DNA from: Streptomyces humicola
GTDB taxonomy: Bacteria; Actinomycetota; Actinomycetes; Streptomycetales; Streptomycetaceae
DNA length: 58,647 nucleotides
Assembly: GCF_024436035.1 (NCBI RefSeq)
Contig: NZ_JANFNG010000036.1
Coordinates: 1-58,647, forward strand
Direction of reading: 5' to 3'
Of the stretch, positions 1-58,647 are shown in pieces. The translations under genes and the position numbers were made by a program. Below the pieces are notes generated by a model that had not been told where the DNA came from, searched no databases, and worked only from the letters and a program-made list of their open reading frames with translations. Positions within the stretch are counted from its first letter, which is position 1. Each line of letters opens with the position of its first letter.

Positions 1-1
1 A

Positions 2-64
2 GGCCGTGGAGGCCGTGGAGGCCGTGGAGGCCGTGGAGGCCGTGGAGGCCGTGGAGGCCGTGGA
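2..64. repeat. 9-bp tandem repeat, seven copies
   Basis: Seven perfect copies of GGCCGTGGA run from the left edge of the window and are translated as an Ala-Val-Glu tripeptide repeat at the N-terminus of the COG0523 GTPase. The array may continue beyond the window, so its full length and the true start codon of the gene cannot be fixed here. Confidence 0.95.
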
Positions 65-1055
65 CGATCGCGTTCCCGTCACCGTGCTGACCGGGTTCCT
101 GGGCTCGGGCAAGACGACCCTGCTCAACCGCATCCTCACCGAGCAGCACGGCCTGCGGATCGCCGTCATCGAGAACGAGTTCGGCGAGGTCGGCATCGAC
201 GACGCTCTCGTCCTCGACGCCGAAGAAGAGATCTTCGAGATGAACAACGGCTGCATCTGCTGCACCGTACGAGGCGACCTCATCCGCATCCTGGGTGCGT
301 TGATGCGGCGACGCGAGAAATTCGACCACGTACTCATCGAGACCACCGGGCTCGCCGACCCAGCGCCCGTCGCCCAGACCTTCTTCATGGACGACGAAAT
401 CGCCGCCCAACTGAGGCTGGACGCCATCGTCACCCTCGTCGACGCCGCCCACATCCTGCAGCACCTGGATGAGACCAAGCCCGAGGGCGTGGAGAACGAG
501 GCCGTCGAGCAGATCGCCTTCGCCGACCGGATCGTGCTCAACAAGACCGACCTCGTGGGCGAGTCCACCATCGCCGAAGTCGTCTCCCGTATCCGCGCGA
601 TCAATGCCGCCGTCCAGGTCATTCCCGCCCGTCACGCCGACGTCGAACTCCACCAGGTGCTGGACGTGGGGGCATTCGACCTGGACCGCGTCCTCAAGGA
701 CGACCCGCAGTTCCTCACCGAGACGGAGCACCAGCACGACACCTCCGTCACCTCCGTCGGCATCGACCTGGCCGGCGAGCTCGACGAGGCCCGGCTCAAC
801 GCCTGGCTGGGCAACCTGCTGCGGACCAAGGGCGTGGACATCTTCCGTTCCAAGGGAATCCTCGCCATCGCCGGCGAGGCCAAGCAGTACGTCTTCCAGG
901 GCGTGCACATGCTGCTGGACGGGGAGTTCGGCCGCGACTGGGGCGAGGGCGAGACCCGCCGCAACCGCCTGGTCTTCATCGGCCGCAACCTCGACCGCGC
1001 CGCGCTGGAACGCGGCTTCGCCGACTGCCTGACCACCGCGGGGGCCGTCGTATGA
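6..1055 (+). CDS. COG0523 (CobW/ZigA-type) GTP-binding metallochaperone
   Basis: G3E-family GTPase thought to deliver a metal, usually zinc under starvation, to client proteins in the cytosol. Visible are the Walker A motif GFLGSGKTT (residues 30-38), the subfamily metal-binding motif G-C-I-C-C (C83, C85, C86), the guanine-specificity motif NKTD, and a CobW_C domain ending in [15 protein letters not shown]. The first 19 residues are an EAV repeat encoded by the 9-bp array. GTG at 6 is the first start available in the window; GTG at 60 is another, and the gene could begin further upstream. Its stop overlaps the next start (ATGA), so it is coupled to the WD40 gene. The [2Fe-2S] protein and ArsR neighbours, and the zur remnant downstream, suggest zinc-responsive expression. 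The family call is sure; the metal is inferred. Confidence 0.9.
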
Positions 1056-2113
1056 GCAGCAAGGCGCCAACTGCCGCAGCAGACACCGCGGTCGACGCCG
1101 ATTCCGGCACCGTCTGGGAGACCGTTGTCGACGATGCCCCCGTCGCGCTCAGCGCACAGGGTGACCTCGTCGCCGTCGCGGGCGCCGACGGCACGCTGTG
1201 GATCCTCGATGTCGCCACCGGCACCACCACCGAGTCGTTCGAGCTGCCCGGCGGGCTGTTGGACGTGGCCCTCGCCCCCGACGCCCGGCACCTCGCCGCA
1301 ACCGGCCCAGCCGGATATGCGCTGTGGCGCAGGATGGACGGCCGCGCGACGACGGTCGAAACCGGTTCCTGGTCGTCGGCCGCCCGATGGGCGGACGGCG
1401 AGCGCGTCGCCGTCGCCTGCGGCCGCCGTGCGCTCGTCCTCACCGCGGACGGTGAGGAGTTGTGGCAGACGGAACCGGCGGCGAGCACGGTCACCGACCT
1501 GGCCTGGATGCGCGGCGGGCGGCGGCTGGCCGTCGCCGCGTACGGTGCGGTGCGCTGCCACGAACGGCACCAGGCCGCACCCGTGGCGACCTACCCCTAC
1601 ATCGGCTCGCACCTGGCGCTCGCCGTCGCCCCCACCGACCGGTGGATCTGCAGCGGCAACCAGGACGCCTCCATCCACATCTGGCGCACCCGCGACGCCG
1701 ACGAACTGACCATGTCCGGCTACCCGGAGAAGGTCTCCCGTCTCGCCTTCGACGACACCGGCTTCTGGCTCGCCGCCGACGGCGCCCCCGACGTGACGGT
1801 CTGGGACTTCTCCGGCAAGGGCCCGGCCGGCACCGCGCCGCGCTCACTGCGCGGCCACGAGACCATCACCGCACTCGCCTGGCGGCCCGGCCCCACCGGC
1901 CACCTCGCCAGCGGCGGGGACGACGGGACGGTCGCGTTGTGGCGGGCCACCTCCGGACGGCCAGAGGGGCGGCTGCGTCCGGCCCGCACGCTGAACGGTG
2001 ACGGTGAGACGGCGGTGGCGGCGCTGGCCTGGGCCGGTCCACATCTGCTGATCGCCGCCCACCGCGACGGGCGCGTACAGGCCCACCACCTGCCCTCGCG
2101 GACCACCCTTTGA
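1052..2113 (+). CDS. WD40-repeat protein of the metallochaperone operon
   Basis: A 353-residue cytosolic protein made of beta-propeller repeats. Typical repeat ends are visible, for example [11 protein letters not shown] near residue 200 and [10 protein letters not shown] near residue 290, with [11 protein letters not shown] before the latter. There is no signal peptide or membrane segment. It overlaps the GTPase gene by ATGA and the following ferredoxin-like gene by TTGA, so the three are translationally coupled. WD40 proteins act as scaffolds; here it plausibly holds the GTPase with a client, but the sequence gives no direct evidence of partner or reaction. The fold is clear, the role unknown. 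Confidence 0.85.
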
Positions 2114-2547
2114 CGACCACCCTGGGCCGCACGGTGGTCGGCGCCGCCCGCGACCGGCCGTGCACGCTGGTCGTGTGCCGGGGGTGCTGCTGCGGCAACG
2201 CGCGCAAGCACCCCAGGGCCGACCACGAGGGGCAGTTGGAGCGGCTGAGGGTTGCTGCCGCCGAATCCGGCGGCAGCGTCGCCGTCCGTACCACCGACTG
2301 CCTCGGCCCCTGCGGCCAGGCCAACGTCGTCGTGGTGCTGCCGTCCTCCGAAGGACGTCGCCGCGGCGGGCGGGCTGTCTGGATCGGCTGGGCCATGGGG
2401 GATGCCTGCACCGACGACATCGTGCGCTGGGCCACCGACGGCGGCCCCGGCATCGCCGAACCCCCGCCGGCCCTCGAACTGCAGGTGGTTCGCCCGCCCG
2501 GCGAGGAGCGCAGAGGAGCACGCGGGCGCGGTCGTGCACGCGCGTGA
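2110..2547 (+). CDS. thioredoxin-like (2Fe-2S) ferredoxin domain protein
   Basis: A 145-residue protein with the cysteine pattern of thioredoxin-fold [2Fe-2S] ferredoxins. CRGCCCG lies near residues 23-29 and D-C-L-G-P-C-G about 37 residues later, followed by A-N-V-V-V-V and a conserved V-W-I-G-W. The tail after residue 125 is Arg/Gly-rich and probably disordered. The TTG start overlaps the stop of the WD40 gene, which fits a coupled operon, although no strong ribosome site is visible. It may serve as electron donor or as a metal/cluster sensor for the GTPase system; that is inference. Two successive cysteines in CCC make the exact cluster ligands uncertain. Confidence 0.8.
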   Translation: MTTTLGRTVVGAARDRPCTLVVCRGCCCGNARKHPRADHEGQLERLRVAAAESGGSVAVRTTDCLGPCGQANVVVVLPSSEGRRRGGRAVWIGWAMGDACTDDIVRWATDGGPGIAEPPPALELQVVRPPGEERRGARGRGRARA

Positions 2548-2953
2548 CACCGAACCTGACCGGGCCGCGGCACCCGGTTCAGCGGCACCCGGTTCAGCGG
2601 CACCCGGTTCAGCGGCCACCGCGCCGGCCCTGCGCATGGACTCCGCCACCGCCGCCGCCGTCGCCACAACGCTGCAGGCCCTCGCCACCCCGTCCCGCCT
2701 GCTGATCCTCACCACGCTGCGGCACGTGCCGCACCCGGTCTGCGAACTCGCCGCCGCCATCGGCATGGAGCAGTCCGCCGTCTCCCACCAGCTGCGCATT
2801 CTGCGCACTCTCGGTCTGGTCACCGGCGAGCGCCAGGGCCGCCGCATCGTCTACCGCCTCCACGACGACCACGTCGCCCAGCTCATCGACCAAGCCGTGC
2901 AGCACATCGAGCACGTGCGCCTCGGCATCCCGGGCAGCACCCGCACCCGCTGA
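2534..2953 (+). CDS. ArsR/SmtB-family transcriptional repressor
   Basis: Winged-helix repressor. The core runs from A-L-A-T-P-S-R-L-L-I-L through the recognition helix M-E-Q-S-A-V-S-H-Q-L-R and the wing G-R-R-I-V-Y-R-L, ending in a helical D-Q-A-V-Q-H-I-E-H-V segment. His and Asp residues in this last helix could form an alpha5-type zinc site, which would fit a zinc-controlled operon. GTG at 2534 overlaps the previous gene and would include a short Ala/Pro/Gly/Ser leader encoded by a 15-bp triplication; ATG at 2636, inside the same frame, is an equally possible start. It probably represses the operon it closes. Family is certain, start uncertain. Confidence 0.85.
   Translation: MHARDTEPDRAAAPGSAAPGSAAPGSAATAPALRMDSATAAAVATTLQALATPSRLLILTTLRHVPHPVCELAAAIGMEQSAVSHQLRILRTLGLVTGERQGRRIVYRLHDDHVAQLIDQAVQHIEHVRLGIPGSTRTR
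2571..2615. repeat. 15-bp tandem repeat, three copies
   Basis: Three perfect copies of CACCCGGTTCAGCGG, lying in the leader of the ArsR gene and translated as Pro-Gly-Ser-Ala-Ala repeats. The length is a multiple of three, so copy-number changes keep the frame. It is probably replication slippage in a non-essential linker. Confidence 0.95.
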
Positions 2954-3020
2954 CCCGGCGGGAGCGTCCTCGCTCAGGCTTGGCGCTGCCAGTTGGGCGC
3001 CAGGTCAGTTGGGTGCCAGG

Positions 3021-3875
3021 TCAGTTGGGCTCCGGATCGTCCGGCCGCTGCGGGGTCCGGGTGCGGTCGCATTCCGGGCAGATTCCGGCGAGTTCGACGG
3101 TGTGCCGGACGCCGGCGAATCCGGAGGTGCGGGCGATCCGGTCGGCCCATTCCTCCACGGGTGCGGAGTCCACGGGCAGGCTGAGCCCGCACGCCGTGCA
3201 GAGCAGGTAGTGGCGGTGGTCGGCGCCCGGCCGGTAGCGGAAGAGCCTCTCACCATTGCGGTCGCGTACGACGTCGGCGCGGCCGGCTTCGGCAAGCGCG
3301 GTCAGGGTGCGGTACACCGTGCTCAGGCCGACTTGTGAACCGTCCGCCGCCAGTGTGTACAGCGCTTGGGCGCTGACGGATCCACCGGTGTCGATCAACG
3401 ACTTCAGCAGTGCGAGCGCCCGGTACGGGCGGTCGGTCAGCCTGCTCGCCGCGCCCCCCGGAGCGGCGAGCAGGCCGAGCAGCAGCAGCGAGCCGACGGC
3501 CTGGGTGGCCTCTGCGGCGCAGACCCCGGCGACGGCGAGAAAGGTGTAACCGAGCAGCCGCACCGGCACCTTGCGTGCGGCGGCGATGACCAGCGCGGCA
3601 GCCACGCACACGGTGAAGTACCCGTACACCGCGCCGACCCCGAGCAGGGTGGCTCCGGCCGCACCAGGGAACGCCACCGCCGAGAGAGTGTGCCCGGCGA
3701 ACGTCTGCCTGCGCAGCACCACGAACCAGCCGACAGCCGCCGACACCACGGCGATGATCGCCCCCGCGCGGAAGGCGCTGACCATGAACGGGTACGCCCA
3801 CATCTGCGTCAGGTCCGTGACCAGGTTCCACGACCAGCCCGATGAGACGGCGGTGTCAGCCAGCAGCATGGTCAC
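3021..3875 (-). CDS. ZnuB-type permease fragment fused to Zur (Fur family)
   Basis: One open frame of 284 residues that joins two proteins normally encoded separately. Residues 1 to about 145 match a metal ABC permease: an N-terminal block with V-L-R-R-Q-T-F-A-G-H, an apparent internal loss of several helices, then the later block L-L-G-Y-T-F-L-A-V-A-G and G-L-L-A-A-P-G-G-A-A. From about residue 150 it becomes a Fur-family Zur: S-A-Q-A-L, then VGLSTVYRTL (recognition helix), the metal site D-H-R-H-Y-L-L-C, and the structural zinc pairs C-T-A-C and C-P-E-C. The join sits in a short stretch that fits either protein. A deletion between neighbouring znuB and zur is the simplest origin. The Zur half looks almost complete and may still bind DNA; the permease half cannot be a working transporter. 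Confidence 0.85.
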   Translation of the reverse strand: MTMLLADTAVSSGWSWNLVTDLTQMWAYPFMVSAFRAGAIIAVVSAAVGWFVVLRRQTFAGHTLSAVAFPGAAGATLLGVGAVYGYFTVCVAAALVIAAARKVPVRLLGYTFLAVAGVCAAEATQAVGSLLLLGLLAAPGGAASRLTDRPYRALALLKSLIDTGGSVSAQALYTLAADGSQVGLSTVYRTLTALAEAGRADVVRDRNGERLFRYRPGADHRHYLLCTACGLSLPVDSAPVEEWADRIARTSGFAGVRHTVELAGICPECDRTRTPQRPDDPEPN

Positions 3876-4305
3876 CTCCCGCGGCTGAGGCTCCGGACGT
3901 GGCGTGCCGGTCCGTGTGCAGGGCGGGAGCCTCCGGCGAGCCCACGACCACCAACCGCCCGTCGGATGTGGTCAGCACCTCGATCGGCGTGCCGTACAGC
4001 CGGGTCAGCGTCTCGGAGGTGATGACCTCGGCCGGGGTCCCGGCAGCCGCGCCGCCCTCCGCGAGATACACCACCCGGTCGAGATGGTGCAGGATCGGAT
4101 TCACGTCGTGCGCGACCATCACCACCGCCACTTTCTCCTGATGGCAGATCCGGCCGATCAGCGCCGCGACGGCGGCCTGATTGGGCAGGCCCAGGCTGTC
4201 CAACGGCTCATCCAGCAACAGCAGTTCGGGCCTGCGGACCAGCGCCTGAGCGATCAGCAGCCGCTGCCCCGGAACGGCCGACCGGAGCGCGGTCGGGACG
4301 GTCAC
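3856..4305 (-). pseudogene. 3' half of a zinc ABC transporter ATPase (znuC-like)
   Basis: Only the second half of an ABC ATPase is present: G-Q-R-L-L-I-A-Q-A-L (end of the signature), Walker B L-L-L-L-D-E-P, the H-loop V-M-V-A-H-D-V-N, and a C-terminal tail. The Walker A half and most of the LSGGQ signature are missing. At the break the frame runs straight into the reverse reading of the GlxA-type regulator gene, whose stop lies at 4302-4304. A GTG at 4303-4305 could start a 149-residue product, but it could not bind ATP normally. The frame overlaps the start of the permease-Zur fusion, so the original operon order znuC-znuB-zur is still visible. Confidence 0.85.
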
Positions 4306-5282
4306 CCGAACCGGTGCCGGTACGCCGAGGGAGTGAGTCCCGTCTCGCGGCGCATCAGCGCGCGCAGGTTGGTGGCGGTGCCGAGTCCGCTGCGGTGGGC
4401 TACGACGTCGAAGCGCGACTCGCCCCGTTCGATCAAACGGCATGCGAGGGCGAGGCGTTGGCTCGTCAGCCACGCCAGCGGAGTCGTGCCAAGTTGCGCC
4501 CGGAAGCGGCGGTGCAGCGTCGCCGGGCTGACCGCGGCGCGTGCCGCCAGGTCGGCGACCGTCAGCGGTGAGTCCAGCCGTTCCTGGGCCCAAGTGAGGA
4601 CGGGCGCGAGGGATTCGTCCAGCGGGTCGGGCACCGGGCGCTCGATGAACTGCCGCTGTCCGCCGTCCCGGTGGGCTGCGAAGACCAGCCGTCGGCTCAC
4701 GGAGTTGGCGATCTCGGCTCCGTGGTCGCGACGGACGATGTGCAGCCCGAGGTCTAGGGCGGCGGCGCTGCCCCCGGCGGTGAGGATGTCGCCGTCGTCG
4801 ACGAACAGCACGTCTGCTTCGAGCCGGACGGAGGGAAAGCGGGTCCGGAAGGAGTCGGCCCACTGCCAGTGGGCGGTGGCCCGGCGGCCGTCGAGGACGC
4901 CTGCCTCGGCGAGGGTGAACGCGCCGCTGCAGAAGCCGACCAGGCGTGCGCCGCGCGCGTGCGCCCTGCGGATCGCATCGAGTACGGCCGGGCGGCGTGG
5001 GACGTCGACGTCAGGGCGGTTGGGCACGATCACGGTGTCCGCCGAGTCGGCCGCTTCCAGGCCGGCGACCGACGTGAGCGTGAAGAACCCGTCCCGCATC
5101 GGGGTGCACGGCTCGGGCGAGCAGAGCGTGAAGTCGTAGAGGTCACGGCCGATCTCGGGCCTGCGCAGGCCGAAGACCTCAGTCGCGCAGCCGAGTTCGA
5201 AAGGGTTGGAGTTCTCGTCAACGATCACGACGACACGGTGCCGGCCCGCCCTGCGACCCGCGTGCGAGGATTCTTGCGCCAT
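4302..5282 (-). CDS. GlxA-family AraC regulator (DJ-1/PfpI plus AraC DNA-binding domain)
   Basis: A 326-residue cytosolic regulator. Residues about 17-180 form a DJ-1/PfpI-like domain (R-V-V-V-I-V-D-E at its start, and the nucleophile-elbow region L-V-G-F-C-S-G-A-F with a Cys). Residues about 215-326 are a two-HTH AraC domain ending in T-G-L-T-P-S-A-Y-R-H-R-F. Such regulators usually control a nearby gene; the divergent cupin gene starts 52 bp away and is the obvious target. The 3' end abuts the broken zinc ATPase gene, so this gene marks one border of that rearrangement. The family is sure and the effector unknown. Confidence 0.9.
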   Translation of the reverse strand: MAQESSHAGRRAGRHRVVVIVDENSNPFELGCATEVFGLRRPEIGRDLYDFTLCSPEPCTPMRDGFFTLTSVAGLEAADSADTVIVPNRPDVDVPRRPAVLDAIRRAHARGARLVGFCSGAFTLAEAGVLDGRRATAHWQWADSFRTRFPSVRLEADVLFVDDGDILTAGGSAAALDLGLHIVRRDHGAEIANSVSRRLVFAAHRDGGQRQFIERPVPDPLDESLAPVLTWAQERLDSPLTVADLAARAAVSPATLHRRFRAQLGTTPLAWLTSQRLALACRLIERGESRFDVVAHRSGLGTATNLRALMRRETGLTPSAYRHRFG

Positions 5283-5333
5283 ATGCGATTCCTAGCGCTC
5301 CCGGCGAGACCGCGCCACCGGGATCATGAGCGC

Positions 5334-5729
5334 ATGAGCAATGACCCCGTCGACCTCAGCACGGCTCTGGCCTCTTTCGATGCCTTGTGGAGCCCCCGTA
5401 TCGTCACCCGCGTCAACGATTACGACGTCCGCATCGCCAAAGTCGGGGGCGAACACCTCTGGCACGTCCACGACCACACCGACGAGTTCTTCCTGGTTCT
5501 CGACGGGGAACTGCATATCGGGCTGCGCGAGCCCACCGGGGAACGCACCGTCCGCCTCCCGCGGGGTGCGGTCTTCACCGTCCCCCGGGGCACGGAGCAC
5601 AAGCCGTACGCTCCCACCGGCGCCGCGATCCTCCTCTTCGAGCCCACCGGCACGCCGACGGTCGGCGACCGCCATGACGAGATCCCGGACCACGTCGACG
5701 CGACGACAGGGCACGCACTCGGCACCTGA
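5334..5729 (+). CDS. small cupin-domain protein
   Basis: A 131-residue single-domain cupin. The first metal-binding motif is visible as G-G-E-H-L-W-H-V-H-D-H-T-D-E-F, giving His and Glu ligands, followed by G-E-L-H-I-G and the second motif around P-R-G-T-E-H-K-P. It is divergent from the GlxA-type regulator, which probably controls it. ATG at 5334 is chosen because residues upstream in the same frame read as the reverse of the regulator gene. No substrate can be inferred. The coding end is followed by a perfect 11-bp duplication containing the stop codon. Confidence 0.85.
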   Translation: MSNDPVDLSTALASFDALWSPRIVTRVNDYDVRIAKVGGEHLWHVHDHTDEFFLVLDGELHIGLREPTGERTVRLPRGAVFTVPRGTEHKPYAPTGAAILLFEPTGTPTVGDRHDEIPDHVDATTGHALGT

Positions 5730-5742
5730 CCGGCACCTGACC
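5721..5742. repeat. 11-bp tandem duplication spanning the cupin stop codon
   Basis: GGCACCTGACC occurs twice in tandem. The first copy holds the real TGA stop (5727-5729) and the second places another TGA 11 bp on, in a different frame. Confidence 0.9.
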
Positions 5743-5892
5743 GCCGCAGGCTCAGGGTCCGCCCGGACGGACGGCGGTGGTAACGACGACACCGGCGCGC
5801 CCACTGAGCACGTGCTGGCCGGACGGCGCAGCGCATAGTCGATGGCGCAGAAAAGCGGGCGCCCGGGGTCCGGGGTCCAGGGTTCGGGGCTG

Positions 5893-7350
5893 TCAGGCGA
5901 TCCAGTGCGGTCGTCGGGTTGCGGACGGGAGCGGGAGGCCGTCGGCGAGCGCCGTGGCCATGCGGTGGACGGCCTCGCGCAGGGTGTCGGGCGGGGTTGT
6001 GTAGGGGATACGGAGGCGCTGTTCGAAGATGCCCGGGTCAGTGGCGAAGCGGGAACCGCTCTCGATCCGCACCCCGTATTCCAGCGCCCGTTCGGCCAGC
6101 GCTGAGGCGATGGGCTCGCCCAGGTCGACCCAGAGCGACAGACCGCCGGCCGGCAGGTGCCACGTCCACTGCGGGATGTGGCCGGCCAGGGCCTCGGCGA
6201 GGGCAGCGCGCTGCTCGTGCAGGTGCGCCAGGCGGGTCGGCAGCAACTCCCGTGCCCGCCCCAGGAGGTCGAGGGCGAGGAGCTGGTCCAGGACCGAGCC
6301 GCCCATGTCGGTGGCGACCCGCTGGCCGGCGAGTTCGGTCACCAGCCGGGAGGGGGCGCGCAGCCAGCCGATGCGCAAGCCGCCCCAGTGAGTCTTGCTC
6401 ATCGAGCCGATGGTGATGACCTGCCCGCTCCCACCGGGCGTGGCGTGCGAGGCGAAGGGCGGCGCGGTGGGAACGTCGAGGGCGAGGTCGGCCAAGGTCT
6501 CGTCGACGACCAGCCAGGTGCCGGATCGCTGAGCGGCGCGCACGATGCGGGCGCGCTCCTCGTCGGGCATGAGACAACCGGTCGGGTTGTGGAAGTCCGG
6601 GATCAGGTAGGAAAGTTGGGGCACAACCTGACGCAGGGTCGATTCGGTGATCTCGATGTCCCAGCCGGTGTCGGTCACTGGGACGGACACGGTGCGAAGG
6701 CGGGCACGGCGCATGGCATCCAGAGCATTCGGGTAGGACGGATTCTCCACCATGACCCGGTCGCCGGGTGAGCACAGCAGCCCCATGACCAGCGTGAGCG
6801 CGTGCTGGGCGCCGGAGGTCACCAGGATCTGTTCGGGCACGGTGGCCAGACCCCGCCGGCTGAAACGATCGGCGACGGCGGCCCGCAGTTCCGGCAGGCC
6901 GTAGGGGTGGTAGCCGGGGGTGTGCGCGTGCTCGCACAGCTGAGGGGCGATCTGGGCGAGAGCGTCGGCGAGTAGCTGTTCCGGCAGCACGGGGGCGGCT
7001 CTGGCCAGGTCGATCGCGGTGTCCTGGGGGCCGAGGAGCCGGGTGATGCCGCTGGGTGTGCGGCCCTGTGGCAGGGCGGTCCACGTACCGGAGCCCTGGC
7101 GGCTGTGCGCGTAGCCACTCTCGCGCAGCAGGTCGTACACGGCAGTAACGGTGGCCCTGCTGATGTCCAGGGCGGTGGCCAGCTCCCGCTCGGCGGGGAG
7201 TCTGACGTGCAGTGCGATCCGTCCGTCCAGGATCAGCGTGCTGATCGCCTGGGCCAAGTGACGGTAGGCGGGCCGAGCTCCCGCCGGGGCGGGCAGCATG
7301 GCGGCGAGCTGCCGGCTCCCCAGCGTCCGCCCGGAGTTCCTCTCCGCCAT
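5893..7350 (-). CDS. MocR/PdxR-type regulator (GntR HTH plus PLP aminotransferase fold)
   Basis: A 485-residue protein. Residues about 10-80 hold a GntR-type winged helix (R-L-P-A-E-R-E-L-A, then S-R-A-T-V-T-A-V-Y-D-L-L). The remainder is a fold-type I aminotransferase domain with I-P-D-F-H-N-P-T-G, an Asp in V-V-D-E-T-L-A-D-L, and the PLP lysine in I-G-S-M-S-K-T-H-W-G-G. MocR proteins bind PLP and usually control vitamin B6 or amino-acid metabolism. ATG at 7350 is preferred over the longer frame because GGGAGAG lies just upstream and because the palindrome at 7365-7388 would otherwise be coding. The divergent neighbour is an amino-acid racemase-like gene, a plausible target. Confidence 0.9.
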   Translation of the reverse strand: MAERNSGRTLGSRQLAAMLPAPAGARPAYRHLAQAISTLILDGRIALHVRLPAERELATALDISRATVTAVYDLLRESGYAHSRQGSGTWTALPQGRTPSGITRLLGPQDTAIDLARAAPVLPEQLLADALAQIAPQLCEHAHTPGYHPYGLPELRAAVADRFSRRGLATVPEQILVTSGAQHALTLVMGLLCSPGDRVMVENPSYPNALDAMRRARLRTVSVPVTDTGWDIEITESTLRQVVPQLSYLIPDFHNPTGCLMPDEERARIVRAAQRSGTWLVVDETLADLALDVPTAPPFASHATPGGSGQVITIGSMSKTHWGGLRIGWLRAPSRLVTELAGQRVATDMGGSVLDQLLALDLLGRARELLPTRLAHLHEQRAALAEALAGHIPQWTWHLPAGGLSLWVDLGEPIASALAERALEYGVRIESGSRFATDPGIFEQRLRIPYTTPPDTLREAVHRMATALADGLPLPSATRRPHWIA

Positions 7351-7364
7351 ACCACTCTCCCTGG

Positions 7365-7388
7365 ATTGGCCATGCCAAGTGGGCCAAT
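7365..7388. promoter_or_regulatory. candidate MocR operator
   Basis: ATTGGCC and GGCCAAT form a perfect 7-bp inverted repeat with a 10-bp spacer, 15 bp upstream of the MocR start and about 110 bp upstream of the racemase-like gene. Position suggests autoregulation; binding is inferred. Confidence 0.5.
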
Positions 7389-7499
7389 CACTGTACAGAC
7401 TCGCCGTCAACGGCTTTTGAGGCACATGGGCCGCGTGGGCCGCATGGGCTGCACGGGCCCGTGGGCCGCATGGGCCACATGGACGCAGAGGAGATGCGG

Positions 7500-8330
7500 G
7501 TGAAGATTGGCTTGATCGACTCCAGTGTCGGGCTGCTCGCGACGGCGGCCGTCCTGCACCGGCTGCGGCCGGACGCCGACCTCGTCCTGTCCTGCGACCC
7601 GGACGGCATCCCGTGGGGGCCGCGCGCCCCGGAGGACATCACGGCTCGCGCGCTGGCCTGTGCCCGGGCGGCCGTCGACCACGCGCCGGACGCCATGGTC
7701 GTGGCCTGCAACACCGCGTCCGTGCACGCCCTGGCCGCCCTTCGGGCCGAGCTGGAGCCGGACATCCCGGTCATCGGCACCGTGCCTGCGGTCAAACCGG
7801 CCGCCGCCGCGGGCGGGCCGGTCGCGGTCTGGGCGACTCCGGCCACCACCGGCAGCCCCTACCAGCGCGGACTGATCGCCGACTTCGCGGGCGGCGCCGA
7901 CGTCACCGAGGTGCCCTGCCCCGGCCTCGCCGATGCCGTCGACGCGGTCGATGACCCCGCCATCGACACGGCCGTCAAGGCCGCCGCCGCCCTGACGCCG
8001 CCCGGCGTAAGGGGAGTTGTCCTCGGGTGCACGCACTACGGGCTCGTCGCCGACCGGATCCGCGCCGCCGTCGCCCCGGGCGCCGTGCTCTACGGATCCG
8101 CCGAGGCCGTCGCCGCCCAGGCGCTGCGAAGGCTCGGCGCCCGGCCTGCCCCGGCGGCCGAGCCCTCCGGCAGTCTGGCGGTCATCCACAGCGGCCGCCC
8201 GGCCGAGTTGCCCGGACACGTGGCCGGCTACCCCGAAGGGCGCGTGCTGCTGCGCATGGGCAGATCACGGACGGGGAGCATGCTTGAGCGCCGGCCCCGG
8301 CCCCGAACATCCCCCGCGCAGAGCGCGTAA
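7500..8330 (+). CDS. aspartate/glutamate racemase-family protein
   Basis: A 276-residue cytosolic enzyme of the Asp/Glu/hydantoin racemase superfamily. The two catalytic cysteines are visible: V-V-A-C-N-T-A near residue 67, and V-V-L-G-C-T-H-Y near residue 175, with an Asp-Ser pair in the N-terminal G-L-I-D-S-S-V-G. The superfamily interconverts amino-acid enantiomers by two-base chemistry; the substrate here cannot be read off. GTG at 7500 is chosen because AGGAG sits six bases upstream; ATG at 7494 lies too close to it. The upstream stretch 7425-7480 holds degenerate repeats of GGGCCGCATG. Divergent MocR suggests PLP- or amino-acid-dependent control. Glutamate racemase is possible, but the context is not that of a cell-wall cluster. 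Confidence 0.8.
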   Translation: MKIGLIDSSVGLLATAAVLHRLRPDADLVLSCDPDGIPWGPRAPEDITARALACARAAVDHAPDAMVVACNTASVHALAALRAELEPDIPVIGTVPAVKPAAAAGGPVAVWATPATTGSPYQRGLIADFAGGADVTEVPCPGLADAVDAVDDPAIDTAVKAAAALTPPGVRGVVLGCTHYGLVADRIRAAVAPGAVLYGSAEAVAAQALRRLGARPAPAAEPSGSLAVIHSGRPAELPGHVAGYPEGRVLLRMGRSRTGSMLERRPRPRTSPAQSA

Positions 8331-8387
8331 TCATCCTTGAGGGCTTGCCACCAGGCACAGCCCTCCGCCTGAACGGCGCTGGGGACG

Positions 8388-8897
8388 GTGGGGTTGATGG
8401 ATGCGAGGACAGGACTGCGCGGCCCGGTCCGTGCGGTCGTGCTGGTCGACGGCGCGGTGGCGGCTGCCGCGGCCTGCTCCCGCGCCGCAGGAGGCCGGGC
8501 AACGCCCGGGACGAGTGTCACTCTGCCGGCCAGAGCCTGTCAGGTCGTCATCTCCGCCACGCTCGCAGTGGCATGCGTCGCCGTTCCCGCCACCACGGTG
8601 CGGGCGGCGAAGCCCACGAACAGCCTGTCGCAGGCCATCGGCGCGAACGCCGCCCCGTTCAGGGAGCCGCCGAAGTACGGCCTCGGCGCGGCGGGCGAGG
8701 CCATCGTCTCGGCCGGGCGCGCCTACCTGCTGTCCGGCGAGCGAGGGGGTACAAAGCTGGGCACGCTGCTGGGCGCGCTGCGGCCGGGCGATGCCTACGA
8801 CGGCAACAGCGTGCACGTGAGGTGGAACAACGACACGAGCGTTACGTACCGGATCGACGGCGGCGGCTCGGCAACCGCTCATCCCTGCTGCTCGTGA
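8388..8897 (+). CDS. hypothetical protein, possibly exported
   Basis: A 169-residue frame that I do not recognise. A hydrophobic stretch V-I-S-A-T-L-A-V-A-C-V-A near residue 52 followed by A-T-T-V-R-A-A could be an internal or late signal peptide, after which come R-W-N-N-D-T-S-V-T-Y-R and a C-terminal C-C-S. Its 3' end overlaps the convergent SRPBCC gene by 19 bp. Codon bias is not strongly coding in the first third, so the start may lie further in, or the frame may be a remnant. Confidence is low. Confidence 0.3.
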   Translation: MGLMDARTGLRGPVRAVVLVDGAVAAAAACSRAAGGRATPGTSVTLPARACQVVISATLAVACVAVPATTVRAAKPTNSLSQAIGANAAPFREPPKYGLGAAGEAIVSAGRAYLLSGERGGTKLGTLLGALRPGDAYDGNSVHVRWNNDTSVTYRIDGGGSATAHPCCS

Positions 8898-9418
8898 CCT
8901 GCGGGCGGCCCCACTTGCGGGCCGAGAGCCGGTTCGAATGCGGCGACGTAGCGGTCGAAGAACCCCTTCCACGCGTCGGCGGCGGAGGTGCCGCCGGTCA
9001 GCGCGTCGAGGCAGATCTGCCAGCCGGCCGCATTGCGTGCGGCGAACTTCCGGTCGAGCTCGTCGGTGAAGACCAGGCGCGTACCGCCGTCGGGCTCCGG
9101 GGTCAGCTCGAAGCGAAGCGTTTCCTCTCCCCAGGTGTAGGAGAGGAGCCGGGGCTCGTCGACGTCGAGGACCGTCCCGGTGAGCGTCGGGCCCTCGTTG
9201 TCGCGGAACGGGAAGGTGATCTTTGCGCCGGGCCGCCATGCCTCAGGGATGACGTCGCACGGGAACCACGCCTTCAGCTCCTCGCGGTCGGTGATGGCGC
9301 GCCAGACCGCCTGTGGCGGCCTCGACAGCACTCGCTCGAAGCGGATCACCGGGCGGGTGCCCTCCGCGTGCACAGTGGCTTCGACGGGCGCGGTGGGGCC
9401 GTTGACGGGATGGTTCAC
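8879..9418 (-). CDS. SRPBCC (AHSA1-like) domain protein
   Basis: A 179-residue START-like protein of the activator-of-Hsp90 (AHSA1) type: R-P-P-Q-A-V-W-R-A-I-T-D, then L-K-A-W-F-P, D-E-P-R-L-L-S-Y-T-W-G and T-R-L-V-F-T, ending in W-K-G-F-F-D-R-Y. These proteins bind hydrophobic ligands and often sit beside ArsR repressors, as here: its GTG start overlaps the ArsR stop, so the two are coupled. The ligand is unknown. The pair is probably autoregulated by the ArsR protein. Confidence 0.88.
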   Translation of the reverse strand: MNHPVNGPTAPVEATVHAEGTRPVIRFERVLSRPPQAVWRAITDREELKAWFPCDVIPEAWRPGAKITFPFRDNEGPTLTGTVLDVDEPRLLSYTWGEETLRFELTPEPDGGTRLVFTDELDRKFAARNAAGWQICLDALTGGTSAADAWKGFFDRYVAAFEPALGPQVGPPAGHEQQG

Positions 9419-9810
9419 GGGACCGCCCTCTCCTCGTTCGTGTCGTTCTTGTCGTCGTCCGCGGTCTCGGCGGTCTCGGCGGTCTCGGCGGTCTCTTCCA
9501 GGTGGCGTTCGAGCCGGTCGAGGCGCGCACTCCACAGCGCGCGGTACGGCGCGAGCCAGGCGTCGAGCCCGGCCAGCGGTTCCGGGCATATCCGGTACAG
9601 GCGCCGCTGCGCCTCGGGTCTGACCTCCACGAGCCCGGCGTCACGGAGCACGCGCAGGTGCTTGGAGACGGCGGGCTGGGTCAGCCCCAGCCGGTCGACG
9701 AGCTCGCCGACCGGCCGCTCGCCGTCCCGCAGCAGATCGAGGATGCGTCGGCGGTTCGGCTCGGCGAGCACTTCGATGATCTGAGTGGCGTCCAGTGCGC
9801 CCGCGGCCAT
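9415..9810 (-). CDS. ArsR-family regulator paired with the SRPBCC gene
   Basis: A 131-residue winged-helix protein: L-A-E-P-N-R-R-R-I-L-D-L-L, then L-T-Q-P-A-V-S-K-H-L-R-V-L (recognition helix) and R-R-L-Y-R-I. It lacks the metal-binding cysteines of SmtB-type sensors, which is usual in the ArsR-AHSA1 subgroup. The C-terminus carries a short E-T-A repeat (9-bp, four copies, about 9465-9495) and an acidic D-D-D-K-N-D tail. ATG at 9810 is taken over the upstream GTG. It probably represses itself and the SRPBCC gene. Confidence 0.88.
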   Translation of the reverse strand: MAAGALDATQIIEVLAEPNRRRILDLLRDGERPVGELVDRLGLTQPAVSKHLRVLRDAGLVEVRPEAQRRLYRICPEPLAGLDAWLAPYRALWSARLDRLERHLEETAETAETAETADDDKNDTNEERAVP

Positions 9811-10300
9811 GACCACACAGGAAGCATGCCTCGCCAGTTATATGCATGTCAAGGCATACAATGCCGCCGGACGCGGCGCGGGGACGGGACGAGGAGAGGA
9901 GCCCGGGAAGGGCGGAGAAATGGGCCAGGGGGAGCGGCAACGGGGGACATACCGCTCCCCTGATGAGAAGAGGACCATTGCGCCCGAGCCGCAGTCAGGG
10001 AGAGAGGATCGCGGTCGGGACCTTTGATCACGGTCCTGATTCCAACGCGCCGGATTCCTGCCAGACCGCCGGGTTCGTCATCCATCCTGCACGCCGCCGG
10101 CGCCCCGCGGGCCCGGCGAAGGGCCCCGGGGGGAACCTCGGCCCTTAAAGAGGTCGTAAGAGGTTGTGAGAGCCTGGCATCCACGGCGTCGTCATCCTTG
10201 GCGTCACCCATTCGGTCGATAGACTCACCCGCCGAACACTTGGACGTGAGCACGCGCGACCGTGCGACGGATAACGCCGCCGGGGAGGCAGGGCAGGGGA
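9811..10300. other. intergenic, 490 bp
   Basis: It contains the ArsR promoter region on the left, with an imperfect dyad around 9826-9860 (GCATGCC and GGCATAC elements), and GC-rich sequence of poor coding quality on the right. No gene or RNA is recognised. Confidence 0.5.
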
Positions 10301-10465
10301 ATGGCTCAGGCGAGGAAGATCGCGACCTACGTGATCGTCATCTTCGTGCTGTACACGATCGTCACCTCCCCGGACCGGGCCGCGCAGCTGGTCCAGGTAG
10401 GGTTCGAAGGGATTTCGATCGCCGCGAAGGCCGTCGGCCAGTTCATGACCCAGCTGGTGAAATAA
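10301..10465 (+). CDS. 54-residue single-pass membrane protein
   Basis: A small protein with one membrane segment near residues 7-20 (I-A-T-Y-V-I-V-I-F-V-L-Y), then an amphipathic region with V-G-F-E-G-I-S-I-A-A-K-A-V-G. ATG at 10301 is preceded by GGGCAGGGGA. It stands 23 bp before the Dabb gene and is probably cotranscribed with it. I recall small proteins of this type in streptomycete genomes but know no function. Confidence 0.75.
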   Translation: MAQARKIATYVIVIFVLYTIVTSPDRAAQLVQVGFEGISIAAKAVGQFMTQLVK

Positions 10466-10488
10466 CGAGTCCCGAGGAGCCCCGCCGC

Positions 10489-10782
10489 ATGATCCGCCAC
10501 CTGGTCCTGTTCAAGCTGAACGAGGGCGTCGATCGTGACGACCCCAAGGTGGCCGCCGGGGTCTCGGCGTTCGAGGCGCTGGGTGAGCGGATCCCCGAGC
10601 TCGCCTCGTGGGAGTGCGCCTGGAACATCACCGACCGTCCGATCGCGTACGACTACGCCATCAACTGCACCGTGGCCGACACCGAGGCACTCCGCCGCTA
10701 CATCGAGCACCCCGCCCATCAGGCGGGCGTCGCGCTGTGGAAGGAATTCGCCACCTGGGTGATCGCCGACTACGAAATCTGA
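10489..10782 (+). CDS. Dabb (stress-responsive alpha/beta barrel) protein
   Basis: A 97-residue dimeric alpha/beta-barrel domain: MIRHLVLFKL at the N-terminus, A-S-W-E-C-A-W-N-I in the middle, and A-L-R-R-Y-I-E-H-P-A-H-Q near residue 75, as usual for Dabb proteins. The family has varied roles, from polyketide cyclases to stress proteins, and no catalytic residue can be assigned here. CGAGGAG lies 8 bases upstream of the ATG. A terminator follows at 10809. Confidence 0.9.
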   Translation: MIRHLVLFKLNEGVDRDDPKVAAGVSAFEALGERIPELASWECAWNITDRPIAYDYAINCTVADTEALRRYIEHPAHQAGVALWKEFATWVIADYEI

Positions 10783-10808
10783 GTGGTCGCCGGGACATCT
10801 AGAGCATC

Positions 10809-10837
10809 CGAGCCCCCGCCGTTCCGGCAGGGGCTCG
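10809..10837 (+). terminator. rho-independent-like hairpin after Dabb
   Basis: CGAGCCCC and GGGGCTCG form an 8-bp stem with a GC-rich interior. There is no U-tract, which is common in high-GC actinobacteria. Confidence 0.7.
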
Positions 10838-10994
10838 TCGCTTCGCGCGTGGCTTCAACAAAGGCTTAAGAATCACCCAACTGTCCACCAACACGGCGCT
10901 TTACGGTGCTTGCACACAGTGGACATGTCTTGTGATGCTATGACCGCTTTTGCCGGTCGGCTGGAACGCTGCGTGGACTGACGAGGGGTGGTGT

Positions 10995-11966
10995 GTGCCC
11001 GTGCCGGCTCGTACTGCGCCCTCATCGAAACTGCCCGCCGAGAGCACCGCGCCGACCGGGCCCGCCGAGCGCGCCGAGGGCCGCGAGCCACGTGACGTAC
11101 CCGATCCCCACGATCCACACGACCGGCACGATCCGCACGACCCGCCACCGGAGCACCCCAACCACCCCGATCACCCCGACCCCGATGGCTCACCCCGCAG
11201 CCGCAGAGCCGCCGACGCGCGGGCGCTGACCCAGGTGCTCTTCGAGGAGCTGTCGGGACTCGAACCCGGCACTCCCGAACACACGCGCGTACGCGCCGCC
11301 CTCATCGAGATCAACCTGCCCCTGGTGCGCTACGCCGCGGCCCGCTTCCGCAGCCGCAACGAGCCGATGGAGGACGTGGTCCAGGTCGGCACCATCGGGC
11401 TGATCAACGCGATCGACCGCTTCGACCCCGCGCGCGGGGTGCAGTTCCCCACCTTTGCGATGCCGACCGTCGTCGGTGAGATCAAACGTTACTTCAGGGA
11501 CAACGTGCGCACCGTCCACGTCCCGCGCCGGCTCCATGAGCTGTGGGTGCAGGTCAGCGGTGCGATCGAGGACCTCACGGTGATGCACGGCCGCTCCCCT
11601 TCGACGGCCGAGATCGCGGGACGGCTCAAGCTCACCGAGGACGAGGTCCTGGCGTGTCTGGAGGCCGGCCGCGCCTATCACGCCACCTCGCTCGAAGCCG
11701 CCCAGGAGGGCGACGGCGCCCCAGGCCTGCTCGACCGCCTCGGATATGAGGACCCGGCGCTGGCCGGTGTCGAGCACCGCGATCTGGTGCGGCATCTGCT
11801 CGTCCAGTTGCCCGAGCGGGAGCGGCGGATTCTGCTGCTCCGTTACTTCGGCAACCTGACACAGTCGCAGATCAGTGCGGAACTCGGCGTGTCGCAGATG
11901 CATGTGTCCCGACTGCTGTCGCGCAGCTTCGCCCGATTGAGATCCGCAAATCAGCTCGAATCATAG
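10995..11966 (+). CDS. SigB/SigF-family RNA polymerase sigma factor with His-Asp-Pro linker
   Basis: Group 3 sigma factor of about 323 residues. Region 2 runs through [28 protein letters not shown] and [19 protein letters not shown]; region 3 follows; region 4 is [14 protein letters not shown], then S-Q-M-H-V-S-R-L-L. Before region 2 is a long disordered leader with an unusual repeat rich in His, Asp and Pro ([17 protein letters not shown], encoded near 11100-11150). GTG at 10995 has GAGGGG nine bases upstream; TTG at 10950 is less likely. Such factors steer stress and sporulation genes and are normally held by an anti-sigma factor, none of which lies nearby. The next gene is a paralogue. Confidence 0.9.
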
Positions 11967-12150
11967 CTGAAACGGGCTAATGGGCGACCGTAGCCTCGGT
12001 GCAAATAAGTCGACTTGGCGCTACAGCGTGTTGCCGACATGTGACATTCTGCTTGAACCGCGTTTGTGGCGGCCCGGCCTCCGGTATTCAGGTGGAGGAA
12101 CCGTCGCTCAGGCGGCGCTCGCGATCCGTCCGCGACCTCAAGGGGGTGGC

Positions 12151-12981
12151 ATGTCCGTAGAAGTGGGCAGTGCGAAGGTGCTTCAGCCCGAGGCGCCGCT
12201 CGACGCCGTCGGCGGCGAAGCCATCAACACCCGTACGCTCTCCCGCTCGTTGTTCCTAAGGCTCGCAGAGCTTCCACAGGACAGCGCCGAGCGGAGTTAC
12301 GTACGTGACACGCTCATCGAACTCAACCTCCCGCTGGTCCGGTACGCGGCCGCGCGCTTCCGCAGTCGCAACGAACCGATGGAAGACATCGTCCAGGTCG
12401 GCACCATCGGGCTGATCAAGGCGATCGACCGGTTCGACTGCAACCGCGGCGTCGAGTTCCCGACCTTCGCCATGCCCACCGTCGTCGGTGAGATCAAGCG
12501 CTTCTTCCGGGACACCTCGTGGTCGGTGCGTGTGCCGCGCCGCCTGCAGGAGTTGCGCCTGGCGCTCACCAAGGCGAGCGACGATCTGTCGCAGCGCCTG
12601 GACCGCTCGCCCACCGTCGCCGAACTCGCCTCCTGCCTGGGAGTGTCCGAGGAGGACGTGGTCGACGGCCTCGCGGTCGGCAACGCCTACACGGCGAGCT
12701 CGCTCGACTCGCCGCCGCCGGAGGACGACGGCGCGGAGGGTTCGCTCGCGGACCGGCTCGGTTACGAGGACGCGGCGCTGGAAGGCGTCGAATACCGCGA
12801 ATCGCTCAAGCCGCTGCTCGCCCAACTCCCGCCGCGCGAACGGCAGATCATCATGCTGCGTTTCTTCGCCAATATGACGCAGTCTCAGATCGGCGAGGAG
12901 GTCGGCATCTCCCAGATGCATGTCTCCAGGCTGTTGACGCGCACGCTCGCGCAATTGCGGGAAGGCCTGACCTCCGAGTAA
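12151..12981 (+). CDS. second SigB/SigF-family sigma factor
   Basis: A 276-residue group 3 sigma factor, closely related to its neighbour in regions 2 ([20 protein letters not shown]) and 4 ([23 protein letters not shown]). It lacks the His-rich leader. The -10 and -35 recognition segments differ from the neighbour's at several positions, so promoter choice may differ. ATG at 12151 has GGGGGTG upstream. The 184-bp gap before it holds its own promoter region. The tandem pair looks like a local duplication followed by divergence. Confidence 0.9.
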   Translation: MSVEVGSAKVLQPEAPLDAVGGEAINTRTLSRSLFLRLAELPQDSAERSYVRDTLIELNLPLVRYAAARFRSRNEPMEDIVQVGTIGLIKAIDRFDCNRGVEFPTFAMPTVVGEIKRFFRDTSWSVRVPRRLQELRLALTKASDDLSQRLDRSPTVAELASCLGVSEEDVVDGLAVGNAYTASSLDSPPPEDDGAEGSLADRLGYEDAALEGVEYRESLKPLLAQLPPRERQIIMLRFFANMTQSQIGEEVGISQMHVSRLLTRTLAQLREGLTSE

Positions 12982-13019
12982 CCGTTCCCTAACTGACCTC
13001 ACGTCAATAAACTGGCGCG

Positions 13020-13739
13020 GTGGGCGCACTCGTTCGCACGGTCACCCGCCGAGGGGCTCTGGCCGCCTCGGCGGGCGTACTGTGTCTGGCGGCTCTGGCC
13101 TGGTGGGTGGCCGCGCCGGACGTGGGCGGAGGCGGCGGTGGCGGTTATCTGGCCGCGGGCCCCGCCGGGCCGCCGCAGGGGGCGGGCCATGTCGTACCGC
13201 CGACCGCCAAGGTGACGATGGTGCCCTTGCCGCAGGGTGGCTCCTCGGCGTCGCCCGCATCACCCGCATCGTCGGCGTCCTCCTCGGACGGAAGCGGGGC
13301 CACGGGCTCGGCGCCCGGGCCGACGCCGGGCGCATCCGTCCCGCCCGGCTCCCTCCCGCCCGATCCGCCCGGCGCGGGCGTATCACGCACGGCGCCCGCG
13401 ACGGCGCCGTCGTCGCCGGGCTCGGGCGGACGGCCGGCGCATCTGACCATGAGCGCACCACAGGACGCCGCGACGGATGTGCCCTGGTGCCAGAACGTCA
13501 CCGTCACCTTCACCAACACCGGTGAGGTTCCCGCCACTTCGGGCACGGTGACCTTCGCGACGCACATCATCGGTCTGCTCGGCATCGACTGGGGCACGGT
13601 CGACACCGCCGAGAAGGTGCCGGTCCCGATCGCCGGCGGCGTCCGGGTGACCAGGACGTGGCAGATCTGCCTCGACTCCTGGCGCGTGCCGCTGGGCACG
13701 CGCCTTGACACCGAGAGCGCGGCCCTCAGCGGAACGTGA
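13020..13739 (+). CDS. secreted or membrane-anchored hypothetical protein
   Basis: A 239-residue protein with an N-terminal R-R-G-A-L-A-A-S-A-G-V-L-C-L-A-A-L signal or anchor segment, a long Pro/Ser/Gly/Ala linker (residues about 45-140), and a compact C-terminal domain starting A-H-L-T-M-S-A-P-Q with two cysteines (D-V-P-W-C-Q-N and W-Q-I-C-L-D-S-W), which probably form a disulphide. V-T-V-T-F-T-N-T-G suggests a beta-sandwich. GTG at 13020 is the only convincing start. The function is not recognised. Stop is followed by a GGGATCC triplication. Confidence 0.75.
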   Translation: MGALVRTVTRRGALAASAGVLCLAALAWWVAAPDVGGGGGGGYLAAGPAGPPQGAGHVVPPTAKVTMVPLPQGGSSASPASPASSASSSDGSGATGSAPGPTPGASVPPGSLPPDPPGAGVSRTAPATAPSSPGSGGRPAHLTMSAPQDAATDVPWCQNVTVTFTNTGEVPATSGTVTFATHIIGLLGIDWGTVDTAEKVPVPIAGGVRVTRTWQICLDSWRVPLGTRLDTESAALSGT

Positions 13740-13741
13740 CC

Positions 13742-13762
13742 GGGATCCGGGATCCGGGATCC
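13742..13762. repeat. GGGATCC, three tandem copies
   Basis: Perfect 7-bp triplication starting three bases after the stop codon of the preceding gene. Its period is not a multiple of three. Confidence 0.9.
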
Positions 13763-13784
13763 GGGAACGGGGTTCCGGGGGACC

Positions 13785-14027
13785 TCAGCCGAGCAGGAAG
13801 TAAGCCGCAGCGGCGAGCACCACCAGCACGGCGATCACGACACCGGCGATCACACCCGCCTTCGAGCCGCTCTCGTTCTGCGCACGCCCGTACGTCGTGC
13901 CCTGCCCGCTCGGCTGCCGGCGATCCGCCGTGCCCTCGTCGACGAAGGCACGGAACATCTGCGTGCTGCCCGCGGGGTCGATGTTCTGCTGTTGCTGCTG
14001 ATCAGGATTGGGACGGTAGTCAGCCAT
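13785..14027 (-). CDS. 80-residue tail-anchored membrane protein
   Basis: The N-terminal 50 residues are polar, with a Q-Q-Q-Q-Q run and M-F-R-A-F-V-D-E-G-T. The C-terminal 25 residues are one membrane helix (A-G-V-I-A-G-V-V-I-A-V-L-V-V-L-A) ending at the stop, so the protein would be tail-anchored with its bulk in the cytosol. ATG at 14027 is the natural start. It is divergent from the aldo/keto reductase by 50 bp. The function is unknown. Confidence 0.75.
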   Translation of the reverse strand: MADYRPNPDQQQQQNIDPAGSTQMFRAFVDEGTADRRQPSGQGTTYGRAQNESGSKAGVIAGVVIAVLVVLAAAAYFLLG

Positions 14028-14077
14028 GAAGCAGGACCCTAGCGAAGTCGGGAAGCGGAATACCAGGGACCCCGTGA

Positions 14078-15028
14078 GTGTTCTCGTCGCCCGTGACACG
14101 TATTGGTAATTCCGATCTCGACGTCTTCCCCCTGTCGCTCGGCGGCAACGTCTTCGGCTGGACCGCCGACGAGCGTGAATCCTTCGCCGTCCTTGACGCC
14201 TACACGGCGGCCGGCGGCAACTTCATCGACACCGCGGATGTGTACTCGGCCTGGATCCCGGGCAATTCCGGCGGCGAGTCCGAAGCGATCATCGGCAACT
14301 GGATGGCCTCACGCGGCAACCGCGACCAGGTCGTGATCGCCACCAAGGTGGGTTCGCACCCGGACTTCACCGGCCTGAAGGCCGCCACGATCAAGAGAGC
14401 CGCGGAGGAATCCCTTCGCCGGCTGCGCACCGACCACATCGACCTGTACTACACGCACCGGGACGACCCGGCCACCCCGGTCGAGGAGTTCATCGGCGCG
14501 CTGGACGAGCTGGTGCGCGAGGGCAAGGTGCGGCACATCGGCGCATCGAACATCGGCCCCGAGCGGCTCGCCGAGTCCCTCGAGCTCTCCCGGCGCGAGG
14601 GGCTCGCCTCGTACGTGGCACTGCAGCAGCACTACAACCTCGTGGAGCGCGCGCAGTACGAGGGCCCGCTCGCCGACGTGGTCGCGGCACACGGCCTGTC
14701 GTCGGTGCCCTACTACGCGCTCGCCTCCGGCTTCCTCACCGGCAAGTACCGTCCCGGTGCCCAGGTGGAGAGCGAGCGGGCCGGGAAGGCCGCGTCCTAC
14801 CTGGACAGCGAGCGCGGCCCGCGCGTGCTGGCCGCGCTCGACGAGGTGGCCGCGGCACACGACGCCGAGGTCGCCACCGTCGCGCTCGCGTGGCTCGCCG
14901 CGCAGCCCACGGTGGCGGCACCGATCGCCAGCGCCCGAACGGTGGGACAGCTGCCCGCGCTGCTGGCCGTGGCGGAGATCACGCTGACCGCGGACGAGCT
15001 CGACAGGCTGTCCGCCGCATCGGCCTGA
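14078..15028 (+). CDS. aldo/keto reductase
   Basis: A 316-residue NADPH-dependent oxidoreductase. The catalytic tetrad is visible: Asp and Tyr in F-I-D-T-A-D-V-Y, Lys in V-V-I-A-T-K-V-G, and His in Y-Y-T-H-R-D-D-P. The cofactor segment A-S-A-R-T-V-G-Q-L lies near the C-terminus. It reduces carbonyl compounds in the cytosol; the substrate is unknown. GTG at 14078 is taken as start. It is followed by a 10-bp stop-codon duplication and a strong terminator, so it is monocistronic. Confidence 0.9.
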   Translation: MFSSPVTRIGNSDLDVFPLSLGGNVFGWTADERESFAVLDAYTAAGGNFIDTADVYSAWIPGNSGGESEAIIGNWMASRGNRDQVVIATKVGSHPDFTGLKAATIKRAAEESLRRLRTDHIDLYYTHRDDPATPVEEFIGALDELVREGKVRHIGASNIGPERLAESLELSRREGLASYVALQQHYNLVERAQYEGPLADVVAAHGLSSVPYYALASGFLTGKYRPGAQVESERAGKAASYLDSERGPRVLAALDEVAAAHDAEVATVALAWLAAQPTVAAPIASARTVGQLPALLAVAEITLTADELDRLSAASA

Positions 15029-15044
15029 CCTGCACTGACCTGCA
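15025..15044. repeat. 10-bp tandem duplication spanning the aldo/keto reductase stop
   Basis: CTGACCTGCA occurs twice in tandem; the first copy holds the TGA stop at 15026-15028 and the second repeats it 10 bp later in another frame. Confidence 0.9.
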
Positions 15045-15070
15045 CTGTTGTGACCTGATCCGACCCGATC

Positions 15071-15105
15071 GCGGTGGCCTGTGCCGAATCGACACAGGCC
15101 ACCGC
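15071..15105 (+). terminator. strong hairpin terminator
   Basis: GCGGTGGCCTGTG and CACAGGCCACCGC form a perfect 13-bp stem with a 9-base loop, 42 bp after the aldo/keto reductase stop. Confidence 0.9.
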
Positions 15106-15147
15106 GCGCCGGTGGCGGCCGCCCGGGAGCCAATTCACTTGCGTGTA

Positions 15148-15181
15148 GCAACTAACCTCCCCTAAGGTTGCTCAAGGCAAC
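15148..15181. promoter_or_regulatory. candidate operator before the first tailed MFS gene
   Basis: GCAAC at 15148, GTTGC at 15167 and GCAAC at 15177 make two overlapping dyads, the tighter being GTTGC-tcaag-GCAAC. Spacing fits a MarR- or TetR-type repressor, but none is encoded next to it. It is unlike the GAAACG palindromes of the other two MFS genes. Confidence 0.45.
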
Positions 15182-15197
15182 TACTATGAGGAAGACG

Positions 15198-17630
15198 ATG
15201 GCTACCACCACACCGGCCCCCGCACGGCCGACGAGGGCTGCGGCAGCGGATCCGGAACATGGCTCCCACTCCGCACCCATGTCGCACCGGCAGATCATGG
15301 AGGCGCTGTCCGGGCTCATGCTCGGACTTTTCGTCGCGATCCTTTCGTCCACGATCGTCTCCACTGCCCTCCCCACGATCCTCGCCGACATCGGCGGCGG
15401 CCAGGAGGCCTACACCTGGATCGTGACGGCCGCGCTGCTCGCGGTCACGGCGACCACCCCGCTGTGGGGCAAGATGTCGGACCTGGTGAGCAAGAAGCTC
15501 CTGGTCCAACTGGCGCTGGTGCTCTACATCCTCGCCTCGGTCACCGCCGGTTTCGCGCAGAACGCCGGGATGCTCATCGCCTGCCGAGTCGTCCAGGGCA
15601 TCGGCGCGGGCGGCCTCTCCGCGCTCTCGCAGGTGATCATGGCCGCGATGATCTCCCCGCGCCAGCGCGGCCGTTACAGCGGCTACCTCGGTGCGACGTT
15701 TGCGGTGGCCACCGTCGGCGGGCCGCTGATCGGTGGCGTCATCACCGACACCAGCTGGCTCGGCTGGCGCTGGTGCTTCTACGTCGTCGTGCCGTTCGCG
15801 CTGATCGCGCTGGTCGTGCTGCAGAAGACGATCCACCTGCCGGTGGTCAAGCGCGAGACCAAGGTCGACTGGCTGGGCGCATTCTTCGTCACGGCCGCGG
15901 TTTGCCTGCTGATGGTGTGGGTCACGCTCGCGGGCGACAAGTACCCGTGGCTGTCGTGGCAGACCTACGTCATGGTCCCGGGCGCGGTCGTGCTCGGCCT
16001 GATCTTCCTGCTCGTCGAGGCGAAGGCGCGCGAGCCGATCATCCCGCTGCGGCTCTTCCGCAACGGCACCATCACGCTCACCTCCATGAGCAGTGTGTTC
16101 GTCGGCGTCGCGATGTTCGCGGGCACGTACTTCCTCAGCCAGTACTTCCAGCTGGGGCGGGACAAGACGCCGGCGATGTCCGGTGTCATGACGATCCCGA
16201 TGGTCGCCGGTCTCTTCGTCGCCTCCACGCTCTCGGGCCAGATCATCACCCGTACCGGGCGCTGGAAGGCGTTCCTGGTCGCCGGCGGCATCTTCCTCAC
16301 CGCGGGCGCGGCGCTGCTCGGACTCATACGCCACGACACGCCGTACTGGCAGGTCGCGGTCTACACGGCGCTGCTCGGTGTCGGCATCGGCATGATGATG
16401 CAGAACCTGGTGCTCGCCGTGCAGAACCAGGTCGCTACCGAGGACCTCGGCTCGGCGAGCTCCCTGGTGACCTTCTTCCGGACCCTCGGCGGCGCCATCG
16501 GCGTCGCGGCGCTCGGTGCGGCGCTGTCCAACCGCATCACGCACTACATGCAGGATGGCTTCGCCTCGCTCGGCATCCCGATGCCGGCGACTCAGGGCGG
16601 CGAGGCCAATCTGCCCGATCTGTCGAAGCTGCCCGTACCGATCCGCCAGATCACCGAGGTCGCGTACGGGCACGGACTTGCGGACATTTTCCTGTACGCG
16701 TCGCCCTTCGCCTTCATAGCCTTTCTGCTGGTGCTCTTCATCAGGGAAGTACCGCTGAAGACGGCGAGCGGGCTGCAGCAGTCGGCGGGCGTGCCCGCGC
16801 ACTCGGCGGCAGCAGCAGCACAGCAACCTGCGGCGACCGCGTTGGCTGAGGAGGAGTTGATGGACGGCATCAGCATTCACGGTTCGGTGAGCGGCGCCGA
16901 CGGCACTGCCGTCGCCTCCGCCACCGTGACCCTCATCTCGCTGCAGGGGCGGCAGTTGGGGCGCGCAGTGGCCAGGCACGACGGGTCGTACGCGATCGAC
17001 TCGCCGGGCGCCGGGTCCTACGTACTGATCGCGGCCGCGGAAGGGCATCAGCCGCAGGCCACCACGGTGGTCGTCGGCAACGAGCCGCTCACCCACGACA
17101 TCGTTCTGTCCGGCACGAGCGGGCTCGCCGGTGTGGTGCGCGCACTGGCCGACGCGGTTCCGGTGGCCGATGCGATGGTCGTCGTCACCGATGTGCGCGG
17201 CGAGGTGCTCGCGACCGGCAAGACGGGCCCGGCCGGCACCTTCAGCTTCGACGAACTGCCCGCGGGCACCTTCACGGTGGCGGTCAACGCGAGCGGATAC
17301 CGTCCCGTGGCCCTTCCTGTCGAGGTCGGCGCGGCAGGAATCACCCGGATCGAGGTGGAACTGCGCTCCGGGGCCTATCTGCAGGGTACGGTGCGAGCGG
17401 GGGCGGACCGCCGTCCCCTGAACGACGCGCGGGTCACGTTGCTCGACGCGGCCGGGAATGTGGCGGGTACGGCGACCACGGGGGATGACGGCACCTATGC
17501 CTTCACCGATCTGGACGCCGGCGACTACACGTTGATCGCCAGCGGATATCCGCCGGTGGCCACCTCGATGACCGTGGACTCCTACGGCGGCGAAGGCTAC
17601 GACGTGGAACTCGGCCACCCCCAGCAGTAG
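15198..17630 (+). CDS. DHA2-type MFS exporter with three C-terminal carboxypeptidase-regulatory-like domains
   Basis: An 810-residue protein. About fourteen hydrophobic segments (residues roughly 30-525) form a drug:H+ antiporter-2 exporter: L-S-S-T-I-V-S-T-A-L-P in helix 1, G-K-M-S-D after helix 2, and R-V-V-Q-G-I-G-A-G-G-L in helix 4. The last 255 residues are three Ig/prealbumin-like domains starting near 555, 643 and 728, each with a V-(R/S)-G-x-D...A-x-V-T-L-L pattern and a G-x-Y-x-F/L...G-Y close; the last ends I-A-S-G-Y-P-P-V-A-T-S and G-H-P-Q-Q. With fourteen helices the tail should face the cytosol, which is odd for such domains. ATG at 15198 follows GAGGAAG; ATG at 15186 is an alternative. 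Two paralogues occur in this window. The substrate is unknown. Confidence 0.9.
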   Translation: MATTTPAPARPTRAAAADPEHGSHSAPMSHRQIMEALSGLMLGLFVAILSSTIVSTALPTILADIGGGQEAYTWIVTAALLAVTATTPLWGKMSDLVSKKLLVQLALVLYILASVTAGFAQNAGMLIACRVVQGIGAGGLSALSQVIMAAMISPRQRGRYSGYLGATFAVATVGGPLIGGVITDTSWLGWRWCFYVVVPFALIALVVLQKTIHLPVVKRETKVDWLGAFFVTAAVCLLMVWVTLAGDKYPWLSWQTYVMVPGAVVLGLIFLLVEAKAREPIIPLRLFRNGTITLTSMSSVFVGVAMFAGTYFLSQYFQLGRDKTPAMSGVMTIPMVAGLFVASTLSGQIITRTGRWKAFLVAGGIFLTAGAALLGLIRHDTPYWQVAVYTALLGVGIGMMMQNLVLAVQNQVATEDLGSASSLVTFFRTLGGAIGVAALGAALSNRITHYMQDGFASLGIPMPATQGGEANLPDLSKLPVPIRQITEVAYGHGLADIFLYASPFAFIAFLLVLFIREVPLKTASGLQQSAGVPAHSAAAAAQQPAATALAEEELMDGISIHGSVSGADGTAVASATVTLISLQGRQLGRAVARHDGSYAIDSPGAGSYVLIAAAEGHQPQATTVVVGNEPLTHDIVLSGTSGLAGVVRALADAVPVADAMVVVTDVRGEVLATGKTGPAGTFSFDELPAGTFTVAVNASGYRPVALPVEVGAAGITRIEVELRSGAYLQGTVRAGADRRPLNDARVTLLDAAGNVAGTATTGDDGTYAFTDLDAGDYTLIASGYPPVATSMTVDSYGGEGYDVELGHPQQ

Positions 17631-17794
17631 TTCACCAAACGCCAGGAAACCACAACAGATCAGACGACTGGCCCGCGCGCACAGCGGAGGCGTACGGGCC
17701 GGTTCCGGGGGGAAGCGGGTTCCGGCCGGCGGCCGGGCAAGGGACGGCCCGAGCTGTCCGGCCGGACCCGCAACCAAGACATTCGGGAGTGACT

Positions 17795-18631
17795 ATGAGC
17801 ATGGACGGCGACGGCGGACTGCGCGGCCGGGTACGGACCAAGGACGGCTGGGCGGTGCAGCATGCGGTGCTCACCGTCACCGATATGACAGGAAGCCAGG
17901 TCGAACGGGGAACGGCCGACGAAGAGGGTGTGGTGCGCACCGGCCCGCTGCCGGCCGGCGCCTACACCGTGATCGTGACGGCGGTCGGCTATCAGCCCAC
18001 CGCGTCGACGGCGATCGTCCCGGCCTCCGGGCGGGCGGACATCGGCACCCTGGTGCTGGCACGGCAGGGCGGCGCCGAGCTGCCGCCACCCGGGACCTGG
18101 ACCATCGACCCGGCCCACTCGACGGTGGGCGCGGTCGCGCAGCACCTGGGGATCTCCAGCGTGCACGGCCACTTCACCGAGTTCCGCGGCCGGATCGAGA
18201 TCGCGGAGGTGCTGGAGGAGTCGTCGGTGACGGCCGCGATCACGGCGGCGAGCATCGACACCGGCAACAAGATGCGCGACGACCACCTGCGCTCGGCGGA
18301 CTTCCTCGACGTCGACCAGCACCCGGAGATCACCTACCGCAGCACGGGCGGCATCTCCCCGGCCGGCCCGGACCGCTGGACGGTGCACGGCGAGCTGACG
18401 ATGAACGCGCTCACCCGGCCGGTGAACCTCGACCTGACCTACCTGGGCACGGGACCCGATCCGTGGGGCGGCGTGCGGGCCGCGTTCCATGCCACCACGG
18501 AGCTGCGGCGCGAGGACTTCGCGATGAACTACAACCAGGTGCTGCAGGCGGGCATCAGCGCGATCGGCACCACGCTGCGCGTCGAGCTCGACATCCAGGC
18601 GGTGCAGGGGGATTCGCTGCCGATGAGGTGA
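17795..18631 (+). CDS. YceI-family protein with N-terminal carboxypeptidase-regulatory-like domain
   Basis: A 278-residue protein. Residues about 8-90 are the same Ig-like domain found in the tail of the upstream MFS protein (L-R-G-R-V-R-T-K-D-G-W-A-V, then A-Y-T-V-I-V-T-A-V-G-Y). Residues about 98-275 are a YceI lipocalin-like barrel: W-T-I-D-P-A-H-S at its start, H-L-R-S-A-D-F-L-D-V-D and P-E-I-T-Y-R-S in the middle. YceI proteins bind isoprenoid-like or amphiphilic lipids. There is no signal peptide, so it should be cytosolic. CGGGAG stands five bases before the ATG. It lies 164 bp after the exporter and probably works with it, for example by presenting a hydrophobic substrate; that is inference. 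Confidence 0.88.
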   Translation: MSMDGDGGLRGRVRTKDGWAVQHAVLTVTDMTGSQVERGTADEEGVVRTGPLPAGAYTVIVTAVGYQPTASTAIVPASGRADIGTLVLARQGGAELPPPGTWTIDPAHSTVGAVAQHLGISSVHGHFTEFRGRIEIAEVLEESSVTAAITAASIDTGNKMRDDHLRSADFLDVDQHPEITYRSTGGISPAGPDRWTVHGELTMNALTRPVNLDLTYLGTGPDPWGGVRAAFHATTELRREDFAMNYNQVLQAGISAIGTTLRVELDIQAVQGDSLPMR

Positions 18632-18675
18632 AGGCCTCCGGCAGAAACCAGGCCGGGGGAACTAGGCTGCGTGGC

Positions 18676-19146
18676 ATGTCGCCTCGCATCGCTACCAACA
18701 CGACCGTCGGCCTGGATGAGTTGCTGGAGTTCGTCCGGCCACGGCACCGGGCGATCCTGCTGACGACGCGCGCGGACGGGCGGCCGCAGGGCTCGCCCGT
18801 CTCCTGTGGCGTGGACGATTCCGGGCGGGTGGTGGTCTCCACGTATCCGCAGCGCGCGAAGGCTCGCAACGTGCGGCGCGATCCGCGCGCGTCGGTGCTC
18901 GTGCTCTCCGACGACTGGGACGGGCCGTGGGTGCAGATCGACGGTCCGGCCGAGGTCGTCGACCCGCCCGAATCGGTGGAACCCCTGGTGGAGTACTACC
19001 GCAATATCGCGGGGGAGCATCCCGACTGGGATGAGTACCGAGAGGCGATGCGGCGTCAGGGCAAGTCGCTGGTCCGGATCACCCCCGAGCACTGGGGGCC
19101 GGTCGCGACGGGCGGTTTCCCCGCCGAGGTTGCGCGGCAGGACTGA
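18676..19146 (+). CDS. PPOX-class F420-dependent oxidoreductase-like protein
   Basis: A 156-residue split-barrel flavin/F420-binding protein. R-A-I-L-L-T-T-R-A-D-G-R-P-Q-G-S-P-V at residues about 27-44 is the typical family core, followed by V-V-V-S-T-Y-P-Q-R-A-K-A-R-N and D-P-R-A-S-V-L-V-L. It most likely uses F420, which streptomycetes make, to reduce an unknown substrate. ATG at 18676 fits the family start. Its 3' end carries an 18-bp direct repeat of GACTGAGGA that repeats the stop codon. Confidence 0.87.
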   Translation: MSPRIATNTTVGLDELLEFVRPRHRAILLTTRADGRPQGSPVSCGVDDSGRVVVSTYPQRAKARNVRRDPRASVLVLSDDWDGPWVQIDGPAEVVDPPESVEPLVEYYRNIAGEHPDWDEYREAMRRQGKSLVRITPEHWGPVATGGFPAEVARQD

Positions 19147-19205
19147 GGACAGCCGTAAGACTGAGGAGAACGGTCCTCCCGACGAAACGGTTATCCCGAC
19201 GAGAA

Positions 19206-19227
19206 GGGCCCCGCACCCCAGGGGCTC
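19206..19227. terminator. shared terminator between convergent genes
   Basis: GGGCCCC and GGGGCTC form a 7-bp stem (one G-U pair) between the PPOX gene and the convergent response regulator gene; it probably serves both. Confidence 0.65.
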
Positions 19228-19248
19228 CTCCGTCGTTCTCGACCGCTG

Positions 19249-20001
19249 TCAGGCGGTTTCTGCGGGCTTGATGAGGTAGCCGGCGCCGCGCCTGGTGTGG
19301 ATCATCGGGGCCCGTCCCGCATCGATCTTCCTGCGCAGATACGAGATGTACAGCTCGACGACGTTGGCCTGGCCACCGAAGTCGTAGGACCACACCCGGT
19401 CCAGGATCTGCGCCTTGCTCAGCACCCGGCGCGGATTGCGCATCAGATAGCGCAACAACTCGAACTCGGTCGCCGTCAGATGGATCGACTGCCCCGCCCG
19501 GCACACCTCGTGACTGTCCTCGTCAAGCACCAGATCACCCACCACGAGCTGCGATTCGCTGCGGGCGGCCGTCATCCCGGCGCGGCGCAGCAGCCCACGC
19601 AACCGCGCGACCACCTCTTCGAGGCCGAACGGCTTGGAGACGTAGTCGTCGCCACCCGCGGTGAGCCCGGCGATCCGGTCCTCGACGGCGTCCTTGCCGG
19701 TGAGGAAGAGCACGGGCACGTCGGGTATCTCGCGCCGCAGCCGGGAGAGGACTTCGAGGCCGTCGAGGCCGGGGAGGACGATGTCGAGGACGACGGCGTC
19801 GGGCTTGAACTCAGCCGCGGCGCGCAACGCGGCATTGCCGTCGGATTCGGTGCGGACGTCCCAGCCCTCGTAGCGCAGCGCCATCGACATCAGCTCGGCG
19901 AGAGCGGACTCGTCGTCGACGACGAGGACGCGGACAGGGGATCCGTCGGGACGGGACAGCTCTGAACGGCCGTTGGCCGTTGGGGTTGGAGGTACAGGCA
20001 T
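19249..20001 (-). CDS. OmpR-family response regulator (orphan)
   Basis: A 250-residue two-domain regulator. The receiver domain (residues about 23-140) has the acidic pair D29-D30, the phospho-acceptor D73 in V-V-L-D-I-V-L-P-G, and the Lys in Y-V-S-K-P-F. The C-terminal winged helix includes T-A-T-E-F-E-L-L-R-Y-L, V-V-E-L-Y-I-S-Y-L-R-R-K-I and H-T-R-R-G-A-G-Y. All key residues are present. The histidine kinase that normally follows such a gene is absent: the coding end meets a convergent gene through a terminator. ATG at 20001 is the likely start. Targets are unknown. Confidence 0.92.
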   Translation of the reverse strand: MPVPPTPTANGRSELSRPDGSPVRVLVVDDESALAELMSMALRYEGWDVRTESDGNAALRAAAEFKPDAVVLDIVLPGLDGLEVLSRLRREIPDVPVLFLTGKDAVEDRIAGLTAGGDDYVSKPFGLEEVVARLRGLLRRAGMTAARSESQLVVGDLVLDEDSHEVCRAGQSIHLTATEFELLRYLMRNPRRVLSKAQILDRVWSYDFGGQANVVELYISYLRRKIDAGRAPMIHTRRGAGYLIKPAETA

Positions 20002-20244
20002 GGCCCTTACCTTCGGCCGCGCTACTGAGAGCAGTCTTTCGCCGATCTGTGAGTTTTCTGAGAAGTCTGAGAATCAGGCGTCAAGCAGCTGCCGCCTCCG
20101 GCGCCCGGCGAGCCCCCTGCACCCGCCGGACGCACGAAGGCGCTCAGCACCGACCCGATACGAGGGACCGGATCGGGCACTGCAGGCATCATGGCACCGA
20201 CCACTGACAATTCCCCGGCACCACGAACGTGACGATCACAGCGT

Positions 20245-20277
20245 CGAGGCCCGGCACCTGTGGGGTGCCGGGCCTCG
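20245..20277 (-). terminator. terminator of the tRNA-fMet gene
   Basis: CGAGGCCCGGCACC and GGTGCCGGGCCTCG form a perfect 14-bp stem with a 5-base loop, just downstream of the minus-strand tRNA gene. Confidence 0.88.
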
Positions 20278-20286
20278 GACGGTCAG

Positions 20287-20360
20287 TAGCGGGGACAGGA
20301 TTTGAACCTGCGACCTCTGGGTTATGAGCCCAGCGAGCTACCGAGCTGCTCCACCCCGCG
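20287..20360 (-). tRNA. initiator tRNA-fMet (CAT)
   Basis: The minus strand folds as a cloverleaf with acceptor CGCGGGG/CCCCGCT, anticodon arm CTGGGCTCATAACCCAG (anticodon CAT, three G-C pairs below the loop) and T arm GCAGGTTCAAATCCTGT. The unpaired first base (C1 opposite U72) and the G-C-rich anticodon stem mark it as the initiator. The CCA end is not encoded. Length is 74 nt. Confidence 0.95.
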
Positions 20361-20420
20361 TCGGTAAGATGACTTTAACAGCCTCTGGCCTCCACACCAA
20401 AACGAGTTTGCGGGGACGGC

Positions 20421-20480
20421 CCCTCAACGCCCGTCAACGCCTGTCAGCGCCCGTCAGCGCCCGTCAACGCCCGTCAACGG
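20421..20480. repeat. 10-bp tandem repeat, six copies, at a gene end
   Basis: Six copies of CCGTCAACGC (with T/G and A/G variants) begin at the stop codon of the minus-strand NAD(P)-binding gene and continue into the intergenic space. Each unit repeats TCA, that is TGA on the minus strand, so the array places stops in all three frames behind the gene. Confidence 0.92.
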
Positions 20481-21109
20481 CTGACGCCCACCGCGTGGCC
20501 GATGGTCTCCCGGTCGGTGACGAAGTCGAGCATGGCGCGCGCCACATCGGCTCGCGCGATCGACGTGCCGCCCGGACTGGCGTCGATCGCATGCCGGTAG
20601 CGCCCCTGCCCCGGCTTGTTCCACAGCTTCGGCGGCCGTACGAGCGTCCAGTCGAGCCCGCTCTCCTGTACAGCGCGTTCCATCGCTTCGAGATCGGTGT
20701 AGACCTCGCGGAAGACCGCCCACAGCAGCGGCGTGACAACCCGTCGCGTGAACGGCGCATCGCCCGCACCCGACCGGTTCAGCGGTGCGGCGCTGACCAC
20801 GACGATGCGGCGCACCCCGGTGGCGGCCATCGCCTGGATGGCGGCGCGCGCCGAGGTGGATGCGGGCTTGAGTGGGTCGTGCCGGGAGCGGGCCCCGATT
20901 GCGGAGAGCACGGCGTCGGCGCCGTCGATCGCCGGTTTGACGGATGCCGCGTCGAGCGGGTCGGCACGGACCACGGACAGGTGCTCGTGCCTCACCTGCA
21001 GCCGCGCCGGGTCGCGTACGACGGCGGTCACGTGGTCCCCGTCGGCGAGGGCGTGTGTGACGATCTGCCGCCCGACACCGCCGGTCGCACCGAGCACGGT
21101 GAGCTTCAT
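20474..21109 (-). CDS. NAD(P)-binding SDR-like (atypical, NmrA-type) protein
   Basis: A 211-residue Rossmann-fold protein. The nucleotide-binding motif G-A-T-G-G-V-G-R sits at residues 7-14, followed by V-V-R-D-P-A-R-L, then A-D-A-V-L-S-A-I-G and V-V-V-S-A-A-P-L. It lacks the SDR catalytic Y-x-x-x-K, as do NmrA/flavin-reductase-like members, which may act as redox sensors or reductases. ATG at 21109 is the family start. It is divergent from a TetR gene over a shared palindrome, so it is probably that regulator's target. Confidence 0.87.
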   Translation of the reverse strand: MKLTVLGATGGVGRQIVTHALADGDHVTAVVRDPARLQVRHEHLSVVRADPLDAASVKPAIDGADAVLSAIGARSRHDPLKPASTSARAAIQAMAATGVRRIVVVSAAPLNRSGAGDAPFTRRVVTPLLWAVFREVYTDLEAMERAVQESGLDWTLVRPPKLWNKPGQGRYRHAIDASPGGTSIARADVARAMLDFVTDRETIGHAVGVSR

Positions 21110-21127
21110 GGCCTCTCCCGATGAGGT

Positions 21128-21169
21128 GAGTGAGTATTTACCCACTGCTAAGGTAGTGAACACTCACTC
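21128..21169. promoter_or_regulatory. candidate TetR operator between divergent genes
   Basis: GAGTGAGT and ACTCACTC form a perfect 8-bp inverted repeat over 42 bp in the 89-bp divergent region. An inner imperfect dyad has TTTACCCAC on one side and GTAGTGAAC on the other. It lies between the NAD(P)-binding gene and the TetR gene. Confidence 0.6.
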
Positions 21170-21198
21170 GCCTGTCATCCCTCCCGTACGATCGCGTC

Positions 21199-21855
21199 AT
21201 GACCTCCCCGCCTCCGCCGACTCCCCTCAAGGGCGGCGCGCTCACCCGCTCGCGCATACTGGACGCCGCCGCCCGTCTGATGGGCACCGTGGGCATCACT
21301 CGCACCACGACCAAGGAGATCGCGCGCGAGGCGGGATGCTCGGAGGCCGCTCTCTACAAGCACTTCCGCGACAAGGAAGAGATCTTCGTGCGTGTGCTGC
21401 AGGAGCGCGCGCCGCGCCTGTCGGCCGCTCTGACCGAGCTCCCGGCCCGGGCCGGCGAGGGCGAGGTGGCCGAACGCCTCTTGGAAATCGCGCGGATCGC
21501 CGTCCCCTTCTACCGGCGGTCCTTTCCCATGGCGGCGGGGCTGCTCGGCAGCCCTGAGCTCCTCGTGGCCCACCGCCGCAAGGTGGACCTCTCCCTCGAC
21601 GGCCCGCACAAGCCGGGCGAAGCCCTCGCCGCCTACCTGCGCGCCGAGCAGAAGCTCGGCCGGATCGCCCCGGCCGTCGACCCCGACGCGGCCGCCGCGC
21701 TCCTGCTCGGTGCCTGCCTCCACCGCGCGTTCCTGTCTCTCTTCTTCGCCGGGGAGGCGCCGGCGGGGACGCTACGCCCCGAGGACGACGAGACGTTCGC
21801 GACCGAGACGGTCCGGGCGCTCCTCGACGGCGTCCTTCCCGCGGACGGGGGGTGA
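21199..21855 (+). CDS. TetR-family transcriptional regulator
   Basis: A 218-residue repressor. The N-terminal HTH is S-R-I-L-D-A-A-A-R-L-M, T-T-T-K-E-I-A-R-E-A-G and S-E-A-A-L-Y-K-H-F-R-D-K-E-E (residues about 17-65). The C-terminal ligand domain is unlike the two GAAACG-operator TetR proteins of this window. It probably represses itself and the divergent NAD(P)-binding gene. The following acetyltransferase gene starts seven bases after its stop and is likely cotranscribed. Confidence 0.9.
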   Translation: MTSPPPPTPLKGGALTRSRILDAAARLMGTVGITRTTTKEIAREAGCSEAALYKHFRDKEEIFVRVLQERAPRLSAALTELPARAGEGEVAERLLEIARIAVPFYRRSFPMAAGLLGSPELLVAHRRKVDLSLDGPHKPGEALAAYLRAEQKLGRIAPAVDPDAAAALLLGACLHRAFLSLFFAGEAPAGTLRPEDDETFATETVRALLDGVLPADGG

Positions 21856-21862
21856 TCCCGCC

Positions 21863-22411
21863 ATGGACGACACCATGAACGACACCACGGACGGCACCTT
21901 GCACGGGCTCTCGGTCACGCTGCGCCCCCTCACGTCCGCCGACATCCCCCGGCTCGCCCGCATCCGCTCCACGCCCGAGGTGTATGAGCGGTGGCGGGGC
22001 GGTGACGACCTCGCCTCGGCGGTCGCCGACGACTTCGCGGATCCGGCCGCCCACACACTGGTGATCGAGTACGAGGGACGCGTGATCGGCGCGATCCAGT
22101 GGACGCCGGAGGACGAGCCGGACTACCGCCATGCCGGGATCGACATCTACCTCGACCCGCTGGTCCACGGCCGCGGCCTGGGCACCGACGCCGTCCGCAC
22201 CCTGGCCCGCCATCTGATCACGGACCACGGTCACCACCGTCTGACCATCGACCCGGCCGCCGACAACGCCGCCGCGATCCGCTGCTACGAGAAGGCCGGC
22301 TTCCGGCCCGTGGGCATCATGCGGCGCTACGAACGCGGCCCGGACGGCACCTGGCACGACGGTCTTCTGATGGATCTGCTGGCGGAGGAGTTCACCGACG
22401 ACAGCAGCTGA
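21863..22411 (+). CDS. GNAT acetyltransferase, AAC(6')-like
   Basis: A 182-residue N-acetyltransferase. V-T-L-R-P-L-T-S-A-D at the start, I-D-I-Y-L-D-P-L-V-H-G-R-G-L-G-T-D (acetyl-CoA motif A, Q/R-x-x-G-x-G/A type) and N-A-A-A-I-R-C-Y-E-K-A-G-F are visible, then W-H-D-G-L-L-M-D-L-L at the end. This arrangement matches GNATs that include aminoglycoside 6'-acetyltransferases, but a sequence reading alone does not show antibiotic activity. It is coupled to the upstream TetR gene. The stop codon touches the first GAAACG palindrome of the next operon. Confidence 0.85.
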   Translation: MDDTMNDTTDGTLHGLSVTLRPLTSADIPRLARIRSTPEVYERWRGGDDLASAVADDFADPAAHTLVIEYEGRVIGAIQWTPEDEPDYRHAGIDIYLDPLVHGRGLGTDAVRTLARHLITDHGHHRLTIDPAADNAAAIRCYEKAGFRPVGIMRRYERGPDGTWHDGLLMDLLAEEFTDDSS

Positions 22412-22432
22412 TCGAAACGTTTGCGTTTCGAT
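22411..22432. promoter_or_regulatory. TetR operator, copy 1 (MFS operon at 22.5 kb)
   Basis: ATCGAAACG-TTTG-CGTTTCGAT, a perfect dyad with 9-bp arms and a 4-base spacer. Its centre is 45 bp from the second copy. Confidence 0.75.
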
Positions 22433-22453
22433 GCGTTCTGGTCTAGCGTCGTT

Positions 22454-22479
22454 CGTGCGAAACGATAGCGTTTCGCACG
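22454..22479. promoter_or_regulatory. TetR operator, copy 2 (MFS operon at 22.5 kb)
   Basis: CGTGCGAAACG-ATAG-CGTTTCGCACG has perfect 11-bp arms and a 4-base spacer. The same double arrangement precedes the paralogous operon at 45.96 kb. Confidence 0.78.
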
Positions 22480-22509
22480 TTCGGGAGCCACGCGTGCGGG
22501 AGGTGCCCT

Positions 22510-23103
22510 GTGCCATCGACATCGCAGCCGCGTCCTCGCCGCACGCGCCTCACGCCCGAGCGTGAAGGCGAGTTGTACGAGGCGGTGCTCACCCTCCTCC
22601 GCGAGGGCGGCTACGACGCCCTCACCATGGAGGGCGTTGCCGCCCGCTCGCGCAGCAGCAAGGCCACGCTCTACCGCCAGTGGGGGACCAAGCCCCGGCT
22701 GGTCGCCGAGGCGCTCCGTCACCACCGGCCCTTCGGCCTCGACAACCTCGACACCGGCTCCCTGCGAGGGGACCTCATCGAACTCGTGGGCCGGATCGGC
22801 AGGGCGAAGAAGGACTTCGAGGTCCTGGGCACCGTCGCCTACGCCGCCCGTCAGGACGAGGAGCTCGCGGCGGCGCTCCACGCCGCCCTCGTCCAACCCA
22901 TGGTGGACGTCCTGCGGGCGATGACCGACCGCGCGGTGGCGCGTGGCGAAGTCGCCCCGGACGCGCCCGCGTTGCCGCTCCTCCCGCACCTGCTGATGGG
23001 TGCCCAGGTCGGCCGCAAACTCGTCGACCGGCGGGAACCGGACGCCGGCTTCCTCACGTGCTTCGTGGACGCCGTCGTCCTCCCCGCACTGACACAGACC
23101 TGA
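22510..23103 (+). CDS. TetR-family repressor of the adjacent tailed MFS gene
   Basis: A 197-residue TetR protein. The HTH is L-Y-E-A-V-L-T-L-L-R-E-G-G-Y-D-A-L-T-M, then A-R-S-R-S-S-K-A-T-L-Y-R-Q-W. The ligand domain resembles that of the TetR at 45.96 kb (F-G-L, D-T-G-S-L-R-G-D-L, then P-H-L and F-V-D-A-V-V-L-P). GTG at 22510 is the start. Two palindromes lie just upstream, so autoregulation with control of the exporter 98 bp downstream is likely. The ligand is unknown. Confidence 0.92.
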   Translation: MPSTSQPRPRRTRLTPEREGELYEAVLTLLREGGYDALTMEGVAARSRSSKATLYRQWGTKPRLVAEALRHHRPFGLDNLDTGSLRGDLIELVGRIGRAKKDFEVLGTVAYAARQDEELAAALHAALVQPMVDVLRAMTDRAVARGEVAPDAPALPLLPHLLMGAQVGRKLVDRREPDAGFLTCFVDAVVLPALTQT

Positions 23104-23110
23104 CACAGAC
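23089..23110. repeat. 11-bp tandem duplication spanning the TetR stop codon
   Basis: CTGACACAGAC occurs twice in tandem, placing TGA at 23090, 23101 (the real stop) and 23112. Further degenerate GACGCAGACCTGACGC copies follow to about 23140. Confidence 0.9.
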
Positions 23111-23201
23111 CTGACGCTGCCCCGACGCAGACCTGACGCACCCGGAGAGGCACCCCACAGCACTGCACTGCACCACAGCACTGCACCAGGAGGATTCCTC
23201 A

Positions 23202-25565
23202 ATGCCACCCTTGACGGTCGGCGAATCGCACGCCGAAGGAAATGCCGAAGCAGCGGACCGGACGCGCTCCCGGCACGCCCCGGCCGCCGCGGAGCAGCAG
23301 CATCACGTCCCGCACCGCTGGTGGGTGCTGGCCGTCATCGGCCTCGCCCAGCTGATGGTGGTGCTGGACGTCACCATCATGAACATCGCGCTGCCGACCG
23401 CGCAGCAGCACCTGCACTTCGACAACAACGGCCGCCAGTGGATCGTCACGGCCTACTCGCTCGCCTTCGGCAGTCTCCTGCTGCTCGGCGGCCGCCTCGC
23501 CGACCTGTTCGGCCGACGCGTCACCTTCCTCGTCGGACTCGTCGGCTTCGCCGGCGCCTCCGCACTGGGCGGTGCCGCGCAGGACTTCAAGATGCTGGTG
23601 ATCGCGCGCGCCGTCCAGGGTGCATTCGGCGCCGTCCTCGCGCCCTCCGCGCTGTCGTTGCTGACCACCACCTTCACCGACCCGAAGGAACGCGCCAAAG
23701 CCTTCGGCGTGTTCGGCGCCATCGCCGGTTCCGGCGGCGCGGTCGGCCTGCTGGTCGGCGGACTGCTCACCGAACACCTCAGCTGGCGCTGGACGCTCTA
23801 CGTCAACTGCTTCATAGCCGTCTTCGCGGTCGTCGGCGCGCTCGCCTTCGTCCGACAGCAGCCGCAGACGCACAAGCCCAAGCTCGACGTGCTCGGCACG
23901 CTGCTGGCCGCGGGCGGGCTGTTCTGCGTCGTCTACGGGTTCGCCAACGCCCAGACCTACTCCTGGGGCGACAGGATGTGTTGGGGCTTCCTCGCCGGCG
24001 GCGGCGTGCTGCTGCTGGCGTTCGTGCTGTGGGAGATGCGCGCCGCCCATCCGCTGCTGCCGCTACGGGTGTTCGCCGACCGCAACCGCGGGGCCTCGTT
24101 CCTGTCGGTGTTCGTGCTCGGCGCCGGCATGTTCGGCATCATGCTCTTCCTCACCTACTACCTGCAGTCGACGCTGCACTACTCGCCGGTCAGGACCGGT
24201 CTCGCCTTCCTGCCGTTGATCGGCGCAATGATGGTCTTCGCGCAGCTCGGCATGCTCGTCCTGGTGCCGAGGGTCGGCGGCAAGCCGGTGGCCCCGGTGG
24301 GCATGGCGCTCGCCGTCGGCGGCATGATCTGGCTGACCAAGCTCGACCTGAACAGCTCCTACCCGGCCCATGTGCTGCCGGGGCTGCTTCTGGTCGGCTG
24401 CGGCCTCGGCCTGGTGATGCCGTGCGCGCTGAGCCTCGCCACCTACGGTGTGGCCGCGAACGACCAGGGCGTGGCCTCGGCGTCCATCAACACCATGCAG
24501 CAGGTGGGTGGTTCGATCGGCGTCGCGCTGTTCAGCACCATGGCCGCCAAGTCGGCGACACACTACGTCGATCACCACCTGACGATGCCGAAGCCGCTGC
24601 TCGCGGCCGAGGCGGCACTGCACTCCTACGCCACCGGCTACTGGTGGGCGGCGGGCTTCTTCGCCGTCGGCGCGCTCCTCGCCCTGCTGCTCTACCGGGC
24701 CGGGCGACCGATGGCCGCGCCGACTCCCGCCGGGGCACCGGCGGCTCCCTCGGCGGCACTTGATGCGGCTCCGGCGGACAGCCGCCGTGCCATAGAGGCG
24801 GGCCACGTCGGCCCGGCGGTGCACGGCAGGGTGCTCACCCCCGGCGGGGGAACGCTGCAGGGCGCCGCCATCACCCTGATCGACCAGACCGGCCACCAGC
24901 TGGGCCGGGCCCTGTCCGGCCCCGACGGCAGCTTCGAGCTCTCCGCCCCGACCGCCGGCACCTATCTGCTGGTCGGCTCGGCACGCGGCCTCCAACCGCA
25001 GGTGAGTGCCGTGGCTCTGGGCTCCGGGCCGACCGCCACCGACGTGGTGCTGGGCGGCGCGGGCGGACTGTCCGGCACGGTACGGGCGAACGGCGCGCCG
25101 GTGCAGGGCGCGGTGGTCGTCGTCAGCGACGCGCGCGGCGAGGTCATCGGCTCGGCCGTCACCGACGCGTCCGGCGAGTACCTGCTCACGGACATCCCCG
25201 CGGGCGCGTGCACGGTGACCGTCTCCGCCTCCGGGCACCGTCCCACGGCGGGCCCGGTCGAGGTGGACGGCGCATCGCCGACCCGCCACGACGTGGACCT
25301 GCGCGAGGCGGTGCAACTACGCGGGACGGTACGGGACTCGCATGGTCTCCCGGTGACGGACGCAAAGGTCGCACTCCTCGACCGCAGCGGCACCGTCATC
25401 ACATCCCTGACCACCGGCCCGGACGGTACGTACGCCTTCGTCGACCTCACGGGCGGCGACTACACCCTGATCGCCAGCGGCTACCCGCCACAGGCCACGT
25501 CCGTCTCCATCACCGACGCCGAGCGCACAGCGGTCGATATGACGCTCGGTCACGAGGAGGAATGA
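23202..25565 (+). CDS. DHA2-type MFS exporter with three C-terminal carboxypeptidase-regulatory-like domains (second copy)
   Basis: A 787-residue paralogue of the exporter at 15.2 kb and closer still to the one at 46.6 kb. The membrane part (residues about 38-510) has the DHA2 motif L-D-V-T-I-M-N-I-A-L-P, then R-Q-W-I-V-T-A-Y-S-L and R-L-A-D-L-F-G-R-R. The tail has three Ig-like domains starting near residues 540, 624 and 706, ending I-A-S-G-Y-P-P-Q-A and G-H-E-E-E. CAGGAGG stands ten bases before the ATG. It is controlled by the TetR gene upstream and probably expels a toxic hydrophobic compound sensed by it; substrate and role of the tail are unknown. Confidence 0.92.
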   Translation: MPPLTVGESHAEGNAEAADRTRSRHAPAAAEQQHHVPHRWWVLAVIGLAQLMVVLDVTIMNIALPTAQQHLHFDNNGRQWIVTAYSLAFGSLLLLGGRLADLFGRRVTFLVGLVGFAGASALGGAAQDFKMLVIARAVQGAFGAVLAPSALSLLTTTFTDPKERAKAFGVFGAIAGSGGAVGLLVGGLLTEHLSWRWTLYVNCFIAVFAVVGALAFVRQQPQTHKPKLDVLGTLLAAGGLFCVVYGFANAQTYSWGDRMCWGFLAGGGVLLLAFVLWEMRAAHPLLPLRVFADRNRGASFLSVFVLGAGMFGIMLFLTYYLQSTLHYSPVRTGLAFLPLIGAMMVFAQLGMLVLVPRVGGKPVAPVGMALAVGGMIWLTKLDLNSSYPAHVLPGLLLVGCGLGLVMPCALSLATYGVAANDQGVASASINTMQQVGGSIGVALFSTMAAKSATHYVDHHLTMPKPLLAAEAALHSYATGYWWAAGFFAVGALLALLLYRAGRPMAAPTPAGAPAAPSAALDAAPADSRRAIEAGHVGPAVHGRVLTPGGGTLQGAAITLIDQTGHQLGRALSGPDGSFELSAPTAGTYLLVGSARGLQPQVSAVALGSGPTATDVVLGGAGGLSGTVRANGAPVQGAVVVVSDARGEVIGSAVTDASGEYLLTDIPAGACTVTVSASGHRPTAGPVEVDGASPTRHDVDLREAVQLRGTVRDSHGLPVTDAKVALLDRSGTVITSLTTGPDGTYAFVDLTGGDYTLIASGYPPQATSVSITDAERTAVDMTLGHEEE

Positions 25566-26093
25566 CGGCACGGCAACGTCCAGACTCCCAATCATCCGTG
25601 TGTTCTCGGCTCTGGGCTGGGGCCGGGCATGGCCAGAGGGCCTTACGCTTGCTCAGCGAATCGGGCGGGGCGGAGCCCTCATGGTTGGTATATGTGTCAA
25701 CGATGGATGTCAGCCTGAGTGTTCCGATAGCCGCCGTGGCCGGCCTGTACCCCGGTACGAGGTGTCCGGTGGACCGCGGGTGCGGTTCGGTGCGCCACGA
25801 ACCGGGAGGATGCCGTCGAGCGGGAAACAGTCGCCGCCAGTGACAACATCGCCTGGGCCGCGCGAGGCTGGACGGCGCCGAAGTGCCCGCCGTCCTCGAT
25901 AGGCCACGAGGACATCATGGCCCGGACGCTGACCGAGAGCCCCAGTGTGGAAGGACGTGACGCATCCCCGGGCGCCGGGCCTGACCTGTGCGTGGCAGGT
26001 TCCATGTTGACCGCGGTTGCCCCCTGCTGACCGGCGTTCATTGCACGTTAATTGCGCGCCGGTCATGCCCAGTTTGGCCGCATGGGCGAGGAG
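25566..26093. other. intergenic, about 530 bp, no gene recognised
   Basis: Frames here have weak codon bias. At 25612-25642 there is a 31-bp segment matching 26 of 31 positions with 28130-28160, on the other side of the beta-helix gene. The stretch may be debris of an integrated element. Confidence 0.45.
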
Positions 26094-26130
26094 GCGTGTC
26101 CCGCCGCATCCGGGCAGCGGCGGGACACGC
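26094..26130 (-). terminator. terminator of the beta-helix gene
   Basis: GCGTGTCCCGCCGC and GCGGCGGGACACGC form a perfect 14-bp stem with a 9-base loop, 20 bp after the minus-strand stop codon. Confidence 0.9.
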
Positions 26131-26150
26131 GTCGGTGTCGATGGTCGTGA

Positions 26151-27782
26151 TTAGGAGCAGCCGGGCACCGAGCCGGGTGGGAAGCACTGGTTTGGGGTGT
26201 TGCCGGTTACTGGGCTGTTGGTCAGGGTCACCGTTCCGAAGTTGTAGATCCCGCCTCCGGTGGATCTCGGCGGGGGCAGTGCCCTGTTGCGGGTGACCGG
26301 GCTGTTCTGGAGCGTGGCGGTGGAACCGATGGTGTTGAAAAGGCCCCCACCCTGGCCGGCACCCGCGATGTCGGCTTGGGCGGTGTTGTTGGTCAGCGGG
26401 CTGTTGGTCAGCGTTGCTGTAGCGGTCGTCGTGCTACTTGAGCTGTTGTAGATGCCGCCGCCTTGGCCGGTACCGGCGGTACCGGCTTGGGCGACGTTGC
26501 CGAAGAGGGGGCTGTTGGTGACGGTCAGCGTGCCCGCGTTGCCGATGCCGCCGCCTTGGCCGGCACTCCCGGCGCCGCCGTGGGCGATGTTGCCGAACAG
26601 GGAGCTATTGGTGACACTCATGCTGCCCAAGTTGCTGACACCGCCACCGAAGCCGATCCCGACGGGGGCGGTGGCGGTGGCGTGGTTGCCAGTCACCAGG
26701 CTGCTGGCCAGGGCCACTGTGCCGCTGGAATTAAATAGGCCACCGCCAGCGGCCGAGCCTTGCAATACGTCGTTGACGACGGTGTTGTCGGCGATACGGG
26801 CACTGTTTACCCTCACCATGCCGGCCATTACGTAAATACCTCCGCCAGATGCTGGACGGACGTTCTGCGCGTGGGCCGTATTGCTGGTGACGCTGCTGTT
26901 TTCGACAGTCGTGCTGCCGCTTTGTAGGGAAATACCCCCACCCTGTGTGAAAGACGACTCACTCTGAGCCGTATTGCCAGTGACGCGGCTGTTGTTGACA
27001 GTTGTGGTGGTGGCGCCGAGTGCGCGCATACCGCCGCCCTGCTGCGCAGTGTTGTTGCTCAGCGTGCTGACATTAACCGTGACCCTGCCGCCTTCGTTTT
27101 CGATCCCGCCACCAGACTCATCGGCGGTGTTGTCGGTGATTGTGCAGGCGAAGAGCGTCAACGAGGCGCCATCGACGAAGATCGCGCCTCCATCGTTGCT
27201 GGAAGCGTGACCGTTGCTCAAAGTCAGGTTATTGAGAGTCAATTTTCCGTTTGGTCCGTCGATTCGGAAGAAGCGGAACTCGGTGGCGCTGGCGGATCGG
27301 GTGATTGTGTCACCGTTACCATTGACCGTGACGGTCGCTTCGATCACCGGAAACCCGTTATCGTCATTGTTGGGTGCCGTAGCATTCGTGAGGGTGTAGA
27401 CGCAGCCCGGCCGGAGGCTGACCGTGCCACCGGCCGTGGCCACAGCACCGATCGCCGCCTGCAAATCTTGTTCGCTACAACTGGGCACCGTCACGAACAG
27501 CGCCCGGCTAGTGATCCTGGCGGGCGCGCTGGCTCCACGCGAAGTGGTGTGCCCGTGAACACGGTCGGTGTGTGCCGGAATCGACGGCAACACGGCGGCC
27601 GCCGCCGGGTGGGACTGGTGTGTGGGCAGAGGCGGCGGTGTTGTCCACACGTCCCCGTTGACGGCGAACGCGGGCACCACGTCCACCAAGGCGCCAACCA
27701 CGGTCAGGAACGCGACGAGCCAAACGCGCCGGCCCCGTCTTCCGCGGTGATGAGTCGAGTCGCTGAGCCTCGGCACTTCCAT
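26151..27782 (-). CDS. secreted right-handed parallel beta-helix repeat protein
   Basis: A 543-residue exported protein. A basic N-terminus with G-R-R-G-R-R-V-W precedes a hydrophobic signal L-V-A-F-L-T-V-V-G-A-L. From about residue 170 it is built of repeats with the pattern N-x-x-A...G-G-G-I-x-N-x-G-x-(L/V)-T-(L/V)-x-N-S, typical of right-handed beta-helices as in pectate-lyase-like and polymorphic outer-membrane proteins. A Cys pair lies early (S-C-S-E, P-G-C-V-Y) and another at the C-terminus. Codons such as AAA, TTG, ATT, GTA, AAT and ACT are far more common than in the neighbours, suggesting recent arrival. It stands between two copies of a short repeat and beside an integrase remnant. 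No enzyme residues are recognisable; adhesion or glycan binding is possible. Confidence 0.85.
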   Translation of the reverse strand: MEVPRLSDSTHHRGRRGRRVWLVAFLTVVGALVDVVPAFAVNGDVWTTPPPLPTHQSHPAAAAVLPSIPAHTDRVHGHTTSRGASAPARITSRALFVTVPSCSEQDLQAAIGAVATAGGTVSLRPGCVYTLTNATAPNNDDNGFPVIEATVTVNGNGDTITRSASATEFRFFRIDGPNGKLTLNNLTLSNGHASSNDGGAIFVDGASLTLFACTITDNTADESGGGIENEGGRVTVNVSTLSNNTAQQGGGMRALGATTTTVNNSRVTGNTAQSESSFTQGGGISLQSGSTTVENSSVTSNTAHAQNVRPASGGGIYVMAGMVRVNSARIADNTVVNDVLQGSAAGGGLFNSSGTVALASSLVTGNHATATAPVGIGFGGGVSNLGSMSVTNSSLFGNIAHGGAGSAGQGGGIGNAGTLTVTNSPLFGNVAQAGTAGTGQGGGIYNSSSSTTTATATLTNSPLTNNTAQADIAGAGQGGGLFNTIGSTATLQNSPVTRNRALPPPRSTGGGIYNFGTVTLTNSPVTGNTPNQCFPPGSVPGCS

Positions 27783-28149
27783 CTCCTCATGTCACTGCCG
27801 GCACGGACTCGGTCCTCATGACGCGCCCGCGTTCTATCGCAGGGAGCGGCTTGTGCGCGCCCCATCAGGGACGGTCTCCTGTAGCGCGGCGGTCATATCG
27901 GCGGCGGTCGTATCATCCGTCGAACGGTGGCTGTTAGTAACCTCGGCGGCCCACAGACGGTGCTCAAACGGACGAACGGGGTCGATCCAGCTCCCGGATC
28001 GAGTTGAGGGACGGTTCTGTCAGCGCATCGAGCGGCCCGGCTTCCCCAGTAACCGGCCACTACGGGGCGACGAGCGGAGCGCCTTCGCAACAACCTAGGT
28101 CGGTGAAGCGGGTTTGGCCGGTGGACTGCCTGGGCTGGGGTCGAGCATG
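27783..28149. other. intergenic, 367 bp
   Basis: Upstream region of the beta-helix gene followed by sequence with no coding bias. No gene or RNA recognised; its right end grades into the integrase remnant. Confidence 0.4.
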
Positions 28150-28627
28150 GGCAGGGGGCTGCACACGTCGATCACCAGATCCAGCGGGCCGGGCGGCAGA
28201 TCCTCCACCGTGAGACGAAGACCGAGGAGTCCGACGACTTCCTGCCCCTGCCCGACCTGTGCCTCAAGGCGCTCCGCATCCGCCGGGCACAGCGCTCGGG
28301 GACCGGAAGGCGGCCGGTGGGCTCTGGCAGGACACCCGCGGTCTGGTCTTCGCGACAAAGTACGGAACGCCGATCGAGCCGGGAAACCTGACCCGGATGT
28401 TCCAGCTCCGGGCCCGACGGGCGGGCGTCCGTGTGATCCCTCTGCGCAACACCCGGCACACCTGCAGCTCGCTCCTGGTCGCGCTCAAGGTCGACCCGAA
28501 GGTGGCGCAGCGCATCCTGCGGCATTCGCAGATCGCCATGACGATGGAGGTCTATGCCGAGGCGAGTGAGGCAGAGATCCGGGACGCACTCGGAAAGCTG
28601 TCCGCCGCGATGGGCGGCACGGGCTGA
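28150..28627 (+). pseudogene. tyrosine integrase, 3' remnant with a frame change
   Basis: Only the C-terminal part of a phage-type integrase remains. In one frame around 28167-28285 one reads I-Q-R-A-G-R-Q-I-L-H-R-E-T-K-T-E-E-S, then D-F-L-P-L-P-D-L-C-L-K-A-L-R-I-R-R. Near 28290-28302 the reading shifts by one base, then continues Y-G-T-P-I-E-P, N-T-R-H-T-C-S-S-L-L, Q-R-I-L-R-H-S-Q and the catalytic Tyr in M-E-V-Y. In place of the usual H-x-x-R the text has R-N-T-R. The N-terminal domain and first catalytic Arg are missing. It ends 98 bp from tRNA-Arg, a classic integration target, facing its 3' end. Confidence 0.85.
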
Positions 28628-28682
28628 CGGCCCCAGGCAACGTCCGACCCCCGTTGCTGTACTTCACTGCTGTACGGCACAA

Positions 28683-28716
28683 AAAGCCCCCTCCGGGATG
28701 ATCCCGAGGGGGCTTT
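28683..28716. terminator. bidirectional terminator with A/T tracts
   Basis: AAAGCCCCCTC-C-GGGAT and ATCCCGAGGGGGCTTT form a long stem with one bulged base, with A residues on one side and T residues on the other. It can end the tRNA-Arg transcript (minus) and reading from the integrase side (plus). Confidence 0.88.
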
Positions 28717-28724
28717 GACCTGTG

Positions 28725-28797
28725 TGCGCTCGGCAGGATTCGAACCTGCAACCTTCTGATCCGTAGTCAGATGCTCTATCCGTTAAGCTACGAGCGC
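28725..28797 (-). tRNA. tRNA-Arg (ACG)
   Basis: Minus-strand cloverleaf with acceptor GCGCTCG/CGAGCGC, anticodon arm CTGACTACGGATCAG (anticodon ACG) and T arm GCAGGTTCGAATCCTGC. Length is 73 nt and CCA is not encoded. It is the probable attachment site of the lost element whose integrase remnant lies next to its 3' end. Confidence 0.95.
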
Positions 28798-28948
28798 TTG
28801 CGCTTCCGGCGTTTTCCCGCCGGGCCGCGTTGCGGGAACAACATTACATGAACGCTGCCCGCAGACGAAATCCGTTAGCCACACCCCGCCTGACCTGCGA
28901 AAACGCGCTCGGGAGTGTCGCGTCGGCAACCTGGCCGCACAGTGCGAC

Positions 28949-28974
28949 AGCCCTGTCCATGATCGGACAGGGCT
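28949..28974 (-). terminator. terminator of tRNA-Ser
   Basis: AGCCCTGTCC and GGACAGGGCT form a perfect 10-bp stem with a 6-base loop, 12 bp beyond the tRNA-Ser 3' end. Confidence 0.85.
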
Positions 28975-28985
28975 GCTGGCAGAAG

Positions 28986-29076
28986 CGGAGGCTGAGGGAT
29001 TTGAACCCTCGATGGGCTTTAAGGCCCAAACCGCATTAGCAGTGCGGCGCCATAGACCAGACTAGGCGAAGCCTCC
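28986..29076 (-). tRNA. tRNA-Ser (GCT)
   Basis: Minus-strand class II tRNA of 91 nt with acceptor GGAGGCT/AGCCTCC, anticodon arm CCGCACTGCTAATGCGG (anticodon GCT), a long variable arm around TTTGGGCCTTAAAGCCCA, and T arm GAGGGTTCAAATCCCTC. CCA is not encoded. Confidence 0.95.
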
Positions 29077-29322
29077 AGCACGCCCGCGTGTGCGTGCAAG
29101 GCGTGTGTGCAGATGATGGCACAGCCCGAGGGGCCGGTACCAATCGCAGACTACGGTACAAGGCCCGCGAGCGGGAGAGCAAAGGCGTTCCCGCCTCTCC
29201 GGGGCGTGGTCGCGCGACACGCCCACGAACGGGTGGATTGCGGCGAGCCCGGCCTCCACCCGGAGTAGACGGAGGACTGCGGGCCGCCACGGCCTCGCAT
29301 CCCCACACCCCCGGGAGCCCCC

Positions 29323-29748
29323 GTGTTCCGCGTACCGCGTACCCCGCTCGCCGCCGCGTTCGCCATGGCGGTGGCCGCAGCCGCGCCCGCGGCGGCCGCC
29401 GCCCGTCCGGTCCCGTGGGACCGCCTCGTCGTCACCGTCAGCGACGACTTCGGTACGACGCACCACTACACGCTGAGCTGCCGTCCGGCCCGCGGTACGC
29501 ACCCCGAGCCGCGGGCGGCCTGCCACCGCCTCGGTGTGCTGCGCGGCCCGATCGGTCCGGTGCCGCGGGACCAGATGTGCTCGATGATCTACGGCGGCCC
29601 GCAGACCGCCCGCGTCACCGGGTACTGGCACGGAGTACACGTCGATCAGAGATACGACCGCGTCAACGGGTGCGAGATCGATCGCTGGCGGCAGATGGAA
29701 CCGGTACTGCCCGCCCCGGCCGCCGCAGAACCCGTACGCGAGCACTGA
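29323..29748 (+). CDS. SSI-family (subtilisin inhibitor-like) protease inhibitor
   Basis: A 141-residue secreted protein. A signal peptide with a long A-V-A-A-A-A-P-A-A-A-A-A core covers about the first 27 residues. The mature domain shows the SSI pattern: Y-T-L-S-C near residue 50, G-T-H-P-x-P-x-A-A-C, then C-S-M-I-Y-G-G-P-Q-T-A-R-V-x-G-x-W, and N-G-C-E-x-x-R-W. Four cysteines make the two expected disulphides. In classical SSI the reactive-site residue lies just after the C-x-M-I-Y segment. It inhibits serine proteases outside the cell. GTG at 29323 is the start. The gene stands alone. Confidence 0.9.
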   Translation: MFRVPRTPLAAAFAMAVAAAAPAAAAARPVPWDRLVVTVSDDFGTTHHYTLSCRPARGTHPEPRAACHRLGVLRGPIGPVPRDQMCSMIYGGPQTARVTGYWHGVHVDQRYDRVNGCEIDRWRQMEPVLPAPAAAEPVREH

Positions 29749-30082
29749 GAACGCGCCCCGGACGGCGTCGCCACGCGCCCGCCGTCCGGTCGCCGCTCAC
29801 GCGCCGTCCGGTCACCGCCGGTCGTCCACCGATCCGACATTGACCAGCCATTGGCCAGTCACAGAACACCACCGATCACCACCGAACCTCCGCCTAGCCT
29901 CCACCTCGCCCCCATCCGTCTCATCCCCCCTCGTGCGCGGAATCTCGCCCCGTACACTCCTCTAGTGACATGCCACGGGGGGAACGGCAAGATGGGCCGC
30001 CGGCGATAGCCGGATAGGAGCACCGAGCGAGCTAGCGGGCTGGAGCATTGCGGCAAGTGCGGTATCAGGGAGGACGCGTCTC
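29749..30082 (+). promoter_or_regulatory. intergenic with possible leader peptide before the PAS gene
   Basis: 334 bp between the SSI gene and the PAS gene. A five-codon frame (29992-30009, M-G-R-R-R) follows a GGGGGGAA stretch and ends 73 bp before the PAS start, so it may be a translated leader. The sequence GCCGGCGATAGCCGG at about 29998-30015 adds a small dyad. Nothing else is recognised. Confidence 0.35.
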
Positions 30083-33000
30083 GTGAGCAGCAGGCCATCC
30101 CGAGGCGCTGCTCGCCTCGCGGCAATACTCGACGCACTGCCCGATGCGCTGCTGCTCGTCAACGCCAACGGAACGGTCGTCAACGCCAACGCCATAGCGC
30201 TGGAGACCTTCGAGGCGCCCGGCACGGCCCTGGTCGGCCGCGGCCTGCTCGATCTCCTCCCGGAATTCGACTCCCGCCGCATCCCCGGCTCCATGCGCCG
30301 CCCCGACCCCGAAGAGGGCCGGCGCACCAAGCCGACCCGCATGGTCGCCCGGAGGACCGACGGGAGCGAGTTCCCAGTCGAGGTCACCAGCGCCAACCTG
30401 GAGGACAGCCGCACCCCGTATGCCGACCCGTACGCCCCGGTCGCCCACTACTCCGGCGACGAGCTGCTGATGCTCGTGGTACGGGACCTCACCGGCACCC
30501 TCGACACCGAGGCCGAACTCGCCCGCCAGCAGCGCCAGACGGAGATGATCCTGCGCGCCGCGAGCGAGGGTGTCGTCGGCGTGGACACCGAGGGCAAGGT
30601 CGTCCTCGTCAACCCGGCCGCCGCCCAGATCCTCGGCTTCCGCGCCAGCGACCTCGGCGGCCAGGAGCTGCACCCGCTCGTTCACCACACGCGCGCCGAC
30701 GGCTCCCCGCTGCCGTTCGAGGAGACCCCGCTCGCCGACACGCTTCGTTCCGGCCGCAAGCACCGGGTGCGCGGCCAGGTGCTGTGGAGGAAGGACGGCA
30801 GGGCGGTGCCGGTCGACCTGACGACGGCGCCGGTGCGCGAGGGCGACCAGCTCGTCGGTGCGGTCATGACGTTCACCGACCGCAGCCGTTACGACGCGCT
30901 CGCGGGGCGCCACGCCCAGCTGCGCGCCGTGCTCGACTCCTCGCTGCGCGCCCCGCTGGGCGAGCTGCGCGGCGAGCTGACCAACCTCGCCTCCGACCCG
31001 GCGGGCCAGTTGTGGCCCGAGGCCAACCAGACGCTGCACCATCTCGCCGCCGGATACGCGCGGATGACCACGCTCATCGACAACGTGCTCTCCTTCCAGC
31101 GCCTCGACGCTGGCAAGGAGAAGCTGGAGCGTCAGGTGGTGGCCCTGGACACGGTGGTGGCCGCGGGCGTCGAGGGCGCGATCGAGCTGATCGGGCCGGG
31201 ACGGGCGCAGTACGCCGTGCACGCGCCGCCGATCAACGCCTCCGTGGACCCGACGCGCCTCGCCCAGGCGCTCGCGCACCTGATCGCGGATGTCGCGGGT
31301 GTGGACGCCACCGGCAGGACTGCGGTGGTCGCGGGCGGCGGCGACTCGACGATCGTGGTGGCCGCGGCACAGCGCGGCGACGTCGTACGGATCGAGGTGC
31401 GCGGGCCGCACAGCGGCGGCGATCCGGTGCACCTTCCGATCACCCGCGGGATTGTGGAGCGGCACGGCGGTGTGCTGCAGACGCACGAGGTGCCGGGGCA
31501 GGGCGGCAGCGCGTACGTGCTCGAAGTGCCGGTCGGTGACGCCGACGACGGCGGTCCCGACACGGAGGCGCTGCAGACCCCGAAGGACGGCCCGACGCGG
31601 GACAACGAGACGACGGTCATGCCCGTTCCGGCACAGCCGGCGCGGGGCACGCAGAACGATGTGGCGTCGGCGGAGGGCGCACCGGCCGAGCGGGCACCGC
31701 GGCCGCGCCGCCCGGTCGACGACAGCAACGGCGGTGCGGGCACGGCGATCGCGCTGCCCGCCGGGCCGTCCGCCGCCGTCGCCGCGAGTACGGGCGCGGT
31801 GGCGGCCGACGCGGCGGAGGCGGAGGAGAGGCCGACCGGGCGCCGGCGTGCTCTGCGGCGCGCGGAGCGCGCGGAGGCCGGCGGGGAACCTGTCGGCGGC
31901 GGGCAGGCACACGCCGCGGGCGAGGCCCGGGCGAGCGGGCGCCGCGCCCGACGCACGCTCGCCGAGGGACAGGGACAGCAGGAACAACGGGGACAGGGAC
32001 AGCAGGGGCGGCAGAGTCGGCAGCCCGAACTGCCGCCGCGTCCGGCCGCGCACGCACTGCCGCCGGGCGGTCAGACCCATCCGGTTCCGCCTGCCGACGG
32101 GAACACCGACGGCGTACCTGCCGTGAACGGATCGCACGGCGCCTGGCCCGCACCCGCACCGACGCCCTCGCCCGCGCCTGCGGCGCCCGACCTGCCCGCG
32201 CAGGTCGCATGGCCGAATCCCGCGCTGCCGCAGCCGGGCCCGAGCACGCCCGTGAACGGCACCGCGCCGGCCCCGCAGTCCGGACCGGCCCCGCTGCCCG
32301 AGGCCGTCGAGCCGGAGTCCGCGCCGGCGCCGCGGCGCGCGCCGAAGCACGCACCGCCCGGACCCGCCTCCCAGTCGGACCGGTCGACGCAGTCGGAGGG
32401 ACGGGCGATCAGCGTCCGGACGCTGGGGCAGGGTGTGCAGTTTGCGCAGGCACCGGCGCCCGAGCAGGCTCCCGTTCAGTCCTCCCTTCCGGTGCCCGCG
32501 CAGCAGCGGGTGCCGCAGCAGACACCGCAGCAGCCTGCGCAGGGCGGCGGCGGCTCGGGGCGGCGGCGCAAGCTCGCCACCCCGCAGGCGGCGCAGCAGC
32601 AGGCCGCGCAGCAACAGGTCGGCGAGGCACGGGAGTTGGAACCCGCCGCGCGGCCGCATCCGTCGACCGACTCCGGATCGTCCAACCCTGCCTTCCTCGC
32701 CAGCGACAGTCAGGGCGAAGGCCAGGCGTTCGCCATAGGAGCCCCGGCGGAGGGCGCGGAGGGCCCCGAGCACCTCGACGGCCCGGGCGGCGCGGTCGAG
32801 GTGAGCACGGCGGCCAGGGCGGAGCCGGCAGGGACGTCCGAGCCGGATGCCGACGCACCCGTCGTCCTGGACGGCCCGCGGCGGCTGCTCGTCTGGCCCG
32901 AGCCCGACGTGTCGACCCGGCAGGCGCTCACCGACCGCGGCTACCGGCCGGTGACCGTGCGTTCCCGCGAGGAGGTGGACGCGCAGGTCGCCGAGTATCC

Positions 33001-33580
33001 GGCGGCGCTGTTCGTCGACCCGCTCACCGGGCCGATCACGCGAACCGCCCTGCAGTCCCTGCGCGCGGCGGCGGTGGCGGCGGAGGTGCCCGTCCTGGTG
33101 ACGGCGGGCCTCGGGCAGGCCACCCGGGAAGCGGCGTACGGTGCTGATCCCGCCGTGCTGCTCAAGGCGCTCGCCCCGCGCGACAGCGAGCAACACCCGC
33201 CGCGCGTCCTGCTCGTGGAGAGCCACCAGGACATCGCATCGGCGTTCACCGCGACCCTTGAACGCCGCGGCATGCAGGTCGCCCACGCGGCCTCCGAGGA
33301 GGACGCGGCGGCGCTCGCCGAGCGGATGCGGCCGAATCTGGTCGTGATGGACCTGATGCTGATCAGGCGGCGCCGCCTCGGAATCGTCGACTGGTTGCGT
33401 GTCAACGGCCTGCTCAACCGCACCCCGCTCGTCGTCTACACGTCCGTGGACATCGACCCGGCCGAGCTCCCGCGCCTCGGTTCCGGCGAGACGGTGCTGT
33501 TCCTCGCCGAACGGTCGACGAGCGGCGAGGTCCAGACCCGGATCGTGGACCTGCTGAGCAAGATCGGCACCGATCTGTAG
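30083..33580 (+). CDS. large PAS / pseudo-histidine-kinase / receiver-like protein
   Basis: A 1165-residue cytosolic protein. Two PAS domains occupy residues about 8-140 and 150-270 (I-L-D-A-L-P-D-A-L-L-L-V, then I-L-R-A-A-S-E-G-V-V-G-V). A histidine-kinase-like module follows, but the phosphorylated His is missing: the HisKA position reads L-D-S-S-L-R-A-P-L-G-E-L, and the ATPase part lacks clear N and G boxes. A Pro/Gln/Ala-rich disordered stretch runs from about 500 to 900. The C-terminus resembles a receiver domain (V-L-L-V-E-S-H-Q-D, V-V-M-D-L-M-L) with one acidic-pocket residue replaced. It probably works as a sensing scaffold rather than an enzyme. GTG at 30083 has GGGAGG nine bases upstream. 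Related proteins are familiar in streptomycetes; their role is not known to me. Confidence 0.8.
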   Translation: MSSRPSRGAARLAAILDALPDALLLVNANGTVVNANAIALETFEAPGTALVGRGLLDLLPEFDSRRIPGSMRRPDPEEGRRTKPTRMVARRTDGSEFPVEVTSANLEDSRTPYADPYAPVAHYSGDELLMLVVRDLTGTLDTEAELARQQRQTEMILRAASEGVVGVDTEGKVVLVNPAAAQILGFRASDLGGQELHPLVHHTRADGSPLPFEETPLADTLRSGRKHRVRGQVLWRKDGRAVPVDLTTAPVREGDQLVGAVMTFTDRSRYDALAGRHAQLRAVLDSSLRAPLGELRGELTNLASDPAGQLWPEANQTLHHLAAGYARMTTLIDNVLSFQRLDAGKEKLERQVVALDTVVAAGVEGAIELIGPGRAQYAVHAPPINASVDPTRLAQALAHLIADVAGVDATGRTAVVAGGGDSTIVVAAAQRGDVVRIEVRGPHSGGDPVHLPITRGIVERHGGVLQTHEVPGQGGSAYVLEVPVGDADDGGPDTEALQTPKDGPTRDNETTVMPVPAQPARGTQNDVASAEGAPAERAPRPRRPVDDSNGGAGTAIALPAGPSAAVAASTGAVAADAAEAEERPTGRRRALRRAERAEAGGEPVGGGQAHAAGEARASGRRARRTLAEGQGQQEQRGQGQQGRQSRQPELPPRPAAHALPPGGQTHPVPPADGNTDGVPAVNGSHGAWPAPAPTPSPAPAAPDLPAQVAWPNPALPQPGPSTPVNGTAPAPQSGPAPLPEAVEPESAPAPRRAPKHAPPGPASQSDRSTQSEGRAISVRTLGQGVQFAQAPAPEQAPVQSSLPVPAQQRVPQQTPQQPAQGGGGSGRRRKLATPQAAQQQAAQQQVGEARELEPAARPHPSTDSGSSNPAFLASDSQGEGQAFAIGAPAEGAEGPEHLDGPGGAVEVSTAARAEPAGTSEPDADAPVVLDGPRRLLVWPEPDVSTRQALTDRGYRPVTVRSREEVDAQVAEYPAALFVDPLTGPITRTALQSLRAAAVAAEVPVLVTAGLGQATREAAYGADPAVLLKALAPRDSEQHPPRVLLVESHQDIASAFTATLERRGMQVAHAASEEDAAALAERMRPNLVVMDLMLIRRRRLGIVDWLRVNGLLNRTPLVVYTSVDIDPAELPRLGSGETVLFLAERSTSGEVQTRIVDLLSKIGTDL

Positions 33581-33601
33581 GTCGACGGCACAGACCCGCC
33601 G

Positions 33602-35248
<1,647 letters not shown>

Positions 35249-35306
35249 CGGAGGCCTCCCTGGAGACGGCGGTTACGGCCGAGTAGTCCCAGGGGGATTC
35301 TGCTGG

Positions 35307-35322
35307 CATACCGCGCGGTATG
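35307..35322. promoter_or_regulatory. perfect palindrome upstream of the acyl-CoA synthetase gene
   Basis: CATACCGCGCGGTATG is its own reverse complement. Its form and place suit a TetR-type repressor of acyl-CoA genes. No regulator gene is adjacent. Confidence 0.6.
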
Positions 35323-35559
35323 TCACTACCTACGGCGAGTTCCTTTCGGAGATCCGGACCACCTCGCCGGGGAGGGGCTCTCCGTAGCAGTGTGTATCAC
35401 TACTGGTAACGTCCTCGCTAATGGGATCAACGTCGGGATGCTCGACGCTCGACACCCGGCCCACCCCCGCCGTGAACACCGGTGGCTCGGCCGCATACCG
35501 GCTCTTCGGGCGGCGGCGCCACCCGCCGCAGGGGAACCGGGGGCCCACCGGATGATCTC

Positions 35560-35879
35560 GGAAAGCCGGGCGCCTGGCAGGACGAACCCTGGGAAGGGGA
35601 CGCGGTCGCCAAGGTCGGCGACAAGATCTTCGCCTTCCTGGGCTCTCCGTCCGCACAGTCTGTAGGGGTCAAATGCGGGCCCGACCGCGACACCGCCGAC
35701 GAGTGGCTACTGCGCTACCCCAGGACACCACAGCCAGTGCCTACATCGGCCGCTACGGCTGGAACAGCCTCCGGATCGGCGGGGCGATCCCCGACGACGA
35801 GATTCTCGAAGCCGTGGACGCCTCGTACGACGCCGTCGTGGCAAAACTTCCCAGGAAGGACCGCCCGGCGCCGCACTGA
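35560..35879 (+). pseudogene. MmcQ/YjbR-family protein, frameshifted and 5'-truncated
   Basis: Two frames together spell one MmcQ/YjbR protein. The first reads W-E-G-D-A-V-A-K-V-G-D-K-I-F-A-F-L-G, then V-K-C-G and D-E-W-L-L-R-Y-P. At about 35717-35722 the frame changes, and the second continues T-A-S-A-Y-I-G-R-Y-G-W-N-S-L-R, then G-A-I-P-D-D-E-I and V-A-K-L-P-R-K-D-R-P. One missing base in TACCCCAGG explains the break. The N-terminal dozen residues expected for the family are not found. These proteins have a double-wing DNA-binding-like fold of unknown role. Confidence 0.8.
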
Positions 35880-35894
35880 GCTTGCCGCACCGGC

Positions 35895-36404
35895 TCAGCC
35901 GGCGCGCAGCTCCGGGTCGGTGCGCAGCTTCACCAGCGCCCGCGAGACGGCACTCTTGACGGTGCCGACCGAGACCCCCAGCACCTGAGCGGTCTGCACC
36001 TCGCTCAGGTCCTCGAAGTACCGCAGCACCACCATCGCCCGCTGCCGCGACGGCAGCCGGCTCACCGCACGCCACAGCGCGTCGCGCTGTGCCTGCTGCT
36101 CGGCCGTGTCGGGGGTGGACGGCCCGATCTCGGGCAGCTGCTCGCACGCGAACTCGTCCACCCGCCGCTTGCGCCACTGCGACGTGCGTGTATTGACCAG
36201 CGTGCGCCGTACGTAACCGTCCAGCGCACCGTGGTCGGCTATCCGGTCCCACGCCAGATATGTCTTGGCCAGTGCGGTCTGCAGCAGATCCTCGGCGTCG
36301 CTCGGGTTGGCGGTCATGGAGCGGGCGGTGCGCAGCAGCACCGGGCCCCGGTTCCTGACGTAGGCGGTGAACTGCTGAGCGCTTGTGCACACAGGCGTGG
36401 TCAT
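35895..36404 (-). CDS. SigE-family (SigE-like ECF) RNA polymerase sigma factor
   Basis: A 169-residue ECF sigma factor of the actinobacterial SigE-family type. Region 2 is L-L-R-T-A-R-S-M-T-A-N-P-S-D-A-E-D-L-L-Q, then Y-L-A-W-D-R-I and Y-V-R-R-T-L-V-N-T-R-T-S-Q-W-R; region 4 is L-P-S-R-Q-R-A-M-V-V-L-R-Y-F-E-D-L-S and V-G-T-V-K-S-A-V-S-R-A-L. ATG at 36404 is chosen; GTG at 36410 is also possible. No anti-sigma factor or secreted partner gene is next to it, so how it is held inactive is not visible. Confidence 0.92.
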   Translation of the reverse strand: MTTPVCTSAQQFTAYVRNRGPVLLRTARSMTANPSDAEDLLQTALAKTYLAWDRIADHGALDGYVRRTLVNTRTSQWRKRRVDEFACEQLPEIGPSTPDTAEQQAQRDALWRAVSRLPSRQRAMVVLRYFEDLSEVQTAQVLGVSVGTVKSAVSRALVKLRTDPELRAG

Positions 36405-36594
36405 GTGCACAACGCTATGAGCGCGCTGGGCGGACGGGATCGGCCGCAGGGACCGAAGCCGGGTCACTCTGAAGTCGTACGGGTCGGGGTTTCCCCACCT
36501 CCCATGGGTGGACCGCGGGTGGACCGGCCCTGATGATCACGAGGGCCGGGACGGGGCCGGGCTCACGGAATCCCGGGTTCCTGGGCTCACGGAC

Positions 36595-37809
36595 TCACTC
36601 GACGATCGCGACGGGGGAGTCGATGTAGTCGCGGTCGATGGTGATCCGGCGGCCGTGGTGCCGCTCCGTGACGTCGCCGTCGAACTGGTGGATGCGGCGG
36701 TGCGGGCGCCAGGCCGCCCTGGCGATGCGCGACTCGCCGTAGATGGTGGGATCGACCCGCCAGTGCGCGAACCACATCAGGTCGGGCAGGTTGCGCATGC
36801 CCTCGCGGCGGGCCAGCTCGATCTGCGTGATGCCGGTGTCCGCGCTGCTGTAGAAGCCGGGCACATAGCCCTGCTCGCGCAGGGCGCGGCTCCAGGCCTG
36901 CGTGAAGGCGATCACGGGGCGGGTGCAGTGCCTGCTCCGCGTCCGGTACGACTCCATGTCGAGGAAGATCGGACTGCGGGGAGCGATCCCGAGCCTGGCG
37001 GCGTCGCGGACGGCGTCGTCGCCCTCGTCCATGCCCTGGCCCTTGGGGTCGTCGACGTCGATCGGGTAGCGCCGCTTGACGTGGTTGGTGGTGCACGGCG
37101 ACTGCGAGCCGACGAAGATCGGCAGGATCTTCCAGCCCATGTCGTTGACTGCGCGCACCCACTCACGGCTGAGGCGGGGCTGGGCGCAGTTGCGCGAGCG
37201 GCCGCCGATGTACACGCCGATGGCGCCGTAGGAGTGACGCCAGGCACGCATGGTGGACAGGCTCGGGGCAGTGCAGGCGTCGAATCCCCAACCCTTGTAC
37301 AGGTGCGCACCGACGGTGCTGAGGTCGCCGGTGGTCGGCGCGTCGCCCGGCAGGGTGGCGGGCAGGGCCTGGGGGACGGTCGCGGCGGGAGCGGCCGGGG
37401 TGTCGCTGGGCATGTCGCCGGGCGTGTCGCTCGGTGTGTCATCGGGCGTGTCGCTCGGTGTGTCATCGGGTGTGTCGCTGGGTGTGTCCTCGAGGGCGCG
37501 GTCGTCGGGGGTCGCCGGGACCTGGTCCTGGAGGCCGTAGACGGGCAGTTGGCTGAGGAGGTCGTCGCTGCTGCCGTCGCCCAGCGACGTCAGGACGCTC
37601 AGGGAGCCCAGCGGGTCGAACGACGACATGTCGTCGTCACGGGCGGTGTTGGACGCACCGGACGAACCCTGGGGGCCGGTGTCGGAGGGGCGGGCCGTGG
37701 CGGCGGCGGAGGTGGCACCGGTCGCGAGGCATGTGGCCGCCGCCATGAGAGGGAGGACAAATCTGATGATCTGGTTGTGTTCGCGCATGACGCCGAGTGA
37801 AGACGCCAT
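36595..37809 (-). CDS. secreted DUF1906 (glycoside-hydrolase-like) protein
   Basis: A 404-residue exported protein. A signal peptide (F-V-L-P-L-M-A-A-A-T-C-L-A) precedes a disordered region holding four tandem D-T-P-S/D repeats (near residues 110-140). The C-terminal 230 residues form a TIM-barrel-like DUF1906 domain: G-F-D-A-C-T-A-P at its start, I-G-V-Y-I-G-G-R, L-P-I-F-V-G-S-Q, and P-I-F-L-D-M-E-S-Y with acidic residues in the position of a GH25-like active site. It may cleave or bind cell-wall glycan. ATG at 37809 or 37785 could be the start. The gene is alone in its direction between two unrelated units. Confidence 0.85.
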   Translation of the reverse strand: MASSLGVMREHNQIIRFVLPLMAAATCLATGATSAAATARPSDTGPQGSSGASNTARDDDMSSFDPLGSLSVLTSLGDGSSDDLLSQLPVYGLQDQVPATPDDRALEDTPSDTPDDTPSDTPDDTPSDTPGDMPSDTPAAPAATVPQALPATLPGDAPTTGDLSTVGAHLYKGWGFDACTAPSLSTMRAWRHSYGAIGVYIGGRSRNCAQPRLSREWVRAVNDMGWKILPIFVGSQSPCTTNHVKRRYPIDVDDPKGQGMDEGDDAVRDAARLGIAPRSPIFLDMESYRTRSRHCTRPVIAFTQAWSRALREQGYVPGFYSSADTGITQIELARREGMRNLPDLMWFAHWRVDPTIYGESRIARAAWRPHRRIHQFDGDVTERHHGRRITIDRDYIDSPVAIVE

Positions 37810-37929
37810 GACGCCGTAGACGACGCAGGCACGCCCAGCGATCCACCGGGTTCAGTCGTCTGCCTCTTGCGACTTGCGCCGCAGGCCAGAGGGTGCGTCG
37901 GTGGACGGCAGGACGGACCGCCGGGACCG

Positions 37930-39114
37930 TCAGCGGTCCGCACCGAGGAGCAGTCCCGACGTCGGCACGCCCGTTCCCGCCGTCACCAGGACGTGGGCGG
38001 CGCCACTCACCTGGTTGACGGAGGTGCCGCGCACCTGGCGGACCCCCTCCGCGATCCCGTTCATGCCGTGCAGGTACGCCTCGCCGAGCTGGCCTCCGTG
38101 CGTGTTCACCGGCAGCCGACCGTCGATCTCGATCCCCCCGTCGGCGGCGAACGCGGCGGCCTCGCCCCGCCCGCAGAACCCGAACTCCTCCAGCTGCATC
38201 AGCACGAACGGCGAGAAGTGGTCGTAGAGCACCGCGGTGTCGATGTCGGCGGGCAGCAGCCCCGACGTGCGCCACAGCTGCCGCGCGACCACACCCATCT
38301 CGGGCAGCCCGGTGAGGTCGTCGCGGTAGAAGCTCGTCATCTGCTCCTGCGCACGGCCCGCACCCTGCGCCGCCGCGGTGATCACGGCGGGTGGTCGGCG
38401 CAGGTCGCGGGCGCGCTCGACGGAGGTGACGACGAGTGCCTGACCGCCGTCGGTCTCCTGGCAGCAGTCGAGCAGCCGCAGCGGTTCGACGATCCAGCGG
38501 GAGGCGGCGTGGTCCGCGAGGGTGATCGGCTTCCCGTGGAAGTACGCGGCCGGGTTGACCGCGGCGTGGCGACGGTCGGCGACGGCGACCGGCCCGAGGG
38601 CGTCGGGGGTGAGCCCGTAGGTGTGCAGATAGCGCTGCGCGGCCATCGCAACCCAGGAGGCGGGGGTGAGCAGCCCGAAGGGGAGCGCCCAGCCTAGGGC
38701 GGCGCCTTCGGCGGAGGGTTCACGCTGCTGCACGCCGGAGCCGAACCGGCGGCCCGAGCGCTCGTTGAACGCCCGGTAGCAGACGACGACTTCCGCGATG
38801 CCCGATGCGATCGCCAGCGCCGCCTGCTGAACGGTCGCGCACGCCGCCCCGCCGCCGTAGTGGATGCGGGAGAAGAACGACAGCTCGCCGATGCCGGCCG
38901 CCTGCGCGACGGTGATCTCGGGGCTCGTGTCCATCGTGAAACTGACCATGCCGTCGACGTCGGCGGGGACGAGCCCCGCGTCATCGAGTGCCGCGTGGAC
39001 GGCCTCGACGGCGAGCTTCAGCTCGCTGCGCCCCGAGTCCTTGGAGAACTCGGTGGCGCCTATGCCGGCGATGGCGGCGCGGTTGCCGAGGGTGTCGCGG
39101 GTGCGCAGGCTCAT
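37930..39114 (-). CDS. thiolase-like lipid-transfer protein (Ltp2-like aldolase)
   Basis: A 394-residue thiolase-fold protein of the sterol-carrier/lipid-transfer group: A-I-A-G-I-G-A-T-E-F-S-K, A-L-D-D-A-G-L, H-Y-G-G-G-A-A-C-A-T-V, then F-S-P-F-V-L-M-Q-L-E and V-N-T-H-G-G-Q-L-G-E-A-Y. In mycobacteria Ltp2 splits the last three carbons of the cholesterol side chain by a retro-aldol step and works in complex with the DUF35 domain of ChsH2. Here it is the third gene of the same triad, its ATG overlapping the ChsH1-like stop. Substrate is inferred from order, not shown. Confidence 0.85.
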   Translation of the reverse strand: MSLRTRDTLGNRAAIAGIGATEFSKDSGRSELKLAVEAVHAALDDAGLVPADVDGMVSFTMDTSPEITVAQAAGIGELSFFSRIHYGGGAACATVQQAALAIASGIAEVVVCYRAFNERSGRRFGSGVQQREPSAEGAALGWALPFGLLTPASWVAMAAQRYLHTYGLTPDALGPVAVADRRHAAVNPAAYFHGKPITLADHAASRWIVEPLRLLDCCQETDGGQALVVTSVERARDLRRPPAVITAAAQGAGRAQEQMTSFYRDDLTGLPEMGVVARQLWRTSGLLPADIDTAVLYDHFSPFVLMQLEEFGFCGRGEAAAFAADGGIEIDGRLPVNTHGGQLGEAYLHGMNGIAEGVRQVRGTSVNQVSGAAHVLVTAGTGVPTSGLLLGADR

Positions 39115-39518
39115 GAGCGCGCCTCCTGCGGGGCGTCGTGCGGGAGGCGGACGGTGACGCGTCCGGTGACGTGGTTGCCGAGCCTGTTGGCGCCTTTCAC
39201 CTCGATGACTGCCTCGTCACCGTCGACCGAGGCGACCGTGCCCGTCAACACCATCTCGTCGCCGGGGTGATTGGGTGCACCGAGGCGGATCGCGACCTTG
39301 CGCAGCTCGGCGTCGGGACCGAAGTGGTCGGTGATGTAGCGGCCGACAAGTCCGTTGGTGGTGAGGATGTTCATGAAGATGTCGGGGGAGCCCTTGGCCC
39401 GCGCGGCCTCCGCGTCATGGTGGACGTCCTGGTAGTCGCGTGAGGCGATGGCGCCGGCGACGACGAGTGTGCGGGTGATCGGTATCCGCAACGGCGGCAG
39501 CTGTTCACCGGCTCGCAT
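39111..39518 (-). CDS. MaoC-family hydratase subunit (ChsH1-like)
   Basis: A 135-residue single hot-dog domain. T-L-V-V-A-G-A-I-A-S-R-D-Y-Q-D-V-H-H-D matches the MaoC hydratase motif with Asp and His in catalytic position, and K-G-S-P-D-I-F-M-N-I follows. In the mycobacterial ChsH1-ChsH2 pair both halves are needed to hydrate the enoyl-CoA of the shortened sterol chain. ATG at 39518 has GGGGGTGG upstream. The gene overlaps the ChsH2-like gene by 14 bp and the Ltp2-like gene by 4 bp. Confidence 0.87.
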   Translation of the reverse strand: MRAGEQLPPLRIPITRTLVVAGAIASRDYQDVHHDAEAARAKGSPDIFMNILTTNGLVGRYITDHFGPDAELRKVAIRLGAPNHPGDEMVLTGTVASVDGDEAVIEVKGANRLGNHVTGRVTVRLPHDAPQEARS

Positions 39519-40467
39519 CCGCGCCACCCCCCTGCTCCGTCGCCCGGAAGACCGGAAGCGTCACTTCCTCGTCGAACGACTGGAATCCGAGCTCGACGGG
39601 CATGCCGATACGCACCTTGTCGTACGGCACACCGGTGACGTTGGCGATCACCCTCACCCCTTCGGCAAGTTCGACGAGCGCGACCGCATAGGGAGGGTCG
39701 AAGGCAGGGAACGGGGGGTGGTGCACGACGACGTACGAATAGACGGTGCCGTCGCCGCGCGCCTCTACGGTGTCCCAGCCCTGCCCGCCGCAGGCGTTGC
39801 AGCCGGGCAGCCACGGAAAGCGCAACGCGCCGCATCCCGTGCAGCGCTGCATGAGCAGCTTGCGGGCGCCGACGCCGTCCCAGAAGCCGGCGTTGTCGCG
39901 GTTGACGACCGGCCGCGGACGCTTCGGCGCGGTGGTGGTGGCAGCGGTCGCAGTCGTGCGTTGCGTGGGTGCGTACTTGAGGATCCGGAACCGGTGCGTA
40001 CCCACCCGCACGCCCCCCGACCACACGTCCGTCCTGGTGGTGACGAAGTGGCCCGATCCGAGTCTCGTGGTCTTCAGCGGTGAGACCGACTCGATCACCG
40101 CGTCGAAGGAGATGCGGTCACCGGGCCGAAGCGGCCGCAGGTACTCCTGTTCGCAGTCGGTGGCGACGACGGCGGTGAACCCCGCGTCGTCGAGCGCGGC
40201 GAGCAACTCGTCGAAGGCGGAGGAGCGGGCGGTGTGCCCGGAGAGCCCGCCCATCGTCCAGGCCTGCAGCATGGTCGGCGGCGCGATGATCCCGGCGGGA
40301 CGGGAGGCGTCGGTATATGCGGGGTTGGTGTCCCCCATGGCCTCGCACCAGTGGCGGATCATGGCCGGGTTGACGGGGTCCTTGCCCTCGCCGCCTTCGG
40401 CGGCCGGCCTGCCCTCGTACGCCGTGAGCCGTTCATACAGCATTTTCTGACTATCCGTCAGATCCAT
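39505..40467 (-). CDS. MaoC-like plus DUF35 (zinc ribbon/OB) protein (ChsH2-like)
   Basis: A 320-residue fusion. Residues about 25-165 form a MaoC-like hot-dog domain lacking a clear catalytic Asp-His pair. After a Thr/Ala linker, residues about 190-310 are DUF35: a zinc ribbon C-T-G-C and C-N-A-C, then an OB domain with Y-S-Y-V-V-V-H-H and P-P-Y-A-V-A-L-V. This order (hot-dog then DUF35) is that of ChsH2 (Rv3542c). The DUF35 part recruits the Ltp2 aldolase. ATG at 40467 gives the longest sensible start; ATG at 40443 would place a palindrome (40446-40462) in the promoter instead of the coding region. This is the first gene of the triad. Confidence 0.87.
   Translation of the reverse strand: MDLTDSQKMLYERLTAYEGRPAAEGGEGKDPVNPAMIRHWCEAMGDTNPAYTDASRPAGIIAPPTMLQAWTMGGLSGHTARSSAFDELLAALDDAGFTAVVATDCEQEYLRPLRPGDRISFDAVIESVSPLKTTRLGSGHFVTTRTDVWSGGVRVGTHRFRILKYAPTQRTTATAATTTAPKRPRPVVNRDNAGFWDGVGARKLLMQRCTGCGALRFPWLPGCNACGGQGWDTVEARGDGTVYSYVVVHHPPFPAFDPPYAVALVELAEGVRVIANVTGVPYDKVRIGMPVELGFQSFDEEVTLPVFRATEQGGGADASR
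40446..40462. promoter_or_regulatory. palindrome at the start of the ChsH2-like gene
   Basis: TCTGAC and GTCAGA with a 5-base spacer form a perfect dyad. It lies within codons 2-7 if ATG at 40467 is used, or directly before ATG at 40443. A similar CTGAC-N5-GTCAG stands at 52778-52792. Confidence 0.5.
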
Positions 40468-40487
40468 CGGGCCCGTCAAGACGCCGC

Positions 40488-40508
40488 TTGTCCACACCCT
40501 GTGGACGA
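40488..40508. promoter_or_regulatory. inverted pair of DnaA-box-like sequences
   Basis: TTGTCCACA (40488-40496), identical to the streptomycete DnaA box consensus, is followed 3 bases later by TGTGGACGA, the reverse complement of TCGTCCACA (one base different). The pair sits about 20-40 bp before the igr-like operon. Confidence 0.5.
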
Positions 40509-40616
40509 ACACGGCTGCGCGGCGGCACTGGGGATGCCGCCGCGCGACCTGGAACCTGCGGTTGTGTGACGTGAGGAGCCCCGCCCGCTGGGGTCGGCCG
40601 GGGATCCCCGCCTAGA

Positions 40617-40886
40617 TCACCACATCCTGGTGAAGTGGATGTTCACATTCGACTGGTCGATGTGGGTGAACCCGGGGGCGAATCCAGCACCGTTGACGCT
40701 CGCGGTGTTGCTCTGGTTCGAGGCACCCCATCCACTGGCGAACTGGGCCGTGTTGTTGATGCTCGAGTTGGAGTGGTGGTTGGCGAAGGAACCGTTGTCC
40801 GCCGACGCCGTGCCGGTGAAGAGCGCGGCCGCGAGAGGCAGCGCGGCAATTGCGGCCAGGGCGCGGGCAGTACGGATGCGTGCCAT
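40617..40886 (-). CDS. small secreted Asn/Ser-rich protein
   Basis: An 89-residue protein with a clean signal peptide (A-L-A-A-I-A-A-L-P-L-A-A-A-L-F ending A-S-A-D) and a mature part of about 60 residues rich in Asn, Ser and Gly: F-A-N-H-H-S-N-S-S-I-N-N-T-A-Q, then N-Q-S-N-T-A-S-V-N-G, and D-Q-S-N-V-N-I-H-F at the end. N-x-S/N-Q-S-N patterns recall amyloid-forming curlin- or chaplin-like surface proteins, but no cysteines are present. GGGAGG lies just upstream of the ATG. The function is unknown. Confidence 0.78.
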   Translation of the reverse strand: MARIRTARALAAIAALPLAAALFTGTASADNGSFANHHSNSSINNTAQFASGWGASNQSNTASVNGAGFAPGFTHIDQSNVNIHFTRMW

Positions 40887-41558
40887 GTGAATTCCTCCCG
40901 GAACTCAAGGAGCTGAAGTCTGTGTGGGGTGTGTTGTGTGGTTCTGTGGTGCTTTGTGCGGTGCGGTTGGCCGACCACTCCGCGAACTCTGCGACGTCGC
41001 CGTGGCAAGAGTTGCCCACGAGAACCGCCCGAAACCACCCCTGGTGCCCGATTTACTTCGCAAGCGTGACGATGTATCGATAAACATCCCTGACGCCCGC
41101 AAATGCGCAGTACATCGGGCGGATCACTCCGAAGCCCTTGTCCCATAAGAGATGAAACGTCACTGCACACTTTCGGCCAAAGTGGCCATATATCGACATG
41201 TGGATGAAATCGGGCGCAACGAAGGGGGTCCGGCCCAGCCGCCGGACCCTGAGCGCCCCGGATGGTCAGGTTGACGGTTCGACCCGTCGCCGCTGAGCCC
41301 TCCTCGTTCCGCAGTCGACGCACCCCAGTACCGCCCTGCGCCGCGCGTCCAGACCCGGAAGAGCCGCAGGGAGCCGCAGCGTGGGCACGAGGGCGCAGCG
41401 CCGCGCGTGTCACGTCAGGCGGCCGGGTCGCGGTCCTCCGTGCGGGATGGGCCCATCACTCTTCGTCCTCCGCTGCAGATCTCAGCCGGCCACCATCCAC
41501 CCTGCCCGCCGCGGATCCGCACTTCCAGGGCCGCAGGTCCACCGCCGCCGGGCCCTCG
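40887..41558. other. intergenic, about 670 bp
   Basis: Promoter side of the small secreted gene (which is preceded by an AT-richer tract with GATGTATCGATAAACATC, an imperfect dyad near 41073-41090), then sequence without coding bias. No gene recognised. Confidence 0.45.
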
Positions 41559-41603
41559 GGCCCGTCAGGCCCGTCAGGCCCGTCAGGCCCGTCAGGCCCG
41601 TCA
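41559..41603. repeat. 9-bp tandem repeat, five copies, including a stop codon
   Basis: Five copies of GGCCCGTCA run into the coding end of the minus-strand His-rich gene; the last copy holds its stop. On the minus strand each unit is TGACGGGCC, so four further in-frame TGA stops follow the real one at 9-bp steps. Confidence 0.93.
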
Positions 41604-41846
41604 AAGGAGATGCGGGTACTGGATCCCGTCGCAGATCGTCGCCTCATGCGGCCACAGAAGCGGGCTGAAGAAGCCGAGGATGCCCTTGTCGTGGCACTTG
41701 GTGCGCCAGCGGCGCCCGTGGTGGTGATGGTGGTGATGGCGGTGATGACCACCGTCGTCACGGGTGGGCGCGGCAGCGGACGCGGGGGCGGACGCCAGGA
41801 GCAGAAGCGCCGCCGCGGCGACGGCTGACATGGTGCGATTGATCAC
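41601..41846 (-). CDS. small secreted His-rich protein
   Basis: An 81-residue protein. A signal peptide (V-A-A-A-A-L-L-L-L-A-S-A-P-A-S-A) precedes H-H-R-H-H-H-H-H-H-H, a natural run of nine histidines and one arginine, then a short domain with two cysteines: K-C-H-D-K-G-I-L-G-F-F and A-T-I-C-D-G-I-Q-Y-P. The His run would bind Ni, Zn or Cu outside the cell. GTG at 41846 is preceded by AAGGTGA; ATG at 41831 is an alternative. No metal gene is adjacent. Existence is probable, role unknown. Confidence 0.68.
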   Translation of the reverse strand: MINRTMSAVAAAALLLLASAPASAAAPTRDDGGHHRHHHHHHHGRRWRTKCHDKGILGFFSPLLWPHEATICDGIQYPHLL

Positions 41847-41930
41847 GGTCCGTCACCTTAGGCGAAGCGCCGCCAGAAACCCTTCAACGCCTCGCATGTT
41901 CGATTTCTGTTCGAGTAAGGTCGGGGGGAG

Positions 41931-43127
41931 GTGATGGCGATGGCGATGGCGATGGTTCCGCAGGCTCGGGATGTCCCCGGCGATGCCCCCAGCACACTTC
42001 TTCACATCCGCTGCGAGCCGGGTACGGACGAGACCCGTTACCGGCTGCTCCTCGCCCTCCTGGAGGAGATCACCCCGCTCGTCCAGGCGCTTCCGCCGTC
42101 GGCCGCGCTCGCCGACGTCCGCAGCGCCCTGCGGTACTGGAGCATGACCGCCTTCGAGCTCGCCCGGCGCATCCGTGGCACGGCCCTCGCCCGGTACGAC
42201 CTCGACACCCGTATCGGCATCGCCCCCGCCTGGTCGCTGGCCGCCATGGCCTCGGCCCGCCCCGGCGCGGACGGCATCACCCAGGTGGGCAGTTCACCCG
42301 CGGCCATCGCCGCTTTCCTCGCGCCGCTGCCCGTCGAGGCACTGCACGGGATGGGCCCGGCCCAGGCCGAGACGTTGCGCCGCTCAGGGCTGCGCACCGT
42401 CGGCGCGCTCGCCGCGGCGCCCCTGGTGACCGTGGAGCGCCTCCTGGGCGGCGGGGCCGGCCGCCTGTTCAACGAGCGCGCGCACGGCATCGACCCGCGG
42501 CCGGTCACCCCTGCGGACCCCGCGCACACCGTCGTCGAACGGCGGGATCTCGGTCGCGGCACCCTTGACGCGGCGGTGATCCGCACCGCGTTGCTCCACA
42601 CGGTCGAAGCCGTCGCGGTCCGGTTGCGGCGCCGCCGCCAAGTCGCCGCCACGCTCACGCTCGTTGTCGCCTTCGCCGACCACACCACGTTGTCCCGCTC
42701 GCGCGCACTGCCCCGGGGCTCCGCGTCCGTCGAGGAGCTGCGGCTGACGGCGTACCGGATGTTCGATTCGCTCGGACCGCAGCGCGTACGCGTCCGCGCC
42801 CTCACCGTGAAGGCGGAAGGCCTCGCCCCGAGCGAGACGGCTCGCGACGCACCGCGCCCGGACTGTCCCGGCAGACGGCCCGCGTCCGCACCCGCGTCCC
42901 CACCCCCGCCGAAACCCGGACCGGCACCGGCCCCTGCACCCGCACCGGCGCGCGCCCGGGATGCCGTTGCCACGGCCGACCGCGATACTCGCAACCATGG
43001 CGGACCCGTTCCGGCTCGACGGCGAGATCGCCCTGGTGACCGGAGACAACGGCTGATTCGGTCCTGCCATGGCCCGCGGCCCGGCGAAGGCCGGTGCTCA
43101 GGCGCCGGTCACCGGCAGGAACCGTGA
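41931..43127 (+). CDS. Y-family polymerase-like protein without catalytic residues, 3' end decayed
   Basis: The frame is 398 codons long. Residues about 20-305 align with the little-finger and thumb-palm parts of DinB/ImuB-like Y-family polymerases: L-L-A-L-L-E-E-I-T-P-L-V-Q-A-L-P-P, then helix-hairpin-helix L-H-G-M-G-P-A-Q-A-E-T-L-R-R-S-G, and R-G-I-D-P-R-P analogue H-G-I-D-P-R-P. The metal-binding acidic residues of the palm are not found, so it should not polymerise DNA; ImuB-like accessory proteins share this. After about 42840 the reading becomes a Pro/Ala run that passes out of frame through the SDR fragment, so the natural C-terminus is lost. GTG at 41931 or ATG at 41940 is the start (GGGGGGAG upstream). 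Confidence 0.65.
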   Translation: MMAMAMAMVPQARDVPGDAPSTLLHIRCEPGTDETRYRLLLALLEEITPLVQALPPSAALADVRSALRYWSMTAFELARRIRGTALARYDLDTRIGIAPAWSLAAMASARPGADGITQVGSSPAAIAAFLAPLPVEALHGMGPAQAETLRRSGLRTVGALAAAPLVTVERLLGGGAGRLFNERAHGIDPRPVTPADPAHTVVERRDLGRGTLDAAVIRTALLHTVEAVAVRLRRRRQVAATLTLVVAFADHTTLSRSRALPRGSASVEELRLTAYRMFDSLGPQRVRVRALTVKAEGLAPSETARDAPRPDCPGRRPASAPASPPPPKPGPAPAPAPAPARARDAVATADRDTRNHGGPVPARRRDRPGDRRQRLIRSCHGPRPGEGRCSGAGHRQEP

Positions 43128-43133
43128 GGCGTG
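42997..43133 (+). pseudogene. 5' fragment of a short-chain dehydrogenase gene
   Basis: M-A-D-P-F-R-L-D-G-E-I-A-L-V-T-G opens as an SDR, followed by a stop codon at 43054, then in the same frame F-G-P-A-M-A-R-G and V-T-G-R-N-R-E-A. These are the first two Rossmann strands of a classical SDR with a premature stop; the remaining 200 residues are absent. Confidence 0.8.
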
Positions 43134-43522
43134 AGGCGTGAGGTGTCCGGCGCCGGCCTGCCCCTCGGCCTCGGCGACCTCGCCCCGGCGACACCCCGGC
43201 CGGCACCTACCCGCTCGGGGTCGGGGACGTCCCGCTGCTGTGCACCGACGGCGCGGTGGAGGCGCGCGACTGTACGGGAGCGTTCTACCCGCTCGCCGAA
43301 CGGCTCCGCAGCCATGTCATCGCCCGCCACGGGCCGGACGGGGAGCAGGACCAGAACCAGAACCAGAACCAGGCCATGGACCAGAACCAGGAGCAGGAGC
43401 AAGCGCCGGCCGAGGTGGTCGACTTCATCCACGCCGATCTGACGCGCTACGCCGCAGCCCTCACCCTCACCGACGACGTGGCCGTCATCGCCGTCTCACC
43501 GGCGGCCCCTCACACGCCATGA
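43134..43522 (+). pseudogene. 3' fragment of a PP2C-type (SpoIIE-like) phosphatase gene
   Basis: Two frames give the end of a PP2C domain: L-P-L-G-L-G-D-L-A-P-A, then after a one-base shift near 43190 G-T-Y-P-L-G-V-G-D-V-P, L-L-C-T-D-G-A-V-E-A-R and L-T-D-D-V-A-V-I-A-V. The metal-binding T-D-G remains, but the N-terminal two thirds are missing. A Gln/Asn repeat (QNQNQNQ and QNQEQEQ) is inserted near 43350-43400. It directly follows the SDR fragment. Confidence 0.8.
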
Positions 43523-43523
43523 A

Positions 43524-44711
43524 TCAGTGCCCGTCGGCGCCCGTCAACGCCATGGGCCGGGGATAACCGGCCGCGAGGGATTCCAAACGCCTCCGGGCGG
43601 TGGGAAGTTGACGCGGATCCAACCCAGGGAGCTGTTCCAGCAAGGCGATCAGGTGAGGCCCGATCTCGACGGCCTTGGACGGTTCGCCGATCCCGTTCCA
43701 GCACCAGTGGGCGCTGCGCGCGGCAGCAGCGACCCGGCGGCTGTCCGGCCCATGGAGACCGAGACGCGCCTTGGCCGCGGCGATCCACAATTCCGTGGCC
43801 AGCACGAGATTTCCCGCGATCCGGGCGAGGTCGGCGCGGATCTCCAGCCACTCGCTCGCTTGGGTGCTCGTGGGCCCGTACGTCCGCCACGCGTGCTGTT
43901 CCCACGCCGCTGCCATGGATGCCGCCTCGTTGTGCCGGCCGGCCTGCGCTGCTTGCCATATCAGGGGCCGCGGATCGGCGTGTCCGGAGGCATCGGCACG
44001 GGAAGCGGGCGCTGCCGCCGCGCGCACGGGCAGGGCCGGCTGTGCGGCGGGTATGAGGAGGGTGCCGGACGCGGGCCGTGCCGCCGCGACGGCTGCCGCG
44101 TGCAGTTGCAGGACCGGCAGGGGCTGCGGGCTGCTGCGCAGCAGCTCGGCCAGGCACCTGGTGTACCGCGCCGGCTCAGCGTCGCTGCCGTCGGGTGCGG
44201 CGACCACGCCGCACATCGGCGGGAGTCCAGCGCCGACCGTATCGGGCCGGTGGTGAAGCATCCGCCAGGCATGCGCGTCGGCGACGAGGTCGACCACGAG
44301 CGTCGTCGAGGCCGTCGCCCGCAGGCGCAACTCGTCGCGCAGCCATGACCATGGCAGGGCGGTGTAGCGGACGGTGTCCGCCGTCGTGCCGGCGAGCGCC
44401 AGGTGCAGCTCTCCCCGTTTGCGGTCCAGCACCAGCGGCCCGGCGAGGTAGACCAGCAGGGGCCCGCCCACGGCAGCCGCCGACCGCAGCCGGGTCAGCA
44501 CCTCGTTCGCGTCGCGAGCGGCCTGTACGGCGACGGTGTCGACGGGCAGATGCCCGTGCAGCTGCCCGCCGCCGGCGAGCGTCGCCGCCGGCACGCCCGC
44601 GAGAGCGGCCAGGCCCGCGGTGGGGCTCCACTGCAGACGTCGCCGATGGACGACATCCGCCCCGCCGATCAACAACACATGCCCGCGTGGCTCCACCCCG
44701 TTGCTCTGCAT
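43524..44711 (-). CDS. caspase-like (pseudo-protease) protein with helical C-terminus
   Basis: A 395-residue cytosolic protein. The first 170 residues have the strand order of a bacterial caspase-like domain (H-V-L-L-I-G-G, then P-L-L-V-Y-L-A-G, G-E-L-H-L-A-L-A-G-T, Y-T-A-L-P-W, T-T-L-V-V-D-L-V-A-D). The catalytic His expected after Y-x-A-G is Pro (LAGP), and the catalytic Cys after the D-x-x strand is absent (DLVAD), so it should not cleave. A TPR-like helical region follows from about 240 (A-S-M-A-A-A-W-E-Q-H-A, L-A-R-I-A-G-N-L-V-L-A-T-E-L-W). ATG at 44711 is preferred; 44759 is possible. I recall similar proteins in streptomycetes without known function. Confidence 0.65.
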   Translation of the reverse strand: MQSNGVEPRGHVLLIGGADVVHRRRLQWSPTAGLAALAGVPAATLAGGGQLHGHLPVDTVAVQAARDANEVLTRLRSAAAVGGPLLVYLAGPLVLDRKRGELHLALAGTTADTVRYTALPWSWLRDELRLRATASTTLVVDLVADAHAWRMLHHRPDTVGAGLPPMCGVVAAPDGSDAEPARYTRCLAELLRSSPQPLPVLQLHAAAVAAARPASGTLLIPAAQPALPVRAAAAPASRADASGHADPRPLIWQAAQAGRHNEAASMAAAWEQHAWRTYGPTSTQASEWLEIRADLARIAGNLVLATELWIAAAKARLGLHGPDSRRVAAAARSAHWCWNGIGEPSKAVEIGPHLIALLEQLPGLDPRQLPTARRRLESLAAGYPRPMALTGADGH

Positions 44712-44810
44712 GAATGCACCGTACCCACCCGGCATCGGCCACTGACACCCGATCAACAAGCCTCTTTCGCACAGTCGGATGCTCTGTGGCGCTCGTTGGC
44801 GCTCCTTCGC

Positions 44811-45410
44811 TCAGCCGGCGATCGCCTCATACAGGCTGAACCCCGCCATCACGACCATGACCGCCGCGGCGATCTTCGTGATCAGCGGGAGCGGGACGCG
44901 CTTCATCAGCGCCTGGCCGCCGACGATTCCGATCCCGGCCACCGCCCACAAGGCGAGGACCGCGCCGAGTCCGACCGCGAGCGGGTTGTTGTAGCGCGCC
45001 GCGAGGTTGGCCGTCATGATCTGCGTCAGGTCGCCGAACTCGGCGACCAGGATCAGCATGAAACCGCTGCCGGCCACCTTCCAGAAGCTCTGGTCGGCGG
45101 GCGCCTTCATCGCTTCGTCCTCGTCCTCGTCCCCGTCCTCTTCGACCTTATGCCGCAAGATCACCGCGGCGCCGGCGAGGAACAGGACGGCGACGATGCC
45201 CTCCACCCACCGATGTGGCAGCAACGCCAGCAGGCTGCCCGCCGCGATGGCGAGGACGACATGGACGGCGAAGGCGGCAGCGATCCCGCAGAACACGTAG
45301 CTCGCCCGGAAGCGAGTACCCAGCAGCAGGCTGGCGAGGGCCGTCTTGTCGGGAAGCTCGGCGATGAAGATCACGCCAAAGGCGATGGCGGCGACGGTCA
45401 GGGCGGACAT
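44811..45410 (-). CDS. GDT1/TMEM165-family manganese exporter
   Basis: A 199-residue membrane protein with six helices. Both family signature helices are present: first A-E-L-P-D-K-T in helix 1 (E-x-P/G-D-K-T) and second A-E-F-G-D-L-T in helix 4. Between the halves lies an acidic loop (E-E-D-G-D-E-D-E-D-E-A). The family exports Mn2+ (and moves Ca2+) in exchange for H+. A yybP-ykoY riboswitch precedes the gene, so Mn2+ is very likely both the inducer and the substrate. ATG at 45410 is the start; its GAGG ribosome site sits in the 3' arm of a hairpin. Confidence 0.93.
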   Translation of the reverse strand: MSALTVAAIAFGVIFIAELPDKTALASLLLGTRFRASYVFCGIAAAFAVHVVLAIAAGSLLALLPHRWVEGIVAVLFLAGAAVILRHKVEEDGDEDEDEAMKAPADQSFWKVAGSGFMLILVAEFGDLTQIMTANLAARYNNPLAVGLGAVLALWAVAGIGIVGGQALMKRVPLPLITKIAAAVMVVMAGFSLYEAIAG

Positions 45411-45422
45411 CAAAAGCGGTTC

Positions 45423-45451
45423 CTCTTCGGTGGGGCTCCCGCACCGAAGAG
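45423..45451 (-). promoter_or_regulatory. hairpin sequestering the GDT1 ribosome site
   Basis: CTCTTCGGTG and CACCGAAGAG form a perfect 10-bp stem between the riboswitch and the start codon. On the minus strand the 3' arm ends in GAG, which continues into GAGGAA, the likely ribosome site, so folding would hide it. It may be the expression platform. Confidence 0.6.
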
Positions 45452-45496
45452 CTTCCCGGGGAGGCGTCGCTTCGGCACGGCAGCGTCGTACGCTGC

Positions 45497-45600
45497 GGCC
45501 GAAGGTCTCGCTGGCCCACCGCGTCAAGCGGCCGGGCTCCGGGCGCCGGGCCCGGGAGGGCCAGTATGTCGACGGTCCGGCGAAGAGCTACTCCCCTTCT
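45497..45600 (-). ncRNA. yybP-ykoY manganese riboswitch
   Basis: On the minus strand the leader starts GGGGAGTAGC (45597-45588), the hallmark 5' element of this riboswitch class, continues through a CATACTGG loop element (45576-45569) and a long GC-rich stem, and closes with GCGAGACCTTCGG (near 45511-45499), the second Mn-binding loop. The order, the two conserved loops and the place before a Mn exporter gene together are convincing. It activates the gene when Mn2+ binds. Confidence 0.88.
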
Positions 45601-45873
45601 GCTCGTGTCAGCGTAACCGACGTAACCGACGCCTCTCGGTCGCCTGGTGCGGCAATCATCATGCGGACGATCACTTGACCGTCCGAGCCGTAGGTCGAGG
45701 TGCTGAGCGCCTCACTCGGCGAGTGGGCGTGACGCGGAGCGTGCCGGCGGCAGGTGTCTTGCATCGCGAGGCGGCGCGGCGGCGTGGCGGTGTGGGTGGC
45801 GTGGGTGGCGCGGCGGCATGGGTGGCCGATGGGGTGCGTCGGCGAGGGCTGGAGGTTGGTGCCGACCGATGAG

Positions 45874-45891
45874 CGAAACGCTTGCGTTTCG
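45874..45891. promoter_or_regulatory. TetR operator, copy 1 (MFS operon at 46 kb)
   Basis: CGAAACG-CTTG-CGTTTCG, perfect 7-bp arms with a 4-base spacer; same core as the operators at 22411 and 22454. Confidence 0.75.
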
Positions 45892-45919
45892 TGCATCCAT
45901 CACCTAGGTTCGTTGTGTA

Positions 45920-45937
45920 CGAAACCGTTTCGTTTCG
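45920..45937. promoter_or_regulatory. TetR operator, copy 2 (MFS operon at 46 kb)
   Basis: CGAAACC-GTTT-CGTTTCG, one mismatch in the left arm. Its centre is 46 bp from the first copy, almost the same spacing as in the paralogous operon. Confidence 0.7.
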
Positions 45938-45957
45938 ATGATGGGTGAGCGAGGCAC

Positions 45958-46569
45958 GTGGTGACTTCTGGCGCGGAGACCAGTCCGAGCCGTACGCGGC
46001 GGACCAGGCTTACGCCGGAGCGTGAAGAAGAGCTGTATGCGGCCGTTCTCGACCTGCTGCGCGAGGTGGGCTACGACGCGCTCACGATGGACGCCGTCGC
46101 CGCCCGGGCGCGGTCCAGCAAGGCCACGCTCTACCGCCAGTGGCAGGGCAAGCCCCGGCTGGTGGCCACCGCCCTGCGTCACCACAAGTCTTTCGGCCTG
46201 GAGAGCGTCGACACCGGCTCGCTCCGCGGCGATCTGTACGAGATCGCCCGCCGGATCGGCGAGGGGCCCAGCCGCAAGGACGCGGCGCTGATGCGCGCGC
46301 TCGGCCAGGCCGTCAACTGCAACGACGAACTGGCGGACGCCCTCCACGAGACACTGATCCAGCCGGAGCAGGCGATTTTGCGGCGGATGCTCGAACGCGC
46401 CGTGCGGCGCGGCGAGATCGCGCCCGACAACCCCGCCATCGACTTCGTGCCACACCTCATCGCCGGAGCGGCCTTCGCCCGGCCGATCCTGGAACGAACC
46501 GACGCCGATACCGCGTACCTCGAACGCTATGTGGACGCCGTCGTACTGCCGGTGCTGTCGCGGAACTGA
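45958..46569 (+). CDS. TetR-family repressor of the second tailed MFS operon
   Basis: A 203-residue paralogue of the TetR at 22.5 kb. The HTH is nearly identical (L-T-P-E-R-E-E-E-L-Y, G-Y-D-A-L-T-M, S-S-K-A-T-L-Y-R-Q-W), and the C-terminal domain shares F-G-L-E-S-V-D-T-G-S-L-R-G-D-L and Y-V-D-A-V-V-L-P. Identical recognition helices and near-identical operators predict cross-binding to the other operon. GTG at 45958 or 45961 starts it. The exporter gene begins 30 bp after its stop. Confidence 0.92.
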   Translation: MVTSGAETSPSRTRRTRLTPEREEELYAAVLDLLREVGYDALTMDAVAARARSSKATLYRQWQGKPRLVATALRHHKSFGLESVDTGSLRGDLYEIARRIGEGPSRKDAALMRALGQAVNCNDELADALHETLIQPEQAILRRMLERAVRRGEIAPDNPAIDFVPHLIAGAAFARPILERTDADTAYLERYVDAVVLPVLSRN

Positions 46570-46599
46570 GCCATCTCAGCCACCAACGAGGGAAATTCC

Positions 46600-48915
46600 A
46601 TGTCATCCACCCAGGTCGACGCGCGCGTCGACACCGCCCAGGCCGGGCCGTCCGGCCACACCCACCCTGCGCAGGTGAAGCATCGCTGGTGGGCGCTGGC
46701 CGTGATCGGCCTCGCCCAGCTCATGGTGGTGCTCGATGCGACGATCGTGAACATCGCGCTGCCGACCGCTCAGCAGGCATTGCACTTCAACAACGACGGA
46801 CGCCAGTGGATCGTCACCGCATACTCGCTCGCCTTCGGCAGTCTGCTGCTGCTCGGTGGCCGGCTCGCGGACCTCTTCGGGCGCAGGGCGACCTTCATCA
46901 TCGGCATCGTCGGCTTCGCCGGCGCCTCCGCACTCGGCGGCGCGGCCAACGGCTTCACGATGCTCGTCGTCGCGCGCGCGCTCCAGGGCCTCTTCGGCGC
47001 GCTGCTCGCCCCGGCGGCGCTGTCCTTGCTGACCACGACGTTCACAGACACCAAGGAGCGGGCCAAGGCGTTCGGCGTCTTCGGCGCCATCGCCGGCTCC
47101 GGTGCGGCTGTCGGCCTCATCCTCGGCGGCCTGCTCACCCAGTACCTCAACTGGCGCTGGACGCTGTATGTCAACGACATCATCGCGGTCTTCGCGCTGG
47201 CCGGCGCCATCGTCTTCCTCAGCCGTTCCGCTCCTGCCCACCGGCCCAAGCTGGACATCCCCGGTGTGGTGCTGGTCTCCGGCGGTCTGTTCTGCCTGGT
47301 CTACGGCTTCGCCAACGCGGACACCCACAGCTGGCGCAACTGGATGACCTGGGGCTTCCTGGCCACGGGCGCGGTTGTCCTGCTGGCCTTCTTCCTCTGG
47401 CAGGGCCGGGCGAAGAACCCCGTACTGCCGCTGCGCGTGCTGGCCGACCGCAACCGCGGCGCCGCCTTCGCCACCATGCTGATCGCCTCGGCCGGTATGT
47501 TCGGCGTCTTCCTCTTCCTCACCTACTACCTGCAGGCGACGCTGGGCTACTCGCCGGTGAAGAACGGCCTGGCCTTCCTGCCGATGATCGGCGCGCTGAT
47601 GGTGCTGGCGCAGCTGTCCACCAACCTGCTCATCCCCCGGATCGGGCCCAAGCTGATCGTGCCCATCGGCATGCTGATGGCGGCCGGCGGCATGGTCTGG
47701 CTGACCCGCCTTGGCCTGCACAGCGGCTACGCCGCGCACGTGCTGCCGCCGTTGCTGATCATGGGTGCCGGCATCGGCATGTCAATGCCGGCCGCGATGA
47801 GCTACGCCACCCTCGGCGTGCGGATGAGCGACCAGGGCGTAGCCTCGGCCACCGTCAACACCACGCAGCAGGTGGGTGGTTCGATCAGCACCGCGCTGCT
47901 CAACACCCTGGCCACCAGTGCAGCCACGCACTACGCCGCACACCACCTGACCGACCCGTTGGTCAAGGCCAACGCCGCGCTGCACAGCTACGCCACCGCG
48001 TACTGGTGGTCGGCCGGGTTCTTCGCCTTCGGCGCGATCGTGACCATGCTGCTCTTCCGCCGCAGGAAGGCGAGCCTGCCGGAGACGGCCGATGCCGTGG
48101 CAGCGGAGGGGCTCCCGGCGCAGGCCGCGGCCCCTGCACAGCCGGACGCGGGCAGCACCGCCGTCATCCGGGGCCGAGTGCTGGACGGGACGGGCGCGCC
48201 CATACCGCACGCCGTGATCACCCTGCTCGACCCGGCGGGCCGTCAACTCGCCCGTGACACCGCCCGCGAGGACGGCTCGTACGCGATGGACACCCCCGAG
48301 CGCGGCAGCTTGGTGCTGGTCGGCTCGGCCCCGGGCCACCGGCCGCAGGTCGCCACCCTGGCGCTGGGCAGCGCGCCGCTCTCGTACGACCTGGTGATGC
48401 CCGCCGGAACGGGCGGCCTGGTCGGCACGGTGCGCGACGCGGACGGCAAGGCGGTGGACGGCGCCCTGGTGGTGGCCACCGACCAGCGCGGTGAGGTGGC
48501 GGCCTCCGCCACGACCGAGATGGACGGCGATTACCGGATCGACGACCTGATGCCGGGCGACTACACGGTCGCCGTCAGCGCGCCGGGACACCGCCCGGCG
48601 GCCGAGCCGGCCACCGTCTCCGGCGAGCGCACCCGCTGCGATGTCGAGCTGCGCCGCGCGGCGACCGTACGCGGAACGGTGCGCGGCCGGGACGGCCGTC
48701 CGCTGGAGGATGCCCGCGTCACCCTGCTGGACTCCGCGGGCAACGTCATCGCGGCCGGCGACACCGGAGCCGACGGCACGTACTTCTTCGCCGACCTCTC
48801 CGTCGCGCAGTACACCGTAATCGCCAGCGGCTACCCGCCGGTGGCCGTGCCGGTCGCACTGGGCGGCAGCAGCCACGATGGCTTCGACCTCGTCCTGGGC
48901 CACGAGGAGGCGTAA
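46600..48915 (+). CDS. DHA2-type MFS exporter with three C-terminal carboxypeptidase-regulatory-like domains (third copy)
   Basis: A 771-residue paralogue of the exporter at 23.2 kb: the same L-D-A-T-I-V-N-I-A-L-P-T-A-Q-Q, R-Q-W-I-V-T-A-Y-S-L-A-F-G-S and R-L-A-D-L-F-G-R-R, with fourteen membrane helices to about residue 490. The tail has three Ig-like domains starting near residues 523, 607 and 690 and ends I-A-S-G-Y-P-P-V-A-V and G-H-E-E-A. GAGGG lies eight bases before the ATG. It is probably cotranscribed with the TetR gene upstream. Confidence 0.92.
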   Translation: MSSTQVDARVDTAQAGPSGHTHPAQVKHRWWALAVIGLAQLMVVLDATIVNIALPTAQQALHFNNDGRQWIVTAYSLAFGSLLLLGGRLADLFGRRATFIIGIVGFAGASALGGAANGFTMLVVARALQGLFGALLAPAALSLLTTTFTDTKERAKAFGVFGAIAGSGAAVGLILGGLLTQYLNWRWTLYVNDIIAVFALAGAIVFLSRSAPAHRPKLDIPGVVLVSGGLFCLVYGFANADTHSWRNWMTWGFLATGAVVLLAFFLWQGRAKNPVLPLRVLADRNRGAAFATMLIASAGMFGVFLFLTYYLQATLGYSPVKNGLAFLPMIGALMVLAQLSTNLLIPRIGPKLIVPIGMLMAAGGMVWLTRLGLHSGYAAHVLPPLLIMGAGIGMSMPAAMSYATLGVRMSDQGVASATVNTTQQVGGSISTALLNTLATSAATHYAAHHLTDPLVKANAALHSYATAYWWSAGFFAFGAIVTMLLFRRRKASLPETADAVAAEGLPAQAAAPAQPDAGSTAVIRGRVLDGTGAPIPHAVITLLDPAGRQLARDTAREDGSYAMDTPERGSLVLVGSAPGHRPQVATLALGSAPLSYDLVMPAGTGGLVGTVRDADGKAVDGALVVATDQRGEVAASATTEMDGDYRIDDLMPGDYTVAVSAPGHRPAAEPATVSGERTRCDVELRRAATVRGTVRGRDGRPLEDARVTLLDSAGNVIAAGDTGADGTYFFADLSVAQYTVIASGYPPVAVPVALGGSSHDGFDLVLGHEEA

Positions 48916-49153
48916 GAGCAGCCGTACGCAAGCCGCCGGGAGCAGGCCGTCGAACGAGATCGCCGCCCCCGGCGGCGCTGCGCTCGGGATGCCTCGTTCA
49001 GGAGCCGGTGCGGCGGTGCGGCGGTGCGGCGGTGGCCGGTGCTTGACCCTGACACCGTAGCCAGGCCATCAGCTCCCAGGTCGCCGGCGTCACTCGGGTT
49101 TTCACCCGTCCGTGTGCTGCGGAAGAATTCGAACACGTGCTTGAATTCTGTTC

Positions 49154-49408
49154 GTGACGTACACCTTCCCCGATGACCTCCTGCACGCCCAGCGGGCCTG
49201 GTACGCCGTCTACAGGCAGCTCGCCGAGGCGGCGCATCCCGCCGAGACGACGGTCCTGCGGCGCAAGCTGCAGCGGCTGTCCGTACTGATCTCCACCCAC
49301 CCGTACTGGGCCACGCTCCCCGGCCGGGCACCCGCCGCCCGGATGGAGCTGAAGCAAGCGGCCTGGGAGACCGCGCGAGAGGAGACGAGCCCACGAACGC
49401 ACACCTGA
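49154..49408 (+). CDS. small hypothetical helical protein
   Basis: An 84-residue protein: Y-T-F-P-D-D-L-L-H-A-Q-R-A-W-Y-A-V-Y near the N-terminus, then L-R-R-K-L-Q-R-L-S-V-L-I and a W-A-T-L-P-G segment. It is predicted mostly helical and cytosolic. GTG at 49154 starts it. Codon bias is clearly coding. Stop is followed by three imperfect 11-bp copies of a CACCTGAC unit. No function known. Confidence 0.65.
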   Translation: MTYTFPDDLLHAQRAWYAVYRQLAEAAHPAETTVLRRKLQRLSVLISTHPYWATLPGRAPAARMELKQAAWETAREETSPRTHT

Positions 49409-49431
49409 CACACGCCTGACGCACACCTGAC
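49400..49431. repeat. 11-bp repeat, three copies, spanning a stop codon
   Basis: Imperfect copies ACACCTGAC, ACACGCCTGAC and GCACACCTGAC stand in tandem; each repeats TGA, at 49406 (the real stop), 49417 and 49428. Confidence 0.85.
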
Positions 49432-49455
49432 GCGCCATCACCCGTCAACCGATCG

Positions 49456-49581
49456 GTGGACAGCAGGTGTATCCGTCACCAGCGGGACGAGCGCCACCCC
49501 GACACCATCGTCGAAATCCAGCAGTACCAACCCACCGCGAGCCTTGTCGCCGAGTTCGCCCGAGCCGGCGCCGGACGGTGA
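49456..49581 (+). CDS. possible 41-residue ORF or C-terminal remnant
   Basis: From GTG 49456 the frame reads C-I-R-H-Q-R-D-E-R-H-P-D-T-I-V-E-I and Y-Q-P-T-A-S-L-V-A-E-F-A-R-A-G-A-G-R before the stop. Codon bias is coding-like, but there is no ribosome site and the sequence looks like the end of a longer protein, so a decayed gene is as likely as a real small one. Confidence 0.25.
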   Translation: MDSRCIRHQRDERHPDTIVEIQQYQPTASLVAEFARAGAGR

Positions 49582-49629
49582 CCCGACGGTGGTGACACAC
49601 TCGTGCTACCCGACACCGGAGGGGTTACG

Positions 49630-49893
49630 TTGCTCACCTTGGACCTGCACCCGATCTTCCGGAACAACCGCGACATCGAACTCGCCCTGCGGCAGACCAT
49701 CTTCAAAGCGGCCCGGACCGGTGAGACCGTCGTAGAGATCATTCCCGGCAAGGGATCGGGGCAGCTCAAGCAGCGCACGCTGGCCTTTCTCGGTCAGCGG
49801 CACATCAAGAAGCTGTACGACCGCGTGGAGGCCGACCCGAACAACCCGGGCCGGGTCCTCGTCCACTTCCGGCCGCGGCAACCGCAGCAATGA
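49630..49893 (+). CDS. Smr-domain protein
   Basis: An 87-residue protein that is almost only a small MutS-related (Smr) domain: L-D-L-H-P-I at the N-terminus, V-V-E-I-I-P-G-K-G-S-G-Q-L-K-Q-R (the H/P-G-x-G-x-G loop) and L-V-H-F-R-P at the end. Smr domains nick or bind branched nucleic acid or act in ribosome rescue. TTG at 49630 is chosen because GGAGGGG stands five bases upstream. The gene overlaps the next (ATGA). Confidence 0.85.
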   Translation: MLTLDLHPIFRNNRDIELALRQTIFKAARTGETVVEIIPGKGSGQLKQRTLAFLGQRHIKKLYDRVEADPNNPGRVLVHFRPRQPQQ

Positions 49894-50105
49894 CCGCCGA
49901 GCCCAGCACTCCCCTCCCCCTCGAAGATCCACCGGAGCCGGACGGACGTCGGCGCGTCACGTGTGCTCTGTGCGGGCGGCCTCTCACCGGCCGGGAAGCG
50001 CGCCTGTGGGGGCTGGGCGACGGCTGCCGAGCCAAACTCGCCGAGCGGACCGCGCCGCAGCCCGGCCGGTTCGACGTCGAACAGGACACGATTCCCGGCG
50101 TGTGA
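49890..50105 (+). CDS. small DUF6011-like zinc-finger protein
   Basis: A 71-residue protein with one treble-clef-like finger: C-A-L-C-G-R-P-L near residues 25-32 and G-D-G-C-R near residue 45. The three visible cysteines plus an Asp, Glu or His would make the site. It overlaps the Smr gene by ATGA, so the two are translated together, suggesting a shared nucleic-acid role. DUF6011 is my best match. Confidence 0.72.
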   Translation: MTAEPSTPLPLEDPPEPDGRRRVTCALCGRPLTGREARLWGLGDGCRAKLAERTAPQPGRFDVEQDTIPGV

Positions 50106-50243
50106 CCCGGTCGACGGCGCACGTGTCGACGAGGACGTGCACCGCTCCCCGAAGGAAGTCCGATCAAGTCGGGCAGAATAGAACATATGCCGCGCTAGGC
50201 GCGTAGCTCGCGGCGGACGATCTGACGCACCTCGGAGCGGTTC

Positions 50244-51077
50244 ATGACCCCACGCCGTGCCACCCCGGCATCAAGCGCCCATGACCTGCTGACGACGCTT
50301 GGGCGGCTCACGGCCGAGGCGCTGAACCGGGCGGAGCTGCAGAAGGCGCGCGTGGATCTGGCCGTTGCCCTGCAGAGCCAGCTGCTTCCGCCCGCGCTTC
50401 CGAGCGGACCACGGTGGCGGAGCGCAGCCAGGTACGCGCCCGCGCGCGACGGGCTGGACGTCGGCGGTGACTGGTACGACGGCTTCCGGCTGCCTGACGG
50501 CGCCCTCGGGTTCTCCATAGGCGACGTGCAGGGGCATGACGTGGAGGCGGCTGCCTTCATGGGCCAGATCCGCATCGCCCTGCGTGCCGTGGCCGTGACC
50601 ACCGCCGACCCGGGCGAGGCGCTGAGCCGCGCCAATGACCTGCTGCTGTCGATGGACTGCGACCTCTTCGCGACCTGCACCTTCGTCCGCTTCGACCCAG
50701 CCACCCTGGAACTGGCCGATGCGCGCGCCGGACACGTCCCCGCGGTGTGGGCAACTGTCGACGACTGCTGCGGAGTGGACGTCTGCGGCAAGGGGCTACC
50801 GCTCGGGATACAGCCTGGTGAGGTGTATCCGGTCTCGCGGCGCCGGCTGACGAAACCGGGAGCATACGTCCTGCTCACGGACGGTGTGATCGAGGGCCCG
50901 TCGTTCCCGATCGAGGCCGGTCTGCAACGAGTGACGGAGCTGGTCCGCGCCGGGGCCGGCGGCGATCCGGACCAACTGGCCGCCGAGGTGATCAAGGTGG
51001 CCGACCTCACCGGCCACTCCGACGACGCGGCCGTCCTCGTGCTGCGCCATGACGCAACGGCGGACGTGGCTGCGTGA
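50244..51077 (+). CDS. PP2C-family (SpoIIE-like) serine phosphatase
   Basis: A 277-residue phosphatase. Residues about 60-270 form the SpoIIE domain: L-D-V-G-G-D-W-Y-D (metal-binding Asp), F-S-I-G-D-V-Q-G-H-D, then L-L-T-D-G-V-I-E and S-D-D-A-A-V-L-V-L at the end. All metal ligands are present. There is no N-terminal sensor domain; the coupled MASE1 gene (GTGATG overlap at 51074) may supply sensing. It probably dephosphorylates an anti-sigma-factor antagonist; none is nearby. CGGAGCGG precedes the ATG. Confidence 0.9.
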   Translation: MTPRRATPASSAHDLLTTLGRLTAEALNRAELQKARVDLAVALQSQLLPPALPSGPRWRSAARYAPARDGLDVGGDWYDGFRLPDGALGFSIGDVQGHDVEAAAFMGQIRIALRAVAVTTADPGEALSRANDLLLSMDCDLFATCTFVRFDPATLELADARAGHVPAVWATVDDCCGVDVCGKGLPLGIQPGEVYPVSRRRLTKPGAYVLLTDGVIEGPSFPIEAGLQRVTELVRAGAGGDPDQLAAEVIKVADLTGHSDDAAVLVLRHDATADVAA

Positions 51078-52183
51078 TGGAAGAGCCTCAGGCCCGCGCG
51101 TCACACGGCCCGGCCGCCCTGGCGCACCACCAGGTGTCCCGGGGCGTGCGCCGAGGCTTGGGCCGGGGGCGGGGTCTGGGCCGAGGCCTGGGGACGACCG
51201 GTGTGGAAATCATCGTCGTCACGGCCGTCTACTTCATGACCGCCCGGCTCGGCCTGCTGCAGGAAGTGACCATCGGCGGCGAGACGGTCACACCGCTGTG
51301 GCCGCCGACCGGCGTCGCGCTGTTCTTCCTGCTGTCCATGGGCGTCCGCATCTGGCCGGGGATCGCCCTCGGCGAGTTCGCGGTCTCCGCGTCGATCAGT
51401 CCTGTGCATATCGCCGATATCGGCATCGTCGCGGGGAACACGCTTGCCCCGGTGTGCGCCTATCTGATGCTGCGGCGCGTGGGCTTCCGCGCCGAGCTGG
51501 ACCGGCTGCGGGACGGGCTGGCCCTGGTGTTCCTGGGCGCGCTGGGCGCGATGCTGATCAGCGCGACCGTGGGGGACGGGGCGCTGGCGCTTGACGGAAC
51601 ACTGCCCGTTGACAAGTTCTGGGCGGCATGGTCGGTGTGGTGGACGGGGGACGCGATGGGTGTGCTGCTCGTGACGCCGGTCCTGTTCGTCATCCGGGCC
51701 GCCAGGCTTCCCCGGGGCGCACCCCTGTCCCGGTGGGTCGAAGCAGCGGCTTTGCTGGTCAGCGTCGTCGTGGTCACCGTCGCCGTCACCAGAAGCCCGC
51801 TCGCCCTGCTGTTCCTCGTCTTCCCCGTGCTCATGTGGGCGGCCTTGCGGTTCCAGCTCACGGGTGCCGCGCCGTGCGCCCTTCTCGTGTCCGTGCTCAC
51901 GATCCAGGCGGCGACAGACCACAGCGGGCCGTTCGCCGGCCACACCCTGCTCGCGGTGATGGTCATGCTGCAGGCCCTCAACGGAGCGGCTGCACTGACC
52001 GCGATCCTCCTGGCGGCCATCACCAACGAACGAATCAACACCCATCGCGAGCTGCTGCAGGCTTGCGAGGGGCTGGCCGAAGTGGTGGACCGCCTGGCGC
52101 CCGGCAGAACCACGCACGAGCTGCCCCGGCAGGGGGACGAGCGGCAGGGGGATGAACGGCGCGGAGGGCGGTCGGCTCAGTGA
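51074..52183 (+). CDS. MASE1-domain membrane protein
   Basis: A 369-residue protein with about eight to ten membrane helices forming a MASE1 sensor domain: L-W-P-P-T-G-V-A-L-F-F-L-L-S, G-I-A-L-G-E-F-A, W-W-T-G-D-A-M-G-V-L-L-V-T-P-V, and N-G-A-A-A-L-T-A-I-L-L-A-A. MASE1 is usually linked to a kinase or GGDEF output; here the protein ends in a short helix and a charged tail, and its output is probably the phosphatase encoded by the overlapping upstream gene. Confidence 0.88.
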   Translation: MMEEPQARASHGPAALAHHQVSRGVRRGLGRGRGLGRGLGTTGVEIIVVTAVYFMTARLGLLQEVTIGGETVTPLWPPTGVALFFLLSMGVRIWPGIALGEFAVSASISPVHIADIGIVAGNTLAPVCAYLMLRRVGFRAELDRLRDGLALVFLGALGAMLISATVGDGALALDGTLPVDKFWAAWSVWWTGDAMGVLLVTPVLFVIRAARLPRGAPLSRWVEAAALLVSVVVVTVAVTRSPLALLFLVFPVLMWAALRFQLTGAAPCALLVSVLTIQAATDHSGPFAGHTLLAVMVMLQALNGAAALTAILLAAITNERINTHRELLQACEGLAEVVDRLAPGRTTHELPRQGDERQGDERRGGRSAQ

Positions 52184-52201
52184 GCGCAGGGCCCGCTCGG
52201 C

Positions 52202-52723
52202 TCACACCTCTCCTGCCTCTCCTGCCTCTCCTGCCTCGCCGTTCGCCGCAGAGAGCCAGTGTGCGATCCGCCGTATCGTCGACTCCTCGGTGGCATCGAC
52301 GAGCTCGGTGATCGCCAGATCGTCCTCGGGATGCAGATCGGTGAGACCGGCTGCCGCGAGCGCGGCCGTGAGCACTTGGTGCCGGCGGTCACGGAGCCGC
52401 TCGTCGCGTGCGCTGCGTACGGGCTGTTGCTCCGGGCGCTCACTGTGGTGCTCGGCGTGCGAGGCCACCCGTCCCGACCGGGCGCGGATGGTTTCGATGT
52501 GCCGCCAGTCATCGCCGCCCTCGGCCGGGCCCCAGATCTCCACCAGCGGAGCCTGGCCACGCGACCGCACCGTCTGGATCATCGCGGCGACCGCGTAGTC
52601 CACCGGCTCGCGGGTGGTCGATTCTGCTGCGACGGTCCATCCGGACGTCGGCTGATAGAAGGCGGCAACGAATCGGGGGTCCCCCGCCGGCGGGGATGAC
52701 ATCTGCGGTGCTGCCGATTCCAT
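52202..52723 (-). CDS. hypothetical protein
   Basis: A 173-residue cytosolic protein: F-V-A-A-F-Y-Q-P-T-S-G-W-T-V, then V-D-Y-A-V-A-A-M-I-Q-T-V, L-V-E-I-W-G-P-A-E-G-G, and a helical C-terminal half with I-R-R-I-A-H-W-L. It ends in a G-E-A triplication coded by 9-bp repeats. ATG at 52723 has GGAGGG upstream. No family recognised; the fold may be related to phage-style DNA-binding accessory proteins, but this is a guess. Confidence 0.6.
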   Translation of the reverse strand: MESAAPQMSSPPAGDPRFVAAFYQPTSGWTVAAESTTREPVDYAVAAMIQTVRSRGQAPLVEIWGPAEGGDDWRHIETIRARSGRVASHAEHHSERPEQQPVRSARDERLRDRRHQVLTAALAAAGLTDLHPEDDLAITELVDATEESTIRRIAHWLSAANGEAGEAGEAGEV

Positions 52724-52809
52724 GAACTCGCCCTCCACCCCATGGGGTATGCCTTGAGTCGTCAGCCCAATCAATACCTGACATACCGTCAGATCGGAAG
52801 AGCGGCCCT

Positions 52810-52974
52810 GTGGTTACCCTCCCCCGCAACGTCCCCGACACCACCGGCGTCCTCGACGCCCTCAACCGCGCGGTGAACACCGCGGCGTCCGACGGCGACC
52901 GGATACTGACGTTCGTCCTCGCCAGCTCCCGCGACCTGATCTTCTCCCGGGCCGACGCCGAAACGCTCCCCTGA
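52810..52974 (+). CDS. possible 54-residue protein
   Basis: From GTG 52810 the frame gives L-P-R-N-V-P-D-T-T-G-V-L-D-A-L-N-R-A-V, then D-R-I-L-T-F-V-L-A-S-S-R-D-L-I-F-S-R and the stop. Codon bias is good throughout. It faces away from the gene at 52723 and starts right after a 15-base run identical to an Illumina adapter, so an assembly artefact or short fragment cannot be excluded. Confidence 0.4.
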   Translation: MVTLPRNVPDTTGVLDALNRAVNTAASDGDRILTFVLASSRDLIFSRADAETLP

Positions 52975-53039
52975 CCGTCGCCCGATACCCGCGCGCCCCC
53001 CGCACCCCCCGCACCCCGCTACCCGATACCCGCTGCCCG

Positions 53040-53798
53040 CTACCCCGCCCCGTAGCTCCACCCTTCGAGGGCCGCGAGAGCGCGTGCGCGCGCCTCCACC
53101 ACCGCCATGCGCGCCTCCCGCTCCCCCTTGTGGACGTGCGCGGCCTGGCCGGTGACCTGGCCGCGCCACTTGCGGTAGAGGAGCCCGGTCTGCGCCGTGA
53201 ACCACCCGCGGCTGACGGCGTTCAGCGCCAGCAGCAGCCCGGTGTCCTCGGACGCCGGCAGGGCCATCCAGCCGCCCAGGGCCAGGAGCAGATCGCGGCG
53301 GACGAACAGCGTCGCCGGGTGAACCGGTGCCCGGTAGTCATGGCTCGCCCAGTGCTCCAGTACCGTCCCGCGGCGGATGACGCCCTGGGGCGGGTCCTGG
53401 TCGAAACCGACGGTCGATCCATCGGGCATGAGATCGAGCGCCCGAGAGGTCGCCCAGCCGACGTCCGGATGACCGGTGAGGGCGCCCAGGTCACGCATGA
53501 GCGCGCCCGGCGTCAGCATGTCGTCGGCATCGAGGACCTTGACGAACTCGCCCTCCGCGCGGGAGAGGGCCATCGTGCGGGCCATCGCGGCGCGCCCCGG
53601 ACGCCCCTGACCGAAGCTGACCCGCGCATCATCGGGTACATACGGCGCGACAGCGTCCGTCTCTCCGTCCTCCTGGACCACCCACTGCCAGTCCCATCCG
53701 TCCGGCAGGTGCTGATCGGCCAGGGACGTGTACGCGTCCGGCAGGTAGTGCGCGCCAGGAGCGTGAACCGCCGTGATCACCGAGATGAGCCCGGTCAT
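53040..53798 (-). CDS. family-2-like glycosyltransferase
   Basis: A 252-residue GT-A enzyme. L-I-S-V-I-T-A-V-H at the start binds the nucleotide, V-L-D-A-D-D-M is the D-x-D motif, and A-P-V-H-P-A-T-L-F-V-R, then P-A-S-E-D-T-G-L-L-L-A supply the acceptor-side acidic residue. The product is cytosolic. ATG at 53798 is preferred, with GTG at 53804 and 53807 overlapping the GntR stop, so the genes are coupled. The sugar and acceptor are unknown; it is smaller than antibiotic or wall GT2 enzymes. Confidence 0.85.
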   Translation of the reverse strand: MTGLISVITAVHAPGAHYLPDAYTSLADQHLPDGWDWQWVVQEDGETDAVAPYVPDDARVSFGQGRPGRAAMARTMALSRAEGEFVKVLDADDMLTPGALMRDLGALTGHPDVGWATSRALDLMPDGSTVGFDQDPPQGVIRRGTVLEHWASHDYRAPVHPATLFVRRDLLLALGGWMALPASEDTGLLLALNAVSRGWFTAQTGLLYRKWRGQVTGQAAHVHKGEREARMAVVEARARALAALEGWSYGAG

Positions 53799-53800
53799 GG

Positions 53801-54589
53801 TCACCACCGGGCCAGGGGCGTGGTGAAGACCAGTTCCGTCCGGTCGCCGGGCAGCGTCACCTCGGTCACGTCCACGACCCGGCCGGTGGTGTCCATGGAC
53901 ATCTTCCGCAGAACCATGACGGAGACGCCGGCGGTGAGTCCGAGCTCCTCCACCTCCTCGACGGTCGGCGGTCGCGCGGTGACGTGCTCCTCTACCCGGC
54001 CGACCTCGATCCCGACGGTGTAGAGCTGGCTCTGCGTGCCGCCCGGCCAGGGCTCATTCGCCTCGTCGAGCAGGTCCGGGTTGGCGGCGATCAGGTCGTA
54101 CACCAAGTGGGAGCGCACAACGTTGAACGGCGCCTCCTCCTCGCGGCAGCGGGTGCGGTAGGTCCGTTCGAGCAGCCGGGTCCCGATGGGCACATCCAGC
54201 GCCGCGGCGAGCTCCTCGGTCGCCTTCGCCTCACGGTATTCCGCGCTGAAGACGAGATCGTTCACGGTCAGGCCCGTGTCGTACTCCGTCGCCCCAGTGG
54301 CCTCGCGCTCCTCGCGCGGGGCACGCGCCCGGTCCTTCTCCCACTGGTGCCGGCCGTTGGACCGCACGACCTTCGTGCGCGGTTTGCGGACGAAGTTGCC
54401 CCGCCCATGGCTCTTCACGACGAGCCCTTCGGCCTGCAACACCCCGAGCGCCTGCCGGACCGTCGGCAAGCTCACCTTGTACCGCTTCACGAGCGCCGCC
54501 TCCGTGGGCAGGCGGTCGCCCGGGCTGAGCCGACCTGTGCGGATCTGCTCGCGCAGGGCGTCAGCAATCGCTTCGTACCGCTTCGCCAT
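53801..54589 (-). CDS. GntR/HutC-family regulator with UTRA domain
   Basis: A 262-residue repressor. The HTH is I-A-D-A-L-R-E-Q-I, D-R-L-P-T-E-A-A-L-V-K-R-Y, and S-L-P-T-V-R-Q-A-L-G-V-L-Q (residues about 5-65); the UTRA ligand domain covers about 100-255. GntR plus glycosyltransferase pairs with overlapping ends are common in streptomycetes. The linker has a charged D-R-A-R-A-P-R-E-E-R run. Effector unknown. Confidence 0.92.
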   Translation of the reverse strand: MAKRYEAIADALREQIRTGRLSPGDRLPTEAALVKRYKVSLPTVRQALGVLQAEGLVVKSHGRGNFVRKPRTKVVRSNGRHQWEKDRARAPREEREATGATEYDTGLTVNDLVFSAEYREAKATEELAAALDVPIGTRLLERTYRTRCREEEAPFNVVRSHLVYDLIAANPDLLDEANEPWPGGTQSQLYTVGIEVGRVEEHVTARPPTVEEVEELGLTAGVSVMVLRKMSMDTTGRVVDVTEVTLPGDRTELVFTTPLARW

Positions 54590-54882
54590 GGGCGCCTCAC
54601 CGTCCCTGGTTACCGGCTGGTCTCAGGGTAAGTCCTCAAGAGGTGTTGATGACTACCCGACCGCGTGCCCGCCCGGAGTTCGCCGCAGCGTCCCCCCAGC
54701 GTCGCCGTAGTGTCGCGGCTGCCGGCGCCGGAGCCGCGGACCACCGCCGGACGTCACCAGGAACGGAACAACACGTCACCGCCCGCCGAGCAGCCCCTCG
54801 TAACCGACCAGCCGCACGCAGACGTGGCAGGGGATAGTTCGTACGGCATGGGCCCACGCCGTGGAAGAGCTTGTCGATCCGT

Positions 54883-55032
54883 TCAAATCCCCAGGCCCGC
54901 GCCAACGCCGAGTAGGTTGAGGACGTTGACACCGGTGTCGCCGGAGTTGCCGGCCGCCTGAGCGGCGGACGGACCTGCAGACAACAGCAGCCCTGCGACG
55001 ACAGCGGCCAGGATGGCGGCAACACGCTTCAC
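54883..55032 (-). CDS. tiny secreted peptide, copy 1
   Basis: A 49-residue product: V-K-R-V-A-A-I-L-A-A-V-V-A-G-L-L-L-S-A is a signal peptide with cleavage near A-Q-A-A, leaving about 22 residues (G-N-S-G-D-T-G-V-N-V-L-N-L-L-G-V-G-A-G-L). GTG at 55032 is set by GAGGAGG eight bases upstream. A paralogue with the same leader and start signals lies upstream at 55317. Role unknown; could be a surface-active or signalling peptide. Confidence 0.6.
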   Translation of the reverse strand: MKRVAAILAAVVAGLLLSAGPSAAQAAGNSGDTGVNVLNLLGVGAGLGI

Positions 55033-55176
55033 GATGGAAACCTCCTCGACGACGACACCCGCCACCCTGCCCCGAGCCGGGAAGTCCCGCGCGCCCGGAT
55101 ACGCCGCCCAGCCCACGGGTTCAGTCCTGCGGCGGGTCGACGCGGCCGCCGTTGTGATCCGCCACGCCTGACGATT

Positions 55177-55203
55177 CGACGCACCCGACGCACCCGACGC
55201 ACC
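55177..55203. repeat. 9-bp tandem repeat, three copies
   Basis: CGACGCACC three times between the two tiny secreted peptide genes. Confidence 0.85.
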
Positions 55204-55316
55204 CGAAGCACTCGTCGCACCGCCGCCGACCGTCCATCGTCGTCGGACACGTAGAGGGCTGACCAGTGCAACGCCCCCGCACCGGCAGCAGCCGGGTGGG
55301 GGCGGGTTTCGTCCGT

Positions 55317-55451
55317 TCAGAGCAAGCCCAAGAGCCCGAGCCCGAGAATGCCGTTGCCCCCGCCTCCTTGGCCAAGAGCGGCTGCGGGGATGGCGGACAG
55401 CAGCAGGGCCGCCGTGGCGGCAGGCAGGATGGCGGCAATACGACGTTTCAC
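55317..55451 (-). CDS. tiny secreted peptide, copy 2
   Basis: A 44-residue paralogue: V-K-R-R-I-A-A-I-L-P-A-A-T-A-A-L-L-L-S-A then G-Q-G-G-G-G-N-G-I-L-G-L-G-L-L-G-L-L. The mature part would be about 18 Gly/Leu-rich residues. GTG at 55451 has GAGGAGG at the same spacing as in copy 1. Duplication is clear; the mature parts have diverged. Confidence 0.6.
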   Translation of the reverse strand: MKRRIAAILPAATAALLLSAIPAAALGQGGGGNGILGLGLLGLL

Positions 55452-56154
55452 GATGGAACCCTCCTCGATGGCGACGAACACTCGGGCGGGCCCGGTCGGT
55501 AGCGAATCCCCGCCACCCACACCCTGACCCGAGCCGAGTCGCCCCGCTCGCCCGAGCGCCCATCCCGGTGAACCGCCCGGGACGCTTGTCTCCCTCAGCG
55601 CGACTCGGCGTGCCGAGCTTGGGTGACGGGCCGGCGGGCGCCGAGGCGGGTCGGCACGGCCGTCAGTGCGGCGAAAGCGAGCAGGACGGCGAGCGCCAGA
55701 CCCGCGCTCCAGGCGGAGGACGGCACGATCACGGCCTGGGTGCCCTGCATGGAACAGCTCGTACCGGCCGCTGCCGGCAGGGATGTCGAGAGCAGCTGCG
55801 GGCAGGGCGGGCAGCAGGCACCAACCCGGCGGAGGTCGCACGCCGGGCAGCCCACAGCCTCGCGGAGATGAAGAGATCGATGGAATCCGTTCCCTCCGCG
55901 ACTCTGGACGGCAAGCGTGACCAGGCCAACGCGCGGATGGAGCAGGCACTGAGAAGCTTCTCTGATCCCAAATCCGCCGACTGGAACCGTAATCGTGATC
56001 ACAGGGTGGGACAGCCGTTCGGGCTGGCGTCGCTGTGACGCCACCCCGAACGCGGAAACGCCTCGCCCCCGAACGGCGTCTGGGCGTGTGCCCGGGATCA
56101 CAGGAGGGCTCGCTGGAGGGACGAAATGCCGTGGCCGCCGGAGTGGTTGACACC
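55452..56154. other. intergenic or gene remnants, about 700 bp
   Basis: On the minus strand 55595-55750 could encode a 51-residue single-pass protein (A-W-S-A-G-L-A-L-A-V-L-L-A-F-A). On the plus strand about 55838-56038 has coding-like codons (A-A-H-S-L-A-E-M-K-R-S-M-E and S-F-S-D-P-K-S-A-D-W), but without a believable start, so it looks like a 3' remnant. Neither is recognised. Confidence 0.3.
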
Positions 56155-56177
56155 TGCACGCATTCAATGCATGTGCA
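56155..56177. promoter_or_regulatory. candidate operator/promoter of the Old Yellow Enzyme gene
   Basis: TGCAC and GTGCA flank an inner dyad GCATT-C-AATGC (56160-56170). TTGACA stands at 56147, matching a -35 element. The start codon is 30 bp downstream. A LysR-, HxlR- or TetR-type repressor would suit. Confidence 0.5.
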
Positions 56178-56207
56178 CACACCGTCTGCTATCTGCGAGG
56201 AACATCC

Positions 56208-57335
56208 ATGACCGTCATTGCGTCCTCCGCCTCCCGCGCGGCCGAGATCCTGTCCCGGCCCGTCGCGCTGAACGGCCTGACCGTCCCCAACCGGATCGTG
56301 ATGGCGCCCATGACGCGTATGTTCTCCCCGGACGGCGTCCCCGGTGAAGACGTACGGTCGTACTACGCCCGTCGCGCCGCCGCAGGTGTGGGCCTGATCG
56401 TCACTGAGGGAACGTATGTCGGCCACGAGTCGGCCGGGCAGAGTGACCGTGTGCCGCGGTTCCACGGTGAGGAGCAGCTGGCGGGGTGGGCGACGGTCGC
56501 CGAATCCGTTCACGCAGCGGGTGGCATGATCGTGCCGCAGCTGTGGCACATCGGCATGGTGCGCAAGCAGGGCGAACCGCCCTACGCCGACGCCCCCGCC
56601 GTCGGCCCCTCCGGCATCCGCGTCGACGGCACCGAGGGCACCGGTAAGGCAATGACCGCGCGCGACCTGAACGACGTCATCGGCGCCTTCGCCGAGGCCG
56701 CCGCAGCCGCCGAACGCATCGGCTTCGACGGCGTCGAACTGCACGGCGCCCACGGCTACCTCCTCGACCAGTTCCTGTGGGCGCGGACGAACCGCCGTAC
56801 CGACGCCTACGGCGGCGATCCGGTGGCCCGTACGAAGTTCGCGGCCGAGATCGTGGCCGCGGTCCGCGAGACCGTCTCGCCCGACTTCCCGGTGATCTTC
56901 CGCTACTCGCAGTGGAAGCAGGAGGCCTACGACGCGAGGCTCGCCGAGACCCCGGAGGAGCTGGAGGCGATCCTGACCCCGCTCGCCGCGGCCGGCGTCG
57001 ACGCCTTCCACGCCTCCACCCGACGCTACTGGCTCCCGGAGTTCGAGGGCTCGGACCTGAACTTGGCGGGCTGGACCAAGAAGCTCACCGGCAGGCCCAC
57101 CATCACCGTCGGCTCGGTCGGCCTCGACGGCGACTTCATCCGCGGCTTCATGGGCGAGGGCGCACCGGTCCAGGGCATCGACAACCTCCTCGACCGCCTG
57201 GAGCGTGACGAGTTCGACCTGGTCGCCGTCGGCCGCGCCCTGCTCCAGGATCCGGAGTGGGCGGCGAAGGTCCTGGGAGACCGGCTCGAGGAGCTGAAGC
57301 CGTACGACGCGACGGCGCTGAAGACGCTGAGCTAG
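56208..57335 (+). CDS. Old Yellow Enzyme-family flavin oxidoreductase (ene-reductase)
   Basis: A 375-residue FMN-dependent enzyme that reduces activated C=C bonds or related substrates. Clear motifs: L-T-V-P-N-R-I-V-M-A-P-M-T-R-M at residues 19-33, P-Q-L-W-H-I-G, F-D-G-V-E-L-H-G-A-H-G-Y-L-L-D-Q-F with the H-x-x-H pair that binds the substrate anion, and N-R-R-T-D-x-Y-G-G (FMN region), then V-G-R-A-L-L-Q-D-P-E-W near the end. ATG at 56208 fits the family. Alone between an operator and a strong terminator. Confidence 0.93.
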   Translation: MTVIASSASRAAEILSRPVALNGLTVPNRIVMAPMTRMFSPDGVPGEDVRSYYARRAAAGVGLIVTEGTYVGHESAGQSDRVPRFHGEEQLAGWATVAESVHAAGGMIVPQLWHIGMVRKQGEPPYADAPAVGPSGIRVDGTEGTGKAMTARDLNDVIGAFAEAAAAAERIGFDGVELHGAHGYLLDQFLWARTNRRTDAYGGDPVARTKFAAEIVAAVRETVSPDFPVIFRYSQWKQEAYDARLAETPEELEAILTPLAAAGVDAFHASTRRYWLPEFEGSDLNLAGWTKKLTGRPTITVGSVGLDGDFIRGFMGEGAPVQGIDNLLDRLERDEFDLVAVGRALLQDPEWAAKVLGDRLEELKPYDATALKTLS

Positions 57336-57387
57336 GAAACCAACGATGGCCCCGGCCTTTGAACGGTCGGGGCCATCGCTGGTTTCC
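57335..57387 (+). terminator. long hairpin terminator of the ene-reductase gene
   Basis: CGATGGCCCCGGCC pairs with GGTCGGGGCCATCG (one G-U), flanked by GGAAACCA and TGGTTTCC, giving about 22 pairs in two blocks. The outer arm starts at the last base of the stop codon. Confidence 0.9.
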
Positions 57388-58043
57388 GTCTCAGTCGGCG
57401 TTCTCGGTCCCGGTGGCATCATCCTTCCTGGCCTTGCCCCTGAGGGACGCGGGCTAGCTCCCGATGCGGGACACGGGCGACCCGGGTGAGACAAGAAACA
57501 GGTGGGCGGCGGCCCCGGATCGGTAAATCAGGGAAGCCTTTCGGAAAGGCTGGTACGAAAGGCGGCATGAAACCCTAAACCAGGCGACGTCGAGCGAAGC
57601 GGAGCAGGCGAACGATTAGCGCCCAGCCAAGTCCACCCACCCGTTGCCGCTCGTGGACTATTTGTGGACGAGTGATCGCTAGCGTGACGGCTAGGAGCCC
57701 TTGACCTGCGCATACGCGCGGGACCGAAGGGCCCTCCGGAGCCGTCGCAGTACAGCGGCGGGGCGAAGGCCAACAAGCACCTGACCGTAGCCGGTTGGCT
57801 GACCGTCCGAGCTGAGTTCAGTGGCCGTGCCGCAGGTAGCCAGGACGAAGAAGACGCGCGCTCTGGTTGTCGGCTGGCGGTTCTCGGATGGCTCAAAGAG
57901 ACGGCAATCGAGTGAAGTTCTCTGAGTAAGGCCGAAATTAGCAAAAGCATCGAATGTGTCCCGTCGATGATGTATCCGTCGGGCCGGTGCCTTCGAACGC
58001 GCGGGTCGAGCCAGTCCTAACGGGTGACAGGAAAGGGGTATCG
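57388..58043. other. intergenic, about 655 bp
   Basis: Holds a small hairpin near 57536-57551 (GCCTTT-CGG-AAAGGC) and no frame with convincing coding bias. No gene or RNA is recognised. Confidence 0.45.
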
Positions 58044-58647
58044 ATGCTCGCGCGCTTGAGTCGACCGCCGCGCACACGGGCCATCGCCGTTGCTGTAGCC
58101 GCTGTGACGGCCATCGTCTGGTTCCCAGGCACACAACAGAACGCCGTGGCGGACGGCGGCAGACCAGGAGGCACCGTCCTGGCCTGGGGGGTCAACGGTA
58201 ACGGCCAGCTTGGCGACGGCACCACTATGGACCGGACGACGCCGGTGCCGGTGTGCGCGCCTGGCCAGACAGCGCCCTGCAACCCCTTCCTACGGGGTGC
58301 CCGCAGCATCGCCGCAGGTACGACTCACAGCCTGGCGTTGCGCCAGGACAGCACGGTCCTCGCCTGGGGCGACAACCGCTCCGGCGAACTCGGCAACGGC
58401 ACCACCTCCGCCAGCCCTCAGACCACGCCGGTGCAGGTCTGCGCCCCCGGCCAGACAGCACCGTGCGGACACCTTCTCCGCGGCGTTCGGGCCATCGCCG
58501 GGGGCAGCGACTTCAGTCTGGCGTTGCGCAACGACGGAACAGTCCTCGCCTGGGGTTTCAACGGTGACGGCGAACTCGGGGACGGCACCACCACTACCCC
58601 CCGCACCGCGCCGGTGCGAGTCTGCGCCCCCGGCCAGACAGCACCGT
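58044..58647 (+). CDS. secreted RCC1-repeat protein, 3' end beyond the window
   Basis: An open frame of at least 201 codons that runs off the right edge. ATG at 58044 has GAAAGGGG upstream. A signal peptide (A-I-A-V-A-V-A-A-V-T-A-I-V-W-F) is followed by RCC1-type propeller repeats. Each repeat is about 62 residues: T-V-L-A-W-G-x-N-x-x-G-E/Q-L-G-x-G-T-T, V-C-A-P-G-Q-T-A-P-C, then R-x-I-A-A/G-G-x-x-x-S-L-A-L. Two full units and part of a third are seen. The Cys pair in CAPGQTAPC would form a disulphide within each loop. The protein is probably a secreted beta-propeller of binding function. Confidence 0.9.
   Translation, partial: MLARLSRPPRTRAIAVAVAAVTAIVWFPGTQQNAVADGGRPGGTVLAWGVNGNGQLGDGTTMDRTTPVPVCAPGQTAPCNPFLRGARSIAAGTTHSLALRQDSTVLAWGDNRSGELGNGTTSASPQTTPVQVCAPGQTAPCGHLLRGVRAIAGGSDFSLALRNDGTVLAWGFNGDGELGDGTTTTPRTAPVRVCAPGQTAP

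Follow-up and report, generated by a model that had tools for sequence, protein, structure and literature searches.

In mycobacteria, the MFS transporter Rv1410 (P55) is encoded in an operon with the lipid-binding protein LprG, and the pairing is conserved, according to the available text of PMC10576003, which describes LprG as a lipid-anchored periplasmic lipoprotein. On the transporter side, lipids were observed in the pathway of EfpA, and the accessible part of that description mentions neither a CarboxypepD_reg tail nor a YceI partner (PMC10802681). YceI lipocalins are described, in the parts of the papers available, as holding isoprenoids and binding hydrophobic drugs or antibiotics; the genes for BcnA/BcnB and LcoA adjoin membrane-protein genes, but BcnA is secreted and is paired or fused with cytochrome b561 rather than with an exporter, and the same parts make no mention of an additional CarboxypepD_reg domain (PMC5350466, PMC9113575). 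In the portion of PMC6868719 available, YceI adjoins sulfonamide monooxygenase genes, which is not a YceI-MFS pair. A literature search that extended to analogues, with bioRxiv and most subscription papers outside its reach, returned no paper on the tail or the YceI-MFS pair described below.

The DNA analyzed here, referred to as the window, is a 58,647-nt stretch of Streptomyces humicola (contig NZ_JANFNG010000036.1, assembly GCF_024436035.1). A preliminary description had read from it three 14-helix MFS exporters, each ending in three CarboxypepD_reg domains, and Pfam confirmed the domain make-up of all three: MFS_1 and three PF13620 stretches were found in each of the forward-strand genes at 15198-17630, 23202-25565, and 46600-48915 (E of 2.3e-34, 5.5e-39, and 3.6e-39; PF13620 scores of 118.0, 132.8, and 133.4 bits, cut-off 32.3). 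The first exporter has two possible starts, ATG 15186 or 15198; the ORF at 15186-17630 matches MFS_1 with an E value of 6.4e-47 and consists of a membrane core (15285-16736), a variable linker (16764-16859), and the tail domains D1 (16869-17120), D2 (17121-17372), and D3 (17373-17627). The tails of the second and third exporters lie at 24816-25562 and 48163-48912, and each of these genes is preceded by a TetR regulator on the same strand (22510-23103 and 45958-46569). D1, D2, and D3 are three distinct domain types in a fixed order, each closer to its counterpart across exporters than to its neighbors. The IASGYPP block reported earlier is present in the last domain of each exporter, and that domain ends in GHP or GHE.

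The core appears to be of the DHA2 type. TIGR00711 (DHA2/EmrB), with a cut-off of 230.2, is exceeded by the second exporter (237.6), while the first (218.8) and third (223.3) score below it; the 14 transmembrane helices expected of this family were predicted both by hydropathy and in the AlphaFold2 model. By sequence or fold, the relatives of the core are EfpA, EmrB, MHAS2168/Rv1410, and QacA; Foldseek placed EfpA and MHAS2168, the Rv1410 homologue, first for the first exporter, and EfpA (8ufd, 8x6x) is the best match by both sequence and fold. The matches to EfpA and to the EmrB/QacA drug exporters are limited to the core. The model of the first exporter (pLDDT 81.5, pTM 0.60) has 14 helices in residues 30-513 and three beta domains in residues 558-805, joined by a linker modeled with low confidence (residues 523-554, pLDDT below 50); mean identity falls to 31% in the linker, versus 66-74% for the core and tail domains. 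Hydropathy and positive-inside counts for six exporters of the S. humicola genome favor a 14-helix layout with both termini inside, where the hydropathy threshold was lowered protein by protein until 14 segments showed, and where the inside count is inflated for two proteins (L013 and L015) whose N-terminal ends are longest-ORF starts. The cytosolic placement of the tails, argued originally from the helix number, is thus favored at the level of prediction.

Immediately 3' of the first exporter, a gene at 17795-18631 on the forward strand encodes a protein that we term CPR-YceI, in which a CarboxypepD_reg domain (CPR; 17819-18031) precedes a YceI lipocalin domain (18098-18601). ATG 17795, with GGGAG ahead of it, is a better start than 17789. 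The N-terminal domain, as first noted from the translation, is borne out by PF13620 (residues 11-81, 44.1 bits, E = 2.6e-11), alongside PF04264 for the lipocalin (148.9 bits, cut-off 23.7, E = 1.8e-43). Among solved structures, the nearest in sequence to the YceI part is TT1927b of Thermus thermophilus (1wub, E = 1.4e-44), named as a polyisoprenoid-binding protein, whose 178-residue chain matches the lipocalin part only; the top three Foldseek matches of the modeled fold are all YceI structures (TMt, 0.81-0.89). None of 80 CPR-YceI proteins has a hydrophobic N-terminal segment by hydropathy (highest 15-residue mean, 1.03), which agrees with the earlier statement that the protein lacks a signal peptide and sets it apart from secreted YceI proteins such as BcnA. 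Both the exporter tail and CPR-YceI are therefore predicted to be cytosolic. Conservation is 75% in the CPR, 84% in the link to the lipocalin, and 78% in the lipocalin. The CPR scores 41, 42, and 33 bits against models of D1, D2, and D3, and 20-30 bits against the CPR of its own paralogue, described below; profile-profile scores barely separate them (63, 68, and 62 versus 60). The next gene, on the same strand, encodes an F420-dependent PPOX-class oxidoreductase (18676-19146; TIGR03618, 138.9 bits, cut-off 79.05).

As a pair, the two proteins find their closest analogue in Rv1410-LprG. In both, an MFS transporter is encoded together with a protein of a lipid-binding family, and the solved homologue 8pnl matches the core of the window exporter. 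The systems differ in that the window exporter has a predicted cytosolic tail of three domains, and in that CPR-YceI is a lipocalin without a signal peptide rather than an exported lipoprotein of the LprG type, which would place the lipid binder on the opposite side of the membrane.

The pairing extends well beyond S. humicola. In all 122 loci with this type of CPR-YceI, which come from four families and include the window, a tail encoded on the same strand lies directly upstream, with 300-746 nt between the end of D3 and the downstream lipocalin domain; L184-L188, which are distant and belong to three further families, have the same adjacency. These are loci, not species; 120 are distinct by DNA (L054/L078 and L111/L286 are identical pairs), and they include the best 80 of at least 568 loci from a profile search of genome contigs, so that those 80 are biased toward close relatives. 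In a sample of 296 genomes drawn evenly from the class, CPR-YceI was found in 25, all of which also have a tail, next to it by coordinates. Chance adjacency can be rejected on the 122 loci, and the co-occurrence in other genomes on which the preliminary description had staked its proposal is thereby upheld. An MFS core is in frame with the tail in 117 of the 122; three loci are cut by a contig end (L083, L108, and L185), and two have the tail only (L049 and L056). In these two, which belong to different genera and have different upstream remnants, the core has been lost and the tail and CPR-YceI have been kept. The gap between the MFS stop and the YceI start is 64-452 bp (median 207.5, 80 loci), which argues against tight translational coupling. 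Of 107 loci, 94 contain a MarR gene at any position (E ≤ 1e-5). In 39 of the 106 paired loci other than the window, the next gene downstream, in the same orientation, is of the F420-type PPOX kind, so the usual gene order is marR, tailed MFS, CPR-YceI, often followed by the PPOX gene.

The tail itself is more widespread than its YceI neighbor. In the S. humicola genome, four further MFS exporters and one MMPL transporter carry it, and the same three-domain tail occurs on MFS, MMPL, and FUSC exporters as well as in tail-only proteins, with tails not following their cores. Its presence on MMPL and FUSC exporters marks it as a transferable module, and YceI is probably one among several clients that it could serve. 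Twelve of the 37 tail-bearing genomes in the 296-genome sample lack a CPR-YceI match; two exporters of the paired type (L254 and L255) have no adjoining YceI, and for the plasmid copy of Streptomyces anthocyanicus (L272), the stretch examined contains no CPR-YceI match. Conversely, a second CPR-YceI paralogue occurs in 11 genomes, 2 of them without a tail match, and has no tailed neighbor in the nine loci examined. These distributions lend no support to the idea that serving this YceI is what the tails are for.

In the clade of the window, the exporter gene probably also yields a free tail. A Shine-Dalgarno sequence and an in-frame start are found at the tail boundary in all 11 distinct loci of this clade (10 ATG and one TTG); in the window, the predicted start (16849-16862, forward strand) comprises AGGAGG at 16849-16854 and ATG 16860, three codons 5' of D1. 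Retention of this arrangement suggests that a free tail of 256 residues is probably made. Some internal site is present in 17 of the 122 paired tails, against 0.9% of core windows, but a start at the tail boundary was not found among the paired tails outside this clade, and we rejected the notion of an internal start common to all tails.

Contact between the CPR and the tail was addressed by covariation. A first run (79 pairs, Neff 17) gave a weak signal. Subsequently, 11, 14, and 8 of the 100 most strongly covarying pairs joined D1, D2, and D3, respectively, to the CPR, compared with 3.6, 4.0, and 2.7 in an entropy-matched core control; two row sets without overlap showed the excess as well, although effective sequences were few (16-33; L049 was left out, and L056, L083, L108, and L185, which lack a complete exporter, were dropped). 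Covariation between tail and lipocalin was raised too in one subset. Gene conversion was rejected as the source, since the strongest pairs among those inspected fall, by eye, at nonhomologous positions (D2 offset ∼50 versus CPR offset ∼18). In a control with nonpartner tails, before column matching, partner tail-by-CPR pairs were 1.9-2.1 times the expected number at the top 50-200 and 1.7 times at the top 400, and with nonpartner tails the ratio of tail-by-CPR to tail-by-lipocalin was about equally raised at the top 200-400. Once columns had been matched, the double ratio of partner by CPR was 1.57 (top 50), 1.04 (top 100), and 1.05 (top 200); at the top 100, all 12 jackknife runs, each on 22 genomes and not independent of one another, gave values of 1.15-2.25. 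The CPR-specific extra over nonpartner tails is thus inconsistent. Mirror-tree correlations hardly split the CPR from the lipocalin (0.72-0.76 versus 0.69-0.74 with the tail domains) and were uninformative about docking.

We propose, as a tentative reading, that tailed exporter and CPR-YceI form a conserved actinobacterial export unit. YceI would hold a hydrophobic or isoprenoid-like cargo in the cytosol, its CPR would touch the tail domains hanging from the exporter by the flexible linker, and the exporter would receive the cargo at its inner opening; in the clade of the window, a free tail from the internal start might work with CPR-YceI away from the membrane. Docking of a cytosolic YceI to the tails, as originally suggested, keeps indirect support from the association in all 122 loci, its survival after core loss, and covariation above the core control, but not from any consistent extra over nonpartner tails; the full-set double ratio near 1 led us to place this reading slightly short of an even chance, instead of at one. 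A broader form, in which the movable tail on MFS, MMPL, and FUSC exporters, or free, would give CPR-YceI and other cytosolic carriers a place to land when they bring hydrophobic cargo from inside, in mirror image of LprG-Rv1410, seems to us clearly less probable.

A rival of comparable standing to that broader form, and likewise doubtful, takes the tail to be an accessory of exporters in general, for stability, sensing, or the binding of a common cytosolic partner, while YceI would share regulon and cargo with the exporter without touching the tail and its CPR would be a relic or local duplicate. Tails on exporters with no YceI nearby, the 12 tail-bearing genomes lacking CPR-YceI, a paralogue that needs no tail, and the loose intergenic gap all fit this account, and much of the CPR-tail covariation could be read as linkage and likeness summed. 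It fits less well with tail and CPR-YceI having stayed paired where two genera lost the core, a CPR conserved about as much as the lipocalin, and covariation above that of the exporter core. The occurrence of one tail type on three kinds of exporter and in tail-only proteins, independently of the cores, together with the internal start, might instead suggest homotypic glue, with exporter tails, free tails, and CPR-YceI joining in a mixed scaffold in the cytosol that would cluster exporters but hand over no cargo. We consider this unlikely: CPR-YceI is not spread but adjoins a single tailed exporter, and it covaries more strongly with partner than with nonpartner tails, though linkage alone could give the same result. 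Finally, the solved sequence relatives of the tail, namely SdrD, NOMO2, carboxypeptidase N, and a pilus adhesin, all work outside the cytosol, as would be expected if the topology prediction were wrong and the tails were extracellular cell-wall or ligand-binding domains. This is very improbable given the 14 helices and positive-inside pattern of six exporters, the AlphaFold2 model, and the absence of a hydrophobic N terminus or signal peptide in the neighboring CPR-YceI; MMPL and FUSC transporters, whose C termini are cytosolic, also fit a cytosolic tail.

Passage of greasy molecules from the bacterial interior to an exporter is mostly ascribed to membrane diffusion. The pair described here hints that a cell may deliver such molecules directly to a pump from the cytosolic side. 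If this is true, a dedicated cytosolic carrier and a matching exporter tail would make the hand-over a defined, testable step in Streptomyces, from which many hydrophobic natural products come, and a tail common to three unrelated exporter families would provide a shared handle on them.

The preliminary description of three MFS exporters and a YceI protein that share a type of domain was borne out. Each exporter (15198-17630, 23202-25565, and 46600-48915) belongs to the MFS, has 14 helices, and ends in a three-domain CarboxypepD_reg tail, the domains being of three types, D1, D2, and D3, in this order; the YceI protein (17795-18631) has one CarboxypepD_reg domain (CPR) ahead of a complete YceI lipocalin. 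In the AlphaFold2 model of the first exporter (pLDDT 81.5, pTM 0.60), a linker of low confidence (523-554) joins 14 helices to three beta domains; in that of the YceI protein (pLDDT 79.9, pTM 0.67), strands in a barrel-like pattern come after a beta domain. A Foldseek search identified EfpA, the Rv1410 homologue MHAS2168, EmrB, and QacA as the best matches of the exporter core; the YceI protein matched YceI structures and, weakly, the transthyretin-like domain of carboxypeptidase D.

The tailed exporter and the CPR-YceI fusion are consistently adjacent. Orthologues of the fusion were found in 20 of 61 genomes of a set of relatives, own genome included (full-length rows, at least 64% identity). 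Among the best 80 of 568 fusion loci in the named collection, mostly from Streptomyces, with Streptacidiphilus, Actinacidiphila, and Actinomadura also present, a tail lies directly upstream on the same strand in all 80; the whole exporter is there in 78, and 2 are cut by a contig end. In a 296-genome sample, all 25 genomes with the fusion have a tail, adjoining by coordinates, and a fusion match at E ≤ 1e-12 is lacking in 12 of the 37 genomes that have a tail. The same tail-then-fusion rule holds for distant members in three further families (L184-L188, with L185 cut by a contig end). In a recount of 122 loci, every lipocalin domain had a tail on its own strand, 300-746 nt upstream, and in 117 an MFS core is in frame with that tail; no paired-type fusion without a tail was found in any of the 122.

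Other neighbours are less constant. Counting matches on both strands and at any place within the locus (E ≤ 1e-5), 94 of 107 loci have a MarR gene; 59 of 80 qualify under a simple rule requiring it upstream on the same strand. This gene, usual in relatives, was not found in the window, including 15029-15185; an aldo/keto reductase gene (14078-15028) is upstream of the first exporter there. By eye, 15029-15185 contains imperfect repeats around GTAGCAAC/GGTTGC, a candidate site that a regulator may use. A gene for an F420-dependent PPOX-class oxidoreductase directly follows CPR-YceI in the window (18676-19146) and in 39 of 106 loci; 8 more have one of ambiguous start, whose longest reading frame begins far upstream, and in 55 there is none in the stretch. 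Tandem genes for two sigma factors of the sigma-70 type, with regions 2, 3, and 4, lie at 10950-12981, and similar genes were seen by eye near the pair in loci L049, L051, and L190. Elsewhere the window encodes a 543-residue protein with repeated T-N-S-type units, noted by eye, and no Pfam match at 1e-5 (26151-27782, minus strand) and a 1,165-residue PAS protein whose C-terminus is a response regulator receiver domain (30083-33580).

In two loci, L049 from the window's genus and L056 from another, the exporter core is gone and the tail and CPR-YceI are still adjacent and open; MarR is missing from both, as from the window. L049 aligns to the window in three pieces, to ∼14084, ∼15132-15203 (the region before the exporter, 75% identical), and from ∼16845, so that the region once upstream of its exporter now leads into the tail, with no aldo/keto reductase gene left there. 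L056 retains that gene (6002-6937), and no remnant of MarR or the core was detectable in it. The right-hand ends of the losses fall in the linker, 8 and ∼22 codons before D1, and they look like separate events; both assemblies are drafts (410 and 130 contigs). Between these ends and D1, the intact window gene has AGGAGG and, at 16860, an ATG in frame. The motif and a start codon (TTG in L079) lie three codons before D1 in 11 of 11 distinct paired loci of the window's clade (the window, L049-L056, L079, and L080; a supported 11-row group in a FastTree of tails), where the motif is kept although the linker before it varies. This arrangement leads to a prediction from sequence: in this clade, the gene probably yields a free tail as well. 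Overall, an internal site within 25 codons was found in 17 of 122 paired tails versus 0.9% of core windows, and in 10 of 68 other tails, mostly as GTG further upstream.

The tail is a module. The same genome encodes further tailed MFS exporters (L012, L013, L015, and L014, the last with just D1 and D3) and an MMPL (RND-type) transporter with just D1 and D2 (L014:12096-15260, contig C23), whose neighbouring gene (L014:9496-11682) encodes an aminotransferase class I/II domain. Other genomes have tails on two more MMPL transporters (L191 and L193) and, complete, on a FUSC-family protein (L192:2697-5966), a third unrelated exporter family. MMPL and FUSC proteins generally have cytosolic C-termini. 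Some proteins are barely more than a tail: 326 residues without a membrane segment (L197:4724-5704) and 302 residues (L269:4280-5188), with no exporter-core match in either fetched stretch. Tail and core similarity are uncoupled: between the first exporter and that of L013 it is 28% in the core and 63% in the tail, and between the 23.2- and 46.6-kb exporters 68% and 48%. A FastTree phylogeny of 90 tails puts those of the three MMPL transporters in three separate places, that of the own genome inside a well-supported group of MFS tails and the other two as long branches, one join being flagged as risky. At E ≤ 1e-30, tails were detected in 37 genomes of the relatives set, out of 61, and in 37 of the 296 class genomes, with the own genome counted in both. 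A 96-residue protein (L017:3947-4237), presumably DUF1416, gave a weak CarboxypepD_reg match (25.9 bits, under the cut-off); DUF1416 scores on exporter tails.

A second CPR-YceI paralogue, ∼40 to 44% identical to the window's, occurs at E below 1e-110 in 11 genomes out of 296. Its surroundings vary, and none of the nine loci inspected (L069-L076 and L189) has a tailed exporter beside it; two of the 11 genomes, G191 and G341, gave no tail match. In L073 it adjoins a PPOX-like gene. Pair-type exporters without an adjoining YceI gene occur in L254 and L255. Neither part, therefore, strictly needs the other everywhere.

Several comparisons bear on contact between CPR and the tail. Over 27 rows, the CPR-lipocalin link is the most conserved part of the fusion (84%; CPR 75%, lipocalin 78%), and the exporter's own linker is 31% conserved. 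Single-sequence HMMs place the CPR of the YceI protein closer to D1 and D2 (41 to 42 bits) than to its counterpart in the second paralogue (20 to 30); profile-profile scores are close together (62 to 68 with tail domains versus 60). Across 117 paired rows (Neff 33), the strongest interprotein covarying pairs favour tail-CPR over core-CPR and do not favour tail-lipocalin. The tail-CPR excess was seen in the top 100 of both disjoint row subsets; in the larger it was weaker in the top 300, where tail-lipocalin was also raised, and D3-lipocalin was raised in its top 100. The control consisted of non-partner exporter tails drawn from the same 30 genomes: in the top 100, partner tails gave 39 pairs with CPR (expected, 19.0) versus 9 for non-partners (expected, 15.5). 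After column-entropy matching, partner and non-partner counts were 39.7 and 19.3 with CPR and 27.2 and 13.8 with the lipocalin (expected, 25 each); linkage and likeness thus each contribute to the covariation. The extra for the partner tail with CPR is weak: its double ratio was 1.57 at the top 50 and 1.15 to 2.25 in jackknife sets, and it was absent from the full set at the top 100 and top 200 (1.04 and 1.05).

Our literature search found no paper on a tailed exporter with CPR-YceI. Excerpts of published accounts report isoprenoids and hydrophobic antibiotics inside YceI lipocalins (PMC5350466, PMC9113575), and lipid transport by Rv1410 and lipids within EfpA (PMC10576003, PMC10802681). The idea of a lipid cargo draws on such knowledge of the families. 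Of the readings considered, the favoured one is an export system in which a cytosolic lipocalin would carry a hydrophobic compound, perhaps isoprenoid or quinone-like, and deliver it to an EfpA/Rv1410-like exporter, the like domains of CPR and tail providing the contact between the two.
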